NCBI RefSeq assembly: GCF_000688395.1
Contig: NZ_JIAG01000001.1
Coordinates: 124,001 to 188,000 of the forward strand
Direction: 5' to 3'
Length of the DNA: 64,000 nucleotides
Source: Haematomicrobium sanguinis DSM 21259
GTDB taxonomy: Bacteria; Actinomycetota; Actinomycetes; Actinomycetales; Micrococcaceae
Within the stretch, counting starts at the first letter, position 1; the number at the start of each line of letters is the position of its first letter. Positions 1 through 64,000 of the stretch are shown piece by piece. The notes under the pieces are model-generated. The model was given only the letters and a program-made list of their open reading frames with translations. It was not told the origin of the DNA and did not search any database. The position numbers were made by a program, and so were the translations under genes.

Positions 1-2
1 GT

Positions 3-749
3 TCCCAGACGGGCGGGCCCGGGTTCCTGACCCAGTACGCGGTAGCACCGACGCCCACCCAAATCCACGCCTCGGAAACCGGGATAGCACCCACCCACGC
101 CCAAAAACTCTTAGACATCATGCTCACCGCGATCCGCGAAGGCTCCCTGCACCTGGCCACCGCCACCCGAGAAAACACCGGCGAACACTACGTCCCCCAA
201 GCACGCCAAACCGTCATCGCCATCATCAACCACCACGACCTCACCCCAGAACCACCACCAGACACCACCCCACCAGGTGCCGCGCCATCAAGCGAGCCGC
301 CCGGCGCCAGATCCCGGCCACCAGACACCCCGTTCTACCAACGCACCGGACCCACACCCCCCAGCGCAATCCAAGAACTCGCCTGCAACGCCACCATCCA
401 CACCGTCACCCTCAACCAGGACAACCAACCCCTCAACGTCGGCCGCGCCCAACGATTCTTCACCCCTGTCCAACGCATCGCCCTCAACGCCCGCGACAAA
501 GGCTGCGTCTTCCCCGGCTGCACCACACCCCTAGCCTTCTGCGAAGCACACCACATCACCCCCTGGTCCCACGGCGGCCACACCAACCTGAACAACGGCG
601 CACTCCTATGCCCCTACCACCACCACTACATCCACACCGGCACCTGGACACTCACCATCACCAACAACACCCCCACCCTCACCCCACCACCCTGGATCGA
701 CCCCCACCAACAACCCCAAACCAACACCATCCACACCCTCCATACGTAG
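3..749 (+). CDS. HNH endonuclease of the DUF222/13E12 repeat family, 5' end outside the window
   Basis: The frame is open from base 3, so the visible 248 codons are the C-terminal part of a longer protein. A Pro/Thr-rich linker is followed by a zinc/HNH nuclease module: CVFPGC, then CEAHHITPW, HGGHTNLNNGALLC and a closing HHHYIH. This is the layout of the DUF222-HNH proteins that actinobacteria carry in several copies; their biological role is unsettled. The coding strand is strikingly C-rich and G-poor compared with the neighbours, which is often seen in this family. The family call is firm from the motif; nuclease activity is inferred. Confidence 0.88.
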   Translation, partial: SQTGGPGFLTQYAVAPTPTQIHASETGIAPTHAQKLLDIMLTAIREGSLHLATATRENTGEHYVPQARQTVIAIINHHDLTPEPPPDTTPPGAAPSSEPPGARSRPPDTPFYQRTGPTPPSAIQELACNATIHTVTLNQDNQPLNVGRAQRFFTPVQRIALNARDKGCVFPGCTTPLAFCEAHHITPWSHGGHTNLNNGALLCPYHHHYIHTGTWTLTITNNTPTLTPPPWIDPHQQPQTNTIHTLHT

Positions 750-793
750 TTCCACTGCGGCAGTACCGAGTAGACCTTTCTGGCAACTAGCCA

Positions 794-830
794 TTGACAC
801 CCGGCATTTTTGTATCAAATACTTGATACA
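794..830 (+). promoter_or_regulatory. Promoter with palindromic operator before the membrane protein-gntR pair
   Basis: TTGACA at 794-799 is a good -35 element. About 17 bp downstream the -10 region overlaps a perfect inverted repeat, TGTATCAA-ATAC-TTGATACA, at 811-830. Its size and place fit autoregulation by the GntR-type repressor encoded downstream at 2601. That pairing is an inference from position. Confidence 0.6.
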
Positions 831-846
831 TAAATCGGAGGTTGCC

Positions 847-2598
847 ATGTCGATATATTTGTCGTTCGTCGTAATCAGTGCCGTTGCTGCGTTGGCGGTG
901 ACGCTCATTTATCTCGTGCTGCGAATTGCGCGGAGCGTCAAACTACGCCGACAGATTCAAAGCCCGACCAAGTATGCAGGGACTGCTCGTGACAACGATG
1001 CGGTAGGCAACGCGCTCAATCACTGCTGGTGGGTCGCCGCAATCGCGCTCTTCTTTAGCGGTGCATTCTCACCACGGCCCACGGTGTATGAAATGAGTCC
1101 ACAGTTGCCACTCGGCGAGGAGCCCACGGTACCTCAGTTCAATACCGACTCCTGGATGGCTAACAACTTCGTCTGGGCGGCACTCGTGCTGAGCCTGCCC
1201 ATGCTCGCACTAGGGGTGGTGTATGTGATTGCACAATTCTCCTGGCCGCGACCGGTCGGCGCAGTACGCACGGCGACACTTGAACGCCGGAGCTTCGGCT
1301 CGCTCCTCCCGCTCAAAATGTCCACACTTTTTGCCGTCAACGTACTGATCTTCCTGGGTTTGGCAATCAGCTGTTTGTGGATTCCGGCATCGACTCCGAA
1401 AATCACCTACGAGGGCGACTCTATTGTCTCGACCCAAGATGGCATCGCCCCTGGCTGGTTCATGGCGGCAACGTTCGGAATTTCAATTCTTGTGCTGGTG
1501 CTCGCGGTATCGGCCGCGATCGCCGTGATCATTAATCGACGCATCATCCCGGGCCTGAAATTCCGCGACGATTCGACCATTCGCAGGATCGATATCAACC
1601 GCATGCTTCGTTGGGCCGTCCTTTTGGTGGCAAGTACCTCGGGCACTCTTTGGGTAGCGGCCTGGGGCACAACAACATCCGGTTTCGACCTTGTCGCAAT
1701 CGCCCTCTGGCTCATCAACGCCGCACTAGCCATCGGATTCTTCCGATCCCCTCGAATCGTGCCCGCCACACCCGAGAAGCCACACCTCGAGGAAGCATCG
1801 CTGGAAGAGCTGCGCCCGGGAAGCATGGGTTATGTGCTCCGCTGGCAACAGCTCGCCTCCTCCGGCACCACCGCGGTAGCGTTCATCGCGCTTGTGGCCG
1901 CACTGATCACGATGCCGTCGGTTTTCGCCGAGTTCGACTACTGGAAAGATGTCACCCCCGCTTACGCTCTCATTGCCCTACTGCTAGGCATCAGCGTCCT
2001 GCCCCTACTCTTCCTCGTGGCCGTGGAGGCGCGCTTTGCAGTGATTTCACGCGGCGAGCGCACGCCGAGCCGTCACCGGCCACGAATCGGCGTCTCGGGC
2101 TGGATCACCATCGGTGCTGTCTTGGTGATAGCCGCCAGCGCACTCGCAATCACCGCCGGCGGATTTCCGAAAATTGCCCTATACACGAGTTGGGCGCTGA
2201 TCGCAGCCAACTTCCTCCTCACCGCACTCTCGCTGGCACTCATCCTGACCAGGCGCTCCTACTTCACGCCCACCGACGGCCCCGGTCAGCGCGCCGACCA
2301 GTGGTTGCGATCCGCCTCGATCGTCCGGGTGCTCAGGATTTCGGTCATGACCTTGATTTTTGACCTCTTACCGCTCACAGCCGTCAGACTCGAGGATCCG
2401 ACCGACCCCACAGTCGGCCCAAATCCCATTGTGCCGTCGACTTTTGACGGCCTCATCGCTGTGGTCCCGTTCGTGATCATCACCGCCGTCCTCGTCGTCA
2501 TCTTTGTTCGCGTACCCGCCTTGGACATTTCTCAAGCCGCATTGCGAAATAGTTGGCATCCCAACCCCACGCCCGAGCATCAAGCAGGGCAACGCTAA
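847..2598 (+). CDS. Multi-pass membrane protein of unknown function, partner of a GntR regulator
   Basis: This 583-residue protein has about 13 hydrophobic segments, beginning with one at residues 3-24 and ending with one near the C-terminus. It shows no motif I can assign. ATG 847 was chosen over the upstream TTG at 823 because CGGAGG at 836-841 sits just before it. The stop lies 2 bp before the GTG of the gntR gene, so the two are almost certainly co-transcribed and translationally coupled. YtrA-type GntR regulators often sit beside membrane or ABC components acting on cell-envelope stress; whether this protein works that way is not shown by the sequence. Confidence 0.8.
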   Translation: MSIYLSFVVISAVAALAVTLIYLVLRIARSVKLRRQIQSPTKYAGTARDNDAVGNALNHCWWVAAIALFFSGAFSPRPTVYEMSPQLPLGEEPTVPQFNTDSWMANNFVWAALVLSLPMLALGVVYVIAQFSWPRPVGAVRTATLERRSFGSLLPLKMSTLFAVNVLIFLGLAISCLWIPASTPKITYEGDSIVSTQDGIAPGWFMAATFGISILVLVLAVSAAIAVIINRRIIPGLKFRDDSTIRRIDINRMLRWAVLLVASTSGTLWVAAWGTTTSGFDLVAIALWLINAALAIGFFRSPRIVPATPEKPHLEEASLEELRPGSMGYVLRWQQLASSGTTAVAFIALVAALITMPSVFAEFDYWKDVTPAYALIALLLGISVLPLLFLVAVEARFAVISRGERTPSRHRPRIGVSGWITIGAVLVIAASALAITAGGFPKIALYTSWALIAANFLLTALSLALILTRRSYFTPTDGPGQRADQWLRSASIVRVLRISVMTLIFDLLPLTAVRLEDPTDPTVGPNPIVPSTFDGLIAVVPFVIITAVLVVIFVRVPALDISQAALRNSWHPNPTPEHQAGQR

Positions 2599-2600
2599 CC

Positions 2601-2987
2601 GTGGAACTTCGTATTGACCTCGATTCCCCGGTGCCGCCCTTTGAGCAAATCCGCGCTCAGATTACGGCATATATTTCCTCCGGCCAGCTTGCTGCTGGAA
2701 CCAAGCTCCCCACCGTCCGGGCCCTTGCCGGGGACTTAGGCGTCGCCTCGGGCACCGTTCAACGCGCGTACCGCGAACTCGAAAGCGCCGGCCTCGTCGA
2801 AGCTTCCGGGAAACGCGGCACCCAGGTTCGCGCCGACCTCGCCCCCAGCCAAAGGGCCTCGGACACACACAAACTCCAGCAAGCCGTCGACGACGCGCGC
2901 CGGGCCGGTCTTAGCCCGCAGGAAATACTGACACTCGTGGCGCACCGGGTGAGCTTGCCCGTTCAAGGCGACCACTCGCCGTCGTAA
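2601..2987 (+). CDS. GntR-family transcriptional regulator, YtrA subfamily
   Basis: A 128-residue protein: a winged-helix GntR domain (about residues 5-75; PPFEQIRAQI, LPTVRALAGDLGVASGTVQRAYRELE) followed by a short helical tail of about 45 residues. The short tail in place of a large effector domain is the mark of the YtrA subfamily. The GTG at 2601 gives the usual N-terminus (VELRIDLDSPVPPFEQI) and starts 2 bp after the stop of the membrane protein gene. It probably represses its own operon at the palindrome at 811-830. The last codons and TAA stop coincide with an inverted copy of the ACGACGGCG repeat (2977-2985). Confidence 0.87.
   Translation: MELRIDLDSPVPPFEQIRAQITAYISSGQLAAGTKLPTVRALAGDLGVASGTVQRAYRELESAGLVEASGKRGTQVRADLAPSQRASDTHKLQQAVDDARRAGLSPQEILTLVAHRVSLPVQGDHSPS
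2977..2985 (-). repeat. ACGACGGCG dispersed repeat, TT variant
   Basis: On the minus strand it reads TTACGACGGCG. It overlaps the last codons and stop of the gntR gene. Confidence 0.7.
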
Positions 2988-3000
2988 TTAAGAAGTAGGG

Positions 3001-3063
3001 AAGCCTACGCTTGGCAAGGCTAGGCTTGGCACGCTATACAGGCTCGGGCATGCGGAATACGCT
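3001..3063 (+). promoter_or_regulatory. Ferritin promoter region with inverted repeat
   Basis: A -10-like TACGCT (3058-3063) lies 6 nt before ATG 3070, so the mRNA may be leaderless. An alternative pair, TTGGCA (3011-3016) and TATACA (3035-3040), is also present. Arms AAGCCTA (3001-3007) and TAGGCTT (3021-3027) form an inverted repeat vaguely like a DtxR/IdeR site; in mycobacteria IdeR activates ferritin from upstream sites. The regulator assignment is tentative. Confidence 0.4.
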
Positions 3064-3069
3064 GGTCCC

Positions 3070-3600
3070 ATGAGCAAATTTCATGACCTTTTGACGGCCC
3101 AAATTGGTAACGAGTTTTCCGCGTCGCAACAGTACATTGCGATCGCCACGTGGTTTGACGCCGAGGATTTGCCACAGTTGGCAAAGCACTTCTACCGGCA
3201 GTCGCTTGAGGAGCGCAACCACGCCATGATGTTGGTGCAGTATCAGCTGGATCGCGATGTGAAGGTCGTGATTCCGGGTGTCGAGTCGCCAAAGAATGAT
3301 TTCAACAGCGTGCAGGAACCGATCGCCTTGGCGCTGGCGCAGGAGAAGACCGTCACGAGCCAAATCGAGGCGCTTTTCCAGGCCGCGCGCGAAGAGAACG
3401 ACGCGCTCGGCGAGCAATTCATGTTGTGGTTCTTGAAGGAGCAGGTTGAAGAAGTGGCGTCCATGTCCACGCTGCTGACCATTGCTGAGCGCGCCGGCGA
3501 TGACTACTTCGACATCGAAAACTTCCTCGCCCGCGAGTCGGTGGGTGATGGCGGCGGCGAAGATGCAAGCGCACCAGAAGCCGCGGGCGGCGCCATCTAG
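3070..3600 (+). CDS. ftn: Ferritin (iron-storage protein)
   Basis: This 176-residue four-helix ferritin oxidises and stores iron as a 24-subunit cage. Ferroxidase ligands are visible: Glu15 in [11 protein letters not shown], and Glu48 with His51 in LEERNHAMM. There is no heme-binding Met typical of bacterioferritin in the expected place, and the length fits a non-heme bacterial ferritin such as mycobacterial BfrB. The tail is Gly/Ala/Glu-rich and probably disordered. It is a single-gene unit closed by the terminator at 3633-3663. Confidence 0.93.
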
Positions 3601-3632
3601 CCCCAGCCTTAGACCACTGCCTCAAGGCTCGC

Positions 3633-3663
3633 ACGGGGTTCGGCGCAATATGCCGAACCCCGT
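3633..3663 (+). terminator. Hairpin terminator after ferritin
   Basis: A perfect 12-bp stem (ACGGGGTTCGGC / GCCGAACCCCGT) with a 7-nt loop lies 30 nt after the ferritin stop. There is no long T-run, as is common in actinobacteria. The thyA -10 follows directly. Confidence 0.7.
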
Positions 3664-3689
3664 TTGCGTGCCCGGCTAGACTATTTCCC

Positions 3690-4493
3690 ATGAGCATCCC
3701 CACGCCTTACGAAGATTTGCTACGCGACGTCTTGGCCAGCGGCACCCCGAAAAGCGACCGCACCGGCACCGGCACACGCTCCGTCTTCGGCCGGCAAATG
3801 CGCTTCGACTTGGGAGAATCCTTCCCGCTCATCACCACCAAGCGCGTGCACTTCAAGTCTGTGGCGGTGGAGCTGTTGTGGTTCTTGCGGGGGGATTCAA
3901 ACATCGCCTACTTGCAGGAAAACAACGTCAAGATTTGGAACGAGTGGGCGGACGCGAACGGCGAACTCGGCCCGGTCTATGGTGTGCAGTGGCGAACCTG
4001 GCCCACCCCTGATGGGGAGCACATCGACCAAATTTCTGCGGTCATGGAGTCATTGCGGACTAACCCTGACTCGCGTCGCCACATTGTCTCCGCGTGGAAC
4101 GTGGCCGAATTGCACAATATGGCCCTGCCCCCGTGCCACGCGTTCTTCCAGTTCTACGTCGCAGATGGCAAACTCTCCTGCCAGCTCTACCAACGCAGTG
4201 CAGACCTGTTCCTCGGCGTTCCGTTCAATATCGCCTCTTACTCCCTGCTGACCCTCATGATGGCGCAACAACTGGGGCTTGAGCCCGGGGAATTCGTGTG
4301 GACCGGCGGTGACGTGCACATCTATGACGACCACGTCGATCAAGTCACGGAGCAACTGAGCCGCGCCCCCTACCCGTACCCGCGATTGGTCATTTCGCGG
4401 AAACCGGAAAGCATCTTCGACTACACGTTTGGGGATTTCGAGGTGCTCGATTACCAGCACCACCCCACCATCAAAGCGCCCATCGCGGTCTAG
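3690..4493 (+). CDS. thyA: Thymidylate synthase
   Basis: This 267-residue ThyA makes dTMP from dUMP using methylene-tetrahydrofolate as methyl donor and reductant, releasing dihydrofolate. The catalytic Cys149 is in [12 protein letters not shown], and the dUMP-binding [10 protein letters not shown] and [17 protein letters not shown] are intact. A -10 hexamer TAGACT (3677-3682) lies 7 nt before the ATG, so the transcript is probably leaderless. The folA gene follows after 3 nt and recycles the dihydrofolate, the usual functional pair. Confidence 0.97.
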
Positions 4494-4496
4494 CAC

Positions 4497-5021
4497 GTGA
4501 CCATCTCCATGATCTGGGCCCAAGCCCAGGATCGCGTCATCGGCGACGGCGGCACCATGCCCTGGAACCTTCCCGAGGATATGCGCTATTTCACCGCGAC
4601 CACGAAGGGCCATCCCGTGGTGATGGGGCGGCGCACCTGGGAGTCCTTTCCGGCCAAATACCGCCCGCTCCCCGAGCGCACCAACATTGTGATCACCCGA
4701 GATTCAAGTTGGAGTGCGGCCGGCGCCCAGGTGGCGCATTCGCTGGATGCAGCGCTGGAGTTGGCACGCCCTGCGCCCGGCGGCGAGGACATCTTTGTGA
4801 TCGGCGGCGGTCACGTGTACCGCGAGGCCATGCCGCGCGCCGACGTGTTGTACGTCACCGAGATCGATATTTCGGTCGCCGGGGACACCCGTGCGCCGGA
4901 GATCCCGTCCGACTTCCGTCTGGCGGCTGCCGAGCCGGAGGCCGGCTGGCTCACGAGTACGGGCGGGGTGCGGTACCGGTTTTTGCGGTACGCGCGTGAG
5001 GTTTTGCGCGCGGCGCGTTGA
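4497..5021 (+). CDS. folA: Dihydrofolate reductase
   Basis: This 174-residue DHFR reduces the dihydrofolate left by ThyA back to tetrahydrofolate with NADPH. Family motifs are present in order: IGDGGTMPWNLPEDM with the acidic catalytic residue, VVMGRRTWESFP, and the NADPH-binding IFVIGGGHVYREAM. The GTG start lies 3 nt after the thyA stop, so the pair forms one operon. The region just after the stop holds the asd promoter. Confidence 0.96.
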   Translation: MTISMIWAQAQDRVIGDGGTMPWNLPEDMRYFTATTKGHPVVMGRRTWESFPAKYRPLPERTNIVITRDSSWSAAGAQVAHSLDAALELARPAPGGEDIFVIGGGHVYREAMPRADVLYVTEIDISVAGDTRAPEIPSDFRLAAAEPEAGWLTSTGGVRYRFLRYAREVLRAAR

Positions 5022-5076
5022 ATTGCCCGGGTTGCGCCCCGTGCCGCGGGTGCGTTGGGTGCGTCACAAAAGACGT

Positions 5077-5085
5077 ACGACGGCG
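5077..5085 (+). repeat. ACGACGGCG dispersed repeat, GT variant
   Basis: Part of ACGTACGACGGCGCGTGC (5073-5090), an 18-bp sequence repeated exactly at 43191-43208. Both copies lie in promoter regions, here between folA and asd. Confidence 0.7.
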
Positions 5086-5108
5086 CGTGCCCACCTAGAC
5101 TGGTAGGC

Positions 5109-6242
5109 ATGGGAAATATGGCAACAGTTGGGTATATCGGTTGGCGTGGCATGGTGGGTTCCGTCCTGCAGTCTCGCATGATCGAGGAGGGCGACTACTC
5201 CCATATTCAGCCGGTTTTCTTTTCCACGTCCAACGCCGGCGGCGCCTCGCCTTCGGTGCCGGGGCAGGGCGATGCGGGTCCCCTTCAGGACGCCTACGAT
5301 TTGAGCGCCCTCGCCAAACTTCCCATCATCGTCACGACTCAGGGCGGGGACTACACCTCCGAGGTTCTCGGCGAACTGCGCGCGCGAGGCTGGGATGGCT
5401 TGTGGATTGATGCGGCTTCGACCAAGCGCATGGATGATGACACCGTCATCGTCCTAGACCCGGTAAACCGGGCCGTCATCGATCAAGCACTGGCCTCTGG
5501 CGTCAAGACGTTTGCCGGGGGAAACTGCACCGTCTCCTGCATGCTGATGGGTTTGGACGGGCTCTTTTCTGCAGGCGTTGTCGAGTGGGCGACGTCCATG
5601 ACCTACCAGGCGGCCTCCGGCGGTGGCGCACGGCATATGCGCGAACTGCTCACCCAATTTGGCGACCTGCACGGGTCGGTGTCCGATTTGCTGGCAGATC
5701 CGGCGGCCGCAATCTTGGATATCGATCGCGGTGTATTGGAGGCACAGCGTGGCGAGCGCCTAGTGGCCGACGCGTTTGGCGTTCCTCTTGCCGGTTCGCT
5801 GATCCCGTGGATCGATAAGGATCTGGGAAACGGTCAATCCAAGGAAGAGTGGAAGGCCGATGCCGAAACCAACAAGATTTTGGGGCTGTCCGGCACGGAT
5901 CGCGTCACGATGGATGGCCTATGCGTCCGTATTGGCGCCATGCGCTCTCACTCCCAGGCACTTACCCTGAAGCTCACCCGCGACATCCCCTTGGATGAAA
6001 TCGAGGGGATGATTGATGAGGCGAATCAGTGGGCGCAGGTGGTTCCCAATACTCAAGTCGATACCGTGGAAAAGCTCACCCCGACGGCCGTCACCGGCTC
6101 CCTGGATATCCCGGTCGGTCGGATGCGCAAACTCGGCATGGGACCCGAGTATTTGTCTGCTTTTACCGTGGGAGATCAGTTGCTGTGGGGGGCGGCCGAG
6201 CCGCTTCGCCGCATGGTGTTGGTCGCCACAGGCAACCTTTAA
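5109..6242 (+). CDS. asd: Aspartate-semialdehyde dehydrogenase, E. coli-type
   Basis: It reduces aspartyl phosphate to aspartate semialdehyde for lysine/diaminopimelate, threonine and methionine synthesis. The protein of 377 residues opens with [14 protein letters not shown], and carries active-site Cys140 in [15 protein letters not shown] and [16 protein letters not shown]. These blocks are those of the gammaproteobacterial Asd, not the VAVVGATGQVG form of corynebacteria and mycobacteria. ATG 5109 was chosen because a -10 TAGACT (5096-5101) lies 7 nt upstream; an in-frame GTG at 5055 would give a non-family extension. ATG 5118 is a second possibility. lysC is not adjacent. Confidence 0.94.
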
Positions 6243-6279
6243 GAAACTCAATGTCAGAGCCGGGTGCAACCCTGGTTCC

Positions 6280-6936
6280 ATGAGCGAAACGACAATACAT
6301 CAGATCCTCGGAAACTATTATCTGCTGCAGGTCAATCGCGGCGGGTCTGCTTCGGCGGCCGCGCAAGCGAACCTGATTGACGAGTTGCGGTTTTACCTCG
6401 AAACCGATGTCAACGTTCCCCTCACCGATGAGCGCTCGGCAATGCTCTACTTTGAGCGTCAGTTCAACAGTTCACACGCCTTTGCCTCCACCATGAGGGC
6501 ACGCGAGTTGTTATTGAGCCTCCCCGGTTTTATGGATCATATGCAGGGGCAATCAGAGCAACGTCGCCAAGCGGCGCTCGTGCTCGCCTGCGGCCTGAAG
6601 CAATATCTCACCGCGCGCCGGCTGGTCGATGAACATGACCACTTGGTTCGCTTCACCATGGAGAACTTTTATGCACCTGGTGACCAAGGCAACGGACGCC
6701 GCACCCAGCGGTGCCGGTGTTCAGGCTACCAATCGGCTGAAGAGCTGACGACCAGTGGCTCGGGGTGCAACCGGATCCCAAAGGCACGCTCTACGCCGTC
6801 ACGCACGTGCAGAGCGAGCGCCGTAATGTCGGCGGCGCTGGCGTCACCTCGGTTCGTTAGTGCCAGGGTGTGTTTAGTGGAGAGGCTCGCACGGCCACCG
6901 GTGATATTCGCGCCGGGAGTCCCTGGCAATCCGTAG
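6280..6936 (+). CDS. Hypothetical protein, 3' end doubtful, possible frameshift
   Basis: From ATG 6280 the frame encodes about 130 residues of plausible helical protein (ETTIHQILGNYYLLQVNRG, then LTDERSAMLYFERQF and RRQAALVLACGLKQYL). I do not recognise the family. After about base 6670 this frame runs 211 bp into murB on the opposite strand and turns Arg/Cys/Ser-rich, unlike real coding sequence. In another frame, from base 6671, MHLVTKATDAAPSGAG continues in normal style and stops at 6746-6748, just past the murB end. Either a frameshift at about 6668-6671 (after AACTTTT) or a sequencing slip would join them into a protein of about 155 residues. Confidence 0.45.
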   Translation: MSETTIHQILGNYYLLQVNRGGSASAAAQANLIDELRFYLETDVNVPLTDERSAMLYFERQFNSSHAFASTMRARELLLSLPGFMDHMQGQSEQRRQAALVLACGLKQYLTARRLVDEHDHLVRFTMENFYAPGDQGNGRRTQRCRCSGYQSAEELTTSGSGCNRIPKARSTPSRTCRASAVMSAALASPRFVSARVCLVERLARPPVIFAPGVPGNP

Positions 6937-7811
6937 CCCTTCGCGAAACCCGCATTCTCAATGAGCCAAGCGGCGCTGAGTTTGACACCGCGCGGATCCG
7001 GGTAGCAGGGTGCGCTCTCGGGGAGGCGTGCCGCAGTGGCCGCGTCGACAATGGGGTTCGTAAAAAAGGAGCCGGTGGAGTGCGTATCAGGGTCCCCGGG
7101 CCGGTACACCATCCCCTTGCTGTCGCGGAGGGCGAGAACGGCCTCACGTACCTCGGCGGCCGGTGCTTTGGCGCCAACCGTGACTCCCAGCGCATCGGCG
7201 AGCTGCGTGTAGCGGATGGGCGCGCTGAGGTCGCCGGGCAAGAGCTGGAAGTCCACGCTTAACACCACAAAACGGGGCGCATAAGCGATGCCAGGAACAT
7301 AGTTGGTCGTCTTGAGGAGGGAGGTTCTATAGCCAAAGTCAAGATCGCCGTTAAAGAGGGTGCGGATACGGTTTTCCACTCGATCCCAGACCCGCACCGA
7401 CGCCAACGTATGCGAAACGTCCGTGCCGTACGCTCCCACGTTCTGGAACGGTGTGGCACCGGCGCTGCCGGGAATACCGGAGAGTGGCTCCAGGCCGACG
7501 CTCCCGTGCTCGAGGCTCGCCGCAACCACCTCATCCCACACATGCCCCGCCTGTACGGTCAGGAAAGTGCCGCCGCAGCTTCCGGCCTCGTCGTTGAAAT
7601 CGATGCCGGAGCTGCGCACAACAATGGCGGTGCCATCGAAACCCTCGTCACCGATGAGCAGGTTGGAGCCACCCGCGATGAGGAGCACTGGGGTGTGGTT
7701 CGCGTCGGCGTCGCGGACGGCTGCAATAAGCTCGTCTTCGGTGCTGACCTCGACGGTGCCTGCGGCCGGACCGCCCACACCGGTGGTTGTGAGTGCGGCA
7801 AGAGTGCTCAC
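6726..7811 (-). CDS. murB: UDP-N-acetylenolpyruvoylglucosamine reductase
   Basis: This 361-residue flavoenzyme reduces UDP-GlcNAc-enolpyruvate to UDP-MurNAc in peptidoglycan synthesis. The FAD site is seen in LLIAGGSNLLIGDEGF and PLSGIPGSAGATPFQNVGAYG. The catalytic Ser is in HSTGSFFTNP and the C-terminal LHPEPLVV is intact. The start overlaps the stop of the hadB-like gene by 4 nt, so the three genes hadA-hadB-murB form one operon, a gene order also known from other actinobacteria. Its 3' end meets the doubtful gene at 6280. Confidence 0.95.
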   Translation of the reverse strand: MSTLAALTTTGVGGPAAGTVEVSTEDELIAAVRDADANHTPVLLIAGGSNLLIGDEGFDGTAIVVRSSGIDFNDEAGSCGGTFLTVQAGHVWDEVVAASLEHGSVGLEPLSGIPGSAGATPFQNVGAYGTDVSHTLASVRVWDRVENRIRTLFNGDLDFGYRTSLLKTTNYVPGIAYAPRFVVLSVDFQLLPGDLSAPIRYTQLADALGVTVGAKAPAAEVREAVLALRDSKGMVYRPGDPDTHSTGSFFTNPIVDAATAARLPESAPCYPDPRGVKLSAAWLIENAGFAKGYGLPGTPGANITGGRASLSTKHTLALTNRGDASAADITALALHVRDGVERAFGIRLHPEPLVVSSSADW

Positions 7812-8233
7812 GCGAACGATTTCACCACTGCCTGCGCCTTCATGAGCACCTTGGTGCCCTCCGACGTGACGGCGAGGTCTACGCGCACGGTGGAGTTGTC
7901 CTCGTCAATGGCGCCCACGGTCGCCACCACGTCGATGCTTCCACCCTCCAGGTCGGCAACGGGTACCGGCTTAGTGAAGCGCGTCTGGTAATCCAGGATT
8001 GCCCCCGGGTCGCCAGCCCAGTCGGTGACTAGCTGCACCGCGGCGCCCATCGTCAGCATGCCGTGAGCGATCACGCCGGGCAGACCCACCTCCCGCGCAA
8101 AACGCTCATTCCAGTGAATGGGGTTGAAGTCCCCGGACGCTCCCGCATACTTCACCAGGTCGGCGCGGCTCAGGTCAATGTGCTTGCTGGCGAGCTCTTG
8201 GCCCACCTCCAGTTGACTCAAATCTACGCTCAC
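7808..8233 (-). CDS. hadB: MaoC-type (3R)-hydroxyacyl dehydratase subunit, HadB-like
   Basis: A 141-residue hot-dog fold protein with the hydratase catalytic pair Asp35 and His40 in GASGDFNPIHWN, followed by VIAHGMLTMG. In mycobacteria HadB is the catalytic subunit of the FAS-II 3-hydroxyacyl dehydratase and pairs with HadA. Here the gene overlaps both neighbours by 4 nt (ATGA junctions), so a HadAB heterodimer is likely. Whether it serves fatty acid synthesis or another acyl pathway cannot be told here. Confidence 0.9.
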   Translation of the reverse strand: MSVDLSQLEVGQELASKHIDLSRADLVKYAGASGDFNPIHWNERFAREVGLPGVIAHGMLTMGAAVQLVTDWAGDPGAILDYQTRFTKPVPVADLEGGSIDVVATVGAIDEDNSTVRVDLAVTSEGTKVLMKAQAVVKSFA

Positions 8234-8679
8234 TGGTCTTCTCCTCGAACCAGAATGGTGGACACGACGCTGGACACTTTTTCCCCATCCACGCGCGAGA
8301 TTTCCGAACGGGTGGTGATCATGTATCCGCCGCCCATCGGACGAATGGTGTCGACGTGCAGTTCGGCCACGAGTTCGTCCCCGGCCACAATTGGTTGCTC
8401 GTGGGTGAAGCGCTGGTCGGCGTGCACCACGCGGGAGAAGTCGATGCCGGCTTCCTCGTCCTCCACCAATTGCGCTTCCGCCTTTTGCGACACAATAATC
8501 GCGAAGGTCGGAGGTGCCACCACGTCTCGGTAGCCGAGCTCTTCGGCGGCATCCAACTCGAAGTGCGAGGGATGCTGGGCCTTCACGGCACGCGCAAACT
8601 CACGAATCTTTTCCCGGCCCACCACATAGGGTTCGCCCGCGGGATACGTTTTTCCCAGGTAATCCGTATTAACGGCCAT
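8230..8679 (-). CDS. hadA: MaoC-like N-terminal dehydratase subunit, HadA-like
   Basis: A 149-residue FAS1-type hot-dog protein (PYVVGREKIREFARAV, YRDVVAPPTFAIIV, HADQRFTHEQPIVAGDEL, STILVRGEDQ). It lacks the HadB hydratase motif, as HadA subunits do. ATG 8679 was chosen over an upstream start because it has AAAGGA at proper spacing and gives the standard MAVNTDYLGKTYP N-terminus. It is the first gene of hadA-hadB-murB and overlaps hadB by 4 nt. Confidence 0.9.
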   Translation of the reverse strand: MAVNTDYLGKTYPAGEPYVVGREKIREFARAVKAQHPSHFELDAAEELGYRDVVAPPTFAIIVSQKAEAQLVEDEEAGIDFSRVVHADQRFTHEQPIVAGDELVAELHVDTIRPMGGGYMITTRSEISRVDGEKVSSVVSTILVRGEDQ

Positions 8680-8759
8680 CCGCGTTCCTTTCACGCAACA
8701 TCGTTCTTCGCTCAGGTGAGCAGAGTACACGGTGAGACGAGAGATCGAGGTGATCTCAT

Positions 8760-8772
8760 CGCCGTCGTGCTT
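8760..8772 (-). repeat. Full 13-mer repeat AAGCACGACGGCG
   Basis: Intergenic copy between hadA and the small membrane protein gene, followed on its strand by ATGAGATC. Confidence 0.75.
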
Positions 8773-8775
8773 AAA

Positions 8776-9027
8776 TTATTGCCCCTGTTTTCGGGCCGCT
8801 TTTGCCGCTCGATTGCGGCGATGCGTGTCGCGAAGGCGGACCAACAGTCCCACAATGTGCAGCGCAACCCCGAGACCTAATAATCCTACGGTGAGCCAGG
8901 TCAACGCGGGAGTTTTCATCGGGATGGTGATGATCGCGCTCAGGATGCCCGCGCCCAGCACCGCCATGGCGGCGATGACGATCTTCCGGTACAGGTCGCT
9001 TCCGGTGTCCCACGGTGTGATCGGCAT
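8776..9027 (-). CDS. Small membrane protein, two transmembrane segments
   Basis: An 83-residue protein with hydrophobic segments at about residues 15-36 and 43-62 and a very basic cytoplasmic tail (RLRDTHRRNRAAKAARK). Its start directly follows the stop of the ParA-like gene on the same strand, so the two are probably co-expressed. No known family recognised. Conserved small membrane proteins of this form beside a ParA-like ATPase are common in actinobacteria, but the function is not known to me. Confidence 0.75.
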   Translation of the reverse strand: MPITPWDTGSDLYRKIVIAAMAVLGAGILSAIITIPMKTPALTWLTVGLLGLGVALHIVGLLVRLRDTHRRNRAAKAARKQGQ

Positions 9028-10338
9028 TTAGAGACCCTCGGCGACGGCGGCCGCGGCGCGCAACCAGGCGCGTTGGGTGTCCTCGTTCAGCGCGCTGTAG
9101 CGAATTTGGCCCTTGACCAGAGCCTGATCGAAGGGGATGGTGACCGCGCGGCGGGCGAGCGTGGAAAAGCCCTTGGCGATCTGCTCGGCGTGAGCTTTGC
9201 TGCCCTTCTTATCCGATTGGGACACAATGACCACCGAGTTGCGCGCCAATTCCTTGAACCGTCCGCCGCGGGCCGAAAGCGCCTCCAACAACAGCGCCCC
9301 CGCCTCCGCGTGCTCTTCCCGGGTGGTGGTCGCGATGACGAGCTGATTCGTGTGGTGAATCATGCGCAGCCAACGCTCCGCGGTTTCATCGTTGCCCGAG
9401 TCGATCACGCACAGGCGGTAATACTTGGCGACGACTTCGTGCAGCTTGTCGAAGTCGCTCAGGTGAATTTTCTGTTCGGAGGCGAGCACGTCGGGTTTGG
9501 AGCGCAGCACGTCGAACTTGGACTCGGACTGGTGGTGCACAAACGCCGCGAGCGCAACGGATTGCGCAGATGGGGAAAGCAACCCGTCCACGTGGGGAAG
9601 TAGATCCATTACCGTGTTTTCGTGGCGTCCCTGCGCGGTACGCCAACCGAGCGTGCCACGGGTTTCGTTATTGTCCCAGGCGAGGATTTGCCCGCCGCCG
9701 TAGCGAGCAAAGACGCTGGCGAGCATGACCGTGGTCGGGGTCTTGTTGGCACCGCCCTTGCCGTTGACCACCGCAATGGTGCGCGGACCCGTCCAGTATT
9801 GGCTGACTTCAGCGACATCGTGACGTTCGGCGGCTTCGGTTGAGCCCGGGCGCAGATTGAAACCCATTTTGTTCAGGACACCGCGGAAGCCCTGCTCTGC
9901 CTTGTCCTGCTCGGGCCCGGACTCCAAGAACGAGCGACGAATCGGGGCATCTTCGGTCAGCGTGTCAAAACTTTGCGGGGCACGGCTCGCGGCCGCGGAG
10001 GACACCGGTGCCGGGGTGGCTGGCGCCGGCGAACCTGCCGTCACCGGAGCTGCCGGGACCGCCTGGGGTTCCTGGGCAACCGGGGCTGGTGAGATCGTTT
10101 CGCCCGAAGCGGGCACCGGCTCCCCCGGCATCTGCGAATCCCCGTGCGACTGTGCTGCTGGCTGTGCAGCCGGCTGCGCACCGATGCGGTCGGCGAACGT
10201 TGCTGACGCCGATTGCTGCTCGGGCGCCTGGGCGCGGCGCAAATTCTCGCGGCGGGTCAGTGGCGCATCCTCCATGGAGGTCAACCCCTCGCCGGATTCG
10301 GGGGTGGAATTGGCGCCGGAGCCGGGGTTCTCAGACAT
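9028..10338 (-). CDS. ParA/MinD-like ATPase with disordered N-terminus
   Basis: The 436-residue protein has about 150 residues rich in Pro/Ala/Ser/Gln and then a ParA/MinD nucleotide-binding domain. The P-loop reads NGKGGANKTPTT: the signature Lys of deviant Walker A (KGG) is present, but the Gly before the catalytic Lys is Asn. Further blocks are ILAWDNNETRGTLGWR and YRLCVIDSGNDETAERWL. Such proteins are annotated in actinobacteria as MinD-like ATPases of partitioning or secretion type; the true role is unknown. A -10 TAAGGT (minus strand, 10345-10350) lies 6 nt before the ATG. The small membrane gene follows directly. Confidence 0.85.
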   Translation of the reverse strand: MSENPGSGANSTPESGEGLTSMEDAPLTRRENLRRAQAPEQQSASATFADRIGAQPAAQPAAQSHGDSQMPGEPVPASGETISPAPVAQEPQAVPAAPVTAGSPAPATPAPVSSAAASRAPQSFDTLTEDAPIRRSFLESGPEQDKAEQGFRGVLNKMGFNLRPGSTEAAERHDVAEVSQYWTGPRTIAVVNGKGGANKTPTTVMLASVFARYGGGQILAWDNNETRGTLGWRTAQGRHENTVMDLLPHVDGLLSPSAQSVALAAFVHHQSESKFDVLRSKPDVLASEQKIHLSDFDKLHEVVAKYYRLCVIDSGNDETAERWLRMIHHTNQLVIATTTREEHAEAGALLLEALSARGGRFKELARNSVVIVSQSDKKGSKAHAEQIAKGFSTLARRAVTIPFDQALVKGQIRYSALNEDTQRAWLRAAAAVAEGL

Positions 10339-10440
10339 GGACCTACCTTATTGGGTGCACAAACACCGGAAATCTTACCGGTTGCCTCCCGAATATATAA
10401 CCCGAGCCGACCTCCGCGCCGGACCCGAGAGAGGCGCGGG

Positions 10441-11685
10441 CTACTTTCGCGGCGCGCGCACCTGAGCTGCCGTGAGGGTGAGAAGAACGACGGCGATCAT
10501 CGCCACCGCGCTTAACGCACCTACTCCGGGCCACGCCCAGGCTTGATACATTTGCGCGGCCGCCCATGCGCCGAGGCTCGCCCCAATGTAATAGCACGTG
10601 AGATAGAGAGCGGCGGCAATGGCGGGTTTGGGGCTCGGCGTGCTGCTCACCGAATGGGAGGCGCCAAGGTGTCCGGTGAAGAATCCTGCAGTGATCAACA
10701 CAAAGCCCACGATAATGAGCGGAATGTTATTGGGCAGCGTCAACACGGCGCCGAGGATGGCAAGAGTCGCGCCGATAACTGTGGACGCTCGGGTGCCGAG
10801 ATGCTTGTGGATGCGGCCGTATTGGCTAGAAACAAGTGTCCCAGCGAGGTAAATCAGGAAGAATGCTCCGACAAGAGTTTGGCTGAGAAAGAACGGTGCA
10901 ACTTCTAGCCGAGTTCCGAGCATCGTGTATGAGCCGCCAAAGACCACCATGCAGAGCGCGCCGATCAGGTAGTACCGCCACAACTGGTTGTCGAAGTATG
11001 CGGTGACGCGGTGAACTCCGCGCCGCGAGGGTATGCCGGCCAAGGATGAATCGGCTGCGGGCACGTGGCTGAGGCGGCGCGGCTCGTGGCGAAGGAGCAG
11101 GTAAATGGTGATCATTCCGAGGACTACGAGCAGTCCCATGATGGTTGCGGCCCACTGCCATCCCCATTGATCCGCAAGGACGCCTGCACACACCCGCGAG
11201 CTGAGTCCGCCGAGGGAGTTCCCCGCTAAATAGGCACCGACGCCTTTTGCGACATCGGTTCCGTTCAGCCGCTCTGCCAGCATCCCGAGAATCGACGCCG
11301 GCATCGCGGCGAGCGCTATGCCTTCTATTCCTCGAAGTATCAGCATTGCCTCGAAGCTGGGCGCCCAGGGAAAACTCAATGCCATCACACCGGCAATTGC
11401 GCCACCGGTGAGGAGCACCGGGATGGCCCCCACGCGGGAGGCGAGTATCCCCATCGGAATGAGCGCTACCGCGATGCCGAAGGTTGTCACCGACAGGCTG
11501 AGCGAGGCGGCGGCTTCGCTGATCTCAAATGTCCGCCCCAACGCTGGCAACAGGCCCTGCGTCACGTATGGGCCAAGAAGTACCGTGAATCCGATGACGA
11601 AGGCAGCGAGAATAATGCGCTGCGGCCGGGAAACGGCCGGAGCGGGCGGTTCCTGGAGCGGTGTTTGGGTGGAAGCCGGACTCAT
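10441..11685 (-). CDS. MFS transporter (YnfM/drug exporter type)
   Basis: This 414-residue permease has about 12 transmembrane segments; SLSVTTFGIAVALIPMGILASRVGAIPVLL is the MFS motif A region and a central loop separates the two six-helix halves. It is divergent from a LysR gene 71 bp away, the usual arrangement of a LysR-controlled efflux gene. A -10 TAGGCT (minus strand, 11692-11697) is 6 nt before the ATG, so the message is probably leaderless. Substrate unknown. Confidence 0.88.
   Translation of the reverse strand: MSPASTQTPLQEPPAPAVSRPQRIILAAFVIGFTVLLGPYVTQGLLPALGRTFEISEAAASLSLSVTTFGIAVALIPMGILASRVGAIPVLLTGGAIAGVMALSFPWAPSFEAMLILRGIEGIALAAMPASILGMLAERLNGTDVAKGVGAYLAGNSLGGLSSRVCAGVLADQWGWQWAATIMGLLVVLGMITIYLLLRHEPRRLSHVPAADSSLAGIPSRRGVHRVTAYFDNQLWRYYLIGALCMVVFGGSYTMLGTRLEVAPFFLSQTLVGAFFLIYLAGTLVSSQYGRIHKHLGTRASTVIGATLAILGAVLTLPNNIPLIIVGFVLITAGFFTGHLGASHSVSSTPSPKPAIAAALYLTCYYIGASLGAWAAAQMYQAWAWPGVGALSAVAMIAVVLLTLTAAQVRAPRK
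10483..10495 (+). repeat. Full 13-mer repeat AAGAACGACGGCG
   Basis: Lies inside the 3' part of the MFS gene, antisense to it, where it encodes the membrane peptide IAVVLLT. Confidence 0.7.
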
Positions 11686-11756
11686 GAATTCAGCCTAATT
11701 TTCTCCAATCAATACTTCCAATGCTCAATTTTTCTTGTTTCAATTCACATATGAAT

Positions 11757-12671
11757 ATGTCGGTGATCGACTCTGCGCACCCTGTGGATCCGAGCCTTGC
11801 CCCTGCCCTCCACATCTTTGCCCGGGTAGCGCGCCAGGAGCATGTAAGCGAGGCCGCTGCGGAATTAGGCATCCCGCAGCCAACGGTGAGCCGATCAGTG
11901 GCGAGGCTACAACGCGAGATCGGGGTGCAGTTGCTGGTGAGGGCAGGACGCAACGTGCGTCTAACTCCACAGGGCCGAGCGCTGTTGGCCACATTAGAGC
12001 CCGCATTGCGGGCCATTCAGGAAGGCGTTCAGAGCATTCGCAGCGAAACCCTCGCGCGTGAAGGACTGGTGCGTTTTGGTTTCCCACTCAGCATGGGTGC
12101 GCGCACCGTTCCGGCGCTGCTCAAACAGTTCAGCGCGAGCTTTCCGCACTATCGCTTTGAACTGTGGCAGGGTCACGGCGGGCACCTTATTGAGCGAGTA
12201 CTGGATGGGCGGCTCGATCTTGCCCTGGTTGGGCCGCGGCCGCGCAACAGCCAGTTGAGAGTTATCCCCTGCGGTCGGCAACGTCTTTACCTTTTTGTCG
12301 CCGAGACGCATCCGCTCGCAGCCCGCTCCCGAGTGAGCTTCGAGGAGATCAAGGCCGAGCGTTTCGTGGCACTACCGGCCGACTTTCATTTGCGGCAATT
12401 GACCGATTCGTTCTTTGATTCGCCGCCGCAAGTGGTCTTCGAGTCCGGGGAAATAGAGACCTTGCACGGCCTGGTGGCCACTGGATTCGGCGTCGGGATT
12501 CTGCCGGCTGCGCAGTTGGAGCGATCCGATACGGTGCGCATTGAACTCCGAGCTCCGGTGCCGTGGCGAGATATGGCCATCATCCACCAGGCAGAACGTC
12601 AGCTTCCGGCACCGCTGGAGGATTTTAGGGACTTCCTGGAAGTACACGCGGCCGGGCATTGGGGCCGTTAA
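11757..12671 (+). CDS. LysR-family transcriptional regulator
   Basis: A protein of 304 residues from ATG 11757: winged helix-turn-helix (HIFARVARQEHVSEAAAELGIPQPTVSRSVARLQREIGVQLL) and a periplasmic-binding-like effector domain with typical blocks (GFPLSMGARTVPALLKQF, DLALVGPR, GLVATGFGVGILPAAQL). It is divergent from the MFS transporter and probably controls it. ATGs at 11721 and 11751 are also in frame; none has a clear ribosome-binding site, so the start is uncertain within 12 residues. Confidence 0.9.
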   Translation: MSVIDSAHPVDPSLAPALHIFARVARQEHVSEAAAELGIPQPTVSRSVARLQREIGVQLLVRAGRNVRLTPQGRALLATLEPALRAIQEGVQSIRSETLAREGLVRFGFPLSMGARTVPALLKQFSASFPHYRFELWQGHGGHLIERVLDGRLDLALVGPRPRNSQLRVIPCGRQRLYLFVAETHPLAARSRVSFEEIKAERFVALPADFHLRQLTDSFFDSPPQVVFESGEIETLHGLVATGFGVGILPAAQLERSDTVRIELRAPVPWRDMAIIHQAERQLPAPLEDFRDFLEVHAAGHWGR

Positions 12672-12688
12672 AGAGCCGTTAAAGAAGA

Positions 12689-12852
12689 GTGGGCGCCCTG
12701 TACTTGGCCAAGCAACACCGAACTAATGGGGGACGATTCGGTGCTGCGGCGACAGGGCGCCCACGATGTTGCCGCACAAACAGAATCTTCACAAACCGCT
12801 GACCTCGGCAACATGGGTTCGAGCCACTAAACCGTTGCAGGCCAGTGGCTCG
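12689..12852. other. Cluster of three consecutive hairpins, possible structured RNA
   Basis: Stem 1 pairs GTGGGCGCCCTGT (12689-12701) with 12752-12764 and encloses a second stem, 12712-12722 with 12737-12747 (one mismatch). Stem 2 pairs ATGTTGCCG (12766-12774) with CGGCAACAT (12806-12814). Stem 3 pairs CGAGCCACT (12820-12828) with AGTGGCTCG (12844-12852). All outer stems are perfect and abut each other. Whether it is a transcribed RNA or a set of DNA palindromes is not decided by sequence alone. Confidence 0.55.
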
Positions 12853-12990
12853 ACATCCATAGTAGAACCAAAATCGACGAAAATCAATTCGAGAGGGTGA
12901 CTCCTTGGTGAAAATCCTTTTCATCGCGCGATCCCCCAATCGACGCAGCTCGAACCAGAACCCCCACTCCCCTCCCCTCCCCTCCGCGGT

Positions 12991-13050
12991 TCATCCGCCA
13001 ATTGCGTTTTCATGACGCAATTGCCGGATGAAAAGGCAATTGGCGGATGA
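12991..13050. repeat. 60-bp palindromic repeat, family A, copy 1 (inverted)
   Basis: Arms of 23 nt (12991-13013 and 13028-13050, one mismatch; ends TCATCCGC / GCGGATGA) flank a 14-nt centre GACGCAATTGCCGG. Copies 2 and 3 are at 32291-32350 and 40969-41028 with identical 23-14-23 layout. The centre here is the exact reverse complement of copy 3, so this copy is in the opposite orientation. Confidence 0.85.
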
Positions 13051-13164
13051 GCGCGCGCTACGAGCGGACAGACTGGCTCGCGGAAGATGGTTTCGGGGGT
13101 GACAGAGACCGCACGCCGCCGATTTCTCAAACCGGAATCTTCACTGGTAAAGTATTTCCTCGTT

Positions 13165-13236
13165 GCCCCGATAGCTCAGTGGTAGAGCGCCATCTTGGTA
13201 AGATGGAGGTCCCGGGATCGATTCCCGGTCGGGGCT
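13165..13236 (+). tRNA. tRNA-Thr (anticodon GGT)
   Basis: A 72-nt cloverleaf: acceptor GCCCCGA / TCGGGGC, D-arm AGCTCAGTGGTAGAG, anticodon stem CCATC / GATGG with loop TTGGTAA (anticodon GGT), and T-arm CCCGGGATCGATTCCCGG. CCA is not encoded. Confidence 0.96.
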
Positions 13237-13288
13237 CTGCATGAAAAGCCCGCGCAGGCACTGTTTTGTGTGGGCGTTTTTCATGCGT

Positions 13289-13362
13289 GGCGGTGTAGCT
13301 CAGCTGGTTAGAGCGCACGACTCATAATCGTGAGGTCCCCGGATCGAGTCCGGGCACCGCTA
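13289..13362 (+). tRNA. tRNA-Met (anticodon CAT)
   Basis: A 74-nt cloverleaf with acceptor GGCGGTG / CACCGCT, anticodon stem CACGA / TCGTG, loop CTCATAA (anticodon CAT), and T-loop GGATCGAGTCC. CCA follows at 13363-13365. It looks like elongator Met; an Ile2 (modified CAT) identity cannot be excluded from sequence alone. Confidence 0.94.
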
Positions 13363-13372
13363 CCACCAAGAA

Positions 13373-13418
13373 AACCCCGCCAAATCAAGGAAATGACTTG
13401 ATTTGGCGGGGTTATTTT
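13373..13418 (+). terminator. Strong terminator after the tRNA pair
   Basis: A perfect 17-bp stem, AACCCCGCCAAATCAAG (13373-13389) with its complement at 13397-13413, a 7-nt loop, then ATTTTT. Confidence 0.88.
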
Positions 13419-13761
13419 TATCCGAATTTCTGGCTTCGGGGCAGTTCCGGGGCAGCCCTGATTTCCGTCCTGGTAACCGCACCGGTCACGAATTACGCCC
13501 ACACTGTTGCGTAGCTCACACATCGGGCATAGCATGTGATTAAACGTTTAATCGAGGGGACTGACCGCCAGGTTTCCGCAGGATGCGGCTGTAGCAATCG
13601 GCCATCATATTCATCACAAACCTGGTCACTATGAAGGCACCGCGTAACTCGGCAGCCAATCCCCACCACATAGTCTCCTGGATGCGGTTGGAGGTGGTTA
13701 TCTTGCTTGCAGGATTCCCACCTGGCGTCCGACCCCTGTTCGGACCGAGAATTCAATAGCC
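13419..13761. other. 343-bp intergenic region upstream of lacI
   Basis: It contains a near-direct repeat of CGGGGCAG (about 13438-13456), of a kind sometimes left by integration beside tRNA genes, and the LacI-type operator at 13538-13553. No gene is convincing here. Confidence 0.6.
13538..13553. promoter_or_regulatory. LacI-family operator, perfect 16-bp palindrome
   Basis: GATTAAACGTTTAATC is fully symmetric around a central CG, the hallmark of LacI-family sites. It lies 209 bp upstream of the lacI start and suggests autoregulation. No second copy was found in the window. Confidence 0.75.
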
Positions 13762-14796
13762 GTGTCCAGGAAACGTGTGGGCATCCCGGCACAAAGTATG
13801 GATGGCAGTTCCCCCCCGACCATCCATATGGTGGCAAGGAGTGCCGGGGTGTCCACCGCAACCGTTTCCTATGTGCTCTCCGGAAAAGCCGATCAACCTG
13901 GCGGCGCCCGCGTGGGCGAAGCAACGCGAGAGCGAGTGAGATTGGCAGCACAACAACTGGGTTACCGGGTCAACGGCACCGCCCGTGCGCTACGCACCGG
14001 TAAATCCGGGATTGTGCTCATGCGGCATGCACGCATTTCCGATCCCGCCGCCCATATCCTGACCGAAATGGCGTACCGCGCCTTTGAACCGTTCGGACTG
14101 ACCTTGCTTGTCCTCCCAGAGGCAGACTGGAGCAGCTTTTTGGACAATAACTTTGTTGACGTCGCCTACCTCGACTCCGTGGACGCCAGCGGTGACGAGG
14201 TGGGCAAACTTGCAACGCTGGCCGAACGCGGCATGAAGATTATCGTGAATGACCCGGCCGTAGAACCCAACGGTTTCGACGTCATCCGCATTAACCACAC
14301 CCAAGCGTTACAGCTGATGATGGACCATCTCGCGAAGTATCGGCGCATCGGATTCATCGGCATTGCCAACCAGTGCGGCGATGCCAGCTTGGAACAAATC
14401 GTGGCCTACCAGGACTCCCATGACCTGCCGACGCGCCCAGGATGGAACGTCCTCATCCATTCGGAAGGCTACAACTCCGGTTTCGACGCCGCACTCCAAG
14501 TCCTCTCCGGATTAGAGCCGCCGCGGGCGTTGCTCTTTCACAACGACCAACTCGCCGCCGAGGCCATCCACGCCGCCCGATTTCTCGGTCTGAGAGTCCC
14601 GGAAGACGTCGCGATCGCAGGTCTTGGAAACACACCGATGGCTCGACGTTTCCACCCCAGGATCACCACCGCCGGGCCCACCGGTTCGCATTTGGCCATC
14701 GTCGATCGCATGGTCCAGTTCGCCACCGGATTCGGGCTACCCCCCGGTTTGCTGCATACGCAGTCCGCCGTACTCAACATTGGAGAATCCGCATAG
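13762..14796 (+). CDS. LacI-family transcriptional regulator
   Basis: A 344-residue protein (GTG start) with an N-terminal LacI helix-turn-helix (TIHMVARSAGVSTATVSYVLSG, hinge LAAQQLGYRVNGTARALRTG) and a sugar-binding-type effector domain ending with VPEDVAIAGLGNTPMARRFHPRITT. ATG 13798 is an alternative start; neither has a good ribosome-binding site. The effector ligand is unknown because no sugar genes adjoin. It probably binds the palindrome at 13538-13553. A headless paralogue follows 14 nt downstream, so the two are co-expressed. Confidence 0.9.
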   Translation: MSRKRVGIPAQSMDGSSPPTIHMVARSAGVSTATVSYVLSGKADQPGGARVGEATRERVRLAAQQLGYRVNGTARALRTGKSGIVLMRHARISDPAAHILTEMAYRAFEPFGLTLLVLPEADWSSFLDNNFVDVAYLDSVDASGDEVGKLATLAERGMKIIVNDPAVEPNGFDVIRINHTQALQLMMDHLAKYRRIGFIGIANQCGDASLEQIVAYQDSHDLPTRPGWNVLIHSEGYNSGFDAALQVLSGLEPPRALLFHNDQLAAEAIHAARFLGLRVPEDVAIAGLGNTPMARRFHPRITTAGPTGSHLAIVDRMVQFATGFGLPPGLLHTQSAVLNIGESA

Positions 14797-14810
14797 GAGG
14801 TTTCGAGAGC

Positions 14811-15620
14811 ATGGACTCAAACATCGTCTTGATCAAGATGCGCATGATTGCGGGGCTTGAGCTGGAAGCGCTCATTGATGAATCGCGCGCGCGTCTAGAG
14901 CCATTGGAGCGTTCGGTTGTGGTCATGTCGGATCGCAGTTGGGCCCCCATGATGCAGAAAGAGAACGTCAGCGCTGCATTCATCGGCTCCGTTGACCACA
15001 GCGTGGGTGACCCGGAACTTCTCTCCCAATTCGCCAGCGAGGGACAGCGTATCTTGGTCGATGACGAGACCTTGGAACCGGACGGCTTCGACGTATTGCG
15101 GAGCCTGCCGCTCCCGGGGGTAGAACTGGCAATGGAATACCTTGCCCGATCGCACCGCGACATCGCCTACATCGGCGTTCGCCCCGATGTCGTCAAGCCG
15201 TACCCGGCAGCCGAAACCGGCTACGTGGCCTTCATGCGGGCACTCGGCTGGCCCGTCAAAGCGAACCGTATTGTGTCCATTCCCGAACCCGATCCACAAC
15301 TCGCCTTTGACGCGGCCATCGCCATGTTCCGCCAGCGCCCCCTCCCCGAGGCAATACTCGTGGGCGGGGACATCTTTGCGCTTGCCATCATCAGTGCCGC
15401 GCACTCGCTCGGGCTCTCGGTGCCTGAGGACGTCGCCATTATGGGCATGGGGAATTCACCTCAGGGACGGCACTCTCGGCCCGCGCTCAGTAGCGTCGGC
15501 CCAATAGATTTGCCGGGTGTGGTCGCAGACCGATTGCGGGATCTCGCCACCGAAAACGGGGCAGCCCCAGGGGAGCTCATCACGTTGCCGTGGAAGCTCC
15601 ACCTGCGGGACACCGCCTAG
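14811..15620 (+). CDS. LacI-like effector domain protein lacking a DNA-binding domain
   Basis: A 269-residue protein matching only the ligand-binding part of LacI proteins: SVVVMSDRSWAPM, EGQRILVDDETLEPDGFDVLR, AMEYLARSHRDIAYIGVRPD, VPEDVAIMGMGNSPQGRHSRPALSSVGP. These blocks line up in order with the effector domain of the LacI gene just upstream (for example EPNGFDVIR and GNTPMARRFHPRITT). The ATG 14811 has AGGAGG at 14795-14800, overlapping the lacI stop. With no helix-turn-helix and no signal peptide, it may dimerise with the upstream LacI and tune it. It ends convergently on the DEAD-box gene with a 4-nt overlap. Confidence 0.85.
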   Translation: MDSNIVLIKMRMIAGLELEALIDESRARLEPLERSVVVMSDRSWAPMMQKENVSAAFIGSVDHSVGDPELLSQFASEGQRILVDDETLEPDGFDVLRSLPLPGVELAMEYLARSHRDIAYIGVRPDVVKPYPAAETGYVAFMRALGWPVKANRIVSIPEPDPQLAFDAAIAMFRQRPLPEAILVGGDIFALAIISAAHSLGLSVPEDVAIMGMGNSPQGRHSRPALSSVGPIDLPGVVADRLRDLATENGAAPGELITLPWKLHLRDTA

Positions 15621-17596
15621 CGCTTACCTTTGGTGCGGGGCTTGCGCGGCTTCAGCTTCTTAGCGTTCGCCCCGGCCTTGGCCTTTTTGGCGCCCACACG
15701 CTTGTCTGCACCGCGCCCGCCATGGCGAGCATCGCCGTCGTTCTTCTCAAAATTGCGCCCCTCGCGGTGAGCCGACCGACCCCCACGCCCCGGACGCTCG
15801 CCGCGCTCGGGCCGCTCAAAGCGGTCAAACCTCTCCCCGGAGTCACCCTCACGGCGCGGCTTGCGGCCCGTGTCCAACTCGAGCTTGATCAAGTTTCCGC
15901 CGATACGGGTCTTCGCAAGCGCGCGCTGCTGATCCTTGGTGAGGTTCGCCGGCAACTCGACGAGAGTGTGATTCGAGCGGATGTCGATGCCGCCGATTTG
16001 CGCGGCGGTCAGCCCCGCCTCATTGGCGATAGCGCCGACAATCGAACCGGGCAACACGTTATCGCGGCGCCCGACGGCAATGCGGTAGGTCGCGTTTCCC
16101 TCGGAAACCGGACGGGACGGGCCGCGCGAATTGAAGCCGTCGCGCTTGCCGCGGTCGCGATCGCGCTGCATCTTCGGCGTCTCGGGAAGCTCCTCCATCA
16201 ACAGGGGCCGGCCGCCCTGCACCATTTCGGCCAGAGCCGCGGCAACGTCAACGGGGTCGGCGCCGTGCTCCGAAACGTACTCGGCAACCATGTCGCGGAA
16301 GACCCCGAAATCGCTCTTCTTGCCCTCGGCCGCGCGCTCGGCCGAACGCTCCAGCGTGCGAGTGATCCGATCGCCAAAGCGACCCAAACGCCGAGAATTG
16401 ACCTCTGCCACGCTTGGCAGGTCAACCTGCTCCACGGTCTGCTTGGTCGCCCGCTCGATGGCACGCAACAGGTATTTCTCGCGCGGAGTCATAAACAGGA
16501 TTGCCTCACCGGTGCGGCCGGCACGCCCGGTGCGGCCAATGCGGTGCACGTAGGACTCGGTCTCGCGCGGAATGTCGAAGTTGATCACGTGGGAAATGCG
16601 CTCCACATCCAGTCCGCGCGCGGCCACATCGGTGGCAACCAGCACGTCAATCTTCCCGGCACGCAACGCCTCCACGGTCTTTTCGCGCAACGCCTGCGGG
16701 ATATCGCCGTTGATCGCGGCGGCCTCAAAACCGCGCGACTTGAGCTTATCCGCGACCTCTTCGGTCGCCATCTTGGTGCGCACAAACACGATGACACCAT
16801 CGTGATCCTCGGTCTCGAGAATCCGGGTCATCGCATCCAACTTGTGAGCGCCCATGACCTGCACGTAGCGCTGGCGGATATTGGAGGCGGTCTGCGTCTT
16901 GGACTTGACCGAAATTTCGGCCGGATCATTCAAGTACTTTTGCGCGATATTGCGGATGGCACGCGGCATCGTGGCCGAGAACAGCGCCACCTGCTTGTCC
17001 TCCGGCGTCTCCGAGAGGATGCGCTCCACGTCTTCGGCGAAGCCCATCCGGAGCATTTCGTCCGCCTCATCCAGCACCAAGTACTGCAGACTGGAGAGAT
17101 CCAGCGAGCCCTTTTCCAGGTGATCAATCACACGCCCGGGCGTGCCGACCACCACTTGCGCACCGGCCCGCAAACCGGCCAACTGCGGCCCATAGGCCGA
17201 GCCGCCATAAACCGGCAGCACCGTGACGCCGGGCATGTGCTCGGCGTACTTGGCGAAATTGTCGGAAACCTGCAATGCGAGTTCACGCGTCGGGGCGAGT
17301 ACCAGCACCTGGGTTTCCCGGTCCACGCCGTGAATGTCGGAGAGTTCGGCCATCTTGGAGAGCGCCGGGAGCGCAAAGGCCGCGGTCTTACCGGTCCCGG
17401 TTTGCGCCATGCCGACCACATCGCGGCCATCCAGCAACGCCGGAATGGTGGCCGCCTGAATCGGCGAAGGCTTCACATAACCGGCGTCGGTCACGGCCGC
17501 GAGCACCCGGGCGTCGAGGCCGAGGTCGGAGAAAAATGGGGTGTTGTCCTGGGGTGCGTCCTCGTTTTTGGACGCAGAAATATCGGTATCAGTCAT
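15617..17596 (-). CDS. deaD: DEAD-box RNA helicase, DeaD/CsdA-like
   Basis: A 659-residue ATP-dependent RNA helicase. Motifs in order: Q motif PSPIQAATIP, AQTGTGKT, PTREL, TPGRVIDHL, VLDEADEML, SAT, VATDVAARGLD, HRIGRTGRAGR. A DbpA-type RNA-binding domain (TYRIAVGRRDNVLPGSIVGAI) and an Arg/Gly/Lys-rich tail follow. ATG 17596 was chosen for its AAAGG site and MTDTDISA N-terminus. Within the tail, KNDGDARHG is encoded by a full copy of the AAGAACGACGGCG repeat and recurs in the M20 amidohydrolase at 42963. A 5' leader of about 150 nt suggests post-transcriptional control. Confidence 0.95.
   Translation of the reverse strand: MTDTDISASKNEDAPQDNTPFFSDLGLDARVLAAVTDAGYVKPSPIQAATIPALLDGRDVVGMAQTGTGKTAAFALPALSKMAELSDIHGVDRETQVLVLAPTRELALQVSDNFAKYAEHMPGVTVLPVYGGSAYGPQLAGLRAGAQVVVGTPGRVIDHLEKGSLDLSSLQYLVLDEADEMLRMGFAEDVERILSETPEDKQVALFSATMPRAIRNIAQKYLNDPAEISVKSKTQTASNIRQRYVQVMGAHKLDAMTRILETEDHDGVIVFVRTKMATEEVADKLKSRGFEAAAINGDIPQALREKTVEALRAGKIDVLVATDVAARGLDVERISHVINFDIPRETESYVHRIGRTGRAGRTGEAILFMTPREKYLLRAIERATKQTVEQVDLPSVAEVNSRRLGRFGDRITRTLERSAERAAEGKKSDFGVFRDMVAEYVSEHGADPVDVAAALAEMVQGGRPLLMEELPETPKMQRDRDRGKRDGFNSRGPSRPVSEGNATYRIAVGRRDNVLPGSIVGAIANEAGLTAAQIGGIDIRSNHTLVELPANLTKDQQRALAKTRIGGNLIKLELDTGRKPRREGDSGERFDRFERPERGERPGRGGRSAHREGRNFEKNDGDARHGGRGADKRVGAKKAKAGANAKKLKPRKPRTKGKR
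15733..15745 (-). repeat. Full 13-mer repeat AAGAACGACGGCG
   Basis: Lies in the DEAD-box C-terminal tail, in the coding direction. The extended 23 bp at 15723-15745 are identical to 42963-42985. Confidence 0.8.
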
Positions 17597-17761
17597 GGCT
17601 TGTGCCTTTACTTTGGGAGTCCGGCGCCTCATCTGCGAGCGCCTAAACCGGGTGAATTTCCGGCGATCCCATCCCATACAAGCGGCTGCCGCCGCACACC
17701 AAAAGGACCCAGAGTTGGGTCATATCAAGGGGATTACCGAAAGGTGAACCCCTCTAGTCTA
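17597..17761 (-). promoter_or_regulatory. Long 5' leader and promoter of the DEAD-box gene
   Basis: A -10 TAGACT on the minus strand (17756-17761) implies a leader of about 150 nt. It contains two hairpins: 17728-17752 (AGGGG / CCCCT ends) and GACCCAGAGTTGGGTC at 17706-17721. Long structured leaders are known for cold-shock DEAD-box helicases such as csdA; function here is inferred. Confidence 0.45.
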
Positions 17762-17766
17762 CGCCC

Positions 17767-18435
17767 TCATGCCGGATTGCCGGAAATGCGCGCGAACTGG
17801 CGGGCGATTTCTCGGTGCACAAATTCCAACTCGCCGCTCGTGTAGGAGGCGAGCAACGCCGTCGTTCTTTGGTCGGTGCGGTCGGTGAACCAGTCATAAA
17901 GGCTGACGCCGTGGCTGGGTGCCGGGCCCACCTCGATCGAGTCTCCGGCTCGGATGCTGCCGGTACTGATCACGCGCGCATATGCGCCGGTGAGTCCCAC
18001 CTCGGTGAAGCGTTTGACCCATTTTTCCTCGCCGAGCCAGCGTTGGAAGGTCGCGCAGGGGGTGCGCGGGGCCGTCACCTCCAATTCCACCTCGCCTATG
18101 CGCAGGCGCTGGCCAAAATACAGGTACGACGCCGTTAATCCCCTGGTGCGCAGATTCTCGCCAAATACTCCGGCTGGCAGGTCGCGGCCGAGTTCCTCGG
18201 CCCACCGATCGGCGTCTTCTTGCGCGTAAATATAGACCGCTTGGGCTTCGCCGCCGTGGTGCGCGCGGTCCGCTTGGACGTCCGCGCGCAGTCCCAACTT
18301 GTGTACGCGGACCGGGCCGTCGACGGGTTGCTTGTCGATGGCGGTGACGCCGACCGATCCGGCGTCGGGGCGCAATTCCTTGACAACGCAGACGTGGGTG
18401 AGCGTTGGCGAGGGGCGAGCTTCGGTGGTGTTCAT
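17767..18435 (-). CDS. MOSC domain protein (YiiM-like)
   Basis: A 222-residue protein with the MOSC fold of molybdenum-cofactor sulfurase C-termini: DGPVRVHKLGLRADVQADRAHHGGEAQAVY, AGVFGENLRTRGL, and TPCATFQRWLGEEKWVKRF carrying the conserved Cys. Family members such as YiiM reduce N-hydroxylated bases using molybdenum cofactor; substrate here unknown. ATG 18435 was chosen because TAGTCT (minus strand, 18444-18449) lies 8 nt upstream, so the mRNA is probably leaderless. Confidence 0.88.
   Translation of the reverse strand: MNTTEARPSPTLTHVCVVKELRPDAGSVGVTAIDKQPVDGPVRVHKLGLRADVQADRAHHGGEAQAVYIYAQEDADRWAEELGRDLPAGVFGENLRTRGLTASYLYFGQRLRIGEVELEVTAPRTPCATFQRWLGEEKWVKRFTEVGLTGAYARVISTGSIRAGDSIEVGPAPSHGVSLYDWFTDRTDQRTTALLASYTSGELEFVHREIARQFARISGNPA
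17857..17869 (-). repeat. Full 13-mer repeat AAGAACGACGGCG
   Basis: Inside the MOSC gene (encodes QRTTALLAS). The flank TTGCTCGCC extends the match to the copies at 15733, 32363 and 42973. Confidence 0.75.
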
Positions 18436-18503
18436 TACTGGTGAGACTAGCGCACGGGTGTGACATTGAAGTTTTTTCGGCGAGTGTATGACGTCCCGCA
18501 CCG

Positions 18504-19178
18504 CTAGGGCATCAGCCGGTAACCCATCCCGGCTTCGGTGATGATGTGCCGCGGATTGGCGGGATCTGGTTCGAGTTTGCGGCGCAATTGGTTCATGTAC
18601 ACCCGCAAATACTGGGTTTCCTTGGCGTAGGCCGGGCCCCACACGTTATGTAAAAGTTCCTGCTGGGTGACCAGCCGGCCAGGGAATTTGGCGAGATTTT
18701 CCATGAGCTTCCACTCGGTCGGGGTGAGCTTGACCTGCTCGCCCTTGCGGGTGACCTGCTGGTTGAGGAGGTCGACGGTGAAGTCGCTGGTTTCGACTTC
18801 CGGGTCCTCGCGGACTTGGGTGCGGCGGCGCGAATGGGCGCGCAGCCGGGCCAGGAGTTCGTCGAGACCAAAGGGTTTCGTGACGTAGTCATCTGCGCCG
18901 GCGTCCAGAGCCTCCACTTTGTCCTCGCTCCCCTGGCGTGCCGACAGCACGACGATCGGGACGTCGCTGAAAGCGCGTAAACGGGGGATGACATCCATGC
19001 CGGAGAGTCCCGGGAGCCCCAAGTCGAGGAGCACAATGTCGGGGGCCTTCTGTGCGGCCATTTCCAGCGCGCTCTCCCCGTCGGCCGCGAGCACGGTGGC
19101 GTAGCCGTGGACCTTGAGGTTGATGTGGAGCGCTTGGCGGATCGCGGTGTCATCATCCACGATGAGCACGGTCGTCAC
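18504..19178 (-). CDS. kdpE: OmpR-type response regulator, KdpE
   Basis: A 224-residue response regulator: receiver domain with phospho-acceptor Asp52 (LLDLGLPGLSG) and Lys101 (YVTKPFGLDELLARL), then a winged-helix DNA-binding domain (LTPTEWKLMENLAKFPGRLVTQQELL, YLRVYMNQLRRKLE). KdpE normally activates the kdpFABC potassium pump. It overlaps the kdpD stop by 4 nt. No kdpFABC genes lie in this window; the divergent neighbour is an AGCS symporter. Confidence 0.94.
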   Translation of the reverse strand: MTTVLIVDDDTAIRQALHINLKVHGYATVLAADGESALEMAAQKAPDIVLLDLGLPGLSGMDVIPRLRAFSDVPIVVLSARQGSEDKVEALDAGADDYVTKPFGLDELLARLRAHSRRRTQVREDPEVETSDFTVDLLNQQVTRKGEQVKLTPTEWKLMENLAKFPGRLVTQQELLHNVWGPAYAKETQYLRVYMNQLRRKLEPDPANPRHIITEAGMGYRLMP

Positions 19179-21193
19179 GGCCTGTCCTCCTGTCCGGTGC
19201 GGTGTCCGGTGGGGCGTTCGGCGCGGTGTCCGGCGCGGTCGCCTCTGGATGCGGGCGAACCGTGGCCGGTGGAGAGCGGCATTGAAATAATCATGGTGAG
19301 CCCCCCGCCCGGTGTGTTTTCGGCGCGCACGCTACCGCGCATCGCAAGCGCAAATCCGCGCGCCACGGCAAGGCCGAGGCCAATGCCCTGGGTGCTCGAG
19401 TCATCGTTGAAGCGTTGGAACGCGTCAAAGAGCCGCTGACGTTGGACCTCGGTGATGCCCGGGCCGCGATCAATAATCCGAATCGAACCCATGGGGTGAG
19501 AGTCGGTTCCTGGCTGGCCCTGGTCGCTCGCGAGCGCAGTGACTCTGACATTGTCGCCGCCATACTTGATCGCGTTTTCGAGGACGTTGGCGATGACGCG
19601 CTCCAGCATCCCGGGGTCCGCATCGATCAGCGGAAGATTGTCAGGCAATTCCGGGCGTAGGTGGGTCACGTCGATGCCTCGCAGCGCGCGGGCCATGACG
19701 TCATTCCAGGAGACGCTTTGGGTGAGCGGCGCGACGGTATCTCCGGCAATGCGGGACATGTCTAAAAGGTTTTCCACCAGGGCATTGAGCCGGTCGCTGG
19801 ACTCTTCGATGGTGCCCAAGAGTTGGCGTTCATCCTCTTTGTCAAAGGTGACGCCGGGCTGTTGCAACGCGCTGGCCGAGAGCTTGATGGCGGTGAGCGG
19901 GGTGCGCAAATCGTGTGAGACGGCCTGAAGGATAGCGGTGCGCATCGAGTTGCCCTCCTGCAACCGCACGTTTTCCTGGCTTGCCTGTTGTAGTTTTTCG
20001 CGTTGATACAGCGCGACCAGGTAGGCGCCAAAGGCGCGAAGCATGCCCAGATCCTCGGGAGCGAGCCTGCGCCCACGGACCGCAACGATCATCCCGTCAT
20101 CCAGTGGCTCCACGGAGACGGCGTCACCCGTCTCCTCGCCGTGGCCATCGGCGCGGCTCTCGACGTGGCCCTCGGCGTCGTCTTCCACCTCGCCGAGGCC
20201 CAGCGCCGCCAGCGTCCCGGTGTCCGGCTGCGCGCCATTGCTGTCCGCCAAACGCTGCCACACCCCATCCCCGTCCGCCTTGATCAAGAGCGCCGCGTAT
20301 GACGCCCGAAAATACTCCCGCACTCGTTCCAAATACGTGCTGGCCGAATGATCCAGGGTGATCAGCCCTCGCGCGACCTCGCTGAGCGCAGCCGCCTGAG
20401 CGCCTTTGAGCGACGCCATCTTGTTGCGCTTGGAGGACAGGCCCACCACCAGGGACACCGCGAGCGCGACCACTAAGTACAGCACCAACGCCAGCAAGCT
20501 GGGCGGATAATTGACGTGGAAGGAGCCGATCGGCTGTGTCGAGTACAGGTTCACCATCAACGCGCTAACCACAGCCGCCACGAGCGCAGGCCACAGGCCG
20601 CCAATAATGGCAACCAGTACCACCGCTGTCAGGTACACCATGAGATCGATCGATTGCGGTTCCAGTTTGGGCCCAAAGACCACGAACTGCAGGAAGAGCG
20701 GCAACGCGAGCGCCAGGACAAACCCGATCAGCATGCGCGCCCGCGGCATGCTCCCCCACCGCAATGGCGCTGGCGCCACCACGGGAGAGGCTTGCGGCGC
20801 GACGAGCACCGACATGCCGGGAATAGCGGCGGCCTGGCGCACCACGGTGGGGGTGAACCCGGTGGAGCGCAACCGCTCCCACCATCTCGTCTGTAAATCC
20901 GGGACAACAAGAACATTGGCACCAAGGTCGTTTGCGGCCTCGACCACCGTCCGCGCGGCGTCATCGCCCTCGCTGATTCGATGCACCGGCAAGCCAGTTT
21001 CTGCGATCGCTGTGTCCACGGCGCGCTTTGCCATCTCCGGCCCGCGGTCTCGGCGCGGCTGCACTCGAATAATGTGCATTGTGACGGGCTCATCGGCCCG
21101 CAATCCGGTGCGCGCCAGTTGCCGCGCCCGCTCAAGCAAGGAGGCAGGATCGGTGCCCTCGAGGACGGCGACAGCCATGACAACCGTAGCCAC
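19175..21193 (-). CDS. kdpD: KdpD-type sensor histidine kinase lacking the N-terminal KdpD domain
   Basis: The 672 residues comprise a universal-stress-like domain (residues 1-140, ATVVMAVAVLEGTDP... VPDLQTRWWERL), four membrane segments of DUF4118 type (about 155-265), a GAF-like region, HisKA with SHDLRTPLTAIKLSASAL, and an HATPase domain (NVLENAIKYG, DRGPGI, GIGLGLAVARGFA). Full-length KdpD is near 850-900 residues and starts with an ATP-binding KdpD domain of about 200 residues; that part is missing. The USP domain binds c-di-AMP in staphylococcal KdpD, so ligand sensing may remain. The ATG is followed by a normal reading frame, so this looks like a genuine short form. Confidence 0.9.
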   Translation of the reverse strand: MATVVMAVAVLEGTDPASLLERARQLARTGLRADEPVTMHIIRVQPRRDRGPEMAKRAVDTAIAETGLPVHRISEGDDAARTVVEAANDLGANVLVVPDLQTRWWERLRSTGFTPTVVRQAAAIPGMSVLVAPQASPVVAPAPLRWGSMPRARMLIGFVLALALPLFLQFVVFGPKLEPQSIDLMVYLTAVVLVAIIGGLWPALVAAVVSALMVNLYSTQPIGSFHVNYPPSLLALVLYLVVALAVSLVVGLSSKRNKMASLKGAQAAALSEVARGLITLDHSASTYLERVREYFRASYAALLIKADGDGVWQRLADSNGAQPDTGTLAALGLGEVEDDAEGHVESRADGHGEETGDAVSVEPLDDGMIVAVRGRRLAPEDLGMLRAFGAYLVALYQREKLQQASQENVRLQEGNSMRTAILQAVSHDLRTPLTAIKLSASALQQPGVTFDKEDERQLLGTIEESSDRLNALVENLLDMSRIAGDTVAPLTQSVSWNDVMARALRGIDVTHLRPELPDNLPLIDADPGMLERVIANVLENAIKYGGDNVRVTALASDQGQPGTDSHPMGSIRIIDRGPGITEVQRQRLFDAFQRFNDDSSTQGIGLGLAVARGFALAMRGSVRAENTPGGGLTMIISMPLSTGHGSPASRGDRAGHRAERPTGHRTGQEDRP

Positions 21194-21297
21194 AAACCAC
21201 CCCTTTCAACTCGCAGTTTAACTCTGTACGTGTAAGGATTCTCTCAATACATCTTGCACCCGAGCATGCCCTTCACTTGCATGTGGAATGAGGAATC

Positions 21298-22770
21298 ATG
21301 GACGCTGTCGTCGATTTTATTAGCACTGTAGGCGGCTGGGGGTGGACGTGGATCATTCTTCCCGTCCTAGCCATCGTGGGCATTTACTTCACAATAAGAT
21401 CCGGAGTCGTCCAAGCCCGTCTGCTCCCCCAAATGGTCAAGACCCTGGGCGATAAGGCCCTCGTCAATGATCAGGGCGAAAAGAAGTCCATCTCCTCCTT
21501 TCAAGCCTTCACCGTCTCGGCCGCTTCGCGCGTCGGTGCCGGTAACGTGGCCGGCGTCGCGGTAGCCATTGCCACCGGCGGGCCCGGCGCCATTTTCTGG
21601 ATGTGGCTCATGGCCTTCATTGGCGGCGCGTCCAGCTTCGTCGAGTCCACCCTCGGCCAGCTCTACAAGGTACGCGGCAAAGACGGCTACCACGGCGGAC
21701 CGGCGTACTACATGCAACGCGGGCTCGGCCAGCGCTGGCTCGGCATTATTTTCGCGATTGTGCTGATCTTCTGCTTCCCGTTCGCATTTTCCGCGTTGCA
21801 AGGCAACACCATTAACGCCTCCATCATGGGCGCCATGCCCGGCGCAGACCCGGTCGCCGTCTCCTGGACCGTGGCAATCGTGTTGGCGGTGCTCTCCGGC
21901 CTGGTCATCTTCGGCGGCATCCGCCGTATTGCCAACGTGACCGACAAGCTGGTCCCGATCATGGCGCTCGCCTACGTTCTCATCGGCATCATCGTCGTCA
22001 TCACCAACATTGGCGAGCTTCCCCGGGTCATCGGCAGCATCTTCTCCGAAGCGTTCAACTTCCAGTCCGCGGTTGGCGGCTCGCTCGGCGCGGTCATCTT
22101 GATCGGCGCGCAGCGTGGCATGTTCTCCAATGAGGCTGGCCTCGGCTCGGCCCCGAACGCCGGCGCCACCGCATCGGTGACGCACCCCGTCAAACAGGGT
22201 CTTGTGCAGACCCTCGGCGTCTACTTCGACACCTTCATCATTTGCTCGGTCACCGCGTTCATCATTCTCTCGGCGACCCCGGAAGCAGCCGGCACGGGCG
22301 ACCGCGACTCCGGCATCCAAATCACCCAAAACGCTCTGGTTCAGAATTTGGGCGCCGCCACCGGAATCATTCTCGCCATCATCATTTTCATGCTGGCGTT
22401 CTCCTCCATCCTCGGAAACTATTACTACGGCGAATCCAATATCCGCTTCATTACCGAGAACAAAACCGTCATGCTCGTCTTCCGCATCGTGGCGATCGCC
22501 GCGGTGGTCTTCGGCACCGTCGCGACCACGAGTGCGGTCTGGGACCTGGCCGACAACTTCATGGGCGTGATGGCTTTGATCAACCTGGTTTCGATCGCGC
22601 TCTTGGGCGGCATTGCCATGAAACTGCTCAAGAACTACACCGCACAGGTGAAAAATGGGAAGGACCCGGTTTTCCTCAGCTCGCAAATGCCAGAGCTCAA
22701 GGGCGTGGAAAGCTGGGAAGAGGAGGACGTCACCACGAGCGAGATCCCCGTGGTGCGTCGCCGCCGGTAG
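21298..22770 (+). CDS. AGCS-family sodium:alanine/glycine symporter
   Basis: A 490-residue permease with about 11 membrane segments and AGCS signatures (SSFQAFTVSAASRVGAGNVAGVAVAIATGGPGAIFWMW, HGGPAYYMQRGLG, RGMFSNEAGLGSAPNAGATA). It imports alanine or glycine with Na+ or H+. GAGGA precedes ATG 21298. It is divergent from kdpDE with a 104-bp gap, so the two-component system might control it; that is inference from position. Confidence 0.92.
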   Translation: MDAVVDFISTVGGWGWTWIILPVLAIVGIYFTIRSGVVQARLLPQMVKTLGDKALVNDQGEKKSISSFQAFTVSAASRVGAGNVAGVAVAIATGGPGAIFWMWLMAFIGGASSFVESTLGQLYKVRGKDGYHGGPAYYMQRGLGQRWLGIIFAIVLIFCFPFAFSALQGNTINASIMGAMPGADPVAVSWTVAIVLAVLSGLVIFGGIRRIANVTDKLVPIMALAYVLIGIIVVITNIGELPRVIGSIFSEAFNFQSAVGGSLGAVILIGAQRGMFSNEAGLGSAPNAGATASVTHPVKQGLVQTLGVYFDTFIICSVTAFIILSATPEAAGTGDRDSGIQITQNALVQNLGAATGIILAIIIFMLAFSSILGNYYYGESNIRFITENKTVMLVFRIVAIAAVVFGTVATTSAVWDLADNFMGVMALINLVSIALLGGIAMKLLKNYTAQVKNGKDPVFLSSQMPELKGVESWEEEDVTTSEIPVVRRRR

Positions 22771-22776
22771 CCGAGC

Positions 22777-23742
22777 CTAGTCGCGTTCGGCTTTTCCGTA
22801 CCGCCAGTACCCCATGAACGCGACCTGCTTGCGGTCCACGCCCAGCTCCCGCACCAGGTAGCGGCGCAGTTCGCGGACCATCGCGGCCTCCCCGGCAATC
22901 CAGGCGTACAACCCCTCGGTGGGCTGCCCGCCAAAATACTCGGGGGTTTCCCACAGGATTTCTTCATCCACGTTCACCTCGCGGATTTCCTGAGGTTCGA
23001 CGGCGTTGCCCCCTTCCCCGGCATTCTCACCAAAAGCGTGGCGCACCGCCGGGATCAGCTGGGTGCCGTGGGTTTCGCCGTGGCGTGCGAGCCAGGTGAT
23101 GGCCATGTTTTCCGGGGCGGCGAGGTCAAGGAAGTCCTCCGGGGTCGGCACTTCCAAGAGCACGCTGCCGGTGGTGGCCGGATCGAGTTCTTCGAGGATC
23201 GCGGCAATGGCGGGGAGCGCCGTCTCGTCTCCGACGAGGAGCATGTTAGTGGAGGCGCCGGGTTTGAATTCGATGCCCTGGCACTCTCCGGCCGCGAGGC
23301 TCGGTCCTAGAATGGTGAGCGCATCGCCCAGTTGGGCATTTTGCGCCCAGTATCCGGCCGGACCGGATTCGAGGCTTTCACCGGAGTGCAGCACAAAATC
23401 GATGTCGAGTTCGCCGACGTCGCGACGAACGGTGCGCGCGGTGTAGGTGCGCATGTAGCCGCGTTCGCTGGCGTCCATTTGGAGCCAGAGCTGATACCAG
23501 GAGTGTCCCTCTCCTCCCTGGTCAAAGAGGGCGTTGAAGTCGGGGAGCTTTTTACCGGCGTTCGGGATCATGGCCTTGATGCGCAAATCCAGGGTGCGGC
23601 CATCGAGGTCGCCGCCGAAGTCGGAAAATTCCGGACTCTCCAGTGTGATGCGCCGCATCGACGGGCTCAGATCCTCGATGCGGGACACTCGTGATTCGAA
23701 GGCCCGGATGGTGCGCACCTTTGCGGGGGCTGACGTGCTCAT
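22777..23742 (-). CDS. Siderophore-interacting protein (FAD-dependent ferric-siderophore reductase)
   Basis: A 321-residue protein of the SIP/ViuB family: FAD-binding barrel with GYMRTYTARTVRRD, then a NAD(P)-binding half with NMLLVGDETALPAIAAIL and the C-terminal YFGGQPTEGLYAWIAGEAAMVRELRRYL. It releases iron by reducing the imported ferric siderophore. It is the last gene of the iron-uptake operon, 21 nt after the ATPase gene. Confidence 0.93.
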   Translation of the reverse strand: MSTSAPAKVRTIRAFESRVSRIEDLSPSMRRITLESPEFSDFGGDLDGRTLDLRIKAMIPNAGKKLPDFNALFDQGGEGHSWYQLWLQMDASERGYMRTYTARTVRRDVGELDIDFVLHSGESLESGPAGYWAQNAQLGDALTILGPSLAAGECQGIEFKPGASTNMLLVGDETALPAIAAILEELDPATTGSVLLEVPTPEDFLDLAAPENMAITWLARHGETHGTQLIPAVRHAFGENAGEGGNAVEPQEIREVNVDEEILWETPEYFGGQPTEGLYAWIAGEAAMVRELRRYLVRELGVDRKQVAFMGYWRYGKAERD

Positions 23743-23763
23743 GATTCTCCTTTTTCTTCTGCG

Positions 23764-24600
23764 TTAGGCTCTCGTGTGGCCCGGGGTGCGGGCGGTGTGT
23801 TTGCTGTGCGGAATGATGAGGGGCGCCCCGGTCAGCGGGTCGCGGGTGATCGCCGAGTCCAGTCCGAAGACATTGCGGACGGTGGCTTCGGTGATGACCT
23901 CGTGGGGGCTTCCGGCCGCCGCAATGCTTCCCTCTTTCATGGCGATCATGTGATCCGCGTAGCGCGAGGCGAGATTGAGTTCGTGGAGGACCATGACCAC
24001 CGTGGTTCCGCGTTCCTGATTGAGATCCGTAATGAGGTCGAGCACCTCGATCTGGTGGGCCAGGTCGAGGTAGGTTGTGGGCTCGTCCAGTAGCAGGAGG
24101 GGAGTTTCCTGGGCCAGCACCATCGCAATCCAGACGCGCTGGCGTTGGCCGCCGGAGAGTTCATCGATGCTTCGCTCTGCCAGCCCCGCGGTACCGGTGA
24201 GGTGCAAGGCTCGGGCGAGGGCGTCGTCGTCGTACTCGGTCCACTTGCGGAAGAAGCCTTGGTGAGGGTAGCGCCCGCGCCCAACCAATTCGGCGACGCT
24301 CACGCCTTCGGGCGCGAGCGGAGTTTGCGGGAGAAGGCCAAGGCGTTGGGCCACGTAGCTGGAGCGTTGTTGGTGGATGTCTTTGCCGTCCAGAATGACG
24401 GTGCCGCCCGCCGGCGCAAGAAGCCGGGACAGGCCGCGCAGCAGCGTCGACTTGCCGCAGGCGTTAGCGCCGACAATGGCGGTGATTTTGCCCTGCGGGA
24501 TGACCAGGTCGAGATCCTTGACGACGCTCCGGTCACCGTAGCCGAGGCTCAGTTGGCTGGTTTCGAGGGTGGGGTTCAAATTCACGGGATGCTCTTTCAT
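23764..24600 (-). CDS. Iron-siderophore ABC transporter ATP-binding protein (FepC/FecE-like)
   Basis: 278 residues with Walker A GANACGKST, Q-loop LLPQTPL, signature LSGGQRQRVWIAM, Walker B LLLLDEPTTYLDL and H-loop VVMVLHELN. The TYLDL after Walker B is typical of iron-siderophore and B12 ATPases. It overlaps the preceding permease by 4 nt and energises the importer for which the permeases and binding protein are encoded upstream. Confidence 0.94.
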   Translation of the reverse strand: MKEHPVNLNPTLETSQLSLGYGDRSVVKDLDLVIPQGKITAIVGANACGKSTLLRGLSRLLAPAGGTVILDGKDIHQQRSSYVAQRLGLLPQTPLAPEGVSVAELVGRGRYPHQGFFRKWTEYDDDALARALHLTGTAGLAERSIDELSGGQRQRVWIAMVLAQETPLLLLDEPTTYLDLAHQIEVLDLITDLNQERGTTVVMVLHELNLASRYADHMIAMKEGSIAAAGSPHEVITEATVRNVFGLDSAITRDPLTGAPLIIPHSKHTARTPGHTRA

Positions 24601-25658
24601 GATTTCTTGGCTCCGCGGGCGAGGAAGGCGAGTAGGAACGGAGCCCCCGCCGCGCCGGTGATGACGCCGACCGGAAGGACCAGCGCGCCAAGCATGTTGG
24701 CGCCGATATAGTCGGCCGCGAGCACGATCGAGACGCCAACAAGGGCGGAGGCGATGAAGCTGGTACGTCCGCCCATAATGCGGCTGGCGATCGGGCCGGC
24801 GAGGAACGCGACAAAGGCGATCGGCCCGGTGGCGGCGGTGGCGATGGCCGCAAGGGCAACGGCGGTGACAATGAGTGCGAGCCGGGTGCGCGCAACGTTG
24901 ACGCCTAGCCCGGCGGCGAGATCAGGTCCCAGTTCTAGGGCACGAAGTTTGTGGGAGAGATAGCCGGTTGCCGGTAGAAGGATGAGCGCGCCGAGGGCAA
25001 CCCAGCTCAGGCGCTCCCAGGTTGCGGCACTGAGGGACCCGGCGAGCCAAACAATCGCCTGCTGGGCGAATTGATAGTCGGCGCGCTGCATCACGAAGAC
25101 AATGAGGGCTTGCATCATGGCGGCGACGCCGATTCCCATCAGGATGAGTCGGTTGCCGTTGTCGCGCCCGGCAAGCCACGTGATGGTGAGCGCCAGGATG
25201 AGCGCACCGGCGATGGCGGCTGTGGACAGGAGTGCACCGGTGGCGCCGAAGAAGACAATCGCGATGACCGCGCTGGCGCTGGCGCCGCTGGAAATGCCGA
25301 TGATGTCCGGGCTTGCCAGCGGGTTGCGGAGCATGGTTTGGAAGATGGTGCCCGCAAGCGCGAACATGATCCCCACGAGGGCGCCCAGCAGGGCCCGCGG
25401 GAGTTTCACCTCCATCACAATGAAGGTCGCGCCGGGAATGTCAGAGCCAAACAGTAGCCTAAAAAAGTCAGGCACGGTGACGGTGAAATTGCCGAGGAGA
25501 ATGCTGCAGGCGAGAAGCGCGAGGGCCAAGACAGCCAGCGACGCGAGTCGCCACATCCGCGAGCGGCGTTCCTTGAGGCGAAGTGCCCGCAAATGAGGGG
25601 AAGGGAGTGATGCGGCTGCGGGACCGGGTAGGGGGCGCGCGCTCGTCTTCAGGCTCAT
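24597..25658 (-). CDS. Iron-siderophore ABC transporter permease (FecCD family), second subunit
   Basis: 353 residues with the FecCD pattern: GNFTVTVPDFFRLLFG, VKLPRALLGALVGIMFALAGTIFQTMLRNPLASPDIIGISSGASASAV and, near the end, ATGPIAFVAFLAGPIASRI. About nine or ten membrane segments. ATG 25658 sits in an ATGA overlap with the stop of the other permease and was chosen over upstream starts. It forms a heterodimer with the product of the gene at 25655-26773. Confidence 0.94.
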   Translation of the reverse strand: MSLKTSARPLPGPAAASLPSPHLRALRLKERRSRMWRLASLAVLALALLACSILLGNFTVTVPDFFRLLFGSDIPGATFIVMEVKLPRALLGALVGIMFALAGTIFQTMLRNPLASPDIIGISSGASASAVIAIVFFGATGALLSTAAIAGALILALTITWLAGRDNGNRLILMGIGVAAMMQALIVFVMQRADYQFAQQAIVWLAGSLSAATWERLSWVALGALILLPATGYLSHKLRALELGPDLAAGLGVNVARTRLALIVTAVALAAIATAATGPIAFVAFLAGPIASRIMGGRTSFIASALVGVSIVLAADYIGANMLGALVLPVGVITGAAGAPFLLAFLARGAKKS

Positions 25659-26773
25659 AGCGAGGCCGCCTTGCGTCGGCGCACCAAATAAATGAATACG
25701 GGGGCACCCATAAGCACGGCAATGATTCCGGCGGGAACTTCGCCTGGGGGCAGGACAATCCGTCCAATGATGTCGGCGGAGAGCAGGACTATGGGCGCGC
25801 TCACGATGGAGAACGGCAACAGCCACCGGTAGTCGGCACCAATTAACGCTCTAAGGGCGTGCGGCACCACGAGCCCCACAAAGGCGACCGGACCGGCTAT
25901 GGCAGTCGCCGCGCCGCACAGGATGACCACGCCGAGCGCACAAAGGGCGCGACCCCACCCGACATTTTGGCCAAGACCGCGGGCCATGTCATCGCCCAGA
26001 GCCAAGGCGTTGAGAAGCTTGCCGGTGCCCAGCAGAATCAACGCGCCCACGGCCATGAAGGGCGCAAGCTGGGCAATGTCATCCCAGCTCACTCCGGCCA
26101 CAGAACCGGTCTGCCAGTTGCGGTAGCTGTCTAACGCTTCGCGATTGGAGATGAGTAGCGCGTTCAGCAGCGAGATGAGCCCGGCGGACAGTGCGGCACC
26201 GGCGAGCGCCAGCTTGATTGGGGTGGCGCCCTCGCGTCCCACGCTCGCAACCGCGTAAACGATCACTGCGGCGAGTGCTGCACCCGCAAAGGCGAACCAG
26301 ACCGAACTGGCGGTTGAGCTCGCGCCGAAGAGCACGACACCGGCGATGACCGCGACGGCGGCACCGGCGTTCACGCCCAAGATGCCCGGATCGGCGAGCG
26401 GGTTTCGCGCTATTCCTTGCATGGCCGTGCCGGCGAGTCCCAAACAGACACCGACGAGGATGGCCGCCACGGTACGCGGGATACGCAATTGGATGACGGC
26501 AAAGTCGGGGTTGGTTTGATTGGCAGGGGAGGTGAGTTCATTGAATTTGCCGAGAGCCGCCCAGACCGTATCCACGGGTACCGCGCGTGCGCCGACGGCA
26601 AATGAGATGCCGCTCAGTGCCACAACCAGACCCAGCAGCACTGCAAGGACAAGCAGTCTTTTCTGTGCGGAACGGCGGGGCGGGGCCGGCTGGCTATGCA
26701 AAGCCTCGGTCCCAGCGTCAGCGCGTTTCGCCCTGGTGTCTGTGGATGCGACGTGGGTGGTCTGGGCACTCAT
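25655..26773 (-). CDS. Iron-siderophore ABC transporter permease (FecCD family), first subunit
   Basis: 372 residues; after a cytoplasmic head of about 40 residues come the FecCD blocks RIPRTVAAILVGVCLGLAGTAMQGIARNPLADPGILGVNAGAA and AGPVAFVGLVVPHALRALIGADYRWLLP. It starts 3 nt after the binding-protein gene and overlaps the next permease by 4 nt, so the operon is translated in series. Confidence 0.94.
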   Translation of the reverse strand: MSAQTTHVASTDTRAKRADAGTEALHSQPAPPRRSAQKRLLVLAVLLGLVVALSGISFAVGARAVPVDTVWAALGKFNELTSPANQTNPDFAVIQLRIPRTVAAILVGVCLGLAGTAMQGIARNPLADPGILGVNAGAAVAVIAGVVLFGASSTASSVWFAFAGAALAAVIVYAVASVGREGATPIKLALAGAALSAGLISLLNALLISNREALDSYRNWQTGSVAGVSWDDIAQLAPFMAVGALILLGTGKLLNALALGDDMARGLGQNVGWGRALCALGVVILCGAATAIAGPVAFVGLVVPHALRALIGADYRWLLPFSIVSAPIVLLSADIIGRIVLPPGEVPAGIIAVLMGAPVFIYLVRRRKAASL

Positions 26774-26776
26774 GGT

Positions 26777-27823
26777 TTAGGCGTTCTTGAGGGCCTCGGC
26801 GAATTGCGGAACAAATTTTTCCAGTCCCCAGCGGATGCCAAGCGGGGTGGAAACGGTAAGCGAGTTATTGGTTGCAAGGTCTGGTTCGGCGACGTAGGAG
26901 CCACGCTTGAGTGCCGGGATCTGGCCGATGAGCGGATCATTGATCGCCGCTTCCTTGGGTTGCCCGTCCGGCACCCAGTTGATGACCAGGTCCGCTTCGA
27001 GTTCCTTTGCCCGCTCGGGTGCCCAGGGCTCGGTGACGTTGAACCCGTTGGCAATCGCTTTCTCTATCACGGGTGAGACGCTCAGACCAAGGTCTTTCAT
27101 GATGAGGCTGCGGGCGTCATTGGGGCCGTAGATCCATAGCGGCGAGGCGCTCCCGGGCGAAATTGCCGTCGAGATGAAGGTCTTGCCCTTGATTTCCGGG
27201 TACGCACCGGCTTGGTCCTTAATGAATTGCGTTGTCTCATCGACAAGCTGTTTCGCTTTGGCGCTTTGCCCCAGAGCCTGACCAACCATGGTGGTGGCGT
27301 CTTGCCAGCTGGTTGACCAGGGCTTTCCCGGATATGCCAGGGTTGGGGCGATCTTGGAGAACTGTTCGTAATCCTCCTTGGTCAGACCGGAGTGGACACA
27401 AATAATGAGGTCGGGTTGCGCTTTGGCGACCTCGACGTAGTTGTTGCCGTCGGCGGTGGAGTACTGCACGGGCGCTTTTTCGCTCCCCCACTCGACGCCG
27501 AGCGCTTTCATCGCCTCGTCCGTCCAGGGCATGGAGCCGTTTTCATTGGCGCCCCATGTCTCTAGCGGGGCCGCGACCGGGATCACCCCGTAGCCGAGCG
27601 CAAGGTCTAGGCCGCCCCACCCCGCGGCCACAACCCGGGTCGGAGCCTTTTCAATAATCGTTTCTCCGAAAGCATGCTGGATGGTGACGGGGAAGGAATC
27701 GGTGCTCATCGCCGTCGTGCTTTGCTGCGCGCCATTGGCGCTTCCGGTGCTGCACGCGGCTATGGTGGGTGCGGCAAGCAAAAGTGCGCCAAAGCTCAGG
27801 GCGCGACGGCGGGTAATTTCCAT
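26777..27823 (-). CDS. Tat-type lipoprotein, ferric-siderophore substrate-binding protein
   Basis: A 348-residue FepB/FhuD-like binding protein. The N-terminus MEITRRRALSFGALLLAAP ends in the lipobox IAAC, combining a twin-arginine motif with lipid attachment. The mature part shows ETIIEKAPTRVVAAGWGGLDLAL and QPDLIICVHSGLTKEDYEQFSKIAPT. It delivers the siderophore to the permeases encoded downstream. A DtxR-like box lies 24 nt upstream of the start. A full AAGCACGACGGCG repeat (27710-27722) lies in the linker after the lipobox (QSTTAMST). Confidence 0.93.
   Translation of the reverse strand: MEITRRRALSFGALLLAAPTIAACSTGSANGAQQSTTAMSTDSFPVTIQHAFGETIIEKAPTRVVAAGWGGLDLALGYGVIPVAAPLETWGANENGSMPWTDEAMKALGVEWGSEKAPVQYSTADGNNYVEVAKAQPDLIICVHSGLTKEDYEQFSKIAPTLAYPGKPWSTSWQDATTMVGQALGQSAKAKQLVDETTQFIKDQAGAYPEIKGKTFISTAISPGSASPLWIYGPNDARSLIMKDLGLSVSPVIEKAIANGFNVTEPWAPERAKELEADLVINWVPDGQPKEAAINDPLIGQIPALKRGSYVAEPDLATNNSLTVSTPLGIRWGLEKFVPQFAEALKNA
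27710..27722 (-). repeat. Full 13-mer repeat AAGCACGACGGCG
   Basis: Coding-direction copy in the flexible linker of the siderophore-binding lipoprotein, followed by ATGAGCAC. Confidence 0.75.
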
Positions 27824-27847
27824 GGTTTCCTTCGATCGAACTGTCGG

Positions 27848-27866
27848 TTAGGTCTACCTAACCTAA
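27848..27866 (-). promoter_or_regulatory. DtxR/IdeR iron box of the siderophore operon
   Basis: On the minus strand it reads TTAGGTTAGGTAGACCTAA, matching 16 of 19 positions of the DtxR consensus TTAGGTTAGSCTAACCTAA. It lies just before the binding-protein gene. Iron-loaded DtxR would repress the five-gene operon. Confidence 0.85.
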
Positions 27867-28000
27867 GCCAGCCTAACGCACGCCCCGCGAATTAGAAAAC
27901 AAAACCGTGACCTAATTCACCGAGGATGCGGCAGGCGAAAAGGTCGGATTATTCGGGTACGTTGGTGTTACACCCCATTCGCGCGAAAGAAGGAAGTGCT

Positions 28001-29170
28001 GTGGCTGCTCTTGCCATTACTAACGCCCATGTTGTCCCGGTGGAAGGCGAGCCGTTTGACGGTGCCGTCGTGGTGGAGGACGGGCGGATTGTCGCGCTCG
28101 GCGCGGATGTGAGCGCACCCGAGGGAGCCGAGGTCATTGACGCGGCGGACAAATGGGTGGTCCCCGGCTTTATTGACGCGCACACGCACCTTGGCACGCA
28201 TGAGGAGGCCGAGGGGTGGGCCGGCAATGACACGAATGAAATGACCGATCCGAACACTGCCGGTGTCCGGGCGCTGGATGCCATTAACCCGTTTGAGATG
28301 GGTTTTGATGATGCGTTGGCCGGCGGCGTCACAACCGTCAACGTCAATCCGGGTTCGGGCAACCCCATTGGCGGGCTGACCGTGGCGCTGCACACGCACG
28401 GGCGGCGCGTCGACGAGATGGTTTTGCGCTCGCCCAGCGGTTTGAAGAGCGCGTTGGGTGAGAACCCGAAGCGCGTGTACGGCGATCAGAAGAAGACCCC
28501 ATCCACACGGCTGGGTACCGCGTGGGTGTTGCGAAAGGCGTTTACCGACGCCAAAAACTACCTGGAAAAGGACGATGCCGAGGCCGATCCGCGGCTCGAG
28601 GCGCTCGCGGCCGTATTGCGCCGGGAGATCCCGTGGCGTCAGCACGCGCACCGCGCCGATGACATTGCCACCGCCCTGCGCATCGCGGAAGAGTTCGGCT
28701 ATGAGCTGGTGCTCGATCACGGGACCGAGGCGCACGTGTTAGCCGATGTGCTGGCCGAGGCTGGCGTGCCGGTGTTGATCGGTCCGCTTTTTACTTCCCG
28801 GTCCAAGGTCGAGTTGCGCCAGCGTTCGCTCGCGAATCCGGGCAAATTGGCCGCGGCCGGGGTCGAGATTTCCATCATCACCGACCACCCCGTGGTGCCG
28901 ATTCACTTCCTGGTGCACCAGGCGACGTTGGCGATCAAAGAGGGCCTGGATCGGGATGTGGCTATGCGGGCGATTACCATCAACCCGGCCCGGGTCATGG
29001 GCGTTGCCGACCGGGTGGGATCTCTTGAAGTGGGCAAAGACGCGGACCTGGTGGTCTGGAGTGGGGATCCTCTGGACGTCATGCAACGGGCCGAAAAGGT
29101 GTTCATTGGCGGGAAGCCCGTATACGAGTGGGATGCCGAGTCTGGGCGTGGTGTCGTTGCCGAGCGGTAA
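28001..29170 (+). CDS. Amidohydrolase, imidazolonepropionase-like
   Basis: A 389-residue metal-dependent hydrolase. Metal-binding VVPGFIDAHTHLG and the C-terminal ITINPARVMGVADRVGSLEVGKDADLVVWSGDPLD are classic for the imidazolonepropionase/dihydroorotase-like group; HAHRADDIATAL and SIITDHPVVP supply further metal and catalytic residues. GTG 28001 with AAGGAA about 6 nt upstream was chosen over an earlier frame start. The substrate is unknown: histidine-degradation genes are absent, so a hut role is not supported. A small membrane protein gene overlaps its end. Confidence 0.88.
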   Translation: MAALAITNAHVVPVEGEPFDGAVVVEDGRIVALGADVSAPEGAEVIDAADKWVVPGFIDAHTHLGTHEEAEGWAGNDTNEMTDPNTAGVRALDAINPFEMGFDDALAGGVTTVNVNPGSGNPIGGLTVALHTHGRRVDEMVLRSPSGLKSALGENPKRVYGDQKKTPSTRLGTAWVLRKAFTDAKNYLEKDDAEADPRLEALAAVLRREIPWRQHAHRADDIATALRIAEEFGYELVLDHGTEAHVLADVLAEAGVPVLIGPLFTSRSKVELRQRSLANPGKLAAAGVEISIITDHPVVPIHFLVHQATLAIKEGLDRDVAMRAITINPARVMGVADRVGSLEVGKDADLVVWSGDPLDVMQRAEKVFIGGKPVYEWDAESGRGVVAER

Positions 29171-29600
29171 GGGTTCTGGTAGCGCGGCGCGCCCCGCGCC
29201 GAAGTTGCTTGACGCCCCGGGCACGATCCATTTCTCCCGGTTCATCTGGAGTGCCGTGGTCATTGCGCTGCTCGCGTTCGGCATCGCTTTCATTGTTGGC
29301 GGGATTCAGCGCACGTCCCCGGAACAGAGCGTGGGGCTGATCCCGCTCGGCTCTCTGGTTGGCGGGCTCGGGCTGGTGGTCGGATTCTTCTTGCTGCTGA
29401 TGCTGCGCGGGCGCCGCGCCGGACGCGAAATGCTGACCACCTTGGCGATTGTCGCCGGTATCCCGATGCTGATTCGCGGCATCCCGGGACTGTCGGTGGT
29501 GGCCGTGTGCATGCTGCTCGCCGCCGCGGCGCTGTGGGCACCGGCAAGCCGAGCCTACTTTAAGAAGTGGGACCCCAAGCCGCCGCGCAAGCGCCGCTAG
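29133..29600 (+). CDS. Small membrane protein of unknown function
   Basis: About 155 residues with four hydrophobic segments (FIWSAVVIALLAFGIAFIVGG, SLVGGLGLVVGFFLLLML, LTTLAIVAGIPMLIRG, LSVVAVCMLLAAAALW) and a basic tail. Starts at ATG 29133, or at GTG 29148 or 29151, all within the end of the amidohydrolase gene, so the two are probably coupled. No family recognised. Confidence 0.72.
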   Translation: MPSLGVVSLPSGKGSGSAARPAPKLLDAPGTIHFSRFIWSAVVIALLAFGIAFIVGGIQRTSPEQSVGLIPLGSLVGGLGLVVGFFLLLMLRGRRAGREMLTTLAIVAGIPMLIRGIPGLSVVAVCMLLAAAALWAPASRAYFKKWDPKPPRKRR

Positions 29601-29671
29601 CTCCTCCCTCGGATCGGCGGTTCAGGAGGCTCCGGCGTGGGCGGCCCGGCGGCTCAGCCGGCTCAGCCGCT

Positions 29672-30847
29672 TTAGGCCCGCTCGATCGCCTGCTCTAAAT
29701 CGGCCAGCAAATCGTCCACGTCTTCGAGTCCCACCGAGAGCCGCAACAGGTCATCGGGCACAGCCAACTCGGTCCCTTTCACCGAGGCGTGCGTCATTTC
29801 GCTGGGGTAGTTCATGAGCGATTCCACCCCGCCAAGCGATTCCGCCAGCGTGAACAACCGCGTCGACTCCGCTACGGCTCGCGCCACCTGCGCTCCCCCG
29901 GCAAATTGCACCGACACCATGCCGCCAAACCCGCGCATTTGCCGCGCCGCCACCTCGTGCCCGGGGTGTGAATCCAGCCCTGGGTAATACACCGCACTCA
30001 CCTCGGGACGCTCGCGCAAATACTCGGCGACCCGTTGCCCAGAGGCAGAGTGCCGGTCCATCCGCACGCCCAGCGTCTTGATGCCACGCGTGGTCAGCCA
30101 CGCATCCATCGGCCCGGACACCGCGCCCACCGCAAACTGCACAAACTTTACCCGCTCGGCGAGGTCCGCGTCCGAGGTCACCACCGCGCCGCCCACCACA
30201 TCGGAGTGCCCACCGAGATACTTCGTGGTGGAATGCACGACGGCGTTGGCCCCCAAAGCGAGCGGGTTCTGCAGATAGGGGGTTGCGAAGGTATTGTCTA
30301 CGACCAACGTGGCACCGGCACGAGCAGCGATCTCCGCCACGGCGGCGATGTCGGTGATCTTCATGAGCGGATTGGATGGCGTCTCGACCCAGAGCATGGT
30401 CGGCTTGTCTGCCGCCACGCGCGCGGCAAGCGCATCGATATCACTCATGTCCATGACATCCGCCTTGATCCCCCACGGCTCAAGCACGCGAGCGAAGAGA
30501 CGATACGTTCCTCCGTACACATCATTGCCCATCAGGACCGTATCTCCGGGTTTGAGCGCGGCCCGAATCAGCGCATCTTCTGCCGCGAGCCCGGAACCAA
30601 ACGAGTATGCGAACTGCGCGCCTTCCAGAGCCGCGAGTTGCTCCTGAAGCGAGTCTCGGCTCGGGTTGCCGCCGCGCGCATATTCATACCCGGAGCGCAA
30701 TTGTCCGATGCCATCTTGGGCGAAGGTCGAGGTTTGATAAATCGGTGGGATAACGGCGCCGGTGACCGGATCCGGGGTTTGCCCGGCGTGAATAGCGCGG
30801 GTGTTGAAGCCGTCGGCGCTCACATTGGGGGCCTGTGATTCGCTCAT
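29672..30847 (-). CDS. metB: Cystathionine gamma-synthase/gamma-lyase family enzyme
   Basis: A 391-residue PLP enzyme of the Cys/Met metabolism family: TRAIHAGQTPDPVTGAVIPPIYQTSTF, YSFGSGLAAEDALI, LWVETPSNPLMKITD, PLP-lysine in HSTTKYLGGHSDVVGG, and SLGGVESLMNYP. It is annotated metB by similarity, but the cystathionine beta-synthase gene 10 nt upstream in the same operon suggests it may act as cystathionine gamma-lyase in reverse transsulfuration. Sequence alone does not separate synthase from lyase. The AVVHS codons contain an ACGACGGCG core (30237-30245). Confidence 0.92.
   Translation of the reverse strand: MSESQAPNVSADGFNTRAIHAGQTPDPVTGAVIPPIYQTSTFAQDGIGQLRSGYEYARGGNPSRDSLQEQLAALEGAQFAYSFGSGLAAEDALIRAALKPGDTVLMGNDVYGGTYRLFARVLEPWGIKADVMDMSDIDALAARVAADKPTMLWVETPSNPLMKITDIAAVAEIAARAGATLVVDNTFATPYLQNPLALGANAVVHSTTKYLGGHSDVVGGAVVTSDADLAERVKFVQFAVGAVSGPMDAWLTTRGIKTLGVRMDRHSASGQRVAEYLRERPEVSAVYYPGLDSHPGHEVAARQMRGFGGMVSVQFAGGAQVARAVAESTRLFTLAESLGGVESLMNYPSEMTHASVKGTELAVPDDLLRLSVGLEDVDDLLADLEQAIERA
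30237..30245 (+). repeat. ACGACGGCG core, GC variant
   Basis: Inside metB, antisense, over conserved ANAVVHSTTK codons; it could be a chance codon match. Confidence 0.45.
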
Positions 30848-30857
30848 GGTTTTCCTC

Positions 30858-32234
30858 CTACTCGTTCACAAAGCTCAGCAAGTCGTGTCGGGTCAAAATT
30901 CCAATCGGCGCACCCACAAACGTGACCATCAACGCGTCGGTGTCCTGCAACCGCTCCCAGGCGCTGGAGATTGCGTCCAGGGAGCCGATGACCGGCATCC
31001 GCTCGCCCATGTGATCGGCAATCTTGTCGCTCAGGCGCGCTTCGCCGCGGAAGACCTTCTCCGTCAGCTCCCGCTCATCGACCGAGCCCACAACTTCTCC
31101 CATCACCACCGGCGGCTCTTGGGAGAGCACCGGCAAGTTCGAGACCCCGTATTCCTCCATGATGGCAATGACATCGCGCACGCTTTCCCCGGGGTGAGTG
31201 TGCACCAGATCGGGCAGTTTCCCGGTCTTCGCGCGCAGCACGTCGCCAACGTTGACGTCGTCTTTGGCGTCTAGAAACCCGTAGGAGCGCATCCAGGAGT
31301 CATTGAAGATCTTGCCGAGATATCCGCGGCCAGAGTCCGGGAGCAAAATCACCATGACATCCTCTGGCCCGAGCTCGGCCGCCGCCCGGAGCCCCGCGAC
31401 CACCGCCATCCCCGAGGACCCGCCGACAAGCAGTCCTTCTTCCCGCGCGAGTCGGCGGGTCATGTCAAAGGACTCCGCGTCGCTGACGGCGATGACCTCG
31501 TCCGGCACTGTGGGATCATACGCGTCGGGCCACATGTCCTCGCCAACGCCCTCGACAAAATAGGGGCGTCCGCTCCCGCCGGAGTAAACCGAACCTTCCG
31601 GATCGGCACCGATAATGCGCACCGGCCCCGAGTCCCTATCTGCCGAGACCTCCTTCAAATACCGCCCGGTGCCGGTGATGGTGCCGCCGGTACCAATACC
31701 GGCCACAAAATGCGTCACGCGCCCGTCGGTGTCCGCCCAGATTTCCGGTCCCGTCGAGGCGTAGTGCGCCGCCGGACCTCCAGGGTTGGAGAACTGGTCC
31801 GGCTTATATGCCCCCGGCGTCTCCGCGGTGATACGGTCCGCCACCGAGTAATAGGACTGCGGGCTGTCCGGCGCAACCGAGGTCGGCGTCACCACAACCC
31901 GCGCCCCGTACGCCTCCAGCACGTCTCGCTTGTCTTGCCCCACCTTGTCCGGCACCACAAACACGCACTCGTAGCCGCGTTGTTGCGCGATCAGCGCCAG
32001 CCCCACGCCCGTGTTCCCGCTGGTCGGCTCGACAATTGTCCCGCCCGGCGCCAGTTCGCCGGACGCCTCCGCTCGCTCGATGAGCGAGGCCGCAATGCGG
32101 TCCTTCACCGAGCCGCCGGGGTTCATGTATTCGACCTTGACGAGCACCGTCGCGGCAATGCCTTCGGTGACCTTATTGAGCTTTACGAGTGGCGTGTGAC
32201 CGATCAGGTCCACCACGGATTCGGCATACTTCAC
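30858..32234 (-). CDS. cbs: Cystathionine beta-synthase with C-terminal CBS domain pair
   Basis: A 458-residue PLP enzyme condensing serine and homocysteine. PLP-lysine Lys44 in MNPGGSVKDR, substrate loop EPTSGNTGVGLALIAQQRGY and phosphate-binding GIGTGGTITGTGRYLKE are intact. Two CBS domains close the protein (about residues 340-455), a regulatory module. GTG 32234 was chosen: TAGGCT (minus strand, 32243-32248) lies 8 nt upstream, suggesting a leaderless message. It heads the cbs-metB operon. Confidence 0.94.
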   Translation of the reverse strand: MKYAESVVDLIGHTPLVKLNKVTEGIAATVLVKVEYMNPGGSVKDRIAASLIERAEASGELAPGGTIVEPTSGNTGVGLALIAQQRGYECVFVVPDKVGQDKRDVLEAYGARVVVTPTSVAPDSPQSYYSVADRITAETPGAYKPDQFSNPGGPAAHYASTGPEIWADTDGRVTHFVAGIGTGGTITGTGRYLKEVSADRDSGPVRIIGADPEGSVYSGGSGRPYFVEGVGEDMWPDAYDPTVPDEVIAVSDAESFDMTRRLAREEGLLVGGSSGMAVVAGLRAAAELGPEDVMVILLPDSGRGYLGKIFNDSWMRSYGFLDAKDDVNVGDVLRAKTGKLPDLVHTHPGESVRDVIAIMEEYGVSNLPVLSQEPPVVMGEVVGSVDERELTEKVFRGEARLSDKIADHMGERMPVIGSLDAISSAWERLQDTDALMVTFVGAPIGILTRHDLLSFVNE

Positions 32235-32290
32235 AATCCCCAAGCCTATCGCCGCAACCGCGCACCTCCCGCACCGCTCTTCACCGCCGT

Positions 32291-32350
32291 TCATCCGCCA
32301 GTTACTTTTTCATCCGGCAATTGCGGCATGAAAACGCAATTAGCGGATGA
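32291..32350. repeat. 60-bp palindromic repeat, family A, copy 2
   Basis: Arms 32291-32313 and 32328-32350 (four mismatches, ends TCATCCGC / GCGGATGA) with 14-nt centre CCGGCAATTGCGGC. It lies between the cbs start and the end of the EamA gene. Confidence 0.85.
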
Positions 32351-32360
32351 GCGCGGAGAA

Positions 32361-33293
32361 TTACGACGGCGTTGCTCGCCCCGAGCGCGCAGCGATCACT
32401 CCCAGCATGCCCAGCAGAGTGACGCAGAGCGCGATCCACTGAAGCAAATTAGGCAACGCGCCCAGCCCGAACAGTGCCGACAGCAACACCACGGCCGCCG
32501 GAACCACCAGAGCGACAACGGCGGCAACGATCGCGCCGTCTCTGACAATGATTGAGTGCTGAAGCAGGTAGGCAGGAACATAGATCAGCACTCCCAGAGT
32601 CACAAGCACCACGAGCGCTCCCATGGACAAGGTGTCGCCCGCTGAGATGGAGGCAATGGCCCACACCAATAGCGGCACCGCGCCGAGGGCAAAAATTGGC
32701 AGAATGCGTCGCACCATTGGCGAGCGGGAGCCTCTATTCCATCGACCAAAAAGGACCCCATACCAGGCCATCGAGATCATGGCCGCCGCGGCACACACGA
32801 TTCCCCAGGCAAACGAACTCGCCGCGGGTGCACCTGCAACACGTGAATTCTGAGCGATGAATACGAGTGCCCCGAGGATGGCCGTCATCGTTCCACCGAA
32901 AACGACTCGACTGGGCCAGCGACGCTCCCACACCTGCTCGATCAGCAGAACGGCAGCGGGAGTAAGCGCCATGATGAGCGCAGGGACGGTAGTGCCGGCG
33001 AGGGCAATGGCGGCGGTAGAGAATACCGTGTACAGGCTCACCCCCAACAGCGACAAGACCGCGACGCGCCACCACTTGATCGGCTCCGCTGGCCGCTCGG
33101 CTGACCGCCGTGGTGACCGCAACCGTGCACGGCCGCCGGTCCACCCCGCCAACAGACCCAGACCGGCAACGGCAAAAACCACTCGCCCGGCAGAAGCTAG
33201 GGCGACAGACGTACCCTGTAGCGCCACCGCGACCAGCACCCAGGTCATCGCGAGCAGCAGCACAAGTGATACGGACTGCACCAGAATGCGCAC
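32361..33293 (-). CDS. EamA/DMT-superfamily transporter
   Basis: A 310-residue permease with ten hydrophobic segments in two EamA repeats (GVSLYTVFSTAAIALAGTTVPALIMALTPAAVLLIEQVW; later GALVVLVTLGVLIYVPAYLLQHSIIVRDGAIVAAVVALVVPAAVVLLSALFG). GTG start at 33293 with a purine-rich AAGGGAAGGG upstream. Exporter of small metabolites is the usual role; substrate unknown. Its stop overlaps an ACGACGGCG core (32363-32371). Confidence 0.87.
   Translation of the reverse strand: MRILVQSVSLVLLLAMTWVLVAVALQGTSVALASAGRVVFAVAGLGLLAGWTGGRARLRSPRRSAERPAEPIKWWRVAVLSLLGVSLYTVFSTAAIALAGTTVPALIMALTPAAVLLIEQVWERRWPSRVVFGGTMTAILGALVFIAQNSRVAGAPAASSFAWGIVCAAAAMISMAWYGVLFGRWNRGSRSPMVRRILPIFALGAVPLLVWAIASISAGDTLSMGALVVLVTLGVLIYVPAYLLQHSIIVRDGAIVAAVVALVVPAAVVLLSALFGLGALPNLLQWIALCVTLLGMLGVIAARSGRATPS
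32363..32371 (+). repeat. ACGACGGCG dispersed repeat, TT variant
   Basis: Overlaps the EamA stop codon and lies 13 bp after palindrome family A copy 2. Its flank TTGCTCGCC matches the copies at 17857 and, with one change, 15733 and 42973. Confidence 0.7.
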
Positions 33294-33402
33294 CGACCCG
33301 CCCTTCCCTTTGTCCGGTGTGAGCTCATCCCCACGTTCCCATCCCGCTTCCGGGCCGGTGACCGAACGGTGCCGGTGAGCGTGCGTCGGGAAGTCGGGGA
33401 CG

Positions 33403-33415
33403 CGCCGTCGTGCTT
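33403..33415 (-). repeat. Full 13-mer repeat AAGCACGACGGCG
   Basis: Intergenic. On its strand it continues CGTCCCCGACTTCCC, shared with the intergenic copies at 53608 and 54947. Confidence 0.8.
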
Positions 33416-33434
33416 CACGCCTTAAAGCTACCCG

Positions 33435-33506
33435 CGTTTCGCATCCCTGTACCGCAAATTACGAGCCGTATATGGCTCTCAAAACGCGGTATGGGGATGC
33501 GAAACG
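33435..33506. repeat. 72-bp palindromic repeat, family B, copy 1
   Basis: Imperfect arms begin CGTTTCGCATCCC and end GGGATGCGAAACG, with GAGCC / GGCTC at the loop. Copy 2 is at 41894-41962. It lies 10 bp downstream of the MalG-like gene stop. Confidence 0.8.
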
Positions 33507-33516
33507 AGGGAAGGGG

Positions 33517-34356
33517 TTACTTGACCGCGCCCATCGACAAACCACGCACCAGCTGGCGCTGCGCGATCCATCCGGCGATGACCACCGGCAGCGAGGCGAG
33601 CACGGATGCGGCCGAGAGCTTGGCAAGGAACAATCCCTCGGAGGTCATTTGAGAGACCAGGAACACCGGCACGGTTTGCGCCCGGGCGGCGGTAAGGTTT
33701 AGCGCGAAGAAGAACTCGTTCCAGGCGAAGATCACGCAGATGAGCGCGGTCGCGGCGAGCCCCGGGGCCACCATCGGCATCAGTACCGTGCGCAGCGTTT
33801 TGAGCAGCCCGGCGCCGTCGAGCTGGGCGGCCTCCAAGACTTCCTCCGGCACCTCCTCGAAAAACGAGCGCATCATCCACACCGCAATCGGCAGGTTCAT
33901 CGCGGTGTAGAGGATGATGAGCGTGAACACGTTGTCAAGCATTTTGAGTTGCCCGGAGATCACGTAGATCGGGATGATCACCGCCACCACCGGCAACATC
34001 TTGGTCGAGATGAAGAAGAACAGCACGTCCTGGGTCTTTTTGACCGGCCGGATCGAGAGCGCGTAGGACGCCGGCACCGCGAGCAAGATCACCAGGATCG
34101 TGGAGACGCCGGTCGCGATCAGTGAGTTCAAGAAGTACTGGCCCGCGCCGCTGTTCAGCAGCGCGGCATACTGGTCAAAGGTCGGCTCGAAAAAGAACTT
34201 CGGCGGGTTGGATGCCGCGTCCGCTTCCTGCTTGAAGGACGTCACCACCATCCACACCACCGGGACAAACACCAGCAGCCCGATCAGCCAAGTGAGCGTG
34301 GTCAGCGCCGACGCGCCAACCTTGTTTCCGCGTTGCACGGTCTCAATTTGTGCCAT
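33517..34356 (-). CDS. Sugar/polyol ABC transporter permease, MalG-like
   Basis: 279 residues, about six membrane segments, with the binding-protein-dependent transport motif EEVLEAAQLDGAGLLKTLRTVLMPMVAPGLAA (EAA loop contacting the ATPase) and the usual ending QRQLVRGLSMGAVK. It is the last gene of the operon binding protein-MalF-MalG. No ATPase gene is in the cluster, so a shared MsiK-like ATPase elsewhere probably powers it. Confidence 0.93.
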   Translation of the reverse strand: MAQIETVQRGNKVGASALTTLTWLIGLLVFVPVVWMVVTSFKQEADAASNPPKFFFEPTFDQYAALLNSGAGQYFLNSLIATGVSTILVILLAVPASYALSIRPVKKTQDVLFFFISTKMLPVVAVIIPIYVISGQLKMLDNVFTLIILYTAMNLPIAVWMMRSFFEEVPEEVLEAAQLDGAGLLKTLRTVLMPMVAPGLAATALICVIFAWNEFFFALNLTAARAQTVPVFLVSQMTSEGLFLAKLSAASVLASLPVVIAGWIAQRQLVRGLSMGAVK

Positions 34357-34366
34357 AGGAAAGTCC

Positions 34367-35326
34367 TTAGTTGTTCTTCTGGTCGAAGCTGCGGAAAATC
34401 AGGCGCAGGGCAAAGGTGGCGACAATGATCGTCGCGATCACCACAATCACGCCCATCGCCGAGGCCTGGCCAATGTCGAATCCGAGGAACGCGCGCTGAT
34501 AAATGTAGAACGGCAGGTTCGCACTGGCGGTGCCGGGCCCGCCGGCGGTCATCAAGTAAATCTGGTCGAAGGTGTTCACCACGTAGATCGCGCCGAGCAG
34601 AATGCCAAGCTCAATGTAGCGGCGCAATTGCGGCAACGTCACCGACACGAACGTGCGCCACGCCCCGGCGCCGTCCATCGACGCCGCCTCCAGCACGTCG
34701 CGCGGCTGCGCCTGCAACCCGGCGAGCACCAGCAGCATCATGAACGGCGTCCACTGCCACACGAGCGAAAACAGGATCGAGATGATCGGGAACTGGGTGG
34801 TCCATGCGACCGGCGCAATCCCGAACAGCCCCAGGAACCAGTTGACCAGTCCAAAGTCCGGGTTCAGCATCGACACCGACCACAACAGCGATCCGGCAAC
34901 CGGCATGATCAGATATGGCGTGATCATCATGGTGCGCACAATGCCCTGACCGCGGAATTTGCGGTCCAGCAGCAGCGCAAACACAATACCGAGCAGCATC
35001 GACACAATCACGCACGCGAGCGTGATCAGCACCGAATTGAACGCCGCCTGCCGGAACACCGCATCCTGAAAAATGTCGATGTAGTTCTGGAACCAGACAA
35101 ATTGCTCGCCGCCGGGGCGCAGCAGGTTCCAGGACTGCAGCGAGTACCAGATGGTCAGCAGGAAGGGGACTTGGGTGACGATGATGGTGAAGATGAGTGC
35201 GGGCAACAATGGAGCACGACGACGCCACGCCTCAGCTCGGCTCATCCCACCTTTATTTTTACTCACCTTGAGCGCGGCCTTCTGCTGCTCGCGCCGGTGA
35301 TGGCGGTCAACCAGGGTGGTGCTCAT
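34367..35326 (-). CDS. Sugar/polyol ABC transporter permease, MalF-like
   Basis: 319 residues; a basic cytoplasmic head, about six membrane segments and the EAA-type loop DVLEAASMDGAGAWRTFVSVTLPQLRR. Blocks such as WYSLQSWNLLRPGGEQFVWFQNY are typical of CUT1 sugar importers. It overlaps the binding-protein stop by 4 nt and is 10 nt ahead of the MalG-like gene. Confidence 0.93.
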   Translation of the reverse strand: MSTTLVDRHHRREQQKAALKVSKNKGGMSRAEAWRRRAPLLPALIFTIIVTQVPFLLTIWYSLQSWNLLRPGGEQFVWFQNYIDIFQDAVFRQAAFNSVLITLACVIVSMLLGIVFALLLDRKFRGQGIVRTMMITPYLIMPVAGSLLWSVSMLNPDFGLVNWFLGLFGIAPVAWTTQFPIISILFSLVWQWTPFMMLLVLAGLQAQPRDVLEAASMDGAGAWRTFVSVTLPQLRRYIELGILLGAIYVVNTFDQIYLMTAGGPGTASANLPFYIYQRAFLGFDIGQASAMGVIVVIATIIVATFALRLIFRSFDQKNN

Positions 35327-36720
35327 CGGTTCTGCCCTTCTCTCTGATAGCTCGCCCCGACGGTTTGGGCGTAGCGCTGCGACTGAGCAAGCGCATCATC
35401 GATGCTGGTTTGACCGGCGATGCTGGCCGAAATTTGTTGGGCGACCCGGGTACCGAGATCTTGGAACTCCGGGATGGCCACGAACTGGATACCCTCGTAC
35501 GGAACCGGTTCGGTCATGGTGTTTTCCTGTGTCGCATTCTGCATAGCGTTCAGGGTGGGTTCCGCGTAAGCCTGGGACACCTCGCGGTATTCGGGAATTT
35601 CGTAAGTGGACTGGCGGCTGCCGGGCGGGACCCGCTCCCAGGCGATCTCTTCGCCGACCAAACGCATGTATTCCTTGTTGGTCATCCACTGGATGAAGCT
35701 CCACGCCTCGTCCTTGACTTGGGAGGTCGCCGGGATAGCGAGCGACCAGGAATAGAGCCACCCGGCGGCGTCCGTCTTATTGGTCGGCGCCGGCGCGTAC
35801 CCGACTTTGCCCGCAACCAGGGACCCGTTCGGGTCTTCGACGGAGGAGACCATGGCGGTCGCGTCATACCACATGGCGGTTTGGCCCTGGGTAAATCGGG
35901 TGATGCAATCGCCGTAACCGGAGGTCGCAGCGCCGGGTTGGCCAAAGTCCTGCAGCAGTTTGACGTAGGCGTTGACGGCCTCTTTGACGTCGGCGCTTTC
36001 CAATTGCGCGTTCCAGTCCATGTCAAACCAGCGGCCGCCATAGGTATTGATGACCGTATCGAGCGGAGCCATGACCTCGCCCCACCCGGCCAGTCCGCGC
36101 AGCACAATGCCGGTGAAGTTCTCTTGCGAACCGTCCAAGGTTTGGGCAAAGGAGCGGATGTCCTCCCAGCTCGGCGCCGTGGGCATCACCAAGCCGGCTT
36201 GCTCAAAGAGGTCTTTGCGGTACGCGACGAAGCTGGATTCACCGTAGAAAGGCACCGAGTAGAGGTTGTCCTCATAGGACAGCGCGGCCCGGACCGAGGG
36301 GATGAAGTCAGCCGGATCGTAGCCTGCGGTGCCCTCCGCGTAGGGTTGCAGGTTGGTGATCCACCCGTTCTTGGCCCACTGTGCGGTCTCGTAGTTGGAA
36401 ATCATGACGACATCGAATTCGCCGCCCTGGGTCGCCACCGAGGTGGTGATCTTGGCGCGCGCCTCGTTCTCCGGAAGCGACACAAATCGCGGGTTGATAT
36501 TGGGGAACTTGTCCCGGAAATCCTGTTGCAAGGAGATGGCGTCGGTCATTTGCGGGTTGGACACGATCGCCACCACAATGTCCTTTTGCGAACCGGAGCC
36601 GCTCGGCGCACATCCGGCGAGCGAGAGCCCGGCCGCGGCGCCAAGGCCCAAGGCGCCGGCCAGAGCGCGCCGCCGGCTGATCGGCGTGGAACTCCATGAT
36701 GGTGGGGGTGAAAGCCTCAT
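35323..36720 (-). CDS. Sugar/polyol-binding lipoprotein of the ABC importer
   Basis: A 465-residue CUT1 solute-binding protein. The signal has ISRRRALAGALGLGAAAGLS then lipobox LAGC, a Tat-type lipoprotein signal. The mature part shows GEFDVVMISNYETAQWAKNGWI, YSVPFYGESSFVAYRKDLFEQAG and TNKTDAAGWLYSWSLAIP. ATG 36720 has GAGGACGG about 10 nt upstream and was preferred over a start 23 codons earlier. The promoter region carries SorC-type operators. Polyol ligand is inferred from the neighbouring dehydrogenase and kinase. Confidence 0.92.
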   Translation of the reverse strand: MRLSPPPSWSSTPISRRRALAGALGLGAAAGLSLAGCAPSGSGSQKDIVVAIVSNPQMTDAISLQQDFRDKFPNINPRFVSLPENEARAKITTSVATQGGEFDVVMISNYETAQWAKNGWITNLQPYAEGTAGYDPADFIPSVRAALSYEDNLYSVPFYGESSFVAYRKDLFEQAGLVMPTAPSWEDIRSFAQTLDGSQENFTGIVLRGLAGWGEVMAPLDTVINTYGGRWFDMDWNAQLESADVKEAVNAYVKLLQDFGQPGAATSGYGDCITRFTQGQTAMWYDATAMVSSVEDPNGSLVAGKVGYAPAPTNKTDAAGWLYSWSLAIPATSQVKDEAWSFIQWMTNKEYMRLVGEEIAWERVPPGSRQSTYEIPEYREVSQAYAEPTLNAMQNATQENTMTEPVPYEGIQFVAIPEFQDLGTRVAQQISASIAGQTSIDDALAQSQRYAQTVGASYQREGQNR

Positions 36721-36782
36721 TGATTCCGTCCTCGTTTGCGCGAGTGGTGCATCCGCACCGCGCCACGCCCTGTCCATGCTAC

Positions 36783-36871
36783 TGCTCAATTGAGCAAACC
36801 GTAACGCTCATTTGATACCTGACTCTACTCAGTTATACTCATTTGAGCAATAGCTACCGCTCAAAAGTTTC
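36783..36871. promoter_or_regulatory. SorC-type operator array between the importer and the regulator
   Basis: Site 1 TGCTCAATTGAGCA (36783-36796) is a perfect palindrome; site 2 CGCTCATTTGATAC (36805-36818); site 3 TACTCATTTGAGCA (36836-36849); site 4 is a half-site CGCTCAA (from 36858). Centres of 1-2 and 3-4 are 22 bp apart, two helical turns. The same sites occur upstream of the polyol dehydrogenase (40912-40947). Confidence 0.8.
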
Positions 36872-36905
36872 ACCCTTGAGCGCCGATCGAAGATCTGGAG
36901 TCTCC

Positions 36906-37850
36906 ATGACCGAGGCCTCACACTTGCAACTCCTGGTCGATATCGGCCGCGATCACTATCTCTTGGGCAAATCCAAGGTGGAGCTCTCCAACGCCTACAA
37001 CATCTCGCGTTTCCACGTGGCCCGCCTCCTCGATGAAGCGCGCGCACTCGGCATTGTGCGCATCGAGGTCGGACTCCCGGCCACATTGCAAACCCCGAGC
37101 GAGAACGGTCTCGCCGCGCGCCTGGGCATAGACCGCCTCATCATCGCCGGCAGCAGCGACGACTTCGATGCCAACCGCCCGGCCCTCGCCAAGGCGACCG
37201 CCCGCGAAATCGAGACCGCGTGCACGGCGGGCCAGACGCTCGGCATCTCCTGGTCCCGCACCCTGGACGCAGCCGTCCAAGAGGTCACCAGCATGCCCAA
37301 GGTCAACCTCGTCCAACTCGCCGGCGCCCTCCCCACCAATTCCTCGGCGAGCCCGTTCGAACTCGTGCAACGCCTCCGCAATCTCTCCGGCGGCCGCGCC
37401 TGGCCGCTCTGGGCCCCGCTCATCGTCGATTCGGCGGCCACCGCCCGCGGGCTCCGCTCACAACCGGAAATCAAGGCCGCACTCACCCAGGCCAACCACC
37501 TGGACGCCGCCGTCGTCGCGATCGGCGCCTGGGCGCCCGAGCGCTCCACGGTCTGGGATTACGTGGGAACCAAGGAGCACCGCGCCGCCACCCGCGCGGG
37601 CGCCATCGCCGAGTGCTCCGCGCGCCTCTACAACCAGGACGGCACACCGGTCGCCACGGAACTGGGCGACCGCGTCATCGCCGTCACCTTGGAACAACTC
37701 GCCAAAACCCCCAAGGTCATCGCGGTGGCGCGCGGCACGGCAGCGGCCGAAGGCATCCTCGCGGCCGCCAAGGGCGGATTTATTACGACGGCGATAGTCG
37801 ACTCGCCGCTCGCATCTCGCCTTTCCGAGCTCTTGGGAGATGCGGCATGA
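36906..37850 (+). CDS. SorC-family transcriptional regulator of polyol use
   Basis: 314 residues: short N-terminal helix-turn-helix (YLLGKSKVELSNAYNISRFHVARLLDEARALGIVRIEV) and a sugar-binding domain with LGISWSRTLDAAVQ, VNLVQLAGALPTN, VVAIGAWAPERSTVWDYV and VIAVARGTAAAEGILAAAKGG. It corresponds in role to regulators such as AtlR of Corynebacterium arabitol use. ATG 36906 with GGAG 5 nt upstream gives the standard N-terminus. Overlaps the kinase start by 4 nt (ATGA). Confidence 0.92.
   Translation: MTEASHLQLLVDIGRDHYLLGKSKVELSNAYNISRFHVARLLDEARALGIVRIEVGLPATLQTPSENGLAARLGIDRLIIAGSSDDFDANRPALAKATAREIETACTAGQTLGISWSRTLDAAVQEVTSMPKVNLVQLAGALPTNSSASPFELVQRLRNLSGGRAWPLWAPLIVDSAATARGLRSQPEIKAALTQANHLDAAVVAIGAWAPERSTVWDYVGTKEHRAATRAGAIAECSARLYNQDGTPVATELGDRVIAVTLEQLAKTPKVIAVARGTAAAEGILAAAKGGFITTAIVDSPLASRLSELLGDAA
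37508..37516 (-). repeat. ACGACGGCG core in the SorC gene
   Basis: Over codons for DAAVVAIG; may be a chance match to Ala-Val-Val codons. Confidence 0.35.
37785..37793 (+). repeat. ACGACGGCG dispersed repeat, TT variant, in the SorC gene
   Basis: Reads ATTACGACGGCGATAG, encoding ITTAI near the SorC C-terminus. Confidence 0.55.
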
Positions 37851-39253
37851 GGGCTGTCGTCGGTGTGGATTCGTCGACACAGTCCTGCAAGGTGGTCGTG
37901 GTTAATGCCGAATCCGGTGAGGTGGTGCGTCAGGCGAGCGTCGCGCACCCGGAGGGCACCGCCGTCGATCCTCACGCCTGGACCGCGGCACTGAGGCAAG
38001 CATGGGATGACGCCGGAGTCGAGAACGTGGATGAGCTACTGGGCGTGAGCGTTGGCGGGCAGCAGCACGGCATGGTGGCGCTTGACCACGATGGCGAGCC
38101 GGTGTTTGACGCGCTCTTGTGGAATGACACGCGGAGCGCGGCGCAGGCGGAGCGGATGGTTGCCGAGCGCGGGGTGCCGTTTTGGGTGGCGACGGTCGGA
38201 TCGGCACCGGTGGCATCGCTGACGTTGACCAAGCTGGCGTGGCTGCGCGAGGCGGAGCCCGCGGTGGCCGCGCGGGTGGCAAGCGTGGGGCTGCCGCACG
38301 ATTTTCTCAACCTGCAATTGACCGGCGAGTTGTTTACCGATCGCTCGGACGCGTCGGGGACCGGGTACTTTGATCCGGCGTCGGGGACGTATCTGCCGGA
38401 GTTGCTGGAAGAATACTTCGGCGCGGTGCCTCAGCTGTCGCGAGTAGTCGCGCCGGGCTACGCAGGTGGGACATTGTCCGCGTCCTGGAGCACGCGGCAC
38501 GCGGGTACGCCGGTTGCCGCCGGCGCCGGTGACAATGCGGCGGCCGCCCTGGGGCTTGGGCTCGAGCGGGGCGATGTGGCCGTGTCGATTGGCACAAGCG
38601 GCACCGTTTTTGCCTCGACGGATAGGCCTGTTGCCGACGCGACCGGCGCCATCAACGGTTTCGCCGACGCGACCGGGCGATTCCTTCCACTGCTGGCGAC
38701 ATTGAACGCGGCGCGAGTATTTACGGCGACGGCTGAGATGTTGGGCGTCGATTTGGCGGAGTTCGATCGGCTCGCGAGCGAGGGTGCTCCCGACGCGGAC
38801 GGCCTGACCATGATCCCGTATTTGGACGGTGAACGCAGCCCCAATCTGCCGGACGCGACCGGTGCGCTTCTCGGTCTGACACGCGCGGGAATGTCTCCGG
38901 AAAACTTGGCGCGCGCTGCGGTGCTCGGGGTCCTCGCCTCGCTGGCCGAAGGGTTGGAGAAGCTCAAGGCGCAGGGCGTCCCTGTGGAACGGGTTCTGCT
39001 CATTGGCGGCGGCTCGAAGTCCCGCTCGGTTCGCGAGGCGAGCGCTTCCATGTTTGGCGTTCCTGTGGCGGTTCCCCAACCTCACGAATATGTGGCCCTT
39101 GGTGCGGCGCGGCAAGCGATGTGGGCGGCAACCGGCGAGCTGCCGAATTGGCGTCCGGCGCTTACCGAAGAAATGACGCCGTGCGGAGACTGGGCCGCAG
39201 AGACCCTCGGCCGTTATCGCGACGCCCGCGAGCGCCTCCACCCAGGTTCCTAG
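37847..39253 (+). CDS. xylB: FGGY carbohydrate kinase, xylulokinase-type
   Basis: 468 residues: VVGVDSSTQSCKVVVVNAESGEV (ATP/phosphate loop), VSVGGQQHGMVALD, LLWNDTRS, catalytic Asp in PVAAGAGDNAAAALGLGL, VSIGTSGTVFA, and RVLLIGGGSKSRSVREASASMFGVPV. The GGQQHGMV block is typical of xylulokinases. With the polyol dehydrogenase it would phosphorylate D-xylulose formed from D-arabinitol or xylitol. ATG 37847 overlaps the sorC stop. Confidence 0.93.
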   Translation: MRAVVGVDSSTQSCKVVVVNAESGEVVRQASVAHPEGTAVDPHAWTAALRQAWDDAGVENVDELLGVSVGGQQHGMVALDHDGEPVFDALLWNDTRSAAQAERMVAERGVPFWVATVGSAPVASLTLTKLAWLREAEPAVAARVASVGLPHDFLNLQLTGELFTDRSDASGTGYFDPASGTYLPELLEEYFGAVPQLSRVVAPGYAGGTLSASWSTRHAGTPVAAGAGDNAAAALGLGLERGDVAVSIGTSGTVFASTDRPVADATGAINGFADATGRFLPLLATLNAARVFTATAEMLGVDLAEFDRLASEGAPDADGLTMIPYLDGERSPNLPDATGALLGLTRAGMSPENLARAAVLGVLASLAEGLEKLKAQGVPVERVLLIGGGSKSRSVREASASMFGVPVAVPQPHEYVALGAARQAMWAATGELPNWRPALTEEMTPCGDWAAETLGRYRDARERLHPGS

Positions 39254-39275
39254 CGCGAGTCCTCATCTCGTGTTC

Positions 39276-39338
39276 TCGCGAGTTGCCATGTACAACGCTT
39301 TCGCCTGCGCCATACGCGTTGCATATGGCAACTCGCGA
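39276..39338. repeat. Intergenic inverted repeat, arms 23 nt
   Basis: Arms TCGCGAGTTGCCAT...CAACGC (39276-39298) and their complement at 39316-39338, two mismatches, 17-nt loop. It lies between convergent xylB and mtlD and could act as a two-way terminator, but the stem is long for that. Confidence 0.75.
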
Positions 39339-39370
39339 ACCGCGGAGCCAGCACCTGACCTCCACAAACT

Positions 39371-40891
39371 CTAGGTCAGCAACTCGATCGTCGCCTTGGC
39401 ACCCCTTTGATGCAGCACCGCGAGTGCCGCCTGATACGCCTCCACAAACCGCGGCTCACCCGCCAATGGCCCAAACAACTCCTGATTGCGCACAAACGCC
39501 AACGCGTCCTCGCCCTGCGAAGCTGCCGCGGCCATGCGCTCCTCGCGAAGCCGATCCACCACCTCAATCGCGGCACCAACCTCATCCGTCCCTTCGGCGT
39601 ACCGCGCCCAGGAGGCGACGATTCCCGCCGAACGCAACACCTCGCCGTCGTTCTTTAAATTCTCTATGATCACCGGCACAAGCCACTTGGGGATCCGGTC
39701 CGAACTCTCCGCCGCCAGCCGCGCGACGGTGTCCTTGATGTGCGCGTTGGAGAAGCGCTCGATCAGCTGGGTTTTGTACTCGTCCAGGTCGATGCCGGGC
39801 ACGGGCCGGAGCGTCGGCGTCGCCTCGCGGTCCATGTACGCGCGCAGGAACGCGGCAAATGCGGGGTCTTGGGCGACCTCATGCGCGTAGGTGTACCCGG
39901 CGAGCCGCCCGAAATAGGCCATCCCCTGGTGCGAGGCGTTGAGCAGCCGCAGCTTCATGAGCTCATACGGCTCCACGTCCGCGACGACCTGCACCCCCGC
40001 GTCCTCATACGGCGGCCGCCCGTCCGTGAACGAGTCCTCCAGCACCCACTGCGTGAAGTCCTCGGAAACCACCGGCCACTCATCGGCAATCCCGTAATCG
40101 GCGGCGACCATCTCAATGTCCGCGGGCGTGGTGACCGGCGTGATCCGGTCCACCATCGAATTCGGGAACCGCATGTTGGCGCGCATCCACTCGCCGAGTC
40201 CCGGCTCGCTCAGCTCGGCAAACGCGGTAAACATGGCCTCGGCAGTGTGCCCATTGCCTTGGATATTGTCGCAAGACATGATGGTGAGCGGCTTGGTACC
40301 AGATGCACGACGGCGTTTAATCGCCTCGGTCACGAGCCCAAAGACAGTGCGTGGCTGAGTGGGATTGTCCAGGTCGGCACGTATTGCCGGATTGCTCGCG
40401 TCGAATTCGCCGGTCGACTGGTTGAAGTTGTAGCCGCCTTCGGTCACGGTGAGCGAGACGATTTTGGTGTCCGGATGTGCGATGCGCTCGATCACTGCGT
40501 TCGGGTCATCGGGGGCGAAGAGGTACTCGACGATGGAGCCGATGACGCGGGGATCCTGTGTGCCGTCGGGGGCTTTCGTCACGAGGGTGTAGAGGCAGTC
40601 TTGGTCCGCCATGACGTTTTTCATGCGCTCGTCGCCGTGCAGGACGCCGACCCCGCACAACCCCCAGTCCAGCGCTTTGCCCTGGTTCATGAGGCGGTCC
40701 AGGTACATGGCCTGGTGTGCCCGGTGGAAGCCGCCAACGCCAAAATGCACAATCCCGACCGCGACCTTTGTCCGGTCATACGCGGGTAGACCGACCTCGG
40801 GTGAGCGATCCGCAATGGCCGCAAGGTTCGCCTGGTTTAGGGGTATTGCGGGGGCGGCTTGTTCGTGGGCGGCGTCGGATTCCGGATTCAT
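39371..40891 (-). CDS. mtlD: Mannitol/D-arabinitol 2-dehydrogenase
   Basis: 506 residues of the polyol-specific long-chain dehydrogenase family: IVHFGVGGFHRAHQAMYLDRL (NAD-binding), MSCDNIQGNGH, and the catalytic Lys...Asn-x-x-His motif in LMKLRLLNASHQGMAY. It oxidises mannitol to fructose or D-arabinitol to D-xylulose; the xylulokinase partner favours the latter. A -10 TAGGCT (minus strand, 40898-40903) lies 6 nt before the ATG. The upstream operator pair overlaps the expected -35, as for a repressor. Confidence 0.92.
   Translation of the reverse strand: MNPESDAAHEQAAPAIPLNQANLAAIADRSPEVGLPAYDRTKVAVGIVHFGVGGFHRAHQAMYLDRLMNQGKALDWGLCGVGVLHGDERMKNVMADQDCLYTLVTKAPDGTQDPRVIGSIVEYLFAPDDPNAVIERIAHPDTKIVSLTVTEGGYNFNQSTGEFDASNPAIRADLDNPTQPRTVFGLVTEAIKRRRASGTKPLTIMSCDNIQGNGHTAEAMFTAFAELSEPGLGEWMRANMRFPNSMVDRITPVTTPADIEMVAADYGIADEWPVVSEDFTQWVLEDSFTDGRPPYEDAGVQVVADVEPYELMKLRLLNASHQGMAYFGRLAGYTYAHEVAQDPAFAAFLRAYMDREATPTLRPVPGIDLDEYKTQLIERFSNAHIKDTVARLAAESSDRIPKWLVPVIIENLKNDGEVLRSAGIVASWARYAEGTDEVGAAIEVVDRLREERMAAAASQGEDALAFVRNQELFGPLAGEPRFVEAYQAALAVLHQRGAKATIELLT
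39643..39655 (-). repeat. Full 13-mer repeat AAGAACGACGGCG
   Basis: Coding-direction copy in mtlD, encoding LKNDGEVL. Confidence 0.72.
40307..40315 (+). repeat. ACGACGGCG core, GC variant, in mtlD
   Basis: Antisense to mtlD over IKRRRASG codons. Confidence 0.45.
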
Positions 40892-40911
40892 AACCCCAGC
40901 CTACTCGCGTC

Positions 40912-40947
40912 TACTCATATGAGCAATGCCTTACGCTCACATGAGCA
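40912..40947. promoter_or_regulatory. SorC-type operator pair of the polyol dehydrogenase
   Basis: TACTCATATGAGCA (40912-40925) and CGCTCACATGAGCA (40934-40947), centres exactly 22 bp apart, matching the array at 36783-36871. Confidence 0.82.
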
Positions 40948-40968
40948 CCCCGCTCCCCCTTCCGCCAC

Positions 40969-41028
40969 TCATCCGCTAATTGCGTTTTCATCCGGCAATT
41001 GCGTCATGAAAATGCAATCAGGGGATGA
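40969..41028. repeat. 60-bp palindromic repeat, family A, copy 3
   Basis: Arms 40969-40991 and 41006-41028, centre CCGGCAATTGCGTC. It lies in the divergent intergenic region, right after the mtlD operators and 31 bp before the hydrolase start. Confidence 0.85.
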
Positions 41029-41059
41029 ACCGCGGTCGGGGAGCGGGGAGAATGGTGGC

Positions 41060-41893
41060 ATGGACGCGACCCGAACGCTCAGCGAACGCAACATCGGCAC
41101 CAGCGGCGGCGCTCTGCACCTTTACGAGTGGATGCCAAGCGAGCGTTCCGGCACTGAGGCCGTCGCCTTGTTGCTACACGGCGGCCCCGGTCTCTGGTTC
41201 AACCTCGACGACCTTGTGCCGCTTTTGCCGCCCACGCACACCGTGATCGGTTACGACCAGCGCGGATGCGGCCACTCCACAGGGACCGGCCCCTATTCAT
41301 TGGACCAGCAAGTCGCCGACGTCGACACCGTCCGTGCCGCTTCTGGCGCCGAAACCGTGTGCATTCTCGGTCATTCCGCCGGGGCGAATCTGGCTCTTGC
41401 CTATGCCATGACCTTCCCACACCGGGTACGGTCGTTGACCTATCTCAGCGGCACGGGGATCGGCGACTGGCGCCCCGATTACCGCTCCGAAAGAGAGCGG
41501 CGCCTCGGCCCCGAGCGGCTAGCAAGACTCCGCGAACTGGGCCAGCTCGCCACAAGGAACCCGGCGCAAGAGCGTGAGTTCCGCCTGCTTTCCTGGTGCA
41601 CCGATTACAGTGACGTCGAGACCGGGCTCGCCCTCGCCGAGCATGACGCCGATGCGACGTTTGCCATCAACGTGGATGCCAACAAGAGCATTGGCGACCC
41701 CGATTTCTCGCAACTGTCCGCGATCGAGGTGCCTATCGCCGTCGTACATGGGGAAGCCGACCCGCGCCCATACTGGAGCGCGAAAATGCTTGCCGATGCC
41801 CTCCCGAGCGCCACTTTCACCCTCATCCCGAACGCGGGACACAACCCGTGGCGGGAAAACCCGGACGCGACCCGCGCCGCCCTCCTCATTTGA
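41060..41893 (+). CDS. Alpha/beta hydrolase, prolyl aminopeptidase-like
   Basis: 277 residues with HGGPG, VIGYDQRGCGHSTGTGPYSL, nucleophile Ser in ILGHSAGANLALAYA, and the C-terminal His in IPNAGHNPWRENP. The HGGPG and DQRGCGHS pair is typical of proline iminopeptidases (family S33), but substrate is open. ATG 41060 follows GGGGAGAATGG. The stop TGA lies at the edge of palindrome family B copy 2. Confidence 0.88.
   Translation: MDATRTLSERNIGTSGGALHLYEWMPSERSGTEAVALLLHGGPGLWFNLDDLVPLLPPTHTVIGYDQRGCGHSTGTGPYSLDQQVADVDTVRAASGAETVCILGHSAGANLALAYAMTFPHRVRSLTYLSGTGIGDWRPDYRSERERRLGPERLARLRELGQLATRNPAQEREFRLLSWCTDYSDVETGLALAEHDADATFAINVDANKSIGDPDFSQLSAIEVPIAVVHGEADPRPYWSAKMLADALPSATFTLIPNAGHNPWRENPDATRAALLI
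41737..41745 (-). repeat. ACGACGGCG core, GT variant, in the hydrolase
   Basis: Over codons for IAVVHGE; possibly chance. Confidence 0.4.
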
Positions 41894-41962
41894 CATCCCC
41901 GTACCGCACAAATTGAGCCGTGTGCGGCTCTTAAAATGCGGTACGGGGATGCGAAACGAGGG
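41894..41962. repeat. Palindromic repeat, family B, copy 2
   Basis: Arms CATCCCCGTACCGCA (41894-41908) and TGCGGTACGGGGATG (41937-41951), inner GAGCCG / CGGCTC, then GCGAAACGAGGG as in copy 1 at 33435. It joins the stops of the convergent hydrolase and M20 genes. Confidence 0.82.
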
Positions 41963-41968
41963 GGGGAG

Positions 41969-43183
41969 CTAGCGGTTGATGCGGCGCACCGCGAGTTCGG
42001 CCAACAGGGCAGCGCCGTCGGGGAGCACGGCGTCGTCAAAGGTGGCCACCGGCGAATGATTGCTCGCTGCGCCCAGGAAATCCTCCCCCGGCGCCGCACC
42101 CAGAAAGACAAAAGCCCCCGGCACCTCCTCGAGCACAAATGAGAAGTCCTCGCCTCCGGCCACCGGATTCGCCATCTCCACGTAGCGCCCCTCGCCAAAC
42201 ATCTCCCGCACGGTCGCTTCCAGGAACGCCGCCTCGGCATCATCGTTGACCGTCACCGGGTACACCTTCTCCCAGCGCACCTCCGGCGTCAGACCGTATC
42301 CGCGCGCAATATTCTCCAGCAACGGCACAATCAATTCCTCCGCCCGGGCCCGCGCCTCGGGGCTGAAGGAGCGGATGGTCGCATCAAACTCGGCGGAATC
42401 CGGGATGATGTTCTCCTTGGTGCCGCCGGAAATCCGGCCCACCGTCACCACCACCGGATCCCAAATGCTGAACCGTCGAGTCACGAGCGTCTGCAGCGCG
42501 CCGACGGCCTCGCATAGCGCCGGAATCGGATCGAGCGTCGTGTCCGGCATCGACCCGTGCCCTCCGGCACCCACGTACTTCACGTACACACTGTCCGGCG
42601 CGGCCATCATCGTCCCCGGCTTCCCCGCGAACACCCCGCGCGGCGCGTAGTTCGAGAGCACATGCAGCCCGTAGGCGGCGTCCGCGCGCTTGCCTGCGGC
42701 ATCCAGCACACCCTCGGCAATCATCGGCTCCGCGCCTCCGGGCAGCTCCTCGGCCGGCTGGAACATGAACACGACGTCGCCATCGAGCTGGTCGCGCATC
42801 GCGTGCAGAATCTTCGCCGCCCCGACCAGTCCGGCGGTGTGCAGGTCGTGCCCGCAGGCGTGCATGTTCCCATTCGTCGACGCATATTCCAGCCCGGTCT
42901 CCTCCTTGACCGGCAGCCCGTCCATATCCCCGCGCAACAGCACCACCGGACGATCGGCACCGTGGCGAGCATCGCCGTCGTTCTTTGTCCCGCGCAACAC
43001 CGCGGTAATCGAGCTGAGGCCCTGGCCCTGCGTAATCTCCAGGTCCAGCCCGTCCAGCGCCTCGAGCACGCGCTGCTGGGTCCACGGCAGCTGGAGCCCG
43101 AGCTCGGGATTCTGATGCAGCTCGCGGCGCAGCGCAATGATGTCAGGGGCAAATTGCTGGGCAAGGTCTTGAGTTTGAGTCAT
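41969..43183 (-). CDS. M20 amidohydrolase (hippurate/N-acyl amino acid hydrolase type)
   Basis: 404 residues with metal ligands in HACGHDLHTAGLVGAAKIL, FQPAEELPGGAEPMIAEG, and a dimerisation domain with GAGGHGSMPDTTLDPIPA; VAGGEDFSFVLEEVPG closes the site. It hydrolyses N-acyl amino acids or similar amides. Between the first beta strands, TAVLRGTKNDGDARHGADRPVVLLRGDMDGL carries an extra stretch KNDGDARHG that is encoded by the AAGAACGACGGCG repeat. A -10 TACGTT (minus strand, 43190-43195) lies 6 nt before ATG 43183. Confidence 0.92.
   Translation of the reverse strand: MTQTQDLAQQFAPDIIALRRELHQNPELGLQLPWTQQRVLEALDGLDLEITQGQGLSSITAVLRGTKNDGDARHGADRPVVLLRGDMDGLPVKEETGLEYASTNGNMHACGHDLHTAGLVGAAKILHAMRDQLDGDVVFMFQPAEELPGGAEPMIAEGVLDAAGKRADAAYGLHVLSNYAPRGVFAGKPGTMMAAPDSVYVKYVGAGGHGSMPDTTLDPIPALCEAVGALQTLVTRRFSIWDPVVVTVGRISGGTKENIIPDSAEFDATIRSFSPEARARAEELIVPLLENIARGYGLTPEVRWEKVYPVTVNDDAEAAFLEATVREMFGEGRYVEMANPVAGGEDFSFVLEEVPGAFVFLGAAPGEDFLGAASNHSPVATFDDAVLPDGAALLAELAVRRINR
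42973..42985 (-). repeat. Full 13-mer repeat AAGAACGACGGCG
   Basis: Coding-direction copy in the M20 gene. The extended 42963-42985 is identical over 23 bp to 15723-15745 and in the same reading frame. Confidence 0.82.
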
Positions 43184-43194
43184 AGGTATAACGT

Positions 43195-43203
43195 ACGACG
43201 GCG
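43195..43203 (+). repeat. ACGACGGCG dispersed repeat, GT variant
   Basis: Part of the 18 bp at 43191-43208 identical to 5073-5090; here it overlaps the -10 of the M20 gene. Confidence 0.72.
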
Positions 43204-43266
43204 CGTGCGAACCTTCCAGAGGTTTGCCCACCTTTGACCGGGGTGCTTCGAGCGGGCGTGCCGGGT

Positions 43267-45693
43267 TCAGGCCCCGATGGTGATGTTTTGGACGTTTCCG
43301 GCCGAATGGACTTCGGCGTCGATGGGGTTGGCGGCGGTGAAGGTGCTCTTGGTGAGCGCACCGCCCGCCCATTCCAGGTCCAGGGTGATGCCGCCGCGCA
43401 GGCGGATACCGGTCATCGAGCCGTTCGGAAATTGTGCCGGGAGTGCGGGGAGCAGCCGGATCAGGACCGAGTGGGTGCCGTCGGCGTCGGTGCGAAGGTA
43501 GGACTGGGCGAGCATCGAGATGATGGCGCGTGCGCCGCCCATGTTGCCGTCGAGTTGGAAGGGCGGGTGCGCGTCGAACAGGTTGGGGTACACGCCGCCG
43601 CCCGCGTTCATCCCGATGTCAAGGACTGTGGGTTCGACAGGATTGGTGAGATTGGAGAGGCCGCGCCAGACCTTTTCGCCGTCGCCCAGGATGGCCCAGC
43701 AGTTCGCGCCCCAGGCGGCAGACCAGCCGGTGGGGCCGACGCCGCGCGAAATGAGCGCGGTTTTCGCGGCGTCAATGAGCGCCTGGTCGGTGGAGGCGCC
43801 GATGCGCTCGCCCGGAAACAGGCCAACCAGGTGGGAAAGGTGGCGGTGGTTATCGCCCTGGACGTCCTTATCGTTGTACCACTCTTGGAGTTGGCCCCAG
43901 CTTCCGGTGGCGGGCAAGTGGAGTTTGGCGAGCTGCTCTTGCGCGGTTGCGAGGGTTTCGTGGTCAACGGTGCTGGCGTAGGCGGGGTTGGCGGCAAGAA
44001 CGGCCGAAGCGTTAATGAAATGCGTCATCAGATCCCAGGTGAACTCTTGGTCCATACTGACGCCGTCCTCGTGGGCGAACTGCACCGGGGTCATCCCGAC
44101 CGGGGTGTTCCGCCACGGCGTTCCCTGTTGATTTTCCGAGGACCAGGAATCTGGGACAACGAGCTTGCCCTTGCCGTCATCGACCAGGATGTCTTGCAGG
44201 AAGTGGAGCGCGTCCCGCATGAGGGGATAAGCGCGGTTGGCGAGAAAATCGGCGTCCAGGGTGTGCGCATAGTGGTCCCAGAGATGCCAGGCGTACCAGG
44301 CGCCACCCGTGGCCAGCCATTCCCAGCCCATGCCGCCGTTCAGGTTGTGCGAGACGCGGGTGGTAAAACCGCGGGCCGGTGCGCCTGTTATCGGGTTCGT
44401 GACGTTCGCGGCGGTGAGCTGCTTCCAGGCTCCGGATTGTGACTCGATAAGTTCCACGAGCGGTTCGACCGTTTCCGGGAGGGCCGCCGGATCACCGAGC
44501 CAGTAGCACATTTGGACGTTGATGTTGGTGTGATAGTCGCTGTTCCAGGGCGGGGTGTCGCTGACGTTCCAAATGCCTTGAAGGTTCATCGCGCGCCCGC
44601 CTGTGCGGGAGGATGCGATCGCCGCGTAACGGGCAAATTGGAAATAGAGGGCGTAGAGCTCGGGGTCGAGTTGGCTTTGGTTGTCCTTGACCCGTTTGAA
44701 AGTGGTTCCCGCGCGTTGGGCGTCGGTGGACTCCCCAAGCCAAATGCGCTGGCGGTCAAAGAGCGGCTGATAATCGGCAAGGTGCGCCTGTTCTAGCGCG
44801 GTTGCTCTCTTGGCGATGGCTGCTATTGCCTGCGTATGGGCAGCGGACGCGGCGTCGACAGAACTGCGGAAGTTGCTGCTCGGGTCGCCGCTGTAATTGG
44901 TGGCTGCGCTGACTGCAATGGTGGCGCTATTGGCACCGGTCACCTCGATGGTATTCCCCACCACGCTGATGGCGCCTCCGTCCGCGACGATGGCGGCTGT
45001 GAACGCGTAGTCTTGCGCTGGTTCGCCAAATTCTTGGAGCTGCCCGTTCACCGTGATGCTGTTGGTGTCTGCGGAAGCTCTGGTGGTGACGTTCTTGCGG
45101 CCGGCCGTGGTGGAGCCGTCGCCGTCTTTGAGGGAGAGGACGAACGTGAGGGCCCCATCGATCGATGAGGTGACGGTCGTGATGACGGCCCTGTCGGGGT
45201 AGGTTGCGAAGCTTTTTCGGGAATAGGTGGTCGGCCCGGAGGTGTAGCTCGTGGTGACCGTGGCGGTCTCAAGATCGAGCGCGCGCGAATAATTGCTTGC
45301 GTCCTCGTGCCCGAAAGTGAGCCGCAGCGAACCCAGCATTTTGTAAAAGCCCATGGTGCCGTAATTCCCGCTCGCGTTGGTGCCACCGGAAAATAACGAG
45401 TCATAGTTGAGCGCGAGGTACTCCTCCTTGGGGTCGCCGGACACGAGTGCACCCAGAGAACCGTTGCCAATGGGAAGCCCTTCGGTCAGAGTACGTCGGC
45501 CGGAGGGTGCTGCGGTGTCGAAGGAGATCACCGGCTGGCCGCTCTCGACCTGGGCGGCGGCCGAGCCTGCTTCTCGGTACGCGTACTCGCCGGCGCGGGA
45601 CGCCTTCGCGGCGCTGCCTGACGCCACGACGAGCAAGGGGGCGGCGACGGTCGCTGTCCCATATCGAATGAATGTCCGACGATTGGCTGTCAT
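43267..45693 (-). CDS. Tat-exported alpha-L-fucosidase, family GH95
   Basis: 808 residues. The N-terminus NRRTFIRYGTATVAAPLLVVASG is a twin-arginine signal, so the folded enzyme is secreted. GH95 blocks are clear: LTEGLPIGNGSLGALVSG, AMNLQGIWNVSDTPPWNSDYHTNINVQMCYW (the Asn pair of the catalytic centre), VVPDSWSSENQQG, and FQLDGNMGGARAIISM (general acid/base region). Members cleave alpha-1,2-fucose from mucin, blood-group or milk glycans. It stands alone; no fucose catabolic genes lie near. ATG 45693 has AAGGAG upstream. Confidence 0.93.
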   Translation of the reverse strand: MTANRRTFIRYGTATVAAPLLVVASGSAAKASRAGEYAYREAGSAAAQVESGQPVISFDTAAPSGRRTLTEGLPIGNGSLGALVSGDPKEEYLALNYDSLFSGGTNASGNYGTMGFYKMLGSLRLTFGHEDASNYSRALDLETATVTTSYTSGPTTYSRKSFATYPDRAVITTVTSSIDGALTFVLSLKDGDGSTTAGRKNVTTRASADTNSITVNGQLQEFGEPAQDYAFTAAIVADGGAISVVGNTIEVTGANSATIAVSAATNYSGDPSSNFRSSVDAASAAHTQAIAAIAKRATALEQAHLADYQPLFDRQRIWLGESTDAQRAGTTFKRVKDNQSQLDPELYALYFQFARYAAIASSRTGGRAMNLQGIWNVSDTPPWNSDYHTNINVQMCYWLGDPAALPETVEPLVELIESQSGAWKQLTAANVTNPITGAPARGFTTRVSHNLNGGMGWEWLATGGAWYAWHLWDHYAHTLDADFLANRAYPLMRDALHFLQDILVDDGKGKLVVPDSWSSENQQGTPWRNTPVGMTPVQFAHEDGVSMDQEFTWDLMTHFINASAVLAANPAYASTVDHETLATAQEQLAKLHLPATGSWGQLQEWYNDKDVQGDNHRHLSHLVGLFPGERIGASTDQALIDAAKTALISRGVGPTGWSAAWGANCWAILGDGEKVWRGLSNLTNPVEPTVLDIGMNAGGGVYPNLFDAHPPFQLDGNMGGARAIISMLAQSYLRTDADGTHSVLIRLLPALPAQFPNGSMTGIRLRGGITLDLEWAGGALTKSTFTAANPIDAEVHSAGNVQNITIGA

Positions 45694-45856
45694 GGCACCA
45701 AGCTCCTTTGCTTGCTTTCGAGCTGCATGACTAGCGCATCACATTAGACGTCGGATGTATAGGCGTGACTCGGATTAATTTCCTGAGAAACCGCCGCGAT
45801 CGTGCCGGTAGGTGCTCGATGCCCGCGCTTCTGAGCCAAACGGCAGTGTTTTGCCG

Positions 45857-47512
45857 CTACAGCCCGAGCTTCTCCACCGCCTCTTCCCGCATCTCCACCT
45901 TGCGCACCTTCCCCGACACGGTCATCGGGAAGCTCTCGCGCACTTCGACGTACTTCGGAATCTTGTAATGGGCGAGCTTGCCTCGGGCGAAATCGGCGAG
46001 AGATTGAGCATCCAACGGCGGACGCCCTTCTTTCATGATGATCGCCGCCAATAACTCCTCGCCGTACTTTTCGTCCGGCACGCCAATGACCTGAACGTCC
46101 TGGATGTCCGGGTGTTGGTAAAAGAACTCCTCAATCTCCCGCGGGTAAATATTCTCGCCGCCGCGAATCACCATGTCCTTAATGCGCCCCTCAATGGCGA
46201 TGTACCCGTCCTCGTCCATCCGCGCCAGGTCCCCGGTGTGCATCCAGCCCTCGGCGTCAATCGCCTCCGCCGTCTTTTCCGGCTGATTCCAGTACCCCAA
46301 CATGACCGAGTACCCCCGCGTGCACAATTCGCCGATCTCCCCGCGCGCCACCACAGCGCCGGAGGCATCAACAATCTTGGACTCGACGTGAGGCATGCTT
46401 CGCCCCACCGTTTCGGTACGCTTGGCCAGCGAATCATCCACCCGCGTCATCGTGGATACCGGCGATGTCTCGGTCATGCCGTAGCAAATCGCGACCTCGC
46501 CCATATGCATATCGGAGATGACTTTCCGCATCACCTCCACCGGGCACGGCGACCCGGCCATCACCCCGGTTCGCAAGGTGGAGAGGTCATAGTCGGCGAA
46601 TCCGGACAAATTCAGCTCGGCAATAAACATTGTCGGCACCCCGTACAGCGAGGTTCCGCCGTAGCGCTGCACCGCTTCCAGCGCGTCGGCGGGCACAAAG
46701 GACCGGCCCGGAAGCACAATTGACGCCCCCTGCGAGAAGGCATTCAGGTTGCCGATGACCATCCCGAAACAGTGATAGAACGGTACCGGAATGACTACCC
46801 GATCCTCCGGGGAATACCCCAGCAGTTCGCCAATGAAGTAGCCATTGTTCAAGATGTTGCGGTGGCTCAAGGTCGCACCCTTGGGGAATCCCGTGGTCCC
46901 GGAGGTGTACTGCAGGTTGATCGCGTCCTCGGGCGCCAGAGACGCGCCGATCTCATCGACCCGCGACTGCCCCACCTCAGGGGCTCGTCCAACCACGTCC
47001 GCATAGGACAATTCGCCGTTGCCTTCCGGCACGCCAGGCACCAAGGGGTCCGCGCCGTCAAGAAAAACCAGGGTCTGCAATTCCGGCACCTCGGCGGCAA
47101 CCTCCCGCGCCATGGCCGGAAAATCGCTGTTCTTATCCTGCGGTGCCACCACGAGTGCGCTCATCCCGCTCTGACGCACCACAAATTCCAGTTCTGAGGT
47201 CCGGTACGCGGGATTGACGTTGACCAGAATTACCCCGATCTTCGCCGTCGCATACTGCAGAATTACCCATTCGGCGCAGTTCGGCGACCAAACCCCCAAC
47301 CGATCCCCCGGCGACACGCCCACGGCCAGAAGCCCCCGCGCCAACTCATTCACCGCATCGTTGAGCGTCGCGTACGTCCAAGATCGCCCCGTGGCCATCT
47401 CAAACATCGCCGGTCGATCCGCATACGCGGCCACGCTCGCCGCAAAGTTTGACCCAATGGTTTCTTCCAAAAGCGCAGGCTCAGTGGCGGCACGGGTGTA
47501 GGACTCAGACAC
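45857..47512 (-). CDS. Long/medium-chain acyl-CoA synthetase (AMP-dependent ligase)
   Basis: 551 residues of the ANL superfamily: P-loop YTSGTTGFPKGATLSHRN, YGMTETSPVS, GWMHTGDLARMDEDGYIAIEGRIKDMVIRGGENIYPREIE and the catalytic Lys in SGKVRKVEM. It activates fatty acids to acyl-CoA. GTG 47512 has AGGAG 9 nt upstream and was preferred over an earlier ATG. Divergent from the TetR gene, whose operator at 47596-47629 might also affect it. Confidence 0.92.
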   Translation of the reverse strand: MSESYTRAATEPALLEETIGSNFAASVAAYADRPAMFEMATGRSWTYATLNDAVNELARGLLAVGVSPGDRLGVWSPNCAEWVILQYATAKIGVILVNVNPAYRTSELEFVVRQSGMSALVVAPQDKNSDFPAMAREVAAEVPELQTLVFLDGADPLVPGVPEGNGELSYADVVGRAPEVGQSRVDEIGASLAPEDAINLQYTSGTTGFPKGATLSHRNILNNGYFIGELLGYSPEDRVVIPVPFYHCFGMVIGNLNAFSQGASIVLPGRSFVPADALEAVQRYGGTSLYGVPTMFIAELNLSGFADYDLSTLRTGVMAGSPCPVEVMRKVISDMHMGEVAICYGMTETSPVSTMTRVDDSLAKRTETVGRSMPHVESKIVDASGAVVARGEIGELCTRGYSVMLGYWNQPEKTAEAIDAEGWMHTGDLARMDEDGYIAIEGRIKDMVIRGGENIYPREIEEFFYQHPDIQDVQVIGVPDEKYGEELLAAIIMKEGRPPLDAQSLADFARGKLAHYKIPKYVEVRESFPMTVSGKVRKVEMREEAVEKLGL

Positions 47513-47584
47513 GGTTTTGTTCTCCTTCGAACTCGGCACCTTCGGTGGAACCGGGTACTCCATAAATATCCCGCAATCACCCAC

Positions 47585-47629
47585 TTGACCAGTGCTGAAC
47601 ACCTGTTTAGTCTATTAAACATGCGTTCA
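47585..47629 (+). promoter_or_regulatory. tetR promoter and self-operator
   Basis: TTGACC (47585-47590) and TAGTCT (47608-47613), 17 bp apart, place the transcript start at the ATG (47621): leaderless. A compound palindrome TGAAC-N4-GTTTA...TAAAC-N4-GTTCA (47596-47629) covers the -10, the start point and the first codons. Confidence 0.75.
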
Positions 47630-48290
47630 ACACCGCCACCGAATGACCTCTCGACCCCCGCCCGCATCCGCAAGGAAGCCATCACGCTTTTTGCCGAACG
47701 CGGCTTCGCCAAGACCAGCGTCCGCGCCATCGCCGAGGCCGCGCAGGTGTCCCCGGGCTTGGTAATTCACCATTTCGGTAGCAAGGAGGAGCTACGTAAA
47801 TCCTGTGATGACTACATCACCGAGGAGATCATTACGCTCGCCAAAAACAAGGGCAACGCCAATAACGTCGGCGCACTGTTCGCCGAGCTCATGCAAAACC
47901 CGGACCTGCTCGAGCGCGAAATGGCCTACCTCATCCACTCGGTCAACGATGACTCCCCCGCCGGCCGCCACATGATCGACAATATGGTTGCCCACAGCGC
48001 CTTGATGATCAAAGACAGCGGCGAAAAAGGCACCATGCGCAAGGTGGAGGACCCCGAAGCGCTCGCCGTCGCTCTCGTCATGCAGTCCATCGCCATGCTG
48101 GCCTACCGCAAGCACGTTCAGCGCCTGCTCGGCTCCCCCTCCGATTCACTCGTCGACCCGACGCTGCTCGCCCGCTATGGCCTGCCGCTTCTCGACGTCT
48201 ACACTCACGGCCTCTACACCGACGAGAGCTACCTCAACGCCACCCGCCAAGCACTGGCCGACCAGTCCGCACAAAAGACAAAGGAGAATC

Positions 48291-48298
<8 letters not shown>
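47621..48298 (+). CDS. TetR-family transcriptional regulator
   Basis: 225 residues: N-terminal helix-turn-helix (RIRKEAITLFAERGFAKTSVRAIAEAAQVSPGLVIHHFGSKEELR) and a helical ligand-binding domain. ATG 47621 is chosen because the promoter places the transcript start there; a frame start 12 codons earlier lies upstream of the -10. It overlaps the ABC ATPase start by 8 nt and likely represses its own operon tetR-ATPase-permease until the exporter substrate binds. Confidence 0.92.
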
Positions 48299-49244
<946 letters not shown>

Positions 49245-50045
49245 ATGCGCACTTTCCTTCCCCTCACCCGCAAGAACCTTTCCGACACCTGGCGCGGCCT
49301 CGCTGGATGGAGTCTGGCTCTGGCCGCGGCGTGTTTGCTGTACTTGCCGCTCTACCCATCCATGGGTGGCGGATCTCAAATGCAAGCGTTGCTGAACCAG
49401 ATGCCCAAGGAACTTATCAGCGCGATCGGCTATGACAGCATCGGAACCGGCGCAGGATGGACCCAGTCCACGGTCTTCGGGCTGCTCGGATTCGTCCTGC
49501 TGATCATTGCCTCGGTGTCCTGGGGTGCGGCAGCCATTGGCGGCAACGAGGAATCCGGGGCACTCGAACTGACCCTTGCGCACGCTGTGACGCGCACCCA
49601 GGTGGTACTCGAACAAGCCCTCGCGATCCTCATCAAGCTTGTGGTTCTCGGGCTCGTGGTGACATTGATTGTGCTTTCGCTCAATTCTCCGGCCGAACTC
49701 GATCTCAACGTCGGGTACCTGGTGGGAACCGTGGCGCTCTGGCTAGAGCTCGGTTTGCTTGGGGCTTCCGTTGCTCTGCTCTGCGGAGCGGCCACCGGAC
49801 GGCGTTCGGTCGGCATTGCGGGTGGCGCCATCGTGATGATCGGCGCTTACATTCTCAACGCCTTGGGGAACCAGAAATCGGACTGGGATTGGATGCACAA
49901 TCTCTCCCCGTATTCCTGGGTCTTTACCGAAAAGCCGCTCCAAGATGGGCCAAATATGCTCATTGGCTTGGCCCTCTTAGGGATCGCCGCGCTGTCAACT
50001 GCGGGAGCCGCCGTCGTTCTTAACAAACGCGACGTCGGCACCTAG
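49245..50045 (+). CDS. ABC exporter permease, ABC-2 type
   Basis: 266 residues with six hydrophobic segments; ESGALELTLAHAVTRTQVVLEQALAI is a typical ABC-2 permease cytoplasmic loop, and the tail KRDVGT is usual. It starts directly after the ATPase stop. Substrate unknown, perhaps a drug or lipid, given a TetR controller. A full repeat (50009-50021) covers AAVVLNK near the end. Confidence 0.9.
   Translation: MRTFLPLTRKNLSDTWRGLAGWSLALAAACLLYLPLYPSMGGGSQMQALLNQMPKELISAIGYDSIGTGAGWTQSTVFGLLGFVLLIIASVSWGAAAIGGNEESGALELTLAHAVTRTQVVLEQALAILIKLVVLGLVVTLIVLSLNSPAELDLNVGYLVGTVALWLELGLLGASVALLCGAATGRRSVGIAGGAIVMIGAYILNALGNQKSDWDWMHNLSPYSWVFTEKPLQDGPNMLIGLALLGIAALSTAGAAVVLNKRDVGT
50009..50021 (-). repeat. 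Full 13-mer repeat AAGAACGACGGCG
   Basis: Antisense to the ABC permease gene, near its 3' end. Confidence 0.72.
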
Positions 50046-50056
50046 GCGAGCACAAA

Positions 50057-50098
50057 GCAAGGAGCGGACCGGTCCCCACCGGCCGGTCCGCTCCTTGC
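50057..50098. terminator. Bidirectional-type terminator
   Basis: Perfect 16-bp stem GCAAGGAGCGGACCGG (50057-50072) with its complement at 50083-50098, 10-nt loop, between the convergent ABC permease and MFS genes. Confidence 0.85.
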
Positions 50099-50101
50099 CG
50101 T

Positions 50102-51367
50102 CTAGAGGGCTTCGGGCTCGTGCGTGTGGAGGTATTTCCAGCCGAGACCGATCACCAGCGCCGAGATGAGAACGGCGAGCGCGGCGGCGAAGAACGGCAC
50201 GGCAGCGCCGAAGTTCTCGCCGAGTTTCGCGGCCAGGAACGGCGCGACCGCACCGCCCATCCAGCGCACAAAGTTGTAGCCCGCGCTCGCGACCGGGCGC
50301 GGGGCGTCTGAGACGTTCATCGCGAGTTCGGTGTAGAGCGTGTTGTTGATGCCGAGCAGGCCGCCGGAGATGATGACCAGAATGATGACGGCCGTGATGT
50401 TGGTGGTGGCGAAGAGACCCAAGAGCGTCAGGATGATCGCAATGGCGACCAGGGTGCCGACCAGTACCCACGTGGTGCCGAATTTTTGTTGCAGGATCGG
50501 CGCCACCACGACCGACGTGAAGGCAAGCGCGAGGCCCCAGCCGAAGAAGATCGCGCCAATCGCGTACGGGCCGGCATTCAGGATGAACGGGGTGAACGCG
50601 AGGATCGTGAAGAAGCCGAAATTGTAGAAGAAGGCGCTGAAAGCGGCCGAGCGCAGGCCCTTGTGTCCGAGTGCGATCAAGGGGTCGCGCAGCCGGGTTT
50701 TCTTGGCCGGGATGGTGGATTTGGGCAGGAGAGTCAGGCAGGCGATGAATGCGAGCGCCATCAGCACCGCGGTGCCAAAGAACGGGGCGCGCCACTGCCA
50801 GCCGCCAAGCAGTGCACCGAGAATTGGCCCGAGCGAGATGCCAAGACCAAGCGCCGCCTCATACAAGATGATGGCGGTGGTGGTGCCGCCGGATGCCGCG
50901 CCGACAATTACGGCGAGCGCTGTGGCAACGAAGAGCGCGTTGCCCAGGCCCCAGCCGGCGCGGAAACCGACCAGTTGCGCAACCGTGCCGGAGAGCCCGG
51001 ACAGGGTCGCGAAAGCAACGATGAGCGCCAGGCCGATCAGTAGCGTTTTCTTGCCGCCAATGCGGGAGGACACCCAGCCGGTGAGCAGCATTGCAAACGC
51101 GATGACGAGGAAGTAGCTGGTGAAAAGTAGCGATACCTCGGAGGGTCCGGCCTGCAGATTCTCAGCGATGGCCGGCAGAATCGGGTCGACCAGTCCGATG
51201 CCCATAAAAGCGAAGGTCGCGGCGATGGCGGTGGCCCAGACCGCCATCGGCTGCTTGAGCAGGGACTGTTTCTCGTGTTCGAGGACTTCGTGGGGGGTTT
51301 CGGTGTGTGCGGCGTGTGCTGTGTGTTCTGTGTATTCGTGCTCGTTTTCGGTCGCGGTGGCGGACAC
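50102..51367 (-). CDS. MFS efflux transporter
   Basis: 421 residues, about 12 membrane segments after a His/Glu-rich cytoplasmic head (EYTEHTAHAAHTETPHEVLEHE). MFS motif A appears as GWVSSRIGGKKTLLIG and motif C-like GPILGALLGGWQWRAPFF marks a drug:H+ antiporter. The marR gene lies 59 nt upstream on the same strand, so the regulator and exporter probably form an operon. The His-rich head might bind metal; unproven. Confidence 0.9.
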   Translation of the reverse strand: MSATATENEHEYTEHTAHAAHTETPHEVLEHEKQSLLKQPMAVWATAIAATFAFMGIGLVDPILPAIAENLQAGPSEVSLLFTSYFLVIAFAMLLTGWVSSRIGGKKTLLIGLALIVAFATLSGLSGTVAQLVGFRAGWGLGNALFVATALAVIVGAASGGTTTAIILYEAALGLGISLGPILGALLGGWQWRAPFFGTAVLMALAFIACLTLLPKSTIPAKKTRLRDPLIALGHKGLRSAAFSAFFYNFGFFTILAFTPFILNAGPYAIGAIFFGWGLALAFTSVVVAPILQQKFGTTWVLVGTLVAIAIILTLLGLFATTNITAVIILVIISGGLLGINNTLYTELAMNVSDAPRPVASAGYNFVRWMGGAVAPFLAAKLGENFGAAVPFFAAALAVLISALVIGLGWKYLHTHEPEAL

Positions 51368-51426
51368 GGGCGGCTCCCTGTTCTGTATCTAGTGGCGGCG
51401 CGCTCAGTGGCGCCGGCGGGTGCGAG

Positions 51427-51867
51427 TTAGTTTTCGGAAATGGTGTCTTGGAACTTGTCAGACAGGCGCGCGATAGCGCCGCTGGCCCGTTCGAGGGCGG
51501 CGAGGTCGTCGTGGCTCATGGAGCTCAAAACTTCGGCGATGCGTTCGTCGCGCTCGCGGTTGCCTCGGGTGCGCGCCTCTTCACCTTTCGGGGTGATGTG
51601 AATGAGCACCACTCGGGAATCATCGGGGTCAGCGGCTCGCGTCGCCAGTCCGGCGCCGCCGAGGCGTTTGAGCGCTTCGGTGGCGCTTGGCATTTTGATT
51701 CCCATGTGCTTGGCGATCTCGGAGACGCGGACGCCGTCCTCGTGGAGCATGTTCAGAATGCCTAAGTGCGTGGTGGAGAGTTCCATCTCATCGCTCCAGC
51801 GGCGCGACATGTGTACGCCGTGCCGTAAGAAGGCCCTGAGCGTGCTGGCGAGTTCCACATTTTCCAC
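51427..51867 (-). CDS. MarR-family transcriptional regulator
   Basis: 146 residues with a winged helix (TTHLGILNMLHEDGVRVSEIAKHMGIKMPSATEALKRLGGAGLATRAADPDDSRVVLIHITPKGEE), including the DDSR wing of MarR proteins. GTG start 51867; a -10 TATGGT (minus strand, 51874-51879) lies 6 nt upstream. Likely controls itself and the MFS exporter downstream. Confidence 0.92.
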   Translation of the reverse strand: MENVELASTLRAFLRHGVHMSRRWSDEMELSTTHLGILNMLHEDGVRVSEIAKHMGIKMPSATEALKRLGGAGLATRAADPDDSRVVLIHITPKGEEARTRGNRERDERIAEVLSSMSHDDLAALERASGAIARLSDKFQDTISEN

Positions 51868-51882
51868 ACCCCCACCATATAG

Positions 51883-51895
51883 TTAGTTCGCCTAA
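51883..51895. promoter_or_regulatory. Candidate MarR operator
   Basis: TTAGTTCGCCTAA, arms TTAG / CTAA, just upstream of the marR -10. Short and therefore tentative. Confidence 0.45.
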
Positions 51896-51910
51896 ATAAC
51901 CAAATCCCAC

Positions 51911-51984
51911 GCAAATTTAAGCGCCTTTCCCGGTTTTCAGCGGCATGTAGAGCGCTGAAAACCGGGAAAGGCGCTTAAATTTGC
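51911..51984. repeat. 74-bp perfect palindrome, family C, type 1
   Basis: Perfect 32-nt arms (51911-51942 and 51953-51984) starting GCAAATTTAAGCGCC, with 10-nt loop GCATGTAGAG. It ends 1 bp before the cycA stop codon. Same length and same ends as the palindrome at 59951-60024, but a different interior. Confidence 0.92.
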
Positions 51985-51985
51985 T

Positions 51986-53446
51986 TTAGCGGGAGGGGGT
52001 GAGGTGCTTGTGCTTGCCCTTGCGCACGAACGCGAAGTACGCGATCGTCAGGATCGCATACCAGGTCGGCGCCAAGTAGATCGCGATCCGGGTGGACTCG
52101 TCCAGGCCCAGCACCACGAACATTGCCACGAAGAACGCGAGCACCACCCAGCTCATCGCCACACCGGCGGGCATTTTGAACTTGGACTCAGCGTGCAGTT
52201 CGGGCCGTTTCTTGCGGTAGCACAGGTATGCCACCACGATGAAGCCCCACACGGTCAAAAACAGGATCGCGGACACCGAGGTCACCAAAACGAACGCCTC
52301 TCCCACCGAGCCCTGCACGTACAGCAGGACGATCCCGGGGATCAGGCAAATACAGGAGAACAGCAGCGCACGCGCGGGAACCTTACTCGAGGAGAGCTTC
52401 CCGAACAGTTTCGGAGCCTCCTTCTCGGTGGACATCGAATACATGATGCGGGAGGTCGAGAATATGCCGGAGTTCGCACTAGATGCGGCAGAGGCCAAAA
52501 CCACAAAATTTACCAGTCCCGCGGCACCGGCAAACCCAGCCAGCGCGAACATTTCGGTGAACGGGCTCACGTCCCCGGACGCGCGGCTCCACGGCATCAC
52601 CGCCATGATGACAATCAGAGACGCCACATAGAACAACAGCACGCGAATGGGAATCCAGTTGATTGCCCGCGGAAGGTTCTTTTCCGGGTTTTTGGTCTCA
52701 GCGGCAGCGGTACCGGCAAGCTCAATGCCCTGGAACGCGAAGATCGCGATCTGGAAACCGCCCAAGAAACCGAGGAAACCATGCGGGAACATGCCGCCGT
52801 CATTCCACAGGTTTTCCAACGTGGCGCGGTCGCCCGTGTCCGGGGAAACGAAGTTCGTGGCGATCAGCACAATGCCCACGATGACCAGGGCAATGATGGC
52901 AACGATCTTGATCATCGCGAACCAGAACTCGATCTCGCCGAACAGGCGCACCGCCACCAGATTCAGTACCAAGAACAGCAAGATCGCCAAGACCGCCGGC
53001 ACCGCAAGCATCATCGGGTTGTCGCGCAAACCGGGGAACCAATATTCCACATAACCGGTGATCGCCACCAGATCCGCAATGCCGATAATGATCCAACAGA
53101 ACCAGTACGTCCACCCGACCATGAACCCCGCCCACGGCCCGATCAGGTCACCGGCGAAGTCGGCAAAAGTGCGGTAGCCGGAGTTGGAGAGCAGAATCTC
53201 CCCCATCGCGCGCATGACAAAGAAGAGCATGAATCCGATGATCATGTACACGAAAATGACACTCGGTCCGGCAATGGAGATCGTCTTGCCGGAGCCCAAG
53301 AACAGGCCGGTACCGATGGCACCGCCAATGGCAATGAGCTGAATGTGGCGGTTGCTTAAGCCCCGCGAAAGGTGTCCCCCGTTCCCGGAATGTTCGCCGT
53401 GATGCTCAGTTGGCGCGGTGGAGGTCGTCTCGGGGGTCTTGGACAT
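51986..53446 (-). CDS. cycA: D-serine/D-alanine/glycine permease, CycA-like
   Basis: 486 residues, 12 membrane segments, APC superfamily. The start of the fold, LSNRHIQLIAIGGAIGTGLFLGSGKTISIAGPSVIFVYMIIGFMLFFVMRAMGEILLSN, is nearly the E. coli CycA sequence; LVNFVVLASAASSANSGIFSTSRIMYSMS also matches. It imports glycine, D-alanine, D-serine or L-alanine. An N-terminal His/Glu/Gly-rich head is species-specific. Single-gene unit. Confidence 0.92.
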   Translation of the reverse strand: MSKTPETTSTAPTEHHGEHSGNGGHLSRGLSNRHIQLIAIGGAIGTGLFLGSGKTISIAGPSVIFVYMIIGFMLFFVMRAMGEILLSNSGYRTFADFAGDLIGPWAGFMVGWTYWFCWIIIGIADLVAITGYVEYWFPGLRDNPMMLAVPAVLAILLFLVLNLVAVRLFGEIEFWFAMIKIVAIIALVIVGIVLIATNFVSPDTGDRATLENLWNDGGMFPHGFLGFLGGFQIAIFAFQGIELAGTAAAETKNPEKNLPRAINWIPIRVLLFYVASLIVIMAVMPWSRASGDVSPFTEMFALAGFAGAAGLVNFVVLASAASSANSGIFSTSRIMYSMSTEKEAPKLFGKLSSSKVPARALLFSCICLIPGIVLLYVQGSVGEAFVLVTSVSAILFLTVWGFIVVAYLCYRKKRPELHAESKFKMPAGVAMSWVVLAFFVAMFVVLGLDESTRIAIYLAPTWYAILTIAYFAFVRKGKHKHLTPSR

Positions 53447-53607
53447 GGTGCCTTCTCATCGGTGTTGCCTCGACAATGAGGTCCCGCCGGGTTTCAGCGG
53501 GCAACAGCGAACCAATTTACCACCGGGATCGCGCGCCCCACCAATTGCGACAGGGCCGCCCACCACACCCCAACATCACGGTGAGGCACGAGAGAAAGCC
53601 GGGGACA

Positions 53608-53616
53608 CGCCGTCGT
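53608..53616 (-). repeat. ACGACGGCG dispersed repeat, GT variant
   Basis: Intergenic copy continuing TGTCCCCGGCTTTC on its strand, the flank shared with 33403 and 54947. Confidence 0.75.
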
Positions 53617-53633
53617 ACCTCTACGACCGGGAC

Positions 53634-53668
53634 AAAAAAGGAAGGGCCCCGGAGCACCCGGGACCCTT
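53634..53668 (-). terminator. Rho-independent terminator of trxA
   Basis: On the minus strand AAGGGTCCCGG, a 5-nt loop, CCGGGGCCCTT (one G-U pair), then CCTTTTTT: a classic intrinsic terminator 18 nt after the stop. Confidence 0.9.
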
Positions 53669-53685
53669 CACGAAAGCGGGGAAAT

Positions 53686-54057
53686 CTACTCGGCGGCGGA
53701 TTCCTGCTCGGCGATGGACTTGCGGACCTCGTCCATGTCCAGGCCCTTGACGGCCTCGACGAGCTCGGTGAACTGCTGCTTGTTCATCGCGCCAGCGTTG
53801 GAGTAGACGAGGATATTGTCGCGGAAAGCCATGAGGGTCGGGATCGCGGTGATGCCGACCTGACCAGCGAGCGATTGCTCGGCTTCGGTGTCGACCTTGC
53901 CGAAGCGGATGTCGGGGTATTCCTTGGACACTTCGTCGTAAATCGGCGCGAAACGCATGCACGGCTGGCACCATCCGGCCCAAAAATCGACGAACGTGAT
54001 GCCGTCTTCCTGGATGGTTTCGCTGAACGTCTTTTCAGTCAATTCTGTTGTGGACAT
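53686..54057 (-). CDS. trxA: Thioredoxin with CQPC active site
   Basis: 123 residues with thioredoxin fold: ITFVDFWAGWCQPCMRFAPIYDEVSKEYPDIRFGKVDTEAE, cis-Pro in GITAIPTLMAFRD. The dithiol motif is WCQPC in place of the standard WCGPC, which should shift redox potential. The C-terminal extension of about 15 residues is Glu/Ala-rich. AAGGAG lies upstream. Divergent from the PfpI-like gene. Confidence 0.92.
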   Translation of the reverse strand: MSTTELTEKTFSETIQEDGITFVDFWAGWCQPCMRFAPIYDEVSKEYPDIRFGKVDTEAEQSLAGQVGITAIPTLMAFRDNILVYSNAGAMNKQQFTELVEAVKGLDMDEVRKSIAEQESAAE

Positions 54058-54192
54058 GATGTGAGCGTACTCCTTCGGGTCGCGAAAACTCTAGGGGTAA
54101 CGTCGCGGCGCGGTCCGGGTATTCCCGTGGCTGGGGGCTGTGCGCCGGGTCGGACGGGGCGCTTGCCGGGCGGGCGGGTGCGCTTGCCGGTC

Positions 54193-54240
54193 GGGGCGCC
54201 GGGCGGGGCGCCGGACGGGGCGCCGGACGGGGCGCCGGAC
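54193..54240 (+). repeat. 12-bp tandem repeat, four copies
   Basis: Unit GGGGCGCCGGAC repeated four times (first copy GGGGCGCCGGGC) directly upstream of the -10 of the PfpI-like gene. Each unit contains the palindrome GGCGCC. Further degenerate copies of GCGCTTGCCGG lie at about 54150-54192. Confidence 0.85.
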
Positions 54241-54259
54241 ACCCGCTAGGCTGGTGCCC

Positions 54260-54940
54260 GTGGAGAAGCCGCTGAATATTGTCGCCCTGATCTTCCCGGG
54301 AATGACGCAACTCGACCTGACCGGGCCGCTCGAGTTTATTTCGAAGATCCCTGGCGCCCACGTGACGCTCGCTTGGCGCGAGCCGACGCCCATCACCAAC
54401 GATTCCGGATTCGCGATCCTCCCCTCGACGACCTTTGCGGACGCACCGCAGGCGGACGTACTGCTGGTCCCGGGCGGAGCCGGTGTGTTTGACTTCATCG
54501 AGGACGCCGACGTCATCGATTTTGTGCGCCGTCAAGGCACCGGCGCGCGGTTCGTGACGAGCGTGTGCACGGGCGCGTTTTTCCTGGGCGCCGCGGGTTT
54601 GCTGCAGGGCCGGCGCGCCACGACGCATTGGGCCTCGCACGCGCTCTTGGCGCACCTGGGCGCGACCCCGGTTGCCGAGCGCGTGGTGGTGGACGGGAAC
54701 GTGATCACCGGCGGCGGGGTCACCAGCGGCATCGACTTTGGCCTGCGCGTGGTCGCCGAGGTTGGCGGCGAAGCGCTCGCGCGGAAGGTCCAGCTCGCCC
54801 TCGAGTATGACCCGCAGCCGCCCTTCGACTCGGGCGCCGCCCGTGCCGATGACCCGGCGGTTCAGCAGTTGCGCGCGCATTACGTTGAAACGCGTGGGCC
54901 GCGGTTGGCCCGGATCGGTGCCGCGCTTGCGGGGTCCTAG
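54260..54940 (+). CDS. DJ-1/PfpI family protein, isonitrile hydratase-like
   Basis: 226 residues: NIVALIFPGMTQLDLTGPLEFISKIPG, ADVLLVPGGAGVFDF, nucleophile Cys in RFVTSVCTGAFFLGAAGLLQGRRATTHWASH, and TSGIDFGLRVVAEVGGE. This block order is typical of isonitrile hydratase (InhA) and related class-I GATase-like enzymes; true substrate unknown. GTG 54260 was chosen because TAGGCT (54247-54252) lies 7 nt upstream. An earlier in-frame start would translate the tandem repeats. Confidence 0.88.
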   Translation: MEKPLNIVALIFPGMTQLDLTGPLEFISKIPGAHVTLAWREPTPITNDSGFAILPSTTFADAPQADVLLVPGGAGVFDFIEDADVIDFVRRQGTGARFVTSVCTGAFFLGAAGLLQGRRATTHWASHALLAHLGATPVAERVVVDGNVITGGGVTSGIDFGLRVVAEVGGEALARKVQLALEYDPQPPFDSGAARADDPAVQQLRAHYVETRGPRLARIGAALAGS

Positions 54941-54946
54941 GCGCTG

Positions 54947-54959
54947 AAGCACGACGGCG
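54947..54959 (+). repeat. Full 13-mer repeat AAGCACGACGGCG
   Basis: Six bp after the PfpI-like stop; continues TGTCCCCGACTTTCC as at 33403 and 53608. Confidence 0.8.
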
Positions 54960-55057
54960 TGTCCCCGACTTTCCGGGGATGCGCTGGCTTGGCGAGCCGG
55001 TTGCGTGGGCGATTCGGGTGCGCAGGTTACGCGGTTGCGCAGGCGATTTGTTGCGGC

Positions 55058-55417
55058 TTAGGCCGGCTTAGGTGTGCGCAGAATTTTGTCCATCGACTTG
55101 CCCTTGGCCAATTCGTCAATGAGCTTGTCCAGGTAACGAACTTCCTGCATGAGCGGGTCCTCGATATCTTCGACGCGCACCCCGCAGATGACTCCGGTGA
55201 TGAGTTTGCGGTCGGGATTCTTGGTGGGCGCCTCGGCGAAAAAGTGATCAAAGTCCGTTTCGGATTCAAGGGCTTTGTCTAGCTGCTCTTGGCTGTAGCC
55301 GGTGAGCCAGCGGATGATCTCATCCACTTCCGCCCGCGTGCGGCCCTTCTTTTCGGCCTTGGTGAGGTAGTGCGGGTACACGCTGGAGACGGGCATGGTG
55401 TAAATGCGGTGGGCCAT
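55058..55417 (-). CDS. DUF2200 family protein
   Basis: 119 residues matching the DUF2200 pattern: [45 protein letters not shown], then [11 protein letters not shown] and [35 protein letters not shown]. Function of the family is unknown; part of it resembles proteins of the DUF1048/DUF2200 kind found across bacteria. A -10 TAGGCT (minus strand, 55424-55429) lies 6 nt before the ATG. Confidence 0.88.
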
Positions 55418-55557
55418 GTGCTCAGCCTACCGACTCTGGGCGGTATCCGCCGTAGTGGGGTGGGCCGTCGCCGAAGTGGGTCCCTGGGTGCTTCTCCCGC
55501 CGCGCCGGTCGGCCTTGGTGTGGACGCGCAGTGCAGCCGCCCACGGGTTAAATTGCG

Positions 55558-55594
55558 AACGCCCCAGCCAGAACATGCTTCTGACTAGGGCGTT
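55558..55594 (-). terminator. Terminator downstream of tRNA-Tyr
   Basis: A 14-bp stem with two G-U pairs (55581-55594 with 55558-55571), 9-nt loop, directly after the tRNA 3' end. Confidence 0.7.
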
Positions 55595-55599
55595 TGTGG

Positions 55600-55681
55600 T
55601 GGCAGATGAGGGATTCGAACCCCCGTAGGCAATGCCAGCTGATTTACAGTCAGCCCCCTTTGGCCGCTCGGGTAATCTGCC
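55600..55681 (-). tRNA. tRNA-Tyr (anticodon GTA)
   Basis: An 82-nt class II tRNA on the minus strand: acceptor GGCAGAT / ATCTGCC, anticodon stem CTGA(C) with loop CTGTAAA (anticodon GTA), and a variable arm as expected for Tyr. CCA is encoded (55597-55599). Confidence 0.95.
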
Positions 55682-55748
55682 ATAGAGAAACCCGCCTGAG
55701 CGGGCATCTCAACTTTACAGAAGTTCGGGGAGCTTTGCGAATCCGCGG

Positions 55749-56012
55749 CTAGGACTGGCTAATCTGCTTCTCGAGTTGGGCTACAAACTTGTCCGCCTGC
55801 TCCCGGCTCACTTCCCCGCGTGCAACCGCCGCCGCCATCTCGACCTGAACAGCGTTGATGCGCGCCTGCGGACTCACATGCGGTGCCGGAGTGCTCGCCG
55901 CCGCACTTGCTATCGGTGTCATCATGACCCCCGTCATTGACATGGCCGCAAACAAGGTTCCGGTGGCAACTTTCGCAATCCGCACCACGTAGGGACTTCG
56001 ATTCTTAGCCAA
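55749..56012 (-). CDS. Small exported protein of unknown function
   Basis: 87 residues (TTG start with GGAGG 9 nt upstream): a signal peptide, basic head MAKNRSPYVVRIAK then a hydrophobic stretch and likely cleavage after ASA, leaving about 47 residues with a helix of mixed charge (ARINAVQVEMAAAVARGEVSREQADKFVAQLEKQ). The mature part resembles short SHOCT-like or heme-binding-domain fragments, but I cannot assign it. Divergent from yajQ. Confidence 0.72.
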   Translation of the reverse strand: MAKNRSPYVVRIAKVATGTLFAAMSMTGVMMTPIASAAASTPAPHVSPQARINAVQVEMAAAVARGEVSREQADKFVAQLEKQISQS

Positions 56013-56176
56013 TTTCTTCGCCTCCGCTGTAACTGTTTCCGCATCTAGTCTCTCGGTTACACATAGGAGGCAACCCGACGCTACCTTGATGCTTGCTGAA
56101 CAACTTGCCGGGCACCGCTAAGCGACTAGGCTAGGGTGCAGGTTTCCCGGACACACAACCCATGCAAGGAGCAACA

Positions 56177-56665
56177 ATGGCGAGCGATTCCACCTTCGAC
56201 GTGGTGAGCAAGGTCGACAAGCAAGAAGTCTCAAACGCCCTCAATCAGGCGCAAAAAGAGATCGCCCAGCGCTACGACTTTAAGGGTGTCGGCGCGGAGA
56301 TCGATTTCAGCGGCGACAGCATCCTGATGAAGGCAAACTCCGAAGAACGCGTCAAGGCCGTCCTCGACGTCTTCCAATCCAAACTCATTAAGCGGGGCAT
56401 CTCGCTCAAGTCCTTGGATGAGGGCGAGCCGTACGCCTCCGGTAAAGAGTTCCGCCTCGAAGCCTCCATCAAGGAAGGCATTGCCCAGGATGTGGCCAAG
56501 AAAATCACCAAGCTCATCCGTGACGAGGGCCCCAAGTCCGTCAAGGCCACCATCCAGGGCGACGAGCTACGGGTGTCCTCAAAGTCCCGCGACGACCTGC
56601 AAGCGACCATGGCGCTCCTGAAGAATTTCGAGGACGCTGACCTGCAGTTCGTTAACCTGCGCTAG
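56177..56665 (+). CDS. yajQ: YajQ family cyclic-di-GMP-binding/nucleotide-binding protein
   Basis: 162 residues: [41 protein letters not shown] and [29 protein letters not shown] are diagnostic of YajQ/UPF0234. Some members bind c-di-GMP and act with transcription factors in Xanthomonas. ATG 56177 has AGGAG upstream. A -10 TAGGCT (56127-56132) gives a leader of about 40 nt. Overlaps the htpX stop by 4 nt, convergent. Confidence 0.94.
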
Positions 56666-57528
56666 TACTGCGGGCCGCCGGCCATGCCTTCGAGCCGACG
56701 AATGCGATCCTCCATTGCCGGGTGCGTGGAAAACATGCGCTTGAGTTTGCTGCCGAATGGATTCGCAATCATCATCTGCGAAATGTTCACCAGACGCTGA
56801 TCGGCCGGCAGCGGTGCCGCGTTGACGCCAGCCTCCAGTTTGCGCAGGGCGGACGCGAGCGCGAGCGGATCTCCGGTGAGCTTCGCACCGTCTTCGTCGG
56901 CGTCGAACTCGCGAGTTCTACTAATGGCCATCTGGATCAAACCGGCCGCCAATGGCGCGAGCAGTCCGATCAAGATCATGCCGAGCGGGTTGGAGTTGCG
57001 CCGGTCCCCCATGCCGGAAAACATCAGCATTTGCCCCACCGAGGTGATCACACTTGCCACCGCCGCCGCCACGGACCCGGTCAGGATGTCGCGGTTGTAG
57101 ACGTGCATCAGCTCGTGTCCCAGCACGCCGCGAAGCTCGCGACGATCCAATATTTGCAAGATTCCCTGCGTGACGCACACGGCCGCATTCTCCGGGTTTC
57201 GTCCGGTCGCAAAAGCGTTGGGTGACATGGTCGGTGAGATGTAAAGCCTCGGCATCGGCTTACCAGCTTGCTGCGCGAGCTCGCGCACGACCGCATAGTA
57301 TTCGGGTGCTTGCGCCTCGGTGACCTCGACCGCTTGCATGGAGCGAATCGCGATCTTGTCACTGTTCCAGTAGCTGTAAAAGATCGTCCCCACGCTGATC
57401 GCGCCGAATATCCAGATAAAGGCGGAGTTACGCGTTCCGGCCGCAATCAGCCCGCCGATAATGAGTAACAGTCCGGCAAGACTGCCGAACAAGAGCGCTG
57501 TCTTCAGACCGTTATTGTGATTGCGCAT
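56662..57528 (-). CDS. htpX: HtpX-type membrane zinc metalloprotease
   Basis: 288 residues: two N-terminal membrane helices, zinc motif HELMH in [16 protein letters not shown], second ligand Glu in [17 protein letters not shown], and two further hydrophobic segments ([34 protein letters not shown]). HtpX degrades misfolded membrane proteins. ATG 57528 with AAGGAG was preferred over an earlier frame start. 210 bp separate it from divergent furA. Confidence 0.94.
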
Positions 57529-57738
57529 GGCTACTCCTTGAAATCGGACCAGGGGTCGATCGGCGCTTCGGTAGTGCCTCTCGCTCGTCCCTGCGATCAG
57601 CAACGTTCCCTTTAGTGTACGTATCGCCGCGCCCGCAGGTTGAGCAATTCGCCCACCGCGCAAGAGAGCCCCGCCACTCCCAGCAAGTTAGCCACACCTA
57701 ATTATGAATTACTCAGAATACGCGTTTAGGCTGGTGCC

Positions 57739-58203
57739 ATGAGTCACACCCTGCCCGAGCCGACGGTCGCACGCGACTGGCCCGAATCGCTCAAAGTAGC
57801 CGGGTTTAAGGTGACCAAACAGCGCCTAGCCGTGCTACACGCCGTCGAACATCATCCGCACGCCGATGCGGAACTCATCGCCGCCAACTGCCGCGAAACC
57901 CTCCCCGCGCTCACCATTCAGTCGGTGTATACCGTCCTCGCGGATCTGACCCGCGCCGGGCTGGTGCGCAAGATTCAGCCGCACGGCGGCGCGGCGCGAT
58001 ATGAGACGCGCACCAATGACAACCACCACCATGCGGTATGCATTCGGTGCGATCGCATTGTCGACGTCGATTGCGCCGTTGGCCACACGCCCTGCCTCGT
58101 CCCGCAACAGGACACCGGAATGAACATCCTGTTCGCCGATGTCGTTTATCGGGGTGTGTGCGAGGAATGTCAGCGCGAACCATTAGACCTCCCGGTGAAC
58201 TAG
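57739..58203 (+). CDS. furA: Fur-family regulator, FurA/CatR type
   Basis: 154 residues: winged helix ([52 protein letters not shown]), metal site [30 protein letters not shown], and a second CxxC in VCEECQ. Adjacency to katA identifies it as the peroxide-sensing FurA that represses catalase. A -10 TAGGCT (57727-57732) lies 6 nt before the ATG, with an AT-rich TAATTATGAATTA just upstream as possible operator. Confidence 0.93.
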
Positions 58204-58247
58204 CCGGGTCACGTACCAGTCACAGGAAACCCCACAAAAGGAGAATC

Positions 58248-59768
58248 ATGACAGTGCCACGCAGTACTACTCAGTCCGGAGCGCCGGTTGCCTCGGATGC
58301 GCATTCGCAGACCGTTGGCCCGGACGGCGTTGCCGCGCTGACCGACCACTACTTGGTGGAAAAGCTCGCCCAGTTCAACCGCGAGCGGGTTCCCGAGCGC
58401 GTTGTGCACGCCAAGGGCGGCGGCGCCTTCGGCACCTTTGAAACCACCAACCCGGAAATCGCGAAGTACACCAAGGCTGCACTGTTCCAGCCCGGTGTCA
58501 CCACCGATATGCTCATCCGCTTCTCCTCGGTCGCCGGCGAATCCGGCTCGCCCGACACCTGGCGCGACCCGCGCGGCTTCGCCGTCAAGTTCTACACCTC
58601 CGAGGGCAATTACGACCTGGTGGGCAACAACACCCCGGTGTTCTTCATCCGCGACGGCATTAAGTTCCCGGACTTCATCCACTCCCAGAAGCGCCTGCCC
58701 GGCTCCAACCTGCGCGACGCCGACATGCAGTGGGACTTCTGGACCCTCTCCCCCGAGTCCGCACACCAGGTCACCTGGCTCATGGGCGACCGCGGCCTGC
58801 CCCGCTCCTGGCGCACCATGCAGGGTTACGGCTCCCACACCTACCTGTGGACCAACGCCGAGGGCGAGAAGTTCTGGGTCAAGTACCACTTCCGTTCCCA
58901 GCAGGGCGTCGAGGGCCTGTCCAATGACGAGGCCGCCGAGCTCGCCGGATCCGACGGCGACCACCACATCCGCGATCTCTACGAGGCCATCGAAGAGGGC
59001 AACTTCCCCAAGTGGGAACTCAACGTGCAGGTCATGCCGTACGAGGACGCGAAGACGTACCGTTTCAACCCGTTTGACCTGACCAAGATCTGGCCGCACT
59101 CGGACTACCCGCTGATCCCGGTTGGCATGATGACGCTGAACAAGAACCCGGAGAACTACTTCGCGGAGATTGAGCAGGCGGCGTTCGCCCCGTCCAACTT
59201 TGTGCCCGGCATTGGCGCCAGCCCGGACAAGATGCTGCAGGCCCGCATCTTCTCCTATGCGGACGCACACCGCTACCGCGTGGGCACCAACCACGCGCAG
59301 ATCCCGGTGAACCAGGCAAAGGGCACCGAGGTGCACAACTACTCGCAGAACGGTGCCGCGCGCTACCACTTCAACGCGCCGTCGGTGCCGAATTACGCAC
59401 CGAATTCGCTGGGCGGCCCGGCTGCCGACGAGTCGCTGTTCGCCCCAGGCGGCTGGGAGAATGACGGCGAGCTCACCCTCGCTGCCGCCTCTCACCACCC
59501 CGAAGATTCCGACTTCGGCCAGGCCGGAACGCTCTACCGCGATGTCTTTGACGGTGCCGCACGCGCCCGTTTCCTGGAGACCATCACCGGTGCCGTCGGC
59601 GGCGTGCAGAATGCGGACATCAAGGAGCGCGCGATCCAGTACTGGACCAACGTCGACTCCGATTTGGGTGCCAAGCTGCGCGCGAACCTCGGCGCGGGCG
59701 ATGCTGGTTCCGCCGATGGCGCGGTGCGCCAGGCTGGCGAGACCGAGTTCGATCAAGCGCACGCCTAA
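58248..59768 (+). CDS. katA: Catalase (clade 3, heme)
   Basis: 506 residues: catalytic His in [15 protein letters not shown], Asn in [14 protein letters not shown], and proximal heme Tyr in [17 protein letters not shown]. Breaks down hydrogen peroxide to water and oxygen. AAAGGAGA precedes ATG 58248, 44 nt after the furA stop, so furA-katA is an operon as in mycobacteria and streptomycetes. Gly/Ala-rich C-terminus ([10 protein letters not shown]) is loose. Confidence 0.96.
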
Positions 59769-59793
59769 AACGCTTACCGCCGCCCGCTTCTGT

Positions 59794-59850
59794 CGAGTCG
59801 GCACGTTTTCCGCGATAGGCACGGTTTATAGCGGAAGAGGTGCCGACTCG
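59794..59850. repeat. Nested inverted repeat after katA
   Basis: Outer arms CGAGTCGGCAC (59794-59804) and GTGCCGACTCG (59840-59850), inner TTCCGC (59808-59813) with GCGGAA (59831-59836). Possible terminator, but without T-run. Confidence 0.7.
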
Positions 59851-59893
59851 GCGCCCGGTAGCGGGTGCGGCGGGTGAGTAAGAAGCACGACGA

Positions 59894-59921
59894 CGCCCCT
59901 CGGCTTAATTGCCGAGGGGCG
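59894..59921. terminator. Hairpin terminator near the katA end
   Basis: CGCCCCTCGGC (59894-59904), loop TTAATT, GCCGAGGGGCG (59911-59921). It starts inside AAGCACGACGACG (59883-59895), a one-base variant of the dispersed 13-mer. Confidence 0.65.
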
Positions 59922-59950
59922 CCTTCGCGTCGGGTAACCACCCCACCCCC

Positions 59951-60024
59951 GCAAATTTCATGGCCTCCCGCACGTTTCATGGCCTCCAATAGCCATGAAA
60001 CGTGCGGGAGGCCATGAAATTTGC
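59951..60024. repeat. 74-bp perfect palindrome, family C, type 2
   Basis: Perfect 33-nt arms (59951-59983, 59992-60024) starting GCAAATTTCATGGCC, loop CTCCAATA. It abuts the TAA of the serine hydrolase gene. Same total length and ends as 51911-51984, different interior. Confidence 0.92.
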
Positions 60025-61197
60025 TTAGGAGGGGAGGGTGGACTGGAGGCGGACTAGGCGCTGATCCAGTTGCTGTCCCGTTGGGTCTAGGAACATGCGT
60101 TGACTGATGTAGGCGAACGCGATTCCCGATTCGGGGTGCGCAAACCCGGCGCGTCCACCCATTCCGTAATGGCCGTAGGATCCTTCCCCCATCATGGTCG
60201 AGGTCCCCACCCCGTCCAATTCAAAACCGACACCCCAGCGCGGCTTTTCCTGCGGCGTGCCATCTGGAAGAGGCGGGCGCTCCATGTCCGCGGTCCCCAA
60301 TGAACGGGCGTTCTCCCGCGTCGTATCGGAAATCAGTTGCACTCCATCAACCTCGCCGAGGGTGGCCGCATACATCTTGGCAAGCGAGTAGGCATTGGTG
60401 CTGCCGTTGGCCCCGGCGAGAGACGCCGCCCGAAATTCGCGAGTATTCACGAAAGCGCGCCGCGAGTTGGCCTCGAAAAGATCCATGAGCTGTTCAAAGG
60501 AGCGCACGCTCGCCACCATTTCGGGCGGCAGTTGCGCCAATGTCTCCTCGGGAACGTGCGGCGGCAGTTGCAGTGCGGGATAGGTATTGGGCAAGTACCG
60601 CGAGTCTTCTGATTCCGGCAGACCGACCCAAAGATCGAGGCCGAGGGGAGACGAGATATGTTCTTGGATGTACTCGCTAATCCCCTGCCCGCTCACCCGC
60701 TCCACGACGTGCCCGACAAGGGTCCCGAAAGTCACTGGGTGGTAATTGAAGATGGTGCCCACCGGGTATTGCGGCGCGCTCTCAGCGAGAATCTTTTCGG
60801 CGGAGCCCGGCGTGAAAAACGAGTCAACCGGGCCATCGAGATACGGTAGAGCCGCACGGTGCTGGGCGATATCGCGAACGGTCACCGCTTCCTTGCCCGA
60901 AGCTGCGAACTCGGGCCAGTACCGTGCCACCGGCGCATCGAGATCCACCTGGCCGGCATCGACCAGTTGCAACAGCGCCACCGTCGTCACACCTTTACTG
61001 GTCGAGAATCCGGTTGTGACGCTGTGTTCTTCCCAGGCACGCCCGGATTCGGGGTCGGTGCCCGCCCAAAGATCTAACACCGGTTTTCCGTGCTGAAAAA
61101 TAGCGAGCGAGGCGCCATCATCCAAGCCCTCCTGTTGGAAGGCAAAAAACTCATCGGCAGTAGCCTGAAACTGAGGTTCAACGAATCCTGGAGTCAT
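60025..61197 (-). CDS. Serine hydrolase, beta-lactamase/esterase EstB type
   Basis: 390 residues of the class C beta-lactamase-like family: nucleophile in GFSTSKGVTTVALLQLVDAGQVDLD (SxxK), FNYHPVTFGTLVGHVVERVSG (Tyr of YxN-type motif), and GHYGMGGRAGFA near the C-terminus. Most such proteins are esterases or peptidases. A -10 TAGATT (minus strand, 61204-61209) lies 6 nt before the ATG and a palindromic operator follows upstream (61226-61247). Confidence 0.9.
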   Translation of the reverse strand: MTPGFVEPQFQATADEFFAFQQEGLDDGASLAIFQHGKPVLDLWAGTDPESGRAWEEHSVTTGFSTSKGVTTVALLQLVDAGQVDLDAPVARYWPEFAASGKEAVTVRDIAQHRAALPYLDGPVDSFFTPGSAEKILAESAPQYPVGTIFNYHPVTFGTLVGHVVERVSGQGISEYIQEHISSPLGLDLWVGLPESEDSRYLPNTYPALQLPPHVPEETLAQLPPEMVASVRSFEQLMDLFEANSRRAFVNTREFRAASLAGANGSTNAYSLAKMYAATLGEVDGVQLISDTTRENARSLGTADMERPPLPDGTPQEKPRWGVGFELDGVGTSTMMGEGSYGHYGMGGRAGFAHPESGIAFAYISQRMFLDPTGQQLDQRLVRLQSTLPS

Positions 61198-61225
61198 AGA
61201 ACTAATCTATGCCCATAAACCACGC

Positions 61226-61247
61226 CGTGTTACTGCCAGGTAACACG
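61226..61247. promoter_or_regulatory. Palindromic operator before the serine hydrolase gene
   Basis: CGTGTTAC-TGCCAG-GTAACACG, perfect 8-bp arms, at about the -35 of the leaderless promoter. Style of TetR-family operators; the regulator is not encoded nearby. Confidence 0.65.
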
Positions 61248-61258
61248 TTTCGGCAATG

Positions 61259-61297
61259 TTTTACTGAGCGGTTTTACTCAGCGGTTTTACTGAGCGG
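61259..61297 (-). repeat. 13-bp tandem repeat at the fprA 3' end
   Basis: Three copies of CCGCTCAGTAAAA (middle one CCGCTGAGTAAAA) on the minus strand. The first copy supplies the last codon region and stop TAA of fprA; the others repeat the stop in the same way. Confidence 0.85.
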
Positions 61298-62720
61298 CGG
61301 GCGCAGACAGCGATGCCCGGGAAATCTCTGTCATCTCCTCGCGCGGCACCACCTTGACGCGCTCGCGGGTCACGCCCTGAGTGGCCGAGAATTCCTCGCC
61401 GAGGCGCTTCTCATGCGCGTCCAGCGTCAACCAGCCGTCCCACGTCGTGTACGGAATCCCGCGCTCTTCGAGGACATCCACAATCGCGGACTCCTCTGGA
61501 GCTTCGGCCAGGGCAAGCGTGGTGCGATCCTCCAGAATGCAACCAATGGTTTCCAGCGCATCGCCCTTGGTATGACCAATCAAGCCGACAGGGCCGCGCT
61601 TGATCCACCCCGTCGTATACAAGCCCGCGATATGCTCTCCGCTCTCGGTGACCACACGGCCGGCGACATTCGTGATCACGCCGCGTGCGCCGTCGTACGG
61701 TAAATCGGCGAGCGGGGAACCAAAGTAACCGATCGCGCGGTAGACCGCTTGCACCGGGTAATCAATCATTTCTCCGGTGCCGCGCACACCGCCGGCGCCA
61801 TCGAGTTCGGTGCGCTCAAAACGCATCGAGGACACCTTGCCATCCTCGCCGTGGATTTCCACCGGGCTGTGCAGGAAGTGCAAGTGGAGCCGGCGCTTGA
61901 CCGGGTCCGGTGCGCGCTCGGCGAGGTCCTCGTCTTGTTCGGCAACCCAGTTGGTGAGGGTGCCGACCATGGTCTTGACCTGGTTGTTGGTCTTGATTAG
62001 TTCATCGGAGGCTTCGTCAAAATCGAAGTCTTCCGGGTAGAGCACAATGTCCACATTGGGCGAATGGGAGAGTTCGCGTAGTTCCAGCGGCGTGAATTTC
62101 ACCTGAGCGGGGCCGCGGCGGCCGAAGATGTGCACGTCGGTGACCGGGGACTCCTTGAGCACCCGGTACACGTCGTCCGGAATCTCGGTCACAAGCAGGT
62201 CATCGGCGTGCTTGGAGAGAACGCGCGCCACATCCAGAGCCACATTCCCGTTGCCGATCACCGCAATCTCGCGGGCTGTGAGGGGCCACTCGCGGGACAC
62301 GTCGGGATGACCGTCATACCAGGAGACGAAGTCCGCACCGCCGTAGGAGCCCTCAAGCTCGATTCCGGGGATGTTGAGGTCGGCGTCCTTGATGGCGCCG
62401 GTCGCGAAAATGATCGCGTCGTAATGCTTTTGCAGATCTTCCAGGCTGAGGTCGGTGCCGTAATCGACGTTGCCGAAGAAGCGGATATCGCCACGGCCCA
62501 GTACCTTTTCCAGCGCGGTAATGATGCCCTTGATACGCGGGTGATCCGGCGCGACGCCGTAGCGAATCAGGCCAAACGGTGCCGGGTAACGGTCAAAAAG
62601 GTCGATGGAGACCTCGAAGTCTCGATCCGCCTTGGTCAGCAGGTCTGCCGCGTACACGCCGGCAGGTCCGGCACCAATGACAGCGACGCGCATGGGACGA
62701 TCGGTCGAAAATTCAGACAC
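61287..62720 (-). CDS. fprA: FAD-dependent ferredoxin--NADP+ reductase, FprA type
   Basis: 477 residues, adrenodoxin reductase-like: FAD loop RVAVIGAGPAGVYAADLL, PFGLIRYGVAPDHPRIKG, NADP loop EIAVIGNGNVALDVARVLSK and IFGRRGPAQVKFT, and GWIKRGPVGLIGHTKGDALETI. It passes electrons between NADPH and ferredoxin, for instance for P450s or iron-sulfur assembly. GTG start 62720 with AGGAA upstream. An ACGACGGCG core lies at 61688-61696. Confidence 0.95.
   Translation of the reverse strand: MSEFSTDRPMRVAVIGAGPAGVYAADLLTKADRDFEVSIDLFDRYPAPFGLIRYGVAPDHPRIKGIITALEKVLGRGDIRFFGNVDYGTDLSLEDLQKHYDAIIFATGAIKDADLNIPGIELEGSYGGADFVSWYDGHPDVSREWPLTAREIAVIGNGNVALDVARVLSKHADDLLVTEIPDDVYRVLKESPVTDVHIFGRRGPAQVKFTPLELRELSHSPNVDIVLYPEDFDFDEASDELIKTNNQVKTMVGTLTNWVAEQDEDLAERAPDPVKRRLHLHFLHSPVEIHGEDGKVSSMRFERTELDGAGGVRGTGEMIDYPVQAVYRAIGYFGSPLADLPYDGARGVITNVAGRVVTESGEHIAGLYTTGWIKRGPVGLIGHTKGDALETIGCILEDRTTLALAEAPEESAIVDVLEERGIPYTTWDGWLTLDAHEKRLGEEFSATQGVTRERVKVVPREEMTEISRASLSAPAAQ
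61688..61696 (-). repeat. ACGACGGCG dispersed repeat, GT variant, in fprA
   Basis: Coding-direction copy over YDGARG codons. Confidence 0.5.
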
Positions 62721-62983
62721 GCGTGGGGGTTCCTCTCAGCACATTCTGGTGGGCGCTCGCACCACCCTGAACACAGTGCGGTGCCTAATTAGCGCACAAC
62801 TTAATATCCTAATCCAACGCCGCGCGGGCCTCGAAAAAATGAGGCGTAATTCACGCTCGGCGTCACCGGGGTTCACGCGCGGTCACTGGCCGTCACGCGA
62901 CTTCACACGCTTCGACCACCGCGCGGGGGCTCGCCTACGCTAACGCCACCCGAGCCTGGCCCCGCGCCCACAAGCTACAGAAC

Positions 62984-63829
62984 CTACACCCGGTCCTTGG
63001 GCTCCACAGCTTCATAATCGCGCGGCACCACGACCATCGGGACCGGCAACGCCCGCAGAATCTTGTTCGCGGTGCCGCCCATGAAGATGCGCCGCCCTTG
63101 CGCGAGCCGCGAAGACCCCAGAACCAAGAACTCTCCGGATTCCCAGTCGAGCTGGTCGATCGCGTCCTCGACGCTGTCGCCGCGGACCACCTCGGTTTCC
63201 ACCACGTGGTTCTCCGGCAAATTCTTGACCGCCCAGTCGCGCACCATTTCAATGTGCCGCGCGGCCTGCTTGTACGCTCCGGCGTCATAGGAATCCGCAT
63301 CCAGCCCCACCAGCGAGATAAACCGCAACGGCAGTCCGCGGCGCGCCGCGGTCTCCACGGCCACATCGATGAGCGCATCGGATCCGGCGCGCGTTCCCAC
63401 ACCCACACTGATCCGGGTCATTTCCGAACGGTGCAAATAGCCTCGGGTCGCGAGCCCCACCGGCACGGGGGACGCGTGCAAGAGCGCATTGGCCACCGAC
63501 CCTACCGTGAAGCGCCGCAGCATTTCATTCTTGGTCGCCCCCACGACGATCAGCCCGGCCTTGCGCTCCTCGGCCACCTCGATGAGCCCCTCGGCAAAGG
63601 AGTCCGCGAGCTTCACCAGGGTAGTGACTCCGACCCCGCTGCCGCGCGCATCATTGGCCGCCTGATCGAGTGCACGTTCCAGCACATTCTCGCGCTGCGC
63701 ACCCGAACCCAGCCGGTCCACAACGGTCACCAAATCCACCTCGGCCCCCTGCGTGAGCGCCAAGCTCGTCGCCAAATTCAGCGCATCCTGGCCGCGTCCA
63801 TCCTGGGTGTAACCGACTACGTACCGCAA
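62984..63829 (-). CDS. Universal stress protein with two Usp domains
   Basis: 281 residues in two UspA repeats. The first ends with GLIVVGATKNEMLRRFTVGSVANALLHASPVPVGL and the second with FLVLGSSRLAQGRRIFMGGTANKILRALPVPMVVVP; both carry the G-x2-G-x9-G(S/T) ATP-binding pattern in modified form. Start is TTG 63829 with GGAGTAGAAG upstream. 263 bp of unassigned sequence separate it from fprA. Confidence 0.9.
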   Translation of the reverse strand: MRYVVGYTQDGRGQDALNLATSLALTQGAEVDLVTVVDRLGSGAQRENVLERALDQAANDARGSGVGVTTLVKLADSFAEGLIEVAEERKAGLIVVGATKNEMLRRFTVGSVANALLHASPVPVGLATRGYLHRSEMTRISVGVGTRAGSDALIDVAVETAARRGLPLRFISLVGLDADSYDAGAYKQAARHIEMVRDWAVKNLPENHVVETEVVRGDSVEDAIDQLDWESGEFLVLGSSRLAQGRRIFMGGTANKILRALPVPMVVVPRDYEAVEPKDRV

Positions 63830-63909
63830 CTTCTACTCCGCCCCGGACCGCCATTGGCCCCTCGAGATTCACTTAATGCAATCTTAGCCGGGCGCGGCAC
63901 CGGCCTCGA

Positions 63910-64000
63910 CTACAGGTCGATCAGAGCGCTGCCCGGGCTCTCGATCGCGTCGGCAACGTAGCGCAGGAAGCCGCCCGCAACCCCGCCATCGCACACGCGG
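63910..64000 (-). CDS. 3' end of an unidentified gene (5' part outside window)
   Basis: On the minus strand the last 29 codons read DGGVAGGFLRYVADAIE then SPGSALIDL and TAG at 63910-63912. The composition is that of a real protein C-terminus and the strand matches the upstream neighbour. Too short to name a family. Confidence 0.55.
   Translation of the reverse strand, partial: RVCDGGVAGGFLRYVADAIESPGSALIDL

Follow-up and report, generated by a model that had tools for sequence, protein, structure and literature searches.

A dispersed family of 74-bp palindromes at gene 3′ ends in Haematomicrobium sanguinis, with a possible REP-like role

The palindromes at positions 51911–51984 (element 1) and 59951–60024 (element 2) of the 64,000-nucleotide stretch analyzed here, hereafter the window, belong to a family (F1) of dispersed 74-bp hairpins that share a fixed plan of four sequence boxes and lie nearly always at the 3′ end of a gene, often with hardly any other DNA between two convergent genes. 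In our best reading, to which we assign as a whole a probability of about one half, they would be REP-like extragenic palindromes without a RAYT transposase that serve as 3′ boundaries, with arms homogenized by template switching and with loss of the SbcCD nuclease as the permissive condition.

A sequence-only reading had singled out the pair, and its description of their places, total length, perfect arms (32 and 33 nt) and common ends (GCAAATTT/AAATTTGC) is correct; the arms enclose loops of 10 nt in element 1 and 8 nt in element 2. Both were said to touch the stop codon of a minus-strand gene, which holds for element 2 (stop codon at 60025–60027) and is off by 1 nt for element 1 (51986–51988). 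The further claim that the interiors are unrelated must be withdrawn: aligned in register, the two are identical at 46 positions out of 74, of which 30 fall among the 58 of the interior, and because four boxes are common to both at the same positions, the interiors are related. Element 1 carries the boxes TTTAAG and TTTCAG (subtype A) and folds as RNA with a minimum free energy of −58.6 kcal/mol, and element 2 carries TTTCAT twice (subtype B) and folds at −65.4 kcal/mol. Element 1 is flanked by the end of a minus-strand amino-acid permease gene (51986–53446; the best model, a D-Ser/D-Ala/Gly transporter, matches slightly below its cut-off) and, on its other side, by a minus-strand gene for a MarR-type regulator (51427–51867). 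A plus-strand catalase-like gene (58248–59768; below the cut-off of the HPII model) converges on element 2, whose other end touches the stop codon of a minus-strand gene for a serine hydrolase of the esterase/beta-lactamase family (60025–61197). Ten hairpins in the window score at least 14, and three first-order shuffles of it contain none. A chance origin was rejected, as no comparable hairpin appeared in the three window shuffles or in one shuffle per sampled stretch, and so was a known RNA family, since the window yields just three tRNAs at Rfam gathering thresholds.

The genome (G000 in our set) comprises 2.93 Mb in 27 contigs, the window being part of contig 1. For a cystathionine beta-synthase encoded in the window, Arthrobacter and Sinomonas supply most of the best named matches (72–78% identity for those ranked highest), which places the genome probably in the Micrococcaceae. 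The proposed search for GCAAATTT-N58-AAATTTGC returned 14 exact elements. With the interior relaxed to N(43–73), so that 59–89 bp were allowed, all 14 matches were exactly 74 bp and a reversed control gave none. A covariance model built from the 14 exact elements (E ≤ 1) gave at least 69 matches, counting both strands, at no fewer than 35 places, with 150 of 1282 candidates scored; because of this selection the family may be larger. These 35 places divide into 27 F1 members and eight elements with other core sequences, which are excluded from all F1 counts. The members align without gaps, are 74 bp in 27 of 27 cases and end in GCAAATTT or variants of it. The sequence-only reading had staked its case on the existence of other such elements in the genome, and 14 exact copies and at least 27 aligned ones bear it out on this point. 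Outside the genome, the F1 model matched none of 58 relatives, a large set searched with stricter filters and holding no second genome of the genus, and nothing in genome_contigs, where near records may be left out. Viral contigs contained no match for three family patterns. A plasmid or phage origin was likewise set aside, with no match for element 1 in plasmids or for element 2 in phages.

The four boxes stand at fixed positions in F1 and in a second, 62-bp family, F2 (core TTCATCCGCTAATTGCGTT), following the pattern TTTCAK N13 TTTCAK N14 MTGAAA N13 MTGAAA; F1 itself divides by box into a TTTAAG/TTTCAG and a TTTCAT subtype. Each arm of F1 and F2 is therefore readable as two tandem 19-nt units, a direct repeat within the inverted repeat. 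Self-identity of the arm at a 19-nt shift is 0.63 for F1, 0.71 for F2 and 0.44 for a third family, F3, and at other shifts it is 0.11–0.33, up to 0.44 and up to 0.43, respectively. F3 (core TTTCGCATCCCCGTACCGC) follows the F1/F2 register loosely, with the outer box shifted and the inner box variable. Further families emerged from the window and a 400-kb sample of the same genome: F4 (60 bp, with identical core spacing in 6 of 6), F6 (57 bp), F7 (60–61 bp), F8 (61 bp) and others. The window contains 62-bp F2 elements at 12990–13051, which shows the F1 four-box register, 32290–32351 and 40968–41029, 74-bp F3 elements at 33434–33507 and 41886–41959, a 61-bp F8 repeat at 39277–39337 and a 57-bp F6 repeat at 59794–59850 that shares the convergent gap with element 2. 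A further F2 element lies at L092:1390. We also note that two or three different palindromes are stacked in single intergenic gaps (L092:9640–9886, L066 from 3000 and window positions 59794–60024), and that F4 (for example L092:9640–9699) and F7 have TGTAGC close to their ends, which is reminiscent of GTAG-tagged REPs, with no RAYT gene found.

With genes called by a simple codon-usage script, the 35 model places comprise 16 between convergent genes, 17 between tandem (co-directional) genes and two between divergent genes; sampled gene gaps of the same genome comprise 68 convergent, 244 tandem and 67 divergent. The distance from F1 to the gene end is 0–1 nt at 20 of 38 ends and between −10 and +16 nt at 34 of 38, the two F1 places between divergent genes being left out of this count. 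Those two (L069:4128–4201 and L071:3000–3073) are the only F1 copies between divergent gene calls; either they are true exceptions or the genes were called wrongly there. Among 13 convergent pairs there are 11 whose stop codons have just the element and at most 21 nt of other DNA between them. It is mainly because the gaps of these pairs can fit no other terminator hairpin that we assign F1 a putative 3′-boundary role. Each element could act in both directions at the RNA level, such that a transcript arriving from either side would end in, or be trimmed to, a highly stable hairpin protecting the end of the mRNA. Predicted folding energies across F1 run from −26 to −65 kcal/mol.

The neighboring genes examined encode, among others, malate synthase, an RsmD-like methyltransferase, an AMP-binding enzyme, a glutamate 5-kinase-like protein and an adenylosuccinate lyase-like protein. 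They are ordinary, varied and unrelated, and a link to gene function was rejected. The corresponding ends of purB and proB were compared in 13 and 14 relatives, respectively; the rows read on the correct strand, which alone were used, have different hairpins or none. At L071, the proB end adjoins an F1 element that faces a small convergent ORF, and several relatives have an ATG frame, presumably proA, within about 70 nt after this gene; the operon at proB thus seems to be broken in this genome. At L063:2970–3000, the C-terminus of purB departs from that of its relatives, several of which end in ..LVDHL.., and the changes leave the end of the coding sequence rich in C immediately ahead of the element.

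Such close spacing to stop codons bears on two readings. A hairpin 0–1 nt past the stop codon would be expected to lie partly under the terminating ribosome, which counts against a boundary acting on RNA. It could also be a brake on translation, in that a hairpin placed directly behind the stop codon would stall the last ribosome and lower gene output; this is a live rival because, in E. coli, stalled ribosomes and reduced translation have been reported where a REP lies within 15 nt of a stop codon (PMC12306157). The 20 gene ends at 0–1 nt are what such a brake would call for, but the unrelated functions of the neighboring genes reveal no common need for one, and we consider this explanation highly improbable.

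Could the elements simply be amplified ordinary terminators, with arms made perfect by compensatory change under selection for RNA pairing rather than by copying? Their 3′-end position would suit this, as would the location between convergent genes of most hairpins sampled in two relatives (8 of 10 in G001 and 9 of 13 in G010). Pairing statistics are also favorable, with standard pairs in 90.0% of cells and changes on both sides in 126 cells versus 57.0 in shuffles. In the boxes, mismatches are no lower within than between elements (0.93 versus 0.81 and 0.67 versus 0.58), so that box pairing follows from family conservation alone. Decamers downstream of F1 average 15% T and 56% G, and four or more T occur in just one of 54. 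A pattern scan of positions 50000–61500 found no terminator-like site at either element, its 8-nt loop limit excluding the full stem of element 1. Because no U-tract was found, F1 elements are not standard intrinsic terminators. The hairpin between convergent genes is a feature shared with bidirectional Rho-independent terminators, but F1 differs from these in having no T-run on either side and a conserved box sequence, and its stem exceeds the 15–22-bp hairpins of most sampled relatives. Together with the spacer mismatches described below, which are tolerated in 11 of 27 elements and follow a two-state rather than a graded pattern, these observations lead us to regard amplified terminators as quite unlikely.

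For the favored reading, transcript release would probably be Rho-aided, given the C-rich, G-poor stretch just upstream and the lack of a U-tract; a Rho gene is present in the genome. Over the 20 nt or so running into F1 from both sides, C averages 54% and G 13% (26 of 27 elements, the flank group labeled convergent including one divergent place), and C falls to 36% at 20–30 nt and 29% at 30–50 nt. Within the window, this composition is seen in the G-rich flank of element 1 (51985–52004, plus strand), which is the C-rich end of the minus-strand gene, and in the C-rich left flank of element 2 (59931–59950, plus strand). C makes up 49–55% of the flanks of F2, F3, F4, F6, F7 and F8, and 19% of those of F5. 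At 12 tandem sites, however, the mirrored bias is also found on the side that ends no gene (G 48%, C 11%). This symmetry argues against a simple Rho-site reading and is easier to reconcile with a cause at the DNA level than with Rho sites. Specific pairing of C-rich with G-rich flanks was rejected, as the two flanks of one element pair no better than flanks swapped between elements. One DNA-level alternative is a device between convergent units, either a cruciform or a site for a hypothetical nucleoid or barrier protein, that includes the dyad-symmetric C/G flanks. The fixed spacing of the four boxes and a flank bias of about 20 bp per side that fades by 30 bp both speak for such a device; against it, the box sequence differs between subtypes and between genera, and we think it very improbable.

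Evidence on how the arms came to be alike is found in the 11-bp spacer. The spacer is identical between the arms in 13 of 27 elements, where random pairing within subtypes predicts 1.6 (maximum of 8 in 5000 pairings); it has one mismatch in three elements and 3–8 mismatches in 11. The distribution is two-state, and the unlike spacers differ at least as much as spacers of different elements do (mean 3.98). Arm-to-arm correction, one of three causes offered by the sequence-only reading, is supported by this pattern. Selection for a long perfect duplex, another of the three, is not: because 11 of the 27 elements have 3–8 mismatches among 11 spacer pairs, the perfect duplex does not seem to be under steady selection, and stem perfection is not under strong selection. 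Spacers AAACTCACG and CTCCCGCACG, taken from unlike pairs, reappear as identical pairs in other elements. For 16 of 27 elements, one arm has a closer match in some foreign half than in its own partner, which is weak by itself given 52 available foreign halves. The spacer pattern is what single-step copying of one arm onto the other would leave, together with an occasional mixing of halves.

Template switching is an established means of homogenizing the arms of inverted repeats (PMC8604942, PMC8794818), making them identical in one step and inverting the loop, or spacer (PMC8604942, PMC7202029). We propose that switching during replication keeps or makes the F1 arms identical, with one arm copied onto the other all at once; elements with identical halves would therefore be expected beside elements with unlike halves. 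Arms identical within and different between elements, as in the 13 of 27, are the mark of such correction, and 11 of 27 are not corrected. The likeness to template-switch-corrected quasipalindromes extends to both one-step identity and loop inversion; unlike in known cases, the process would here work on a family of dispersed repeats, and converted members would be visible alongside unconverted ones. In F2, the 14-nt loop at 12990 and 40968 is inverted relative to that at 32290 and L096:9959, a pattern that template switching would leave, although the end markers are single bases and the signal is correspondingly weak.

A selfish miniature mobile element is another explanation to be weighed. 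Here, the boxes would bind some recombinase or transposase, or the single-stranded hairpin form would be bound, and gene 3′ ends would be safe harbors. Near-identical copies are dispersed at an exact length, several families of this kind occur together in the genome and are stacked within one gap, and the 19-nt box plan occurs in two genera with different box sequences, as would be the case for a co-evolving DNA-binding enzyme. On the other hand, none of 26 elements has a target-site duplication of 4–8 bp (one each was found at 2 and 3 bp), and no larger element with F1 ends was seen: 15-nt end matches with at most one mismatch correspond to 74-bp elements, except for five lone matches. Two of these five were examined, one being inside a gene and the other without a surrounding hairpin. 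IS or MITE ends were rejected on the same findings. No Y1/RAYT transposase was found in the genome; RAYT (PF01797) gave no match in G000 while a control search matched in 5 of 14 genomes, and among 37 genomes of the family there was one weak, broken match, in G021. Spacing of 0–1 nt from stop codons, with only 2 of 35 places in divergent gaps, is also tighter than a safe harbor requires. We therefore hold the mobile-element explanation to be rather unlikely.

Among known systems, F1 works most like REP elements (GTAG/CGTC-tagged), BIMEs and REPINs, which are described as dispersed extragenic palindromes found for the most part downstream of genes, where the ORFs on either side are convergent or co-directional (PMC3733652). 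F1 shares this location, with 33 of 35 places convergent or tandem by our own gene caller. It differs in size (74 bp versus 20–40 bp), in ends that lack the GTAG/CGTC tag, in the missing RAYT gene and in having two 19-nt units per arm on a fixed plan. Since size, tag and RAYT all fail to match, we do not class F1 as REP, and prefer to speak of REP-like extragenic palindromes. Stem-loop sequence families (SLS; 92 families in 40 genomes) are likewise repeated intergenic stem-loops (PMC2267715), but F1 departs from SLS as described in that report by the length and perfection of its arms, by a box plan that more than one family shares and by the proposed link to SbcCD.

Two important questions for the final step of our reading are (i) do the relatives that lack the nuclease have more long palindromes and (ii) is the box plan found in them. 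For the first question, SbcD (TIGR00619) was the subunit by which SbcCD status was judged, and it is missing or below cut-off in three of 37 genomes of the family: G000, G018 and G035, the last having a weak match where its congener G005 has a full one. The idea came from G000 and G018, and the prediction for G035 was set down before its DNA was examined. Hairpins were scored as +1 per match and −2 per mismatch with a loop of up to 30, and relatives mostly contain ordinary ones of 13–22. Hairpins scoring at least 25 number 10 in 464 kb (G000), 7 in 500 kb (G018) and 3 in 100 kb (G035). With SbcD present, there are none in G001 (140 kb), G010 (120 kb), G019 (140 kb), G030 (100 kb) and G024 (100 kb) and one in G025 (100 kb). 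Pooled, the three SbcD-lacking genomes, which are the densest three of the nine, have 20 in 1064 kb versus 1 in 700 kb for the other six (conditional binomial p = 0.0004, or 0.003 without G000). By genome rank, p = 0.012. Shared ancestry is ignored in all these values, and the idea had come from two of the three genomes. Ordinary hairpins (at least 13) differ less, with 147 in 1064 kb and 64 in 700 kb. At least one of the three long hairpins of G035 resembles an ordinary terminator, and SbcD-bearing G025 has four hairpins of at least 20 in 100 kb. SbcD-lacking genomes of other families (G037, G039 and G043) have 1, 0 and 0 hairpins of at least 25 per 100 kb and lend no clear support; G049, which lacks SbcD and is very fragmented, was excluded from the census beforehand.

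In E. coli, SbcCD is reported not to target an interrupted palindrome of 85 bp during replication (PMC3315005), and the minimum stem for cleavage is given as 8–16 bp (cited in PMC3733652, where homo- and heterodimer forms of REPs are also discussed together with SbcCD). The literature searched, mostly outside subscription journals, held no match for such elements or for a link to SbcCD in natural genomes. We consider the association between SbcD loss and long palindromes to be suggestive only; loss of the hairpin nuclease in this lineage may let long perfect palindromes persist and multiply, and this is the weakest step of the proposal.

For the second question, the 500 kb of G018, a different genus, contain eight elements of a class I, eight of a class II near 61 bp and two of a third kind, and 17 of the 18 lie outside divergent gaps. 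Class I has a 19-nt self-similarity of 0.67 and boxes (GAAACAGTG, GAGTTCGCTA) unrelated to those of F1. The period is the same and the boxes are unrelated; the 19-nt plan thus recurs between genera while the box sequence turns over. Class II look-alikes, judged by eye, occur in G025, G024 and G035. Elsewhere, a 107-bp palindrome of Sanguibacter gelidistatuariae (L168:1709–1815) has repeated CGA(A/G)CTCGTGA boxes, possibly the same plan in another family, and several Rhodococcus genomes (L163, L165, L188, L199) have recurrent hairpins near this locus with GTGCGCCTTTT/GTGCACCTTT-type ends.

Bacterial genomes are normally thought to purge long perfect palindromes. This genome has dozens of them near stop codons; they fall into several families, of which at least two follow one exact plan. 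For the Micrococcaceae more widely, we advance only tentatively, and with some doubt, the idea that SbcCD loss opened the way for distinct gene-end elements with a four-box plan of 19-nt period, sequence turnover between genera and copies that alternate between converted (identical halves) and chimeric (unlike halves). The converted and chimeric members together would be a rare in-genome record of arm copying. If the proposal is true, these genomes are a natural experiment that ties the hairpin nuclease of a genome to its palindrome content; if the SbcCD association holds, the natural limit on palindrome length would be directly testable, both by comparison of sister genera and by adding or removing one nuclease.
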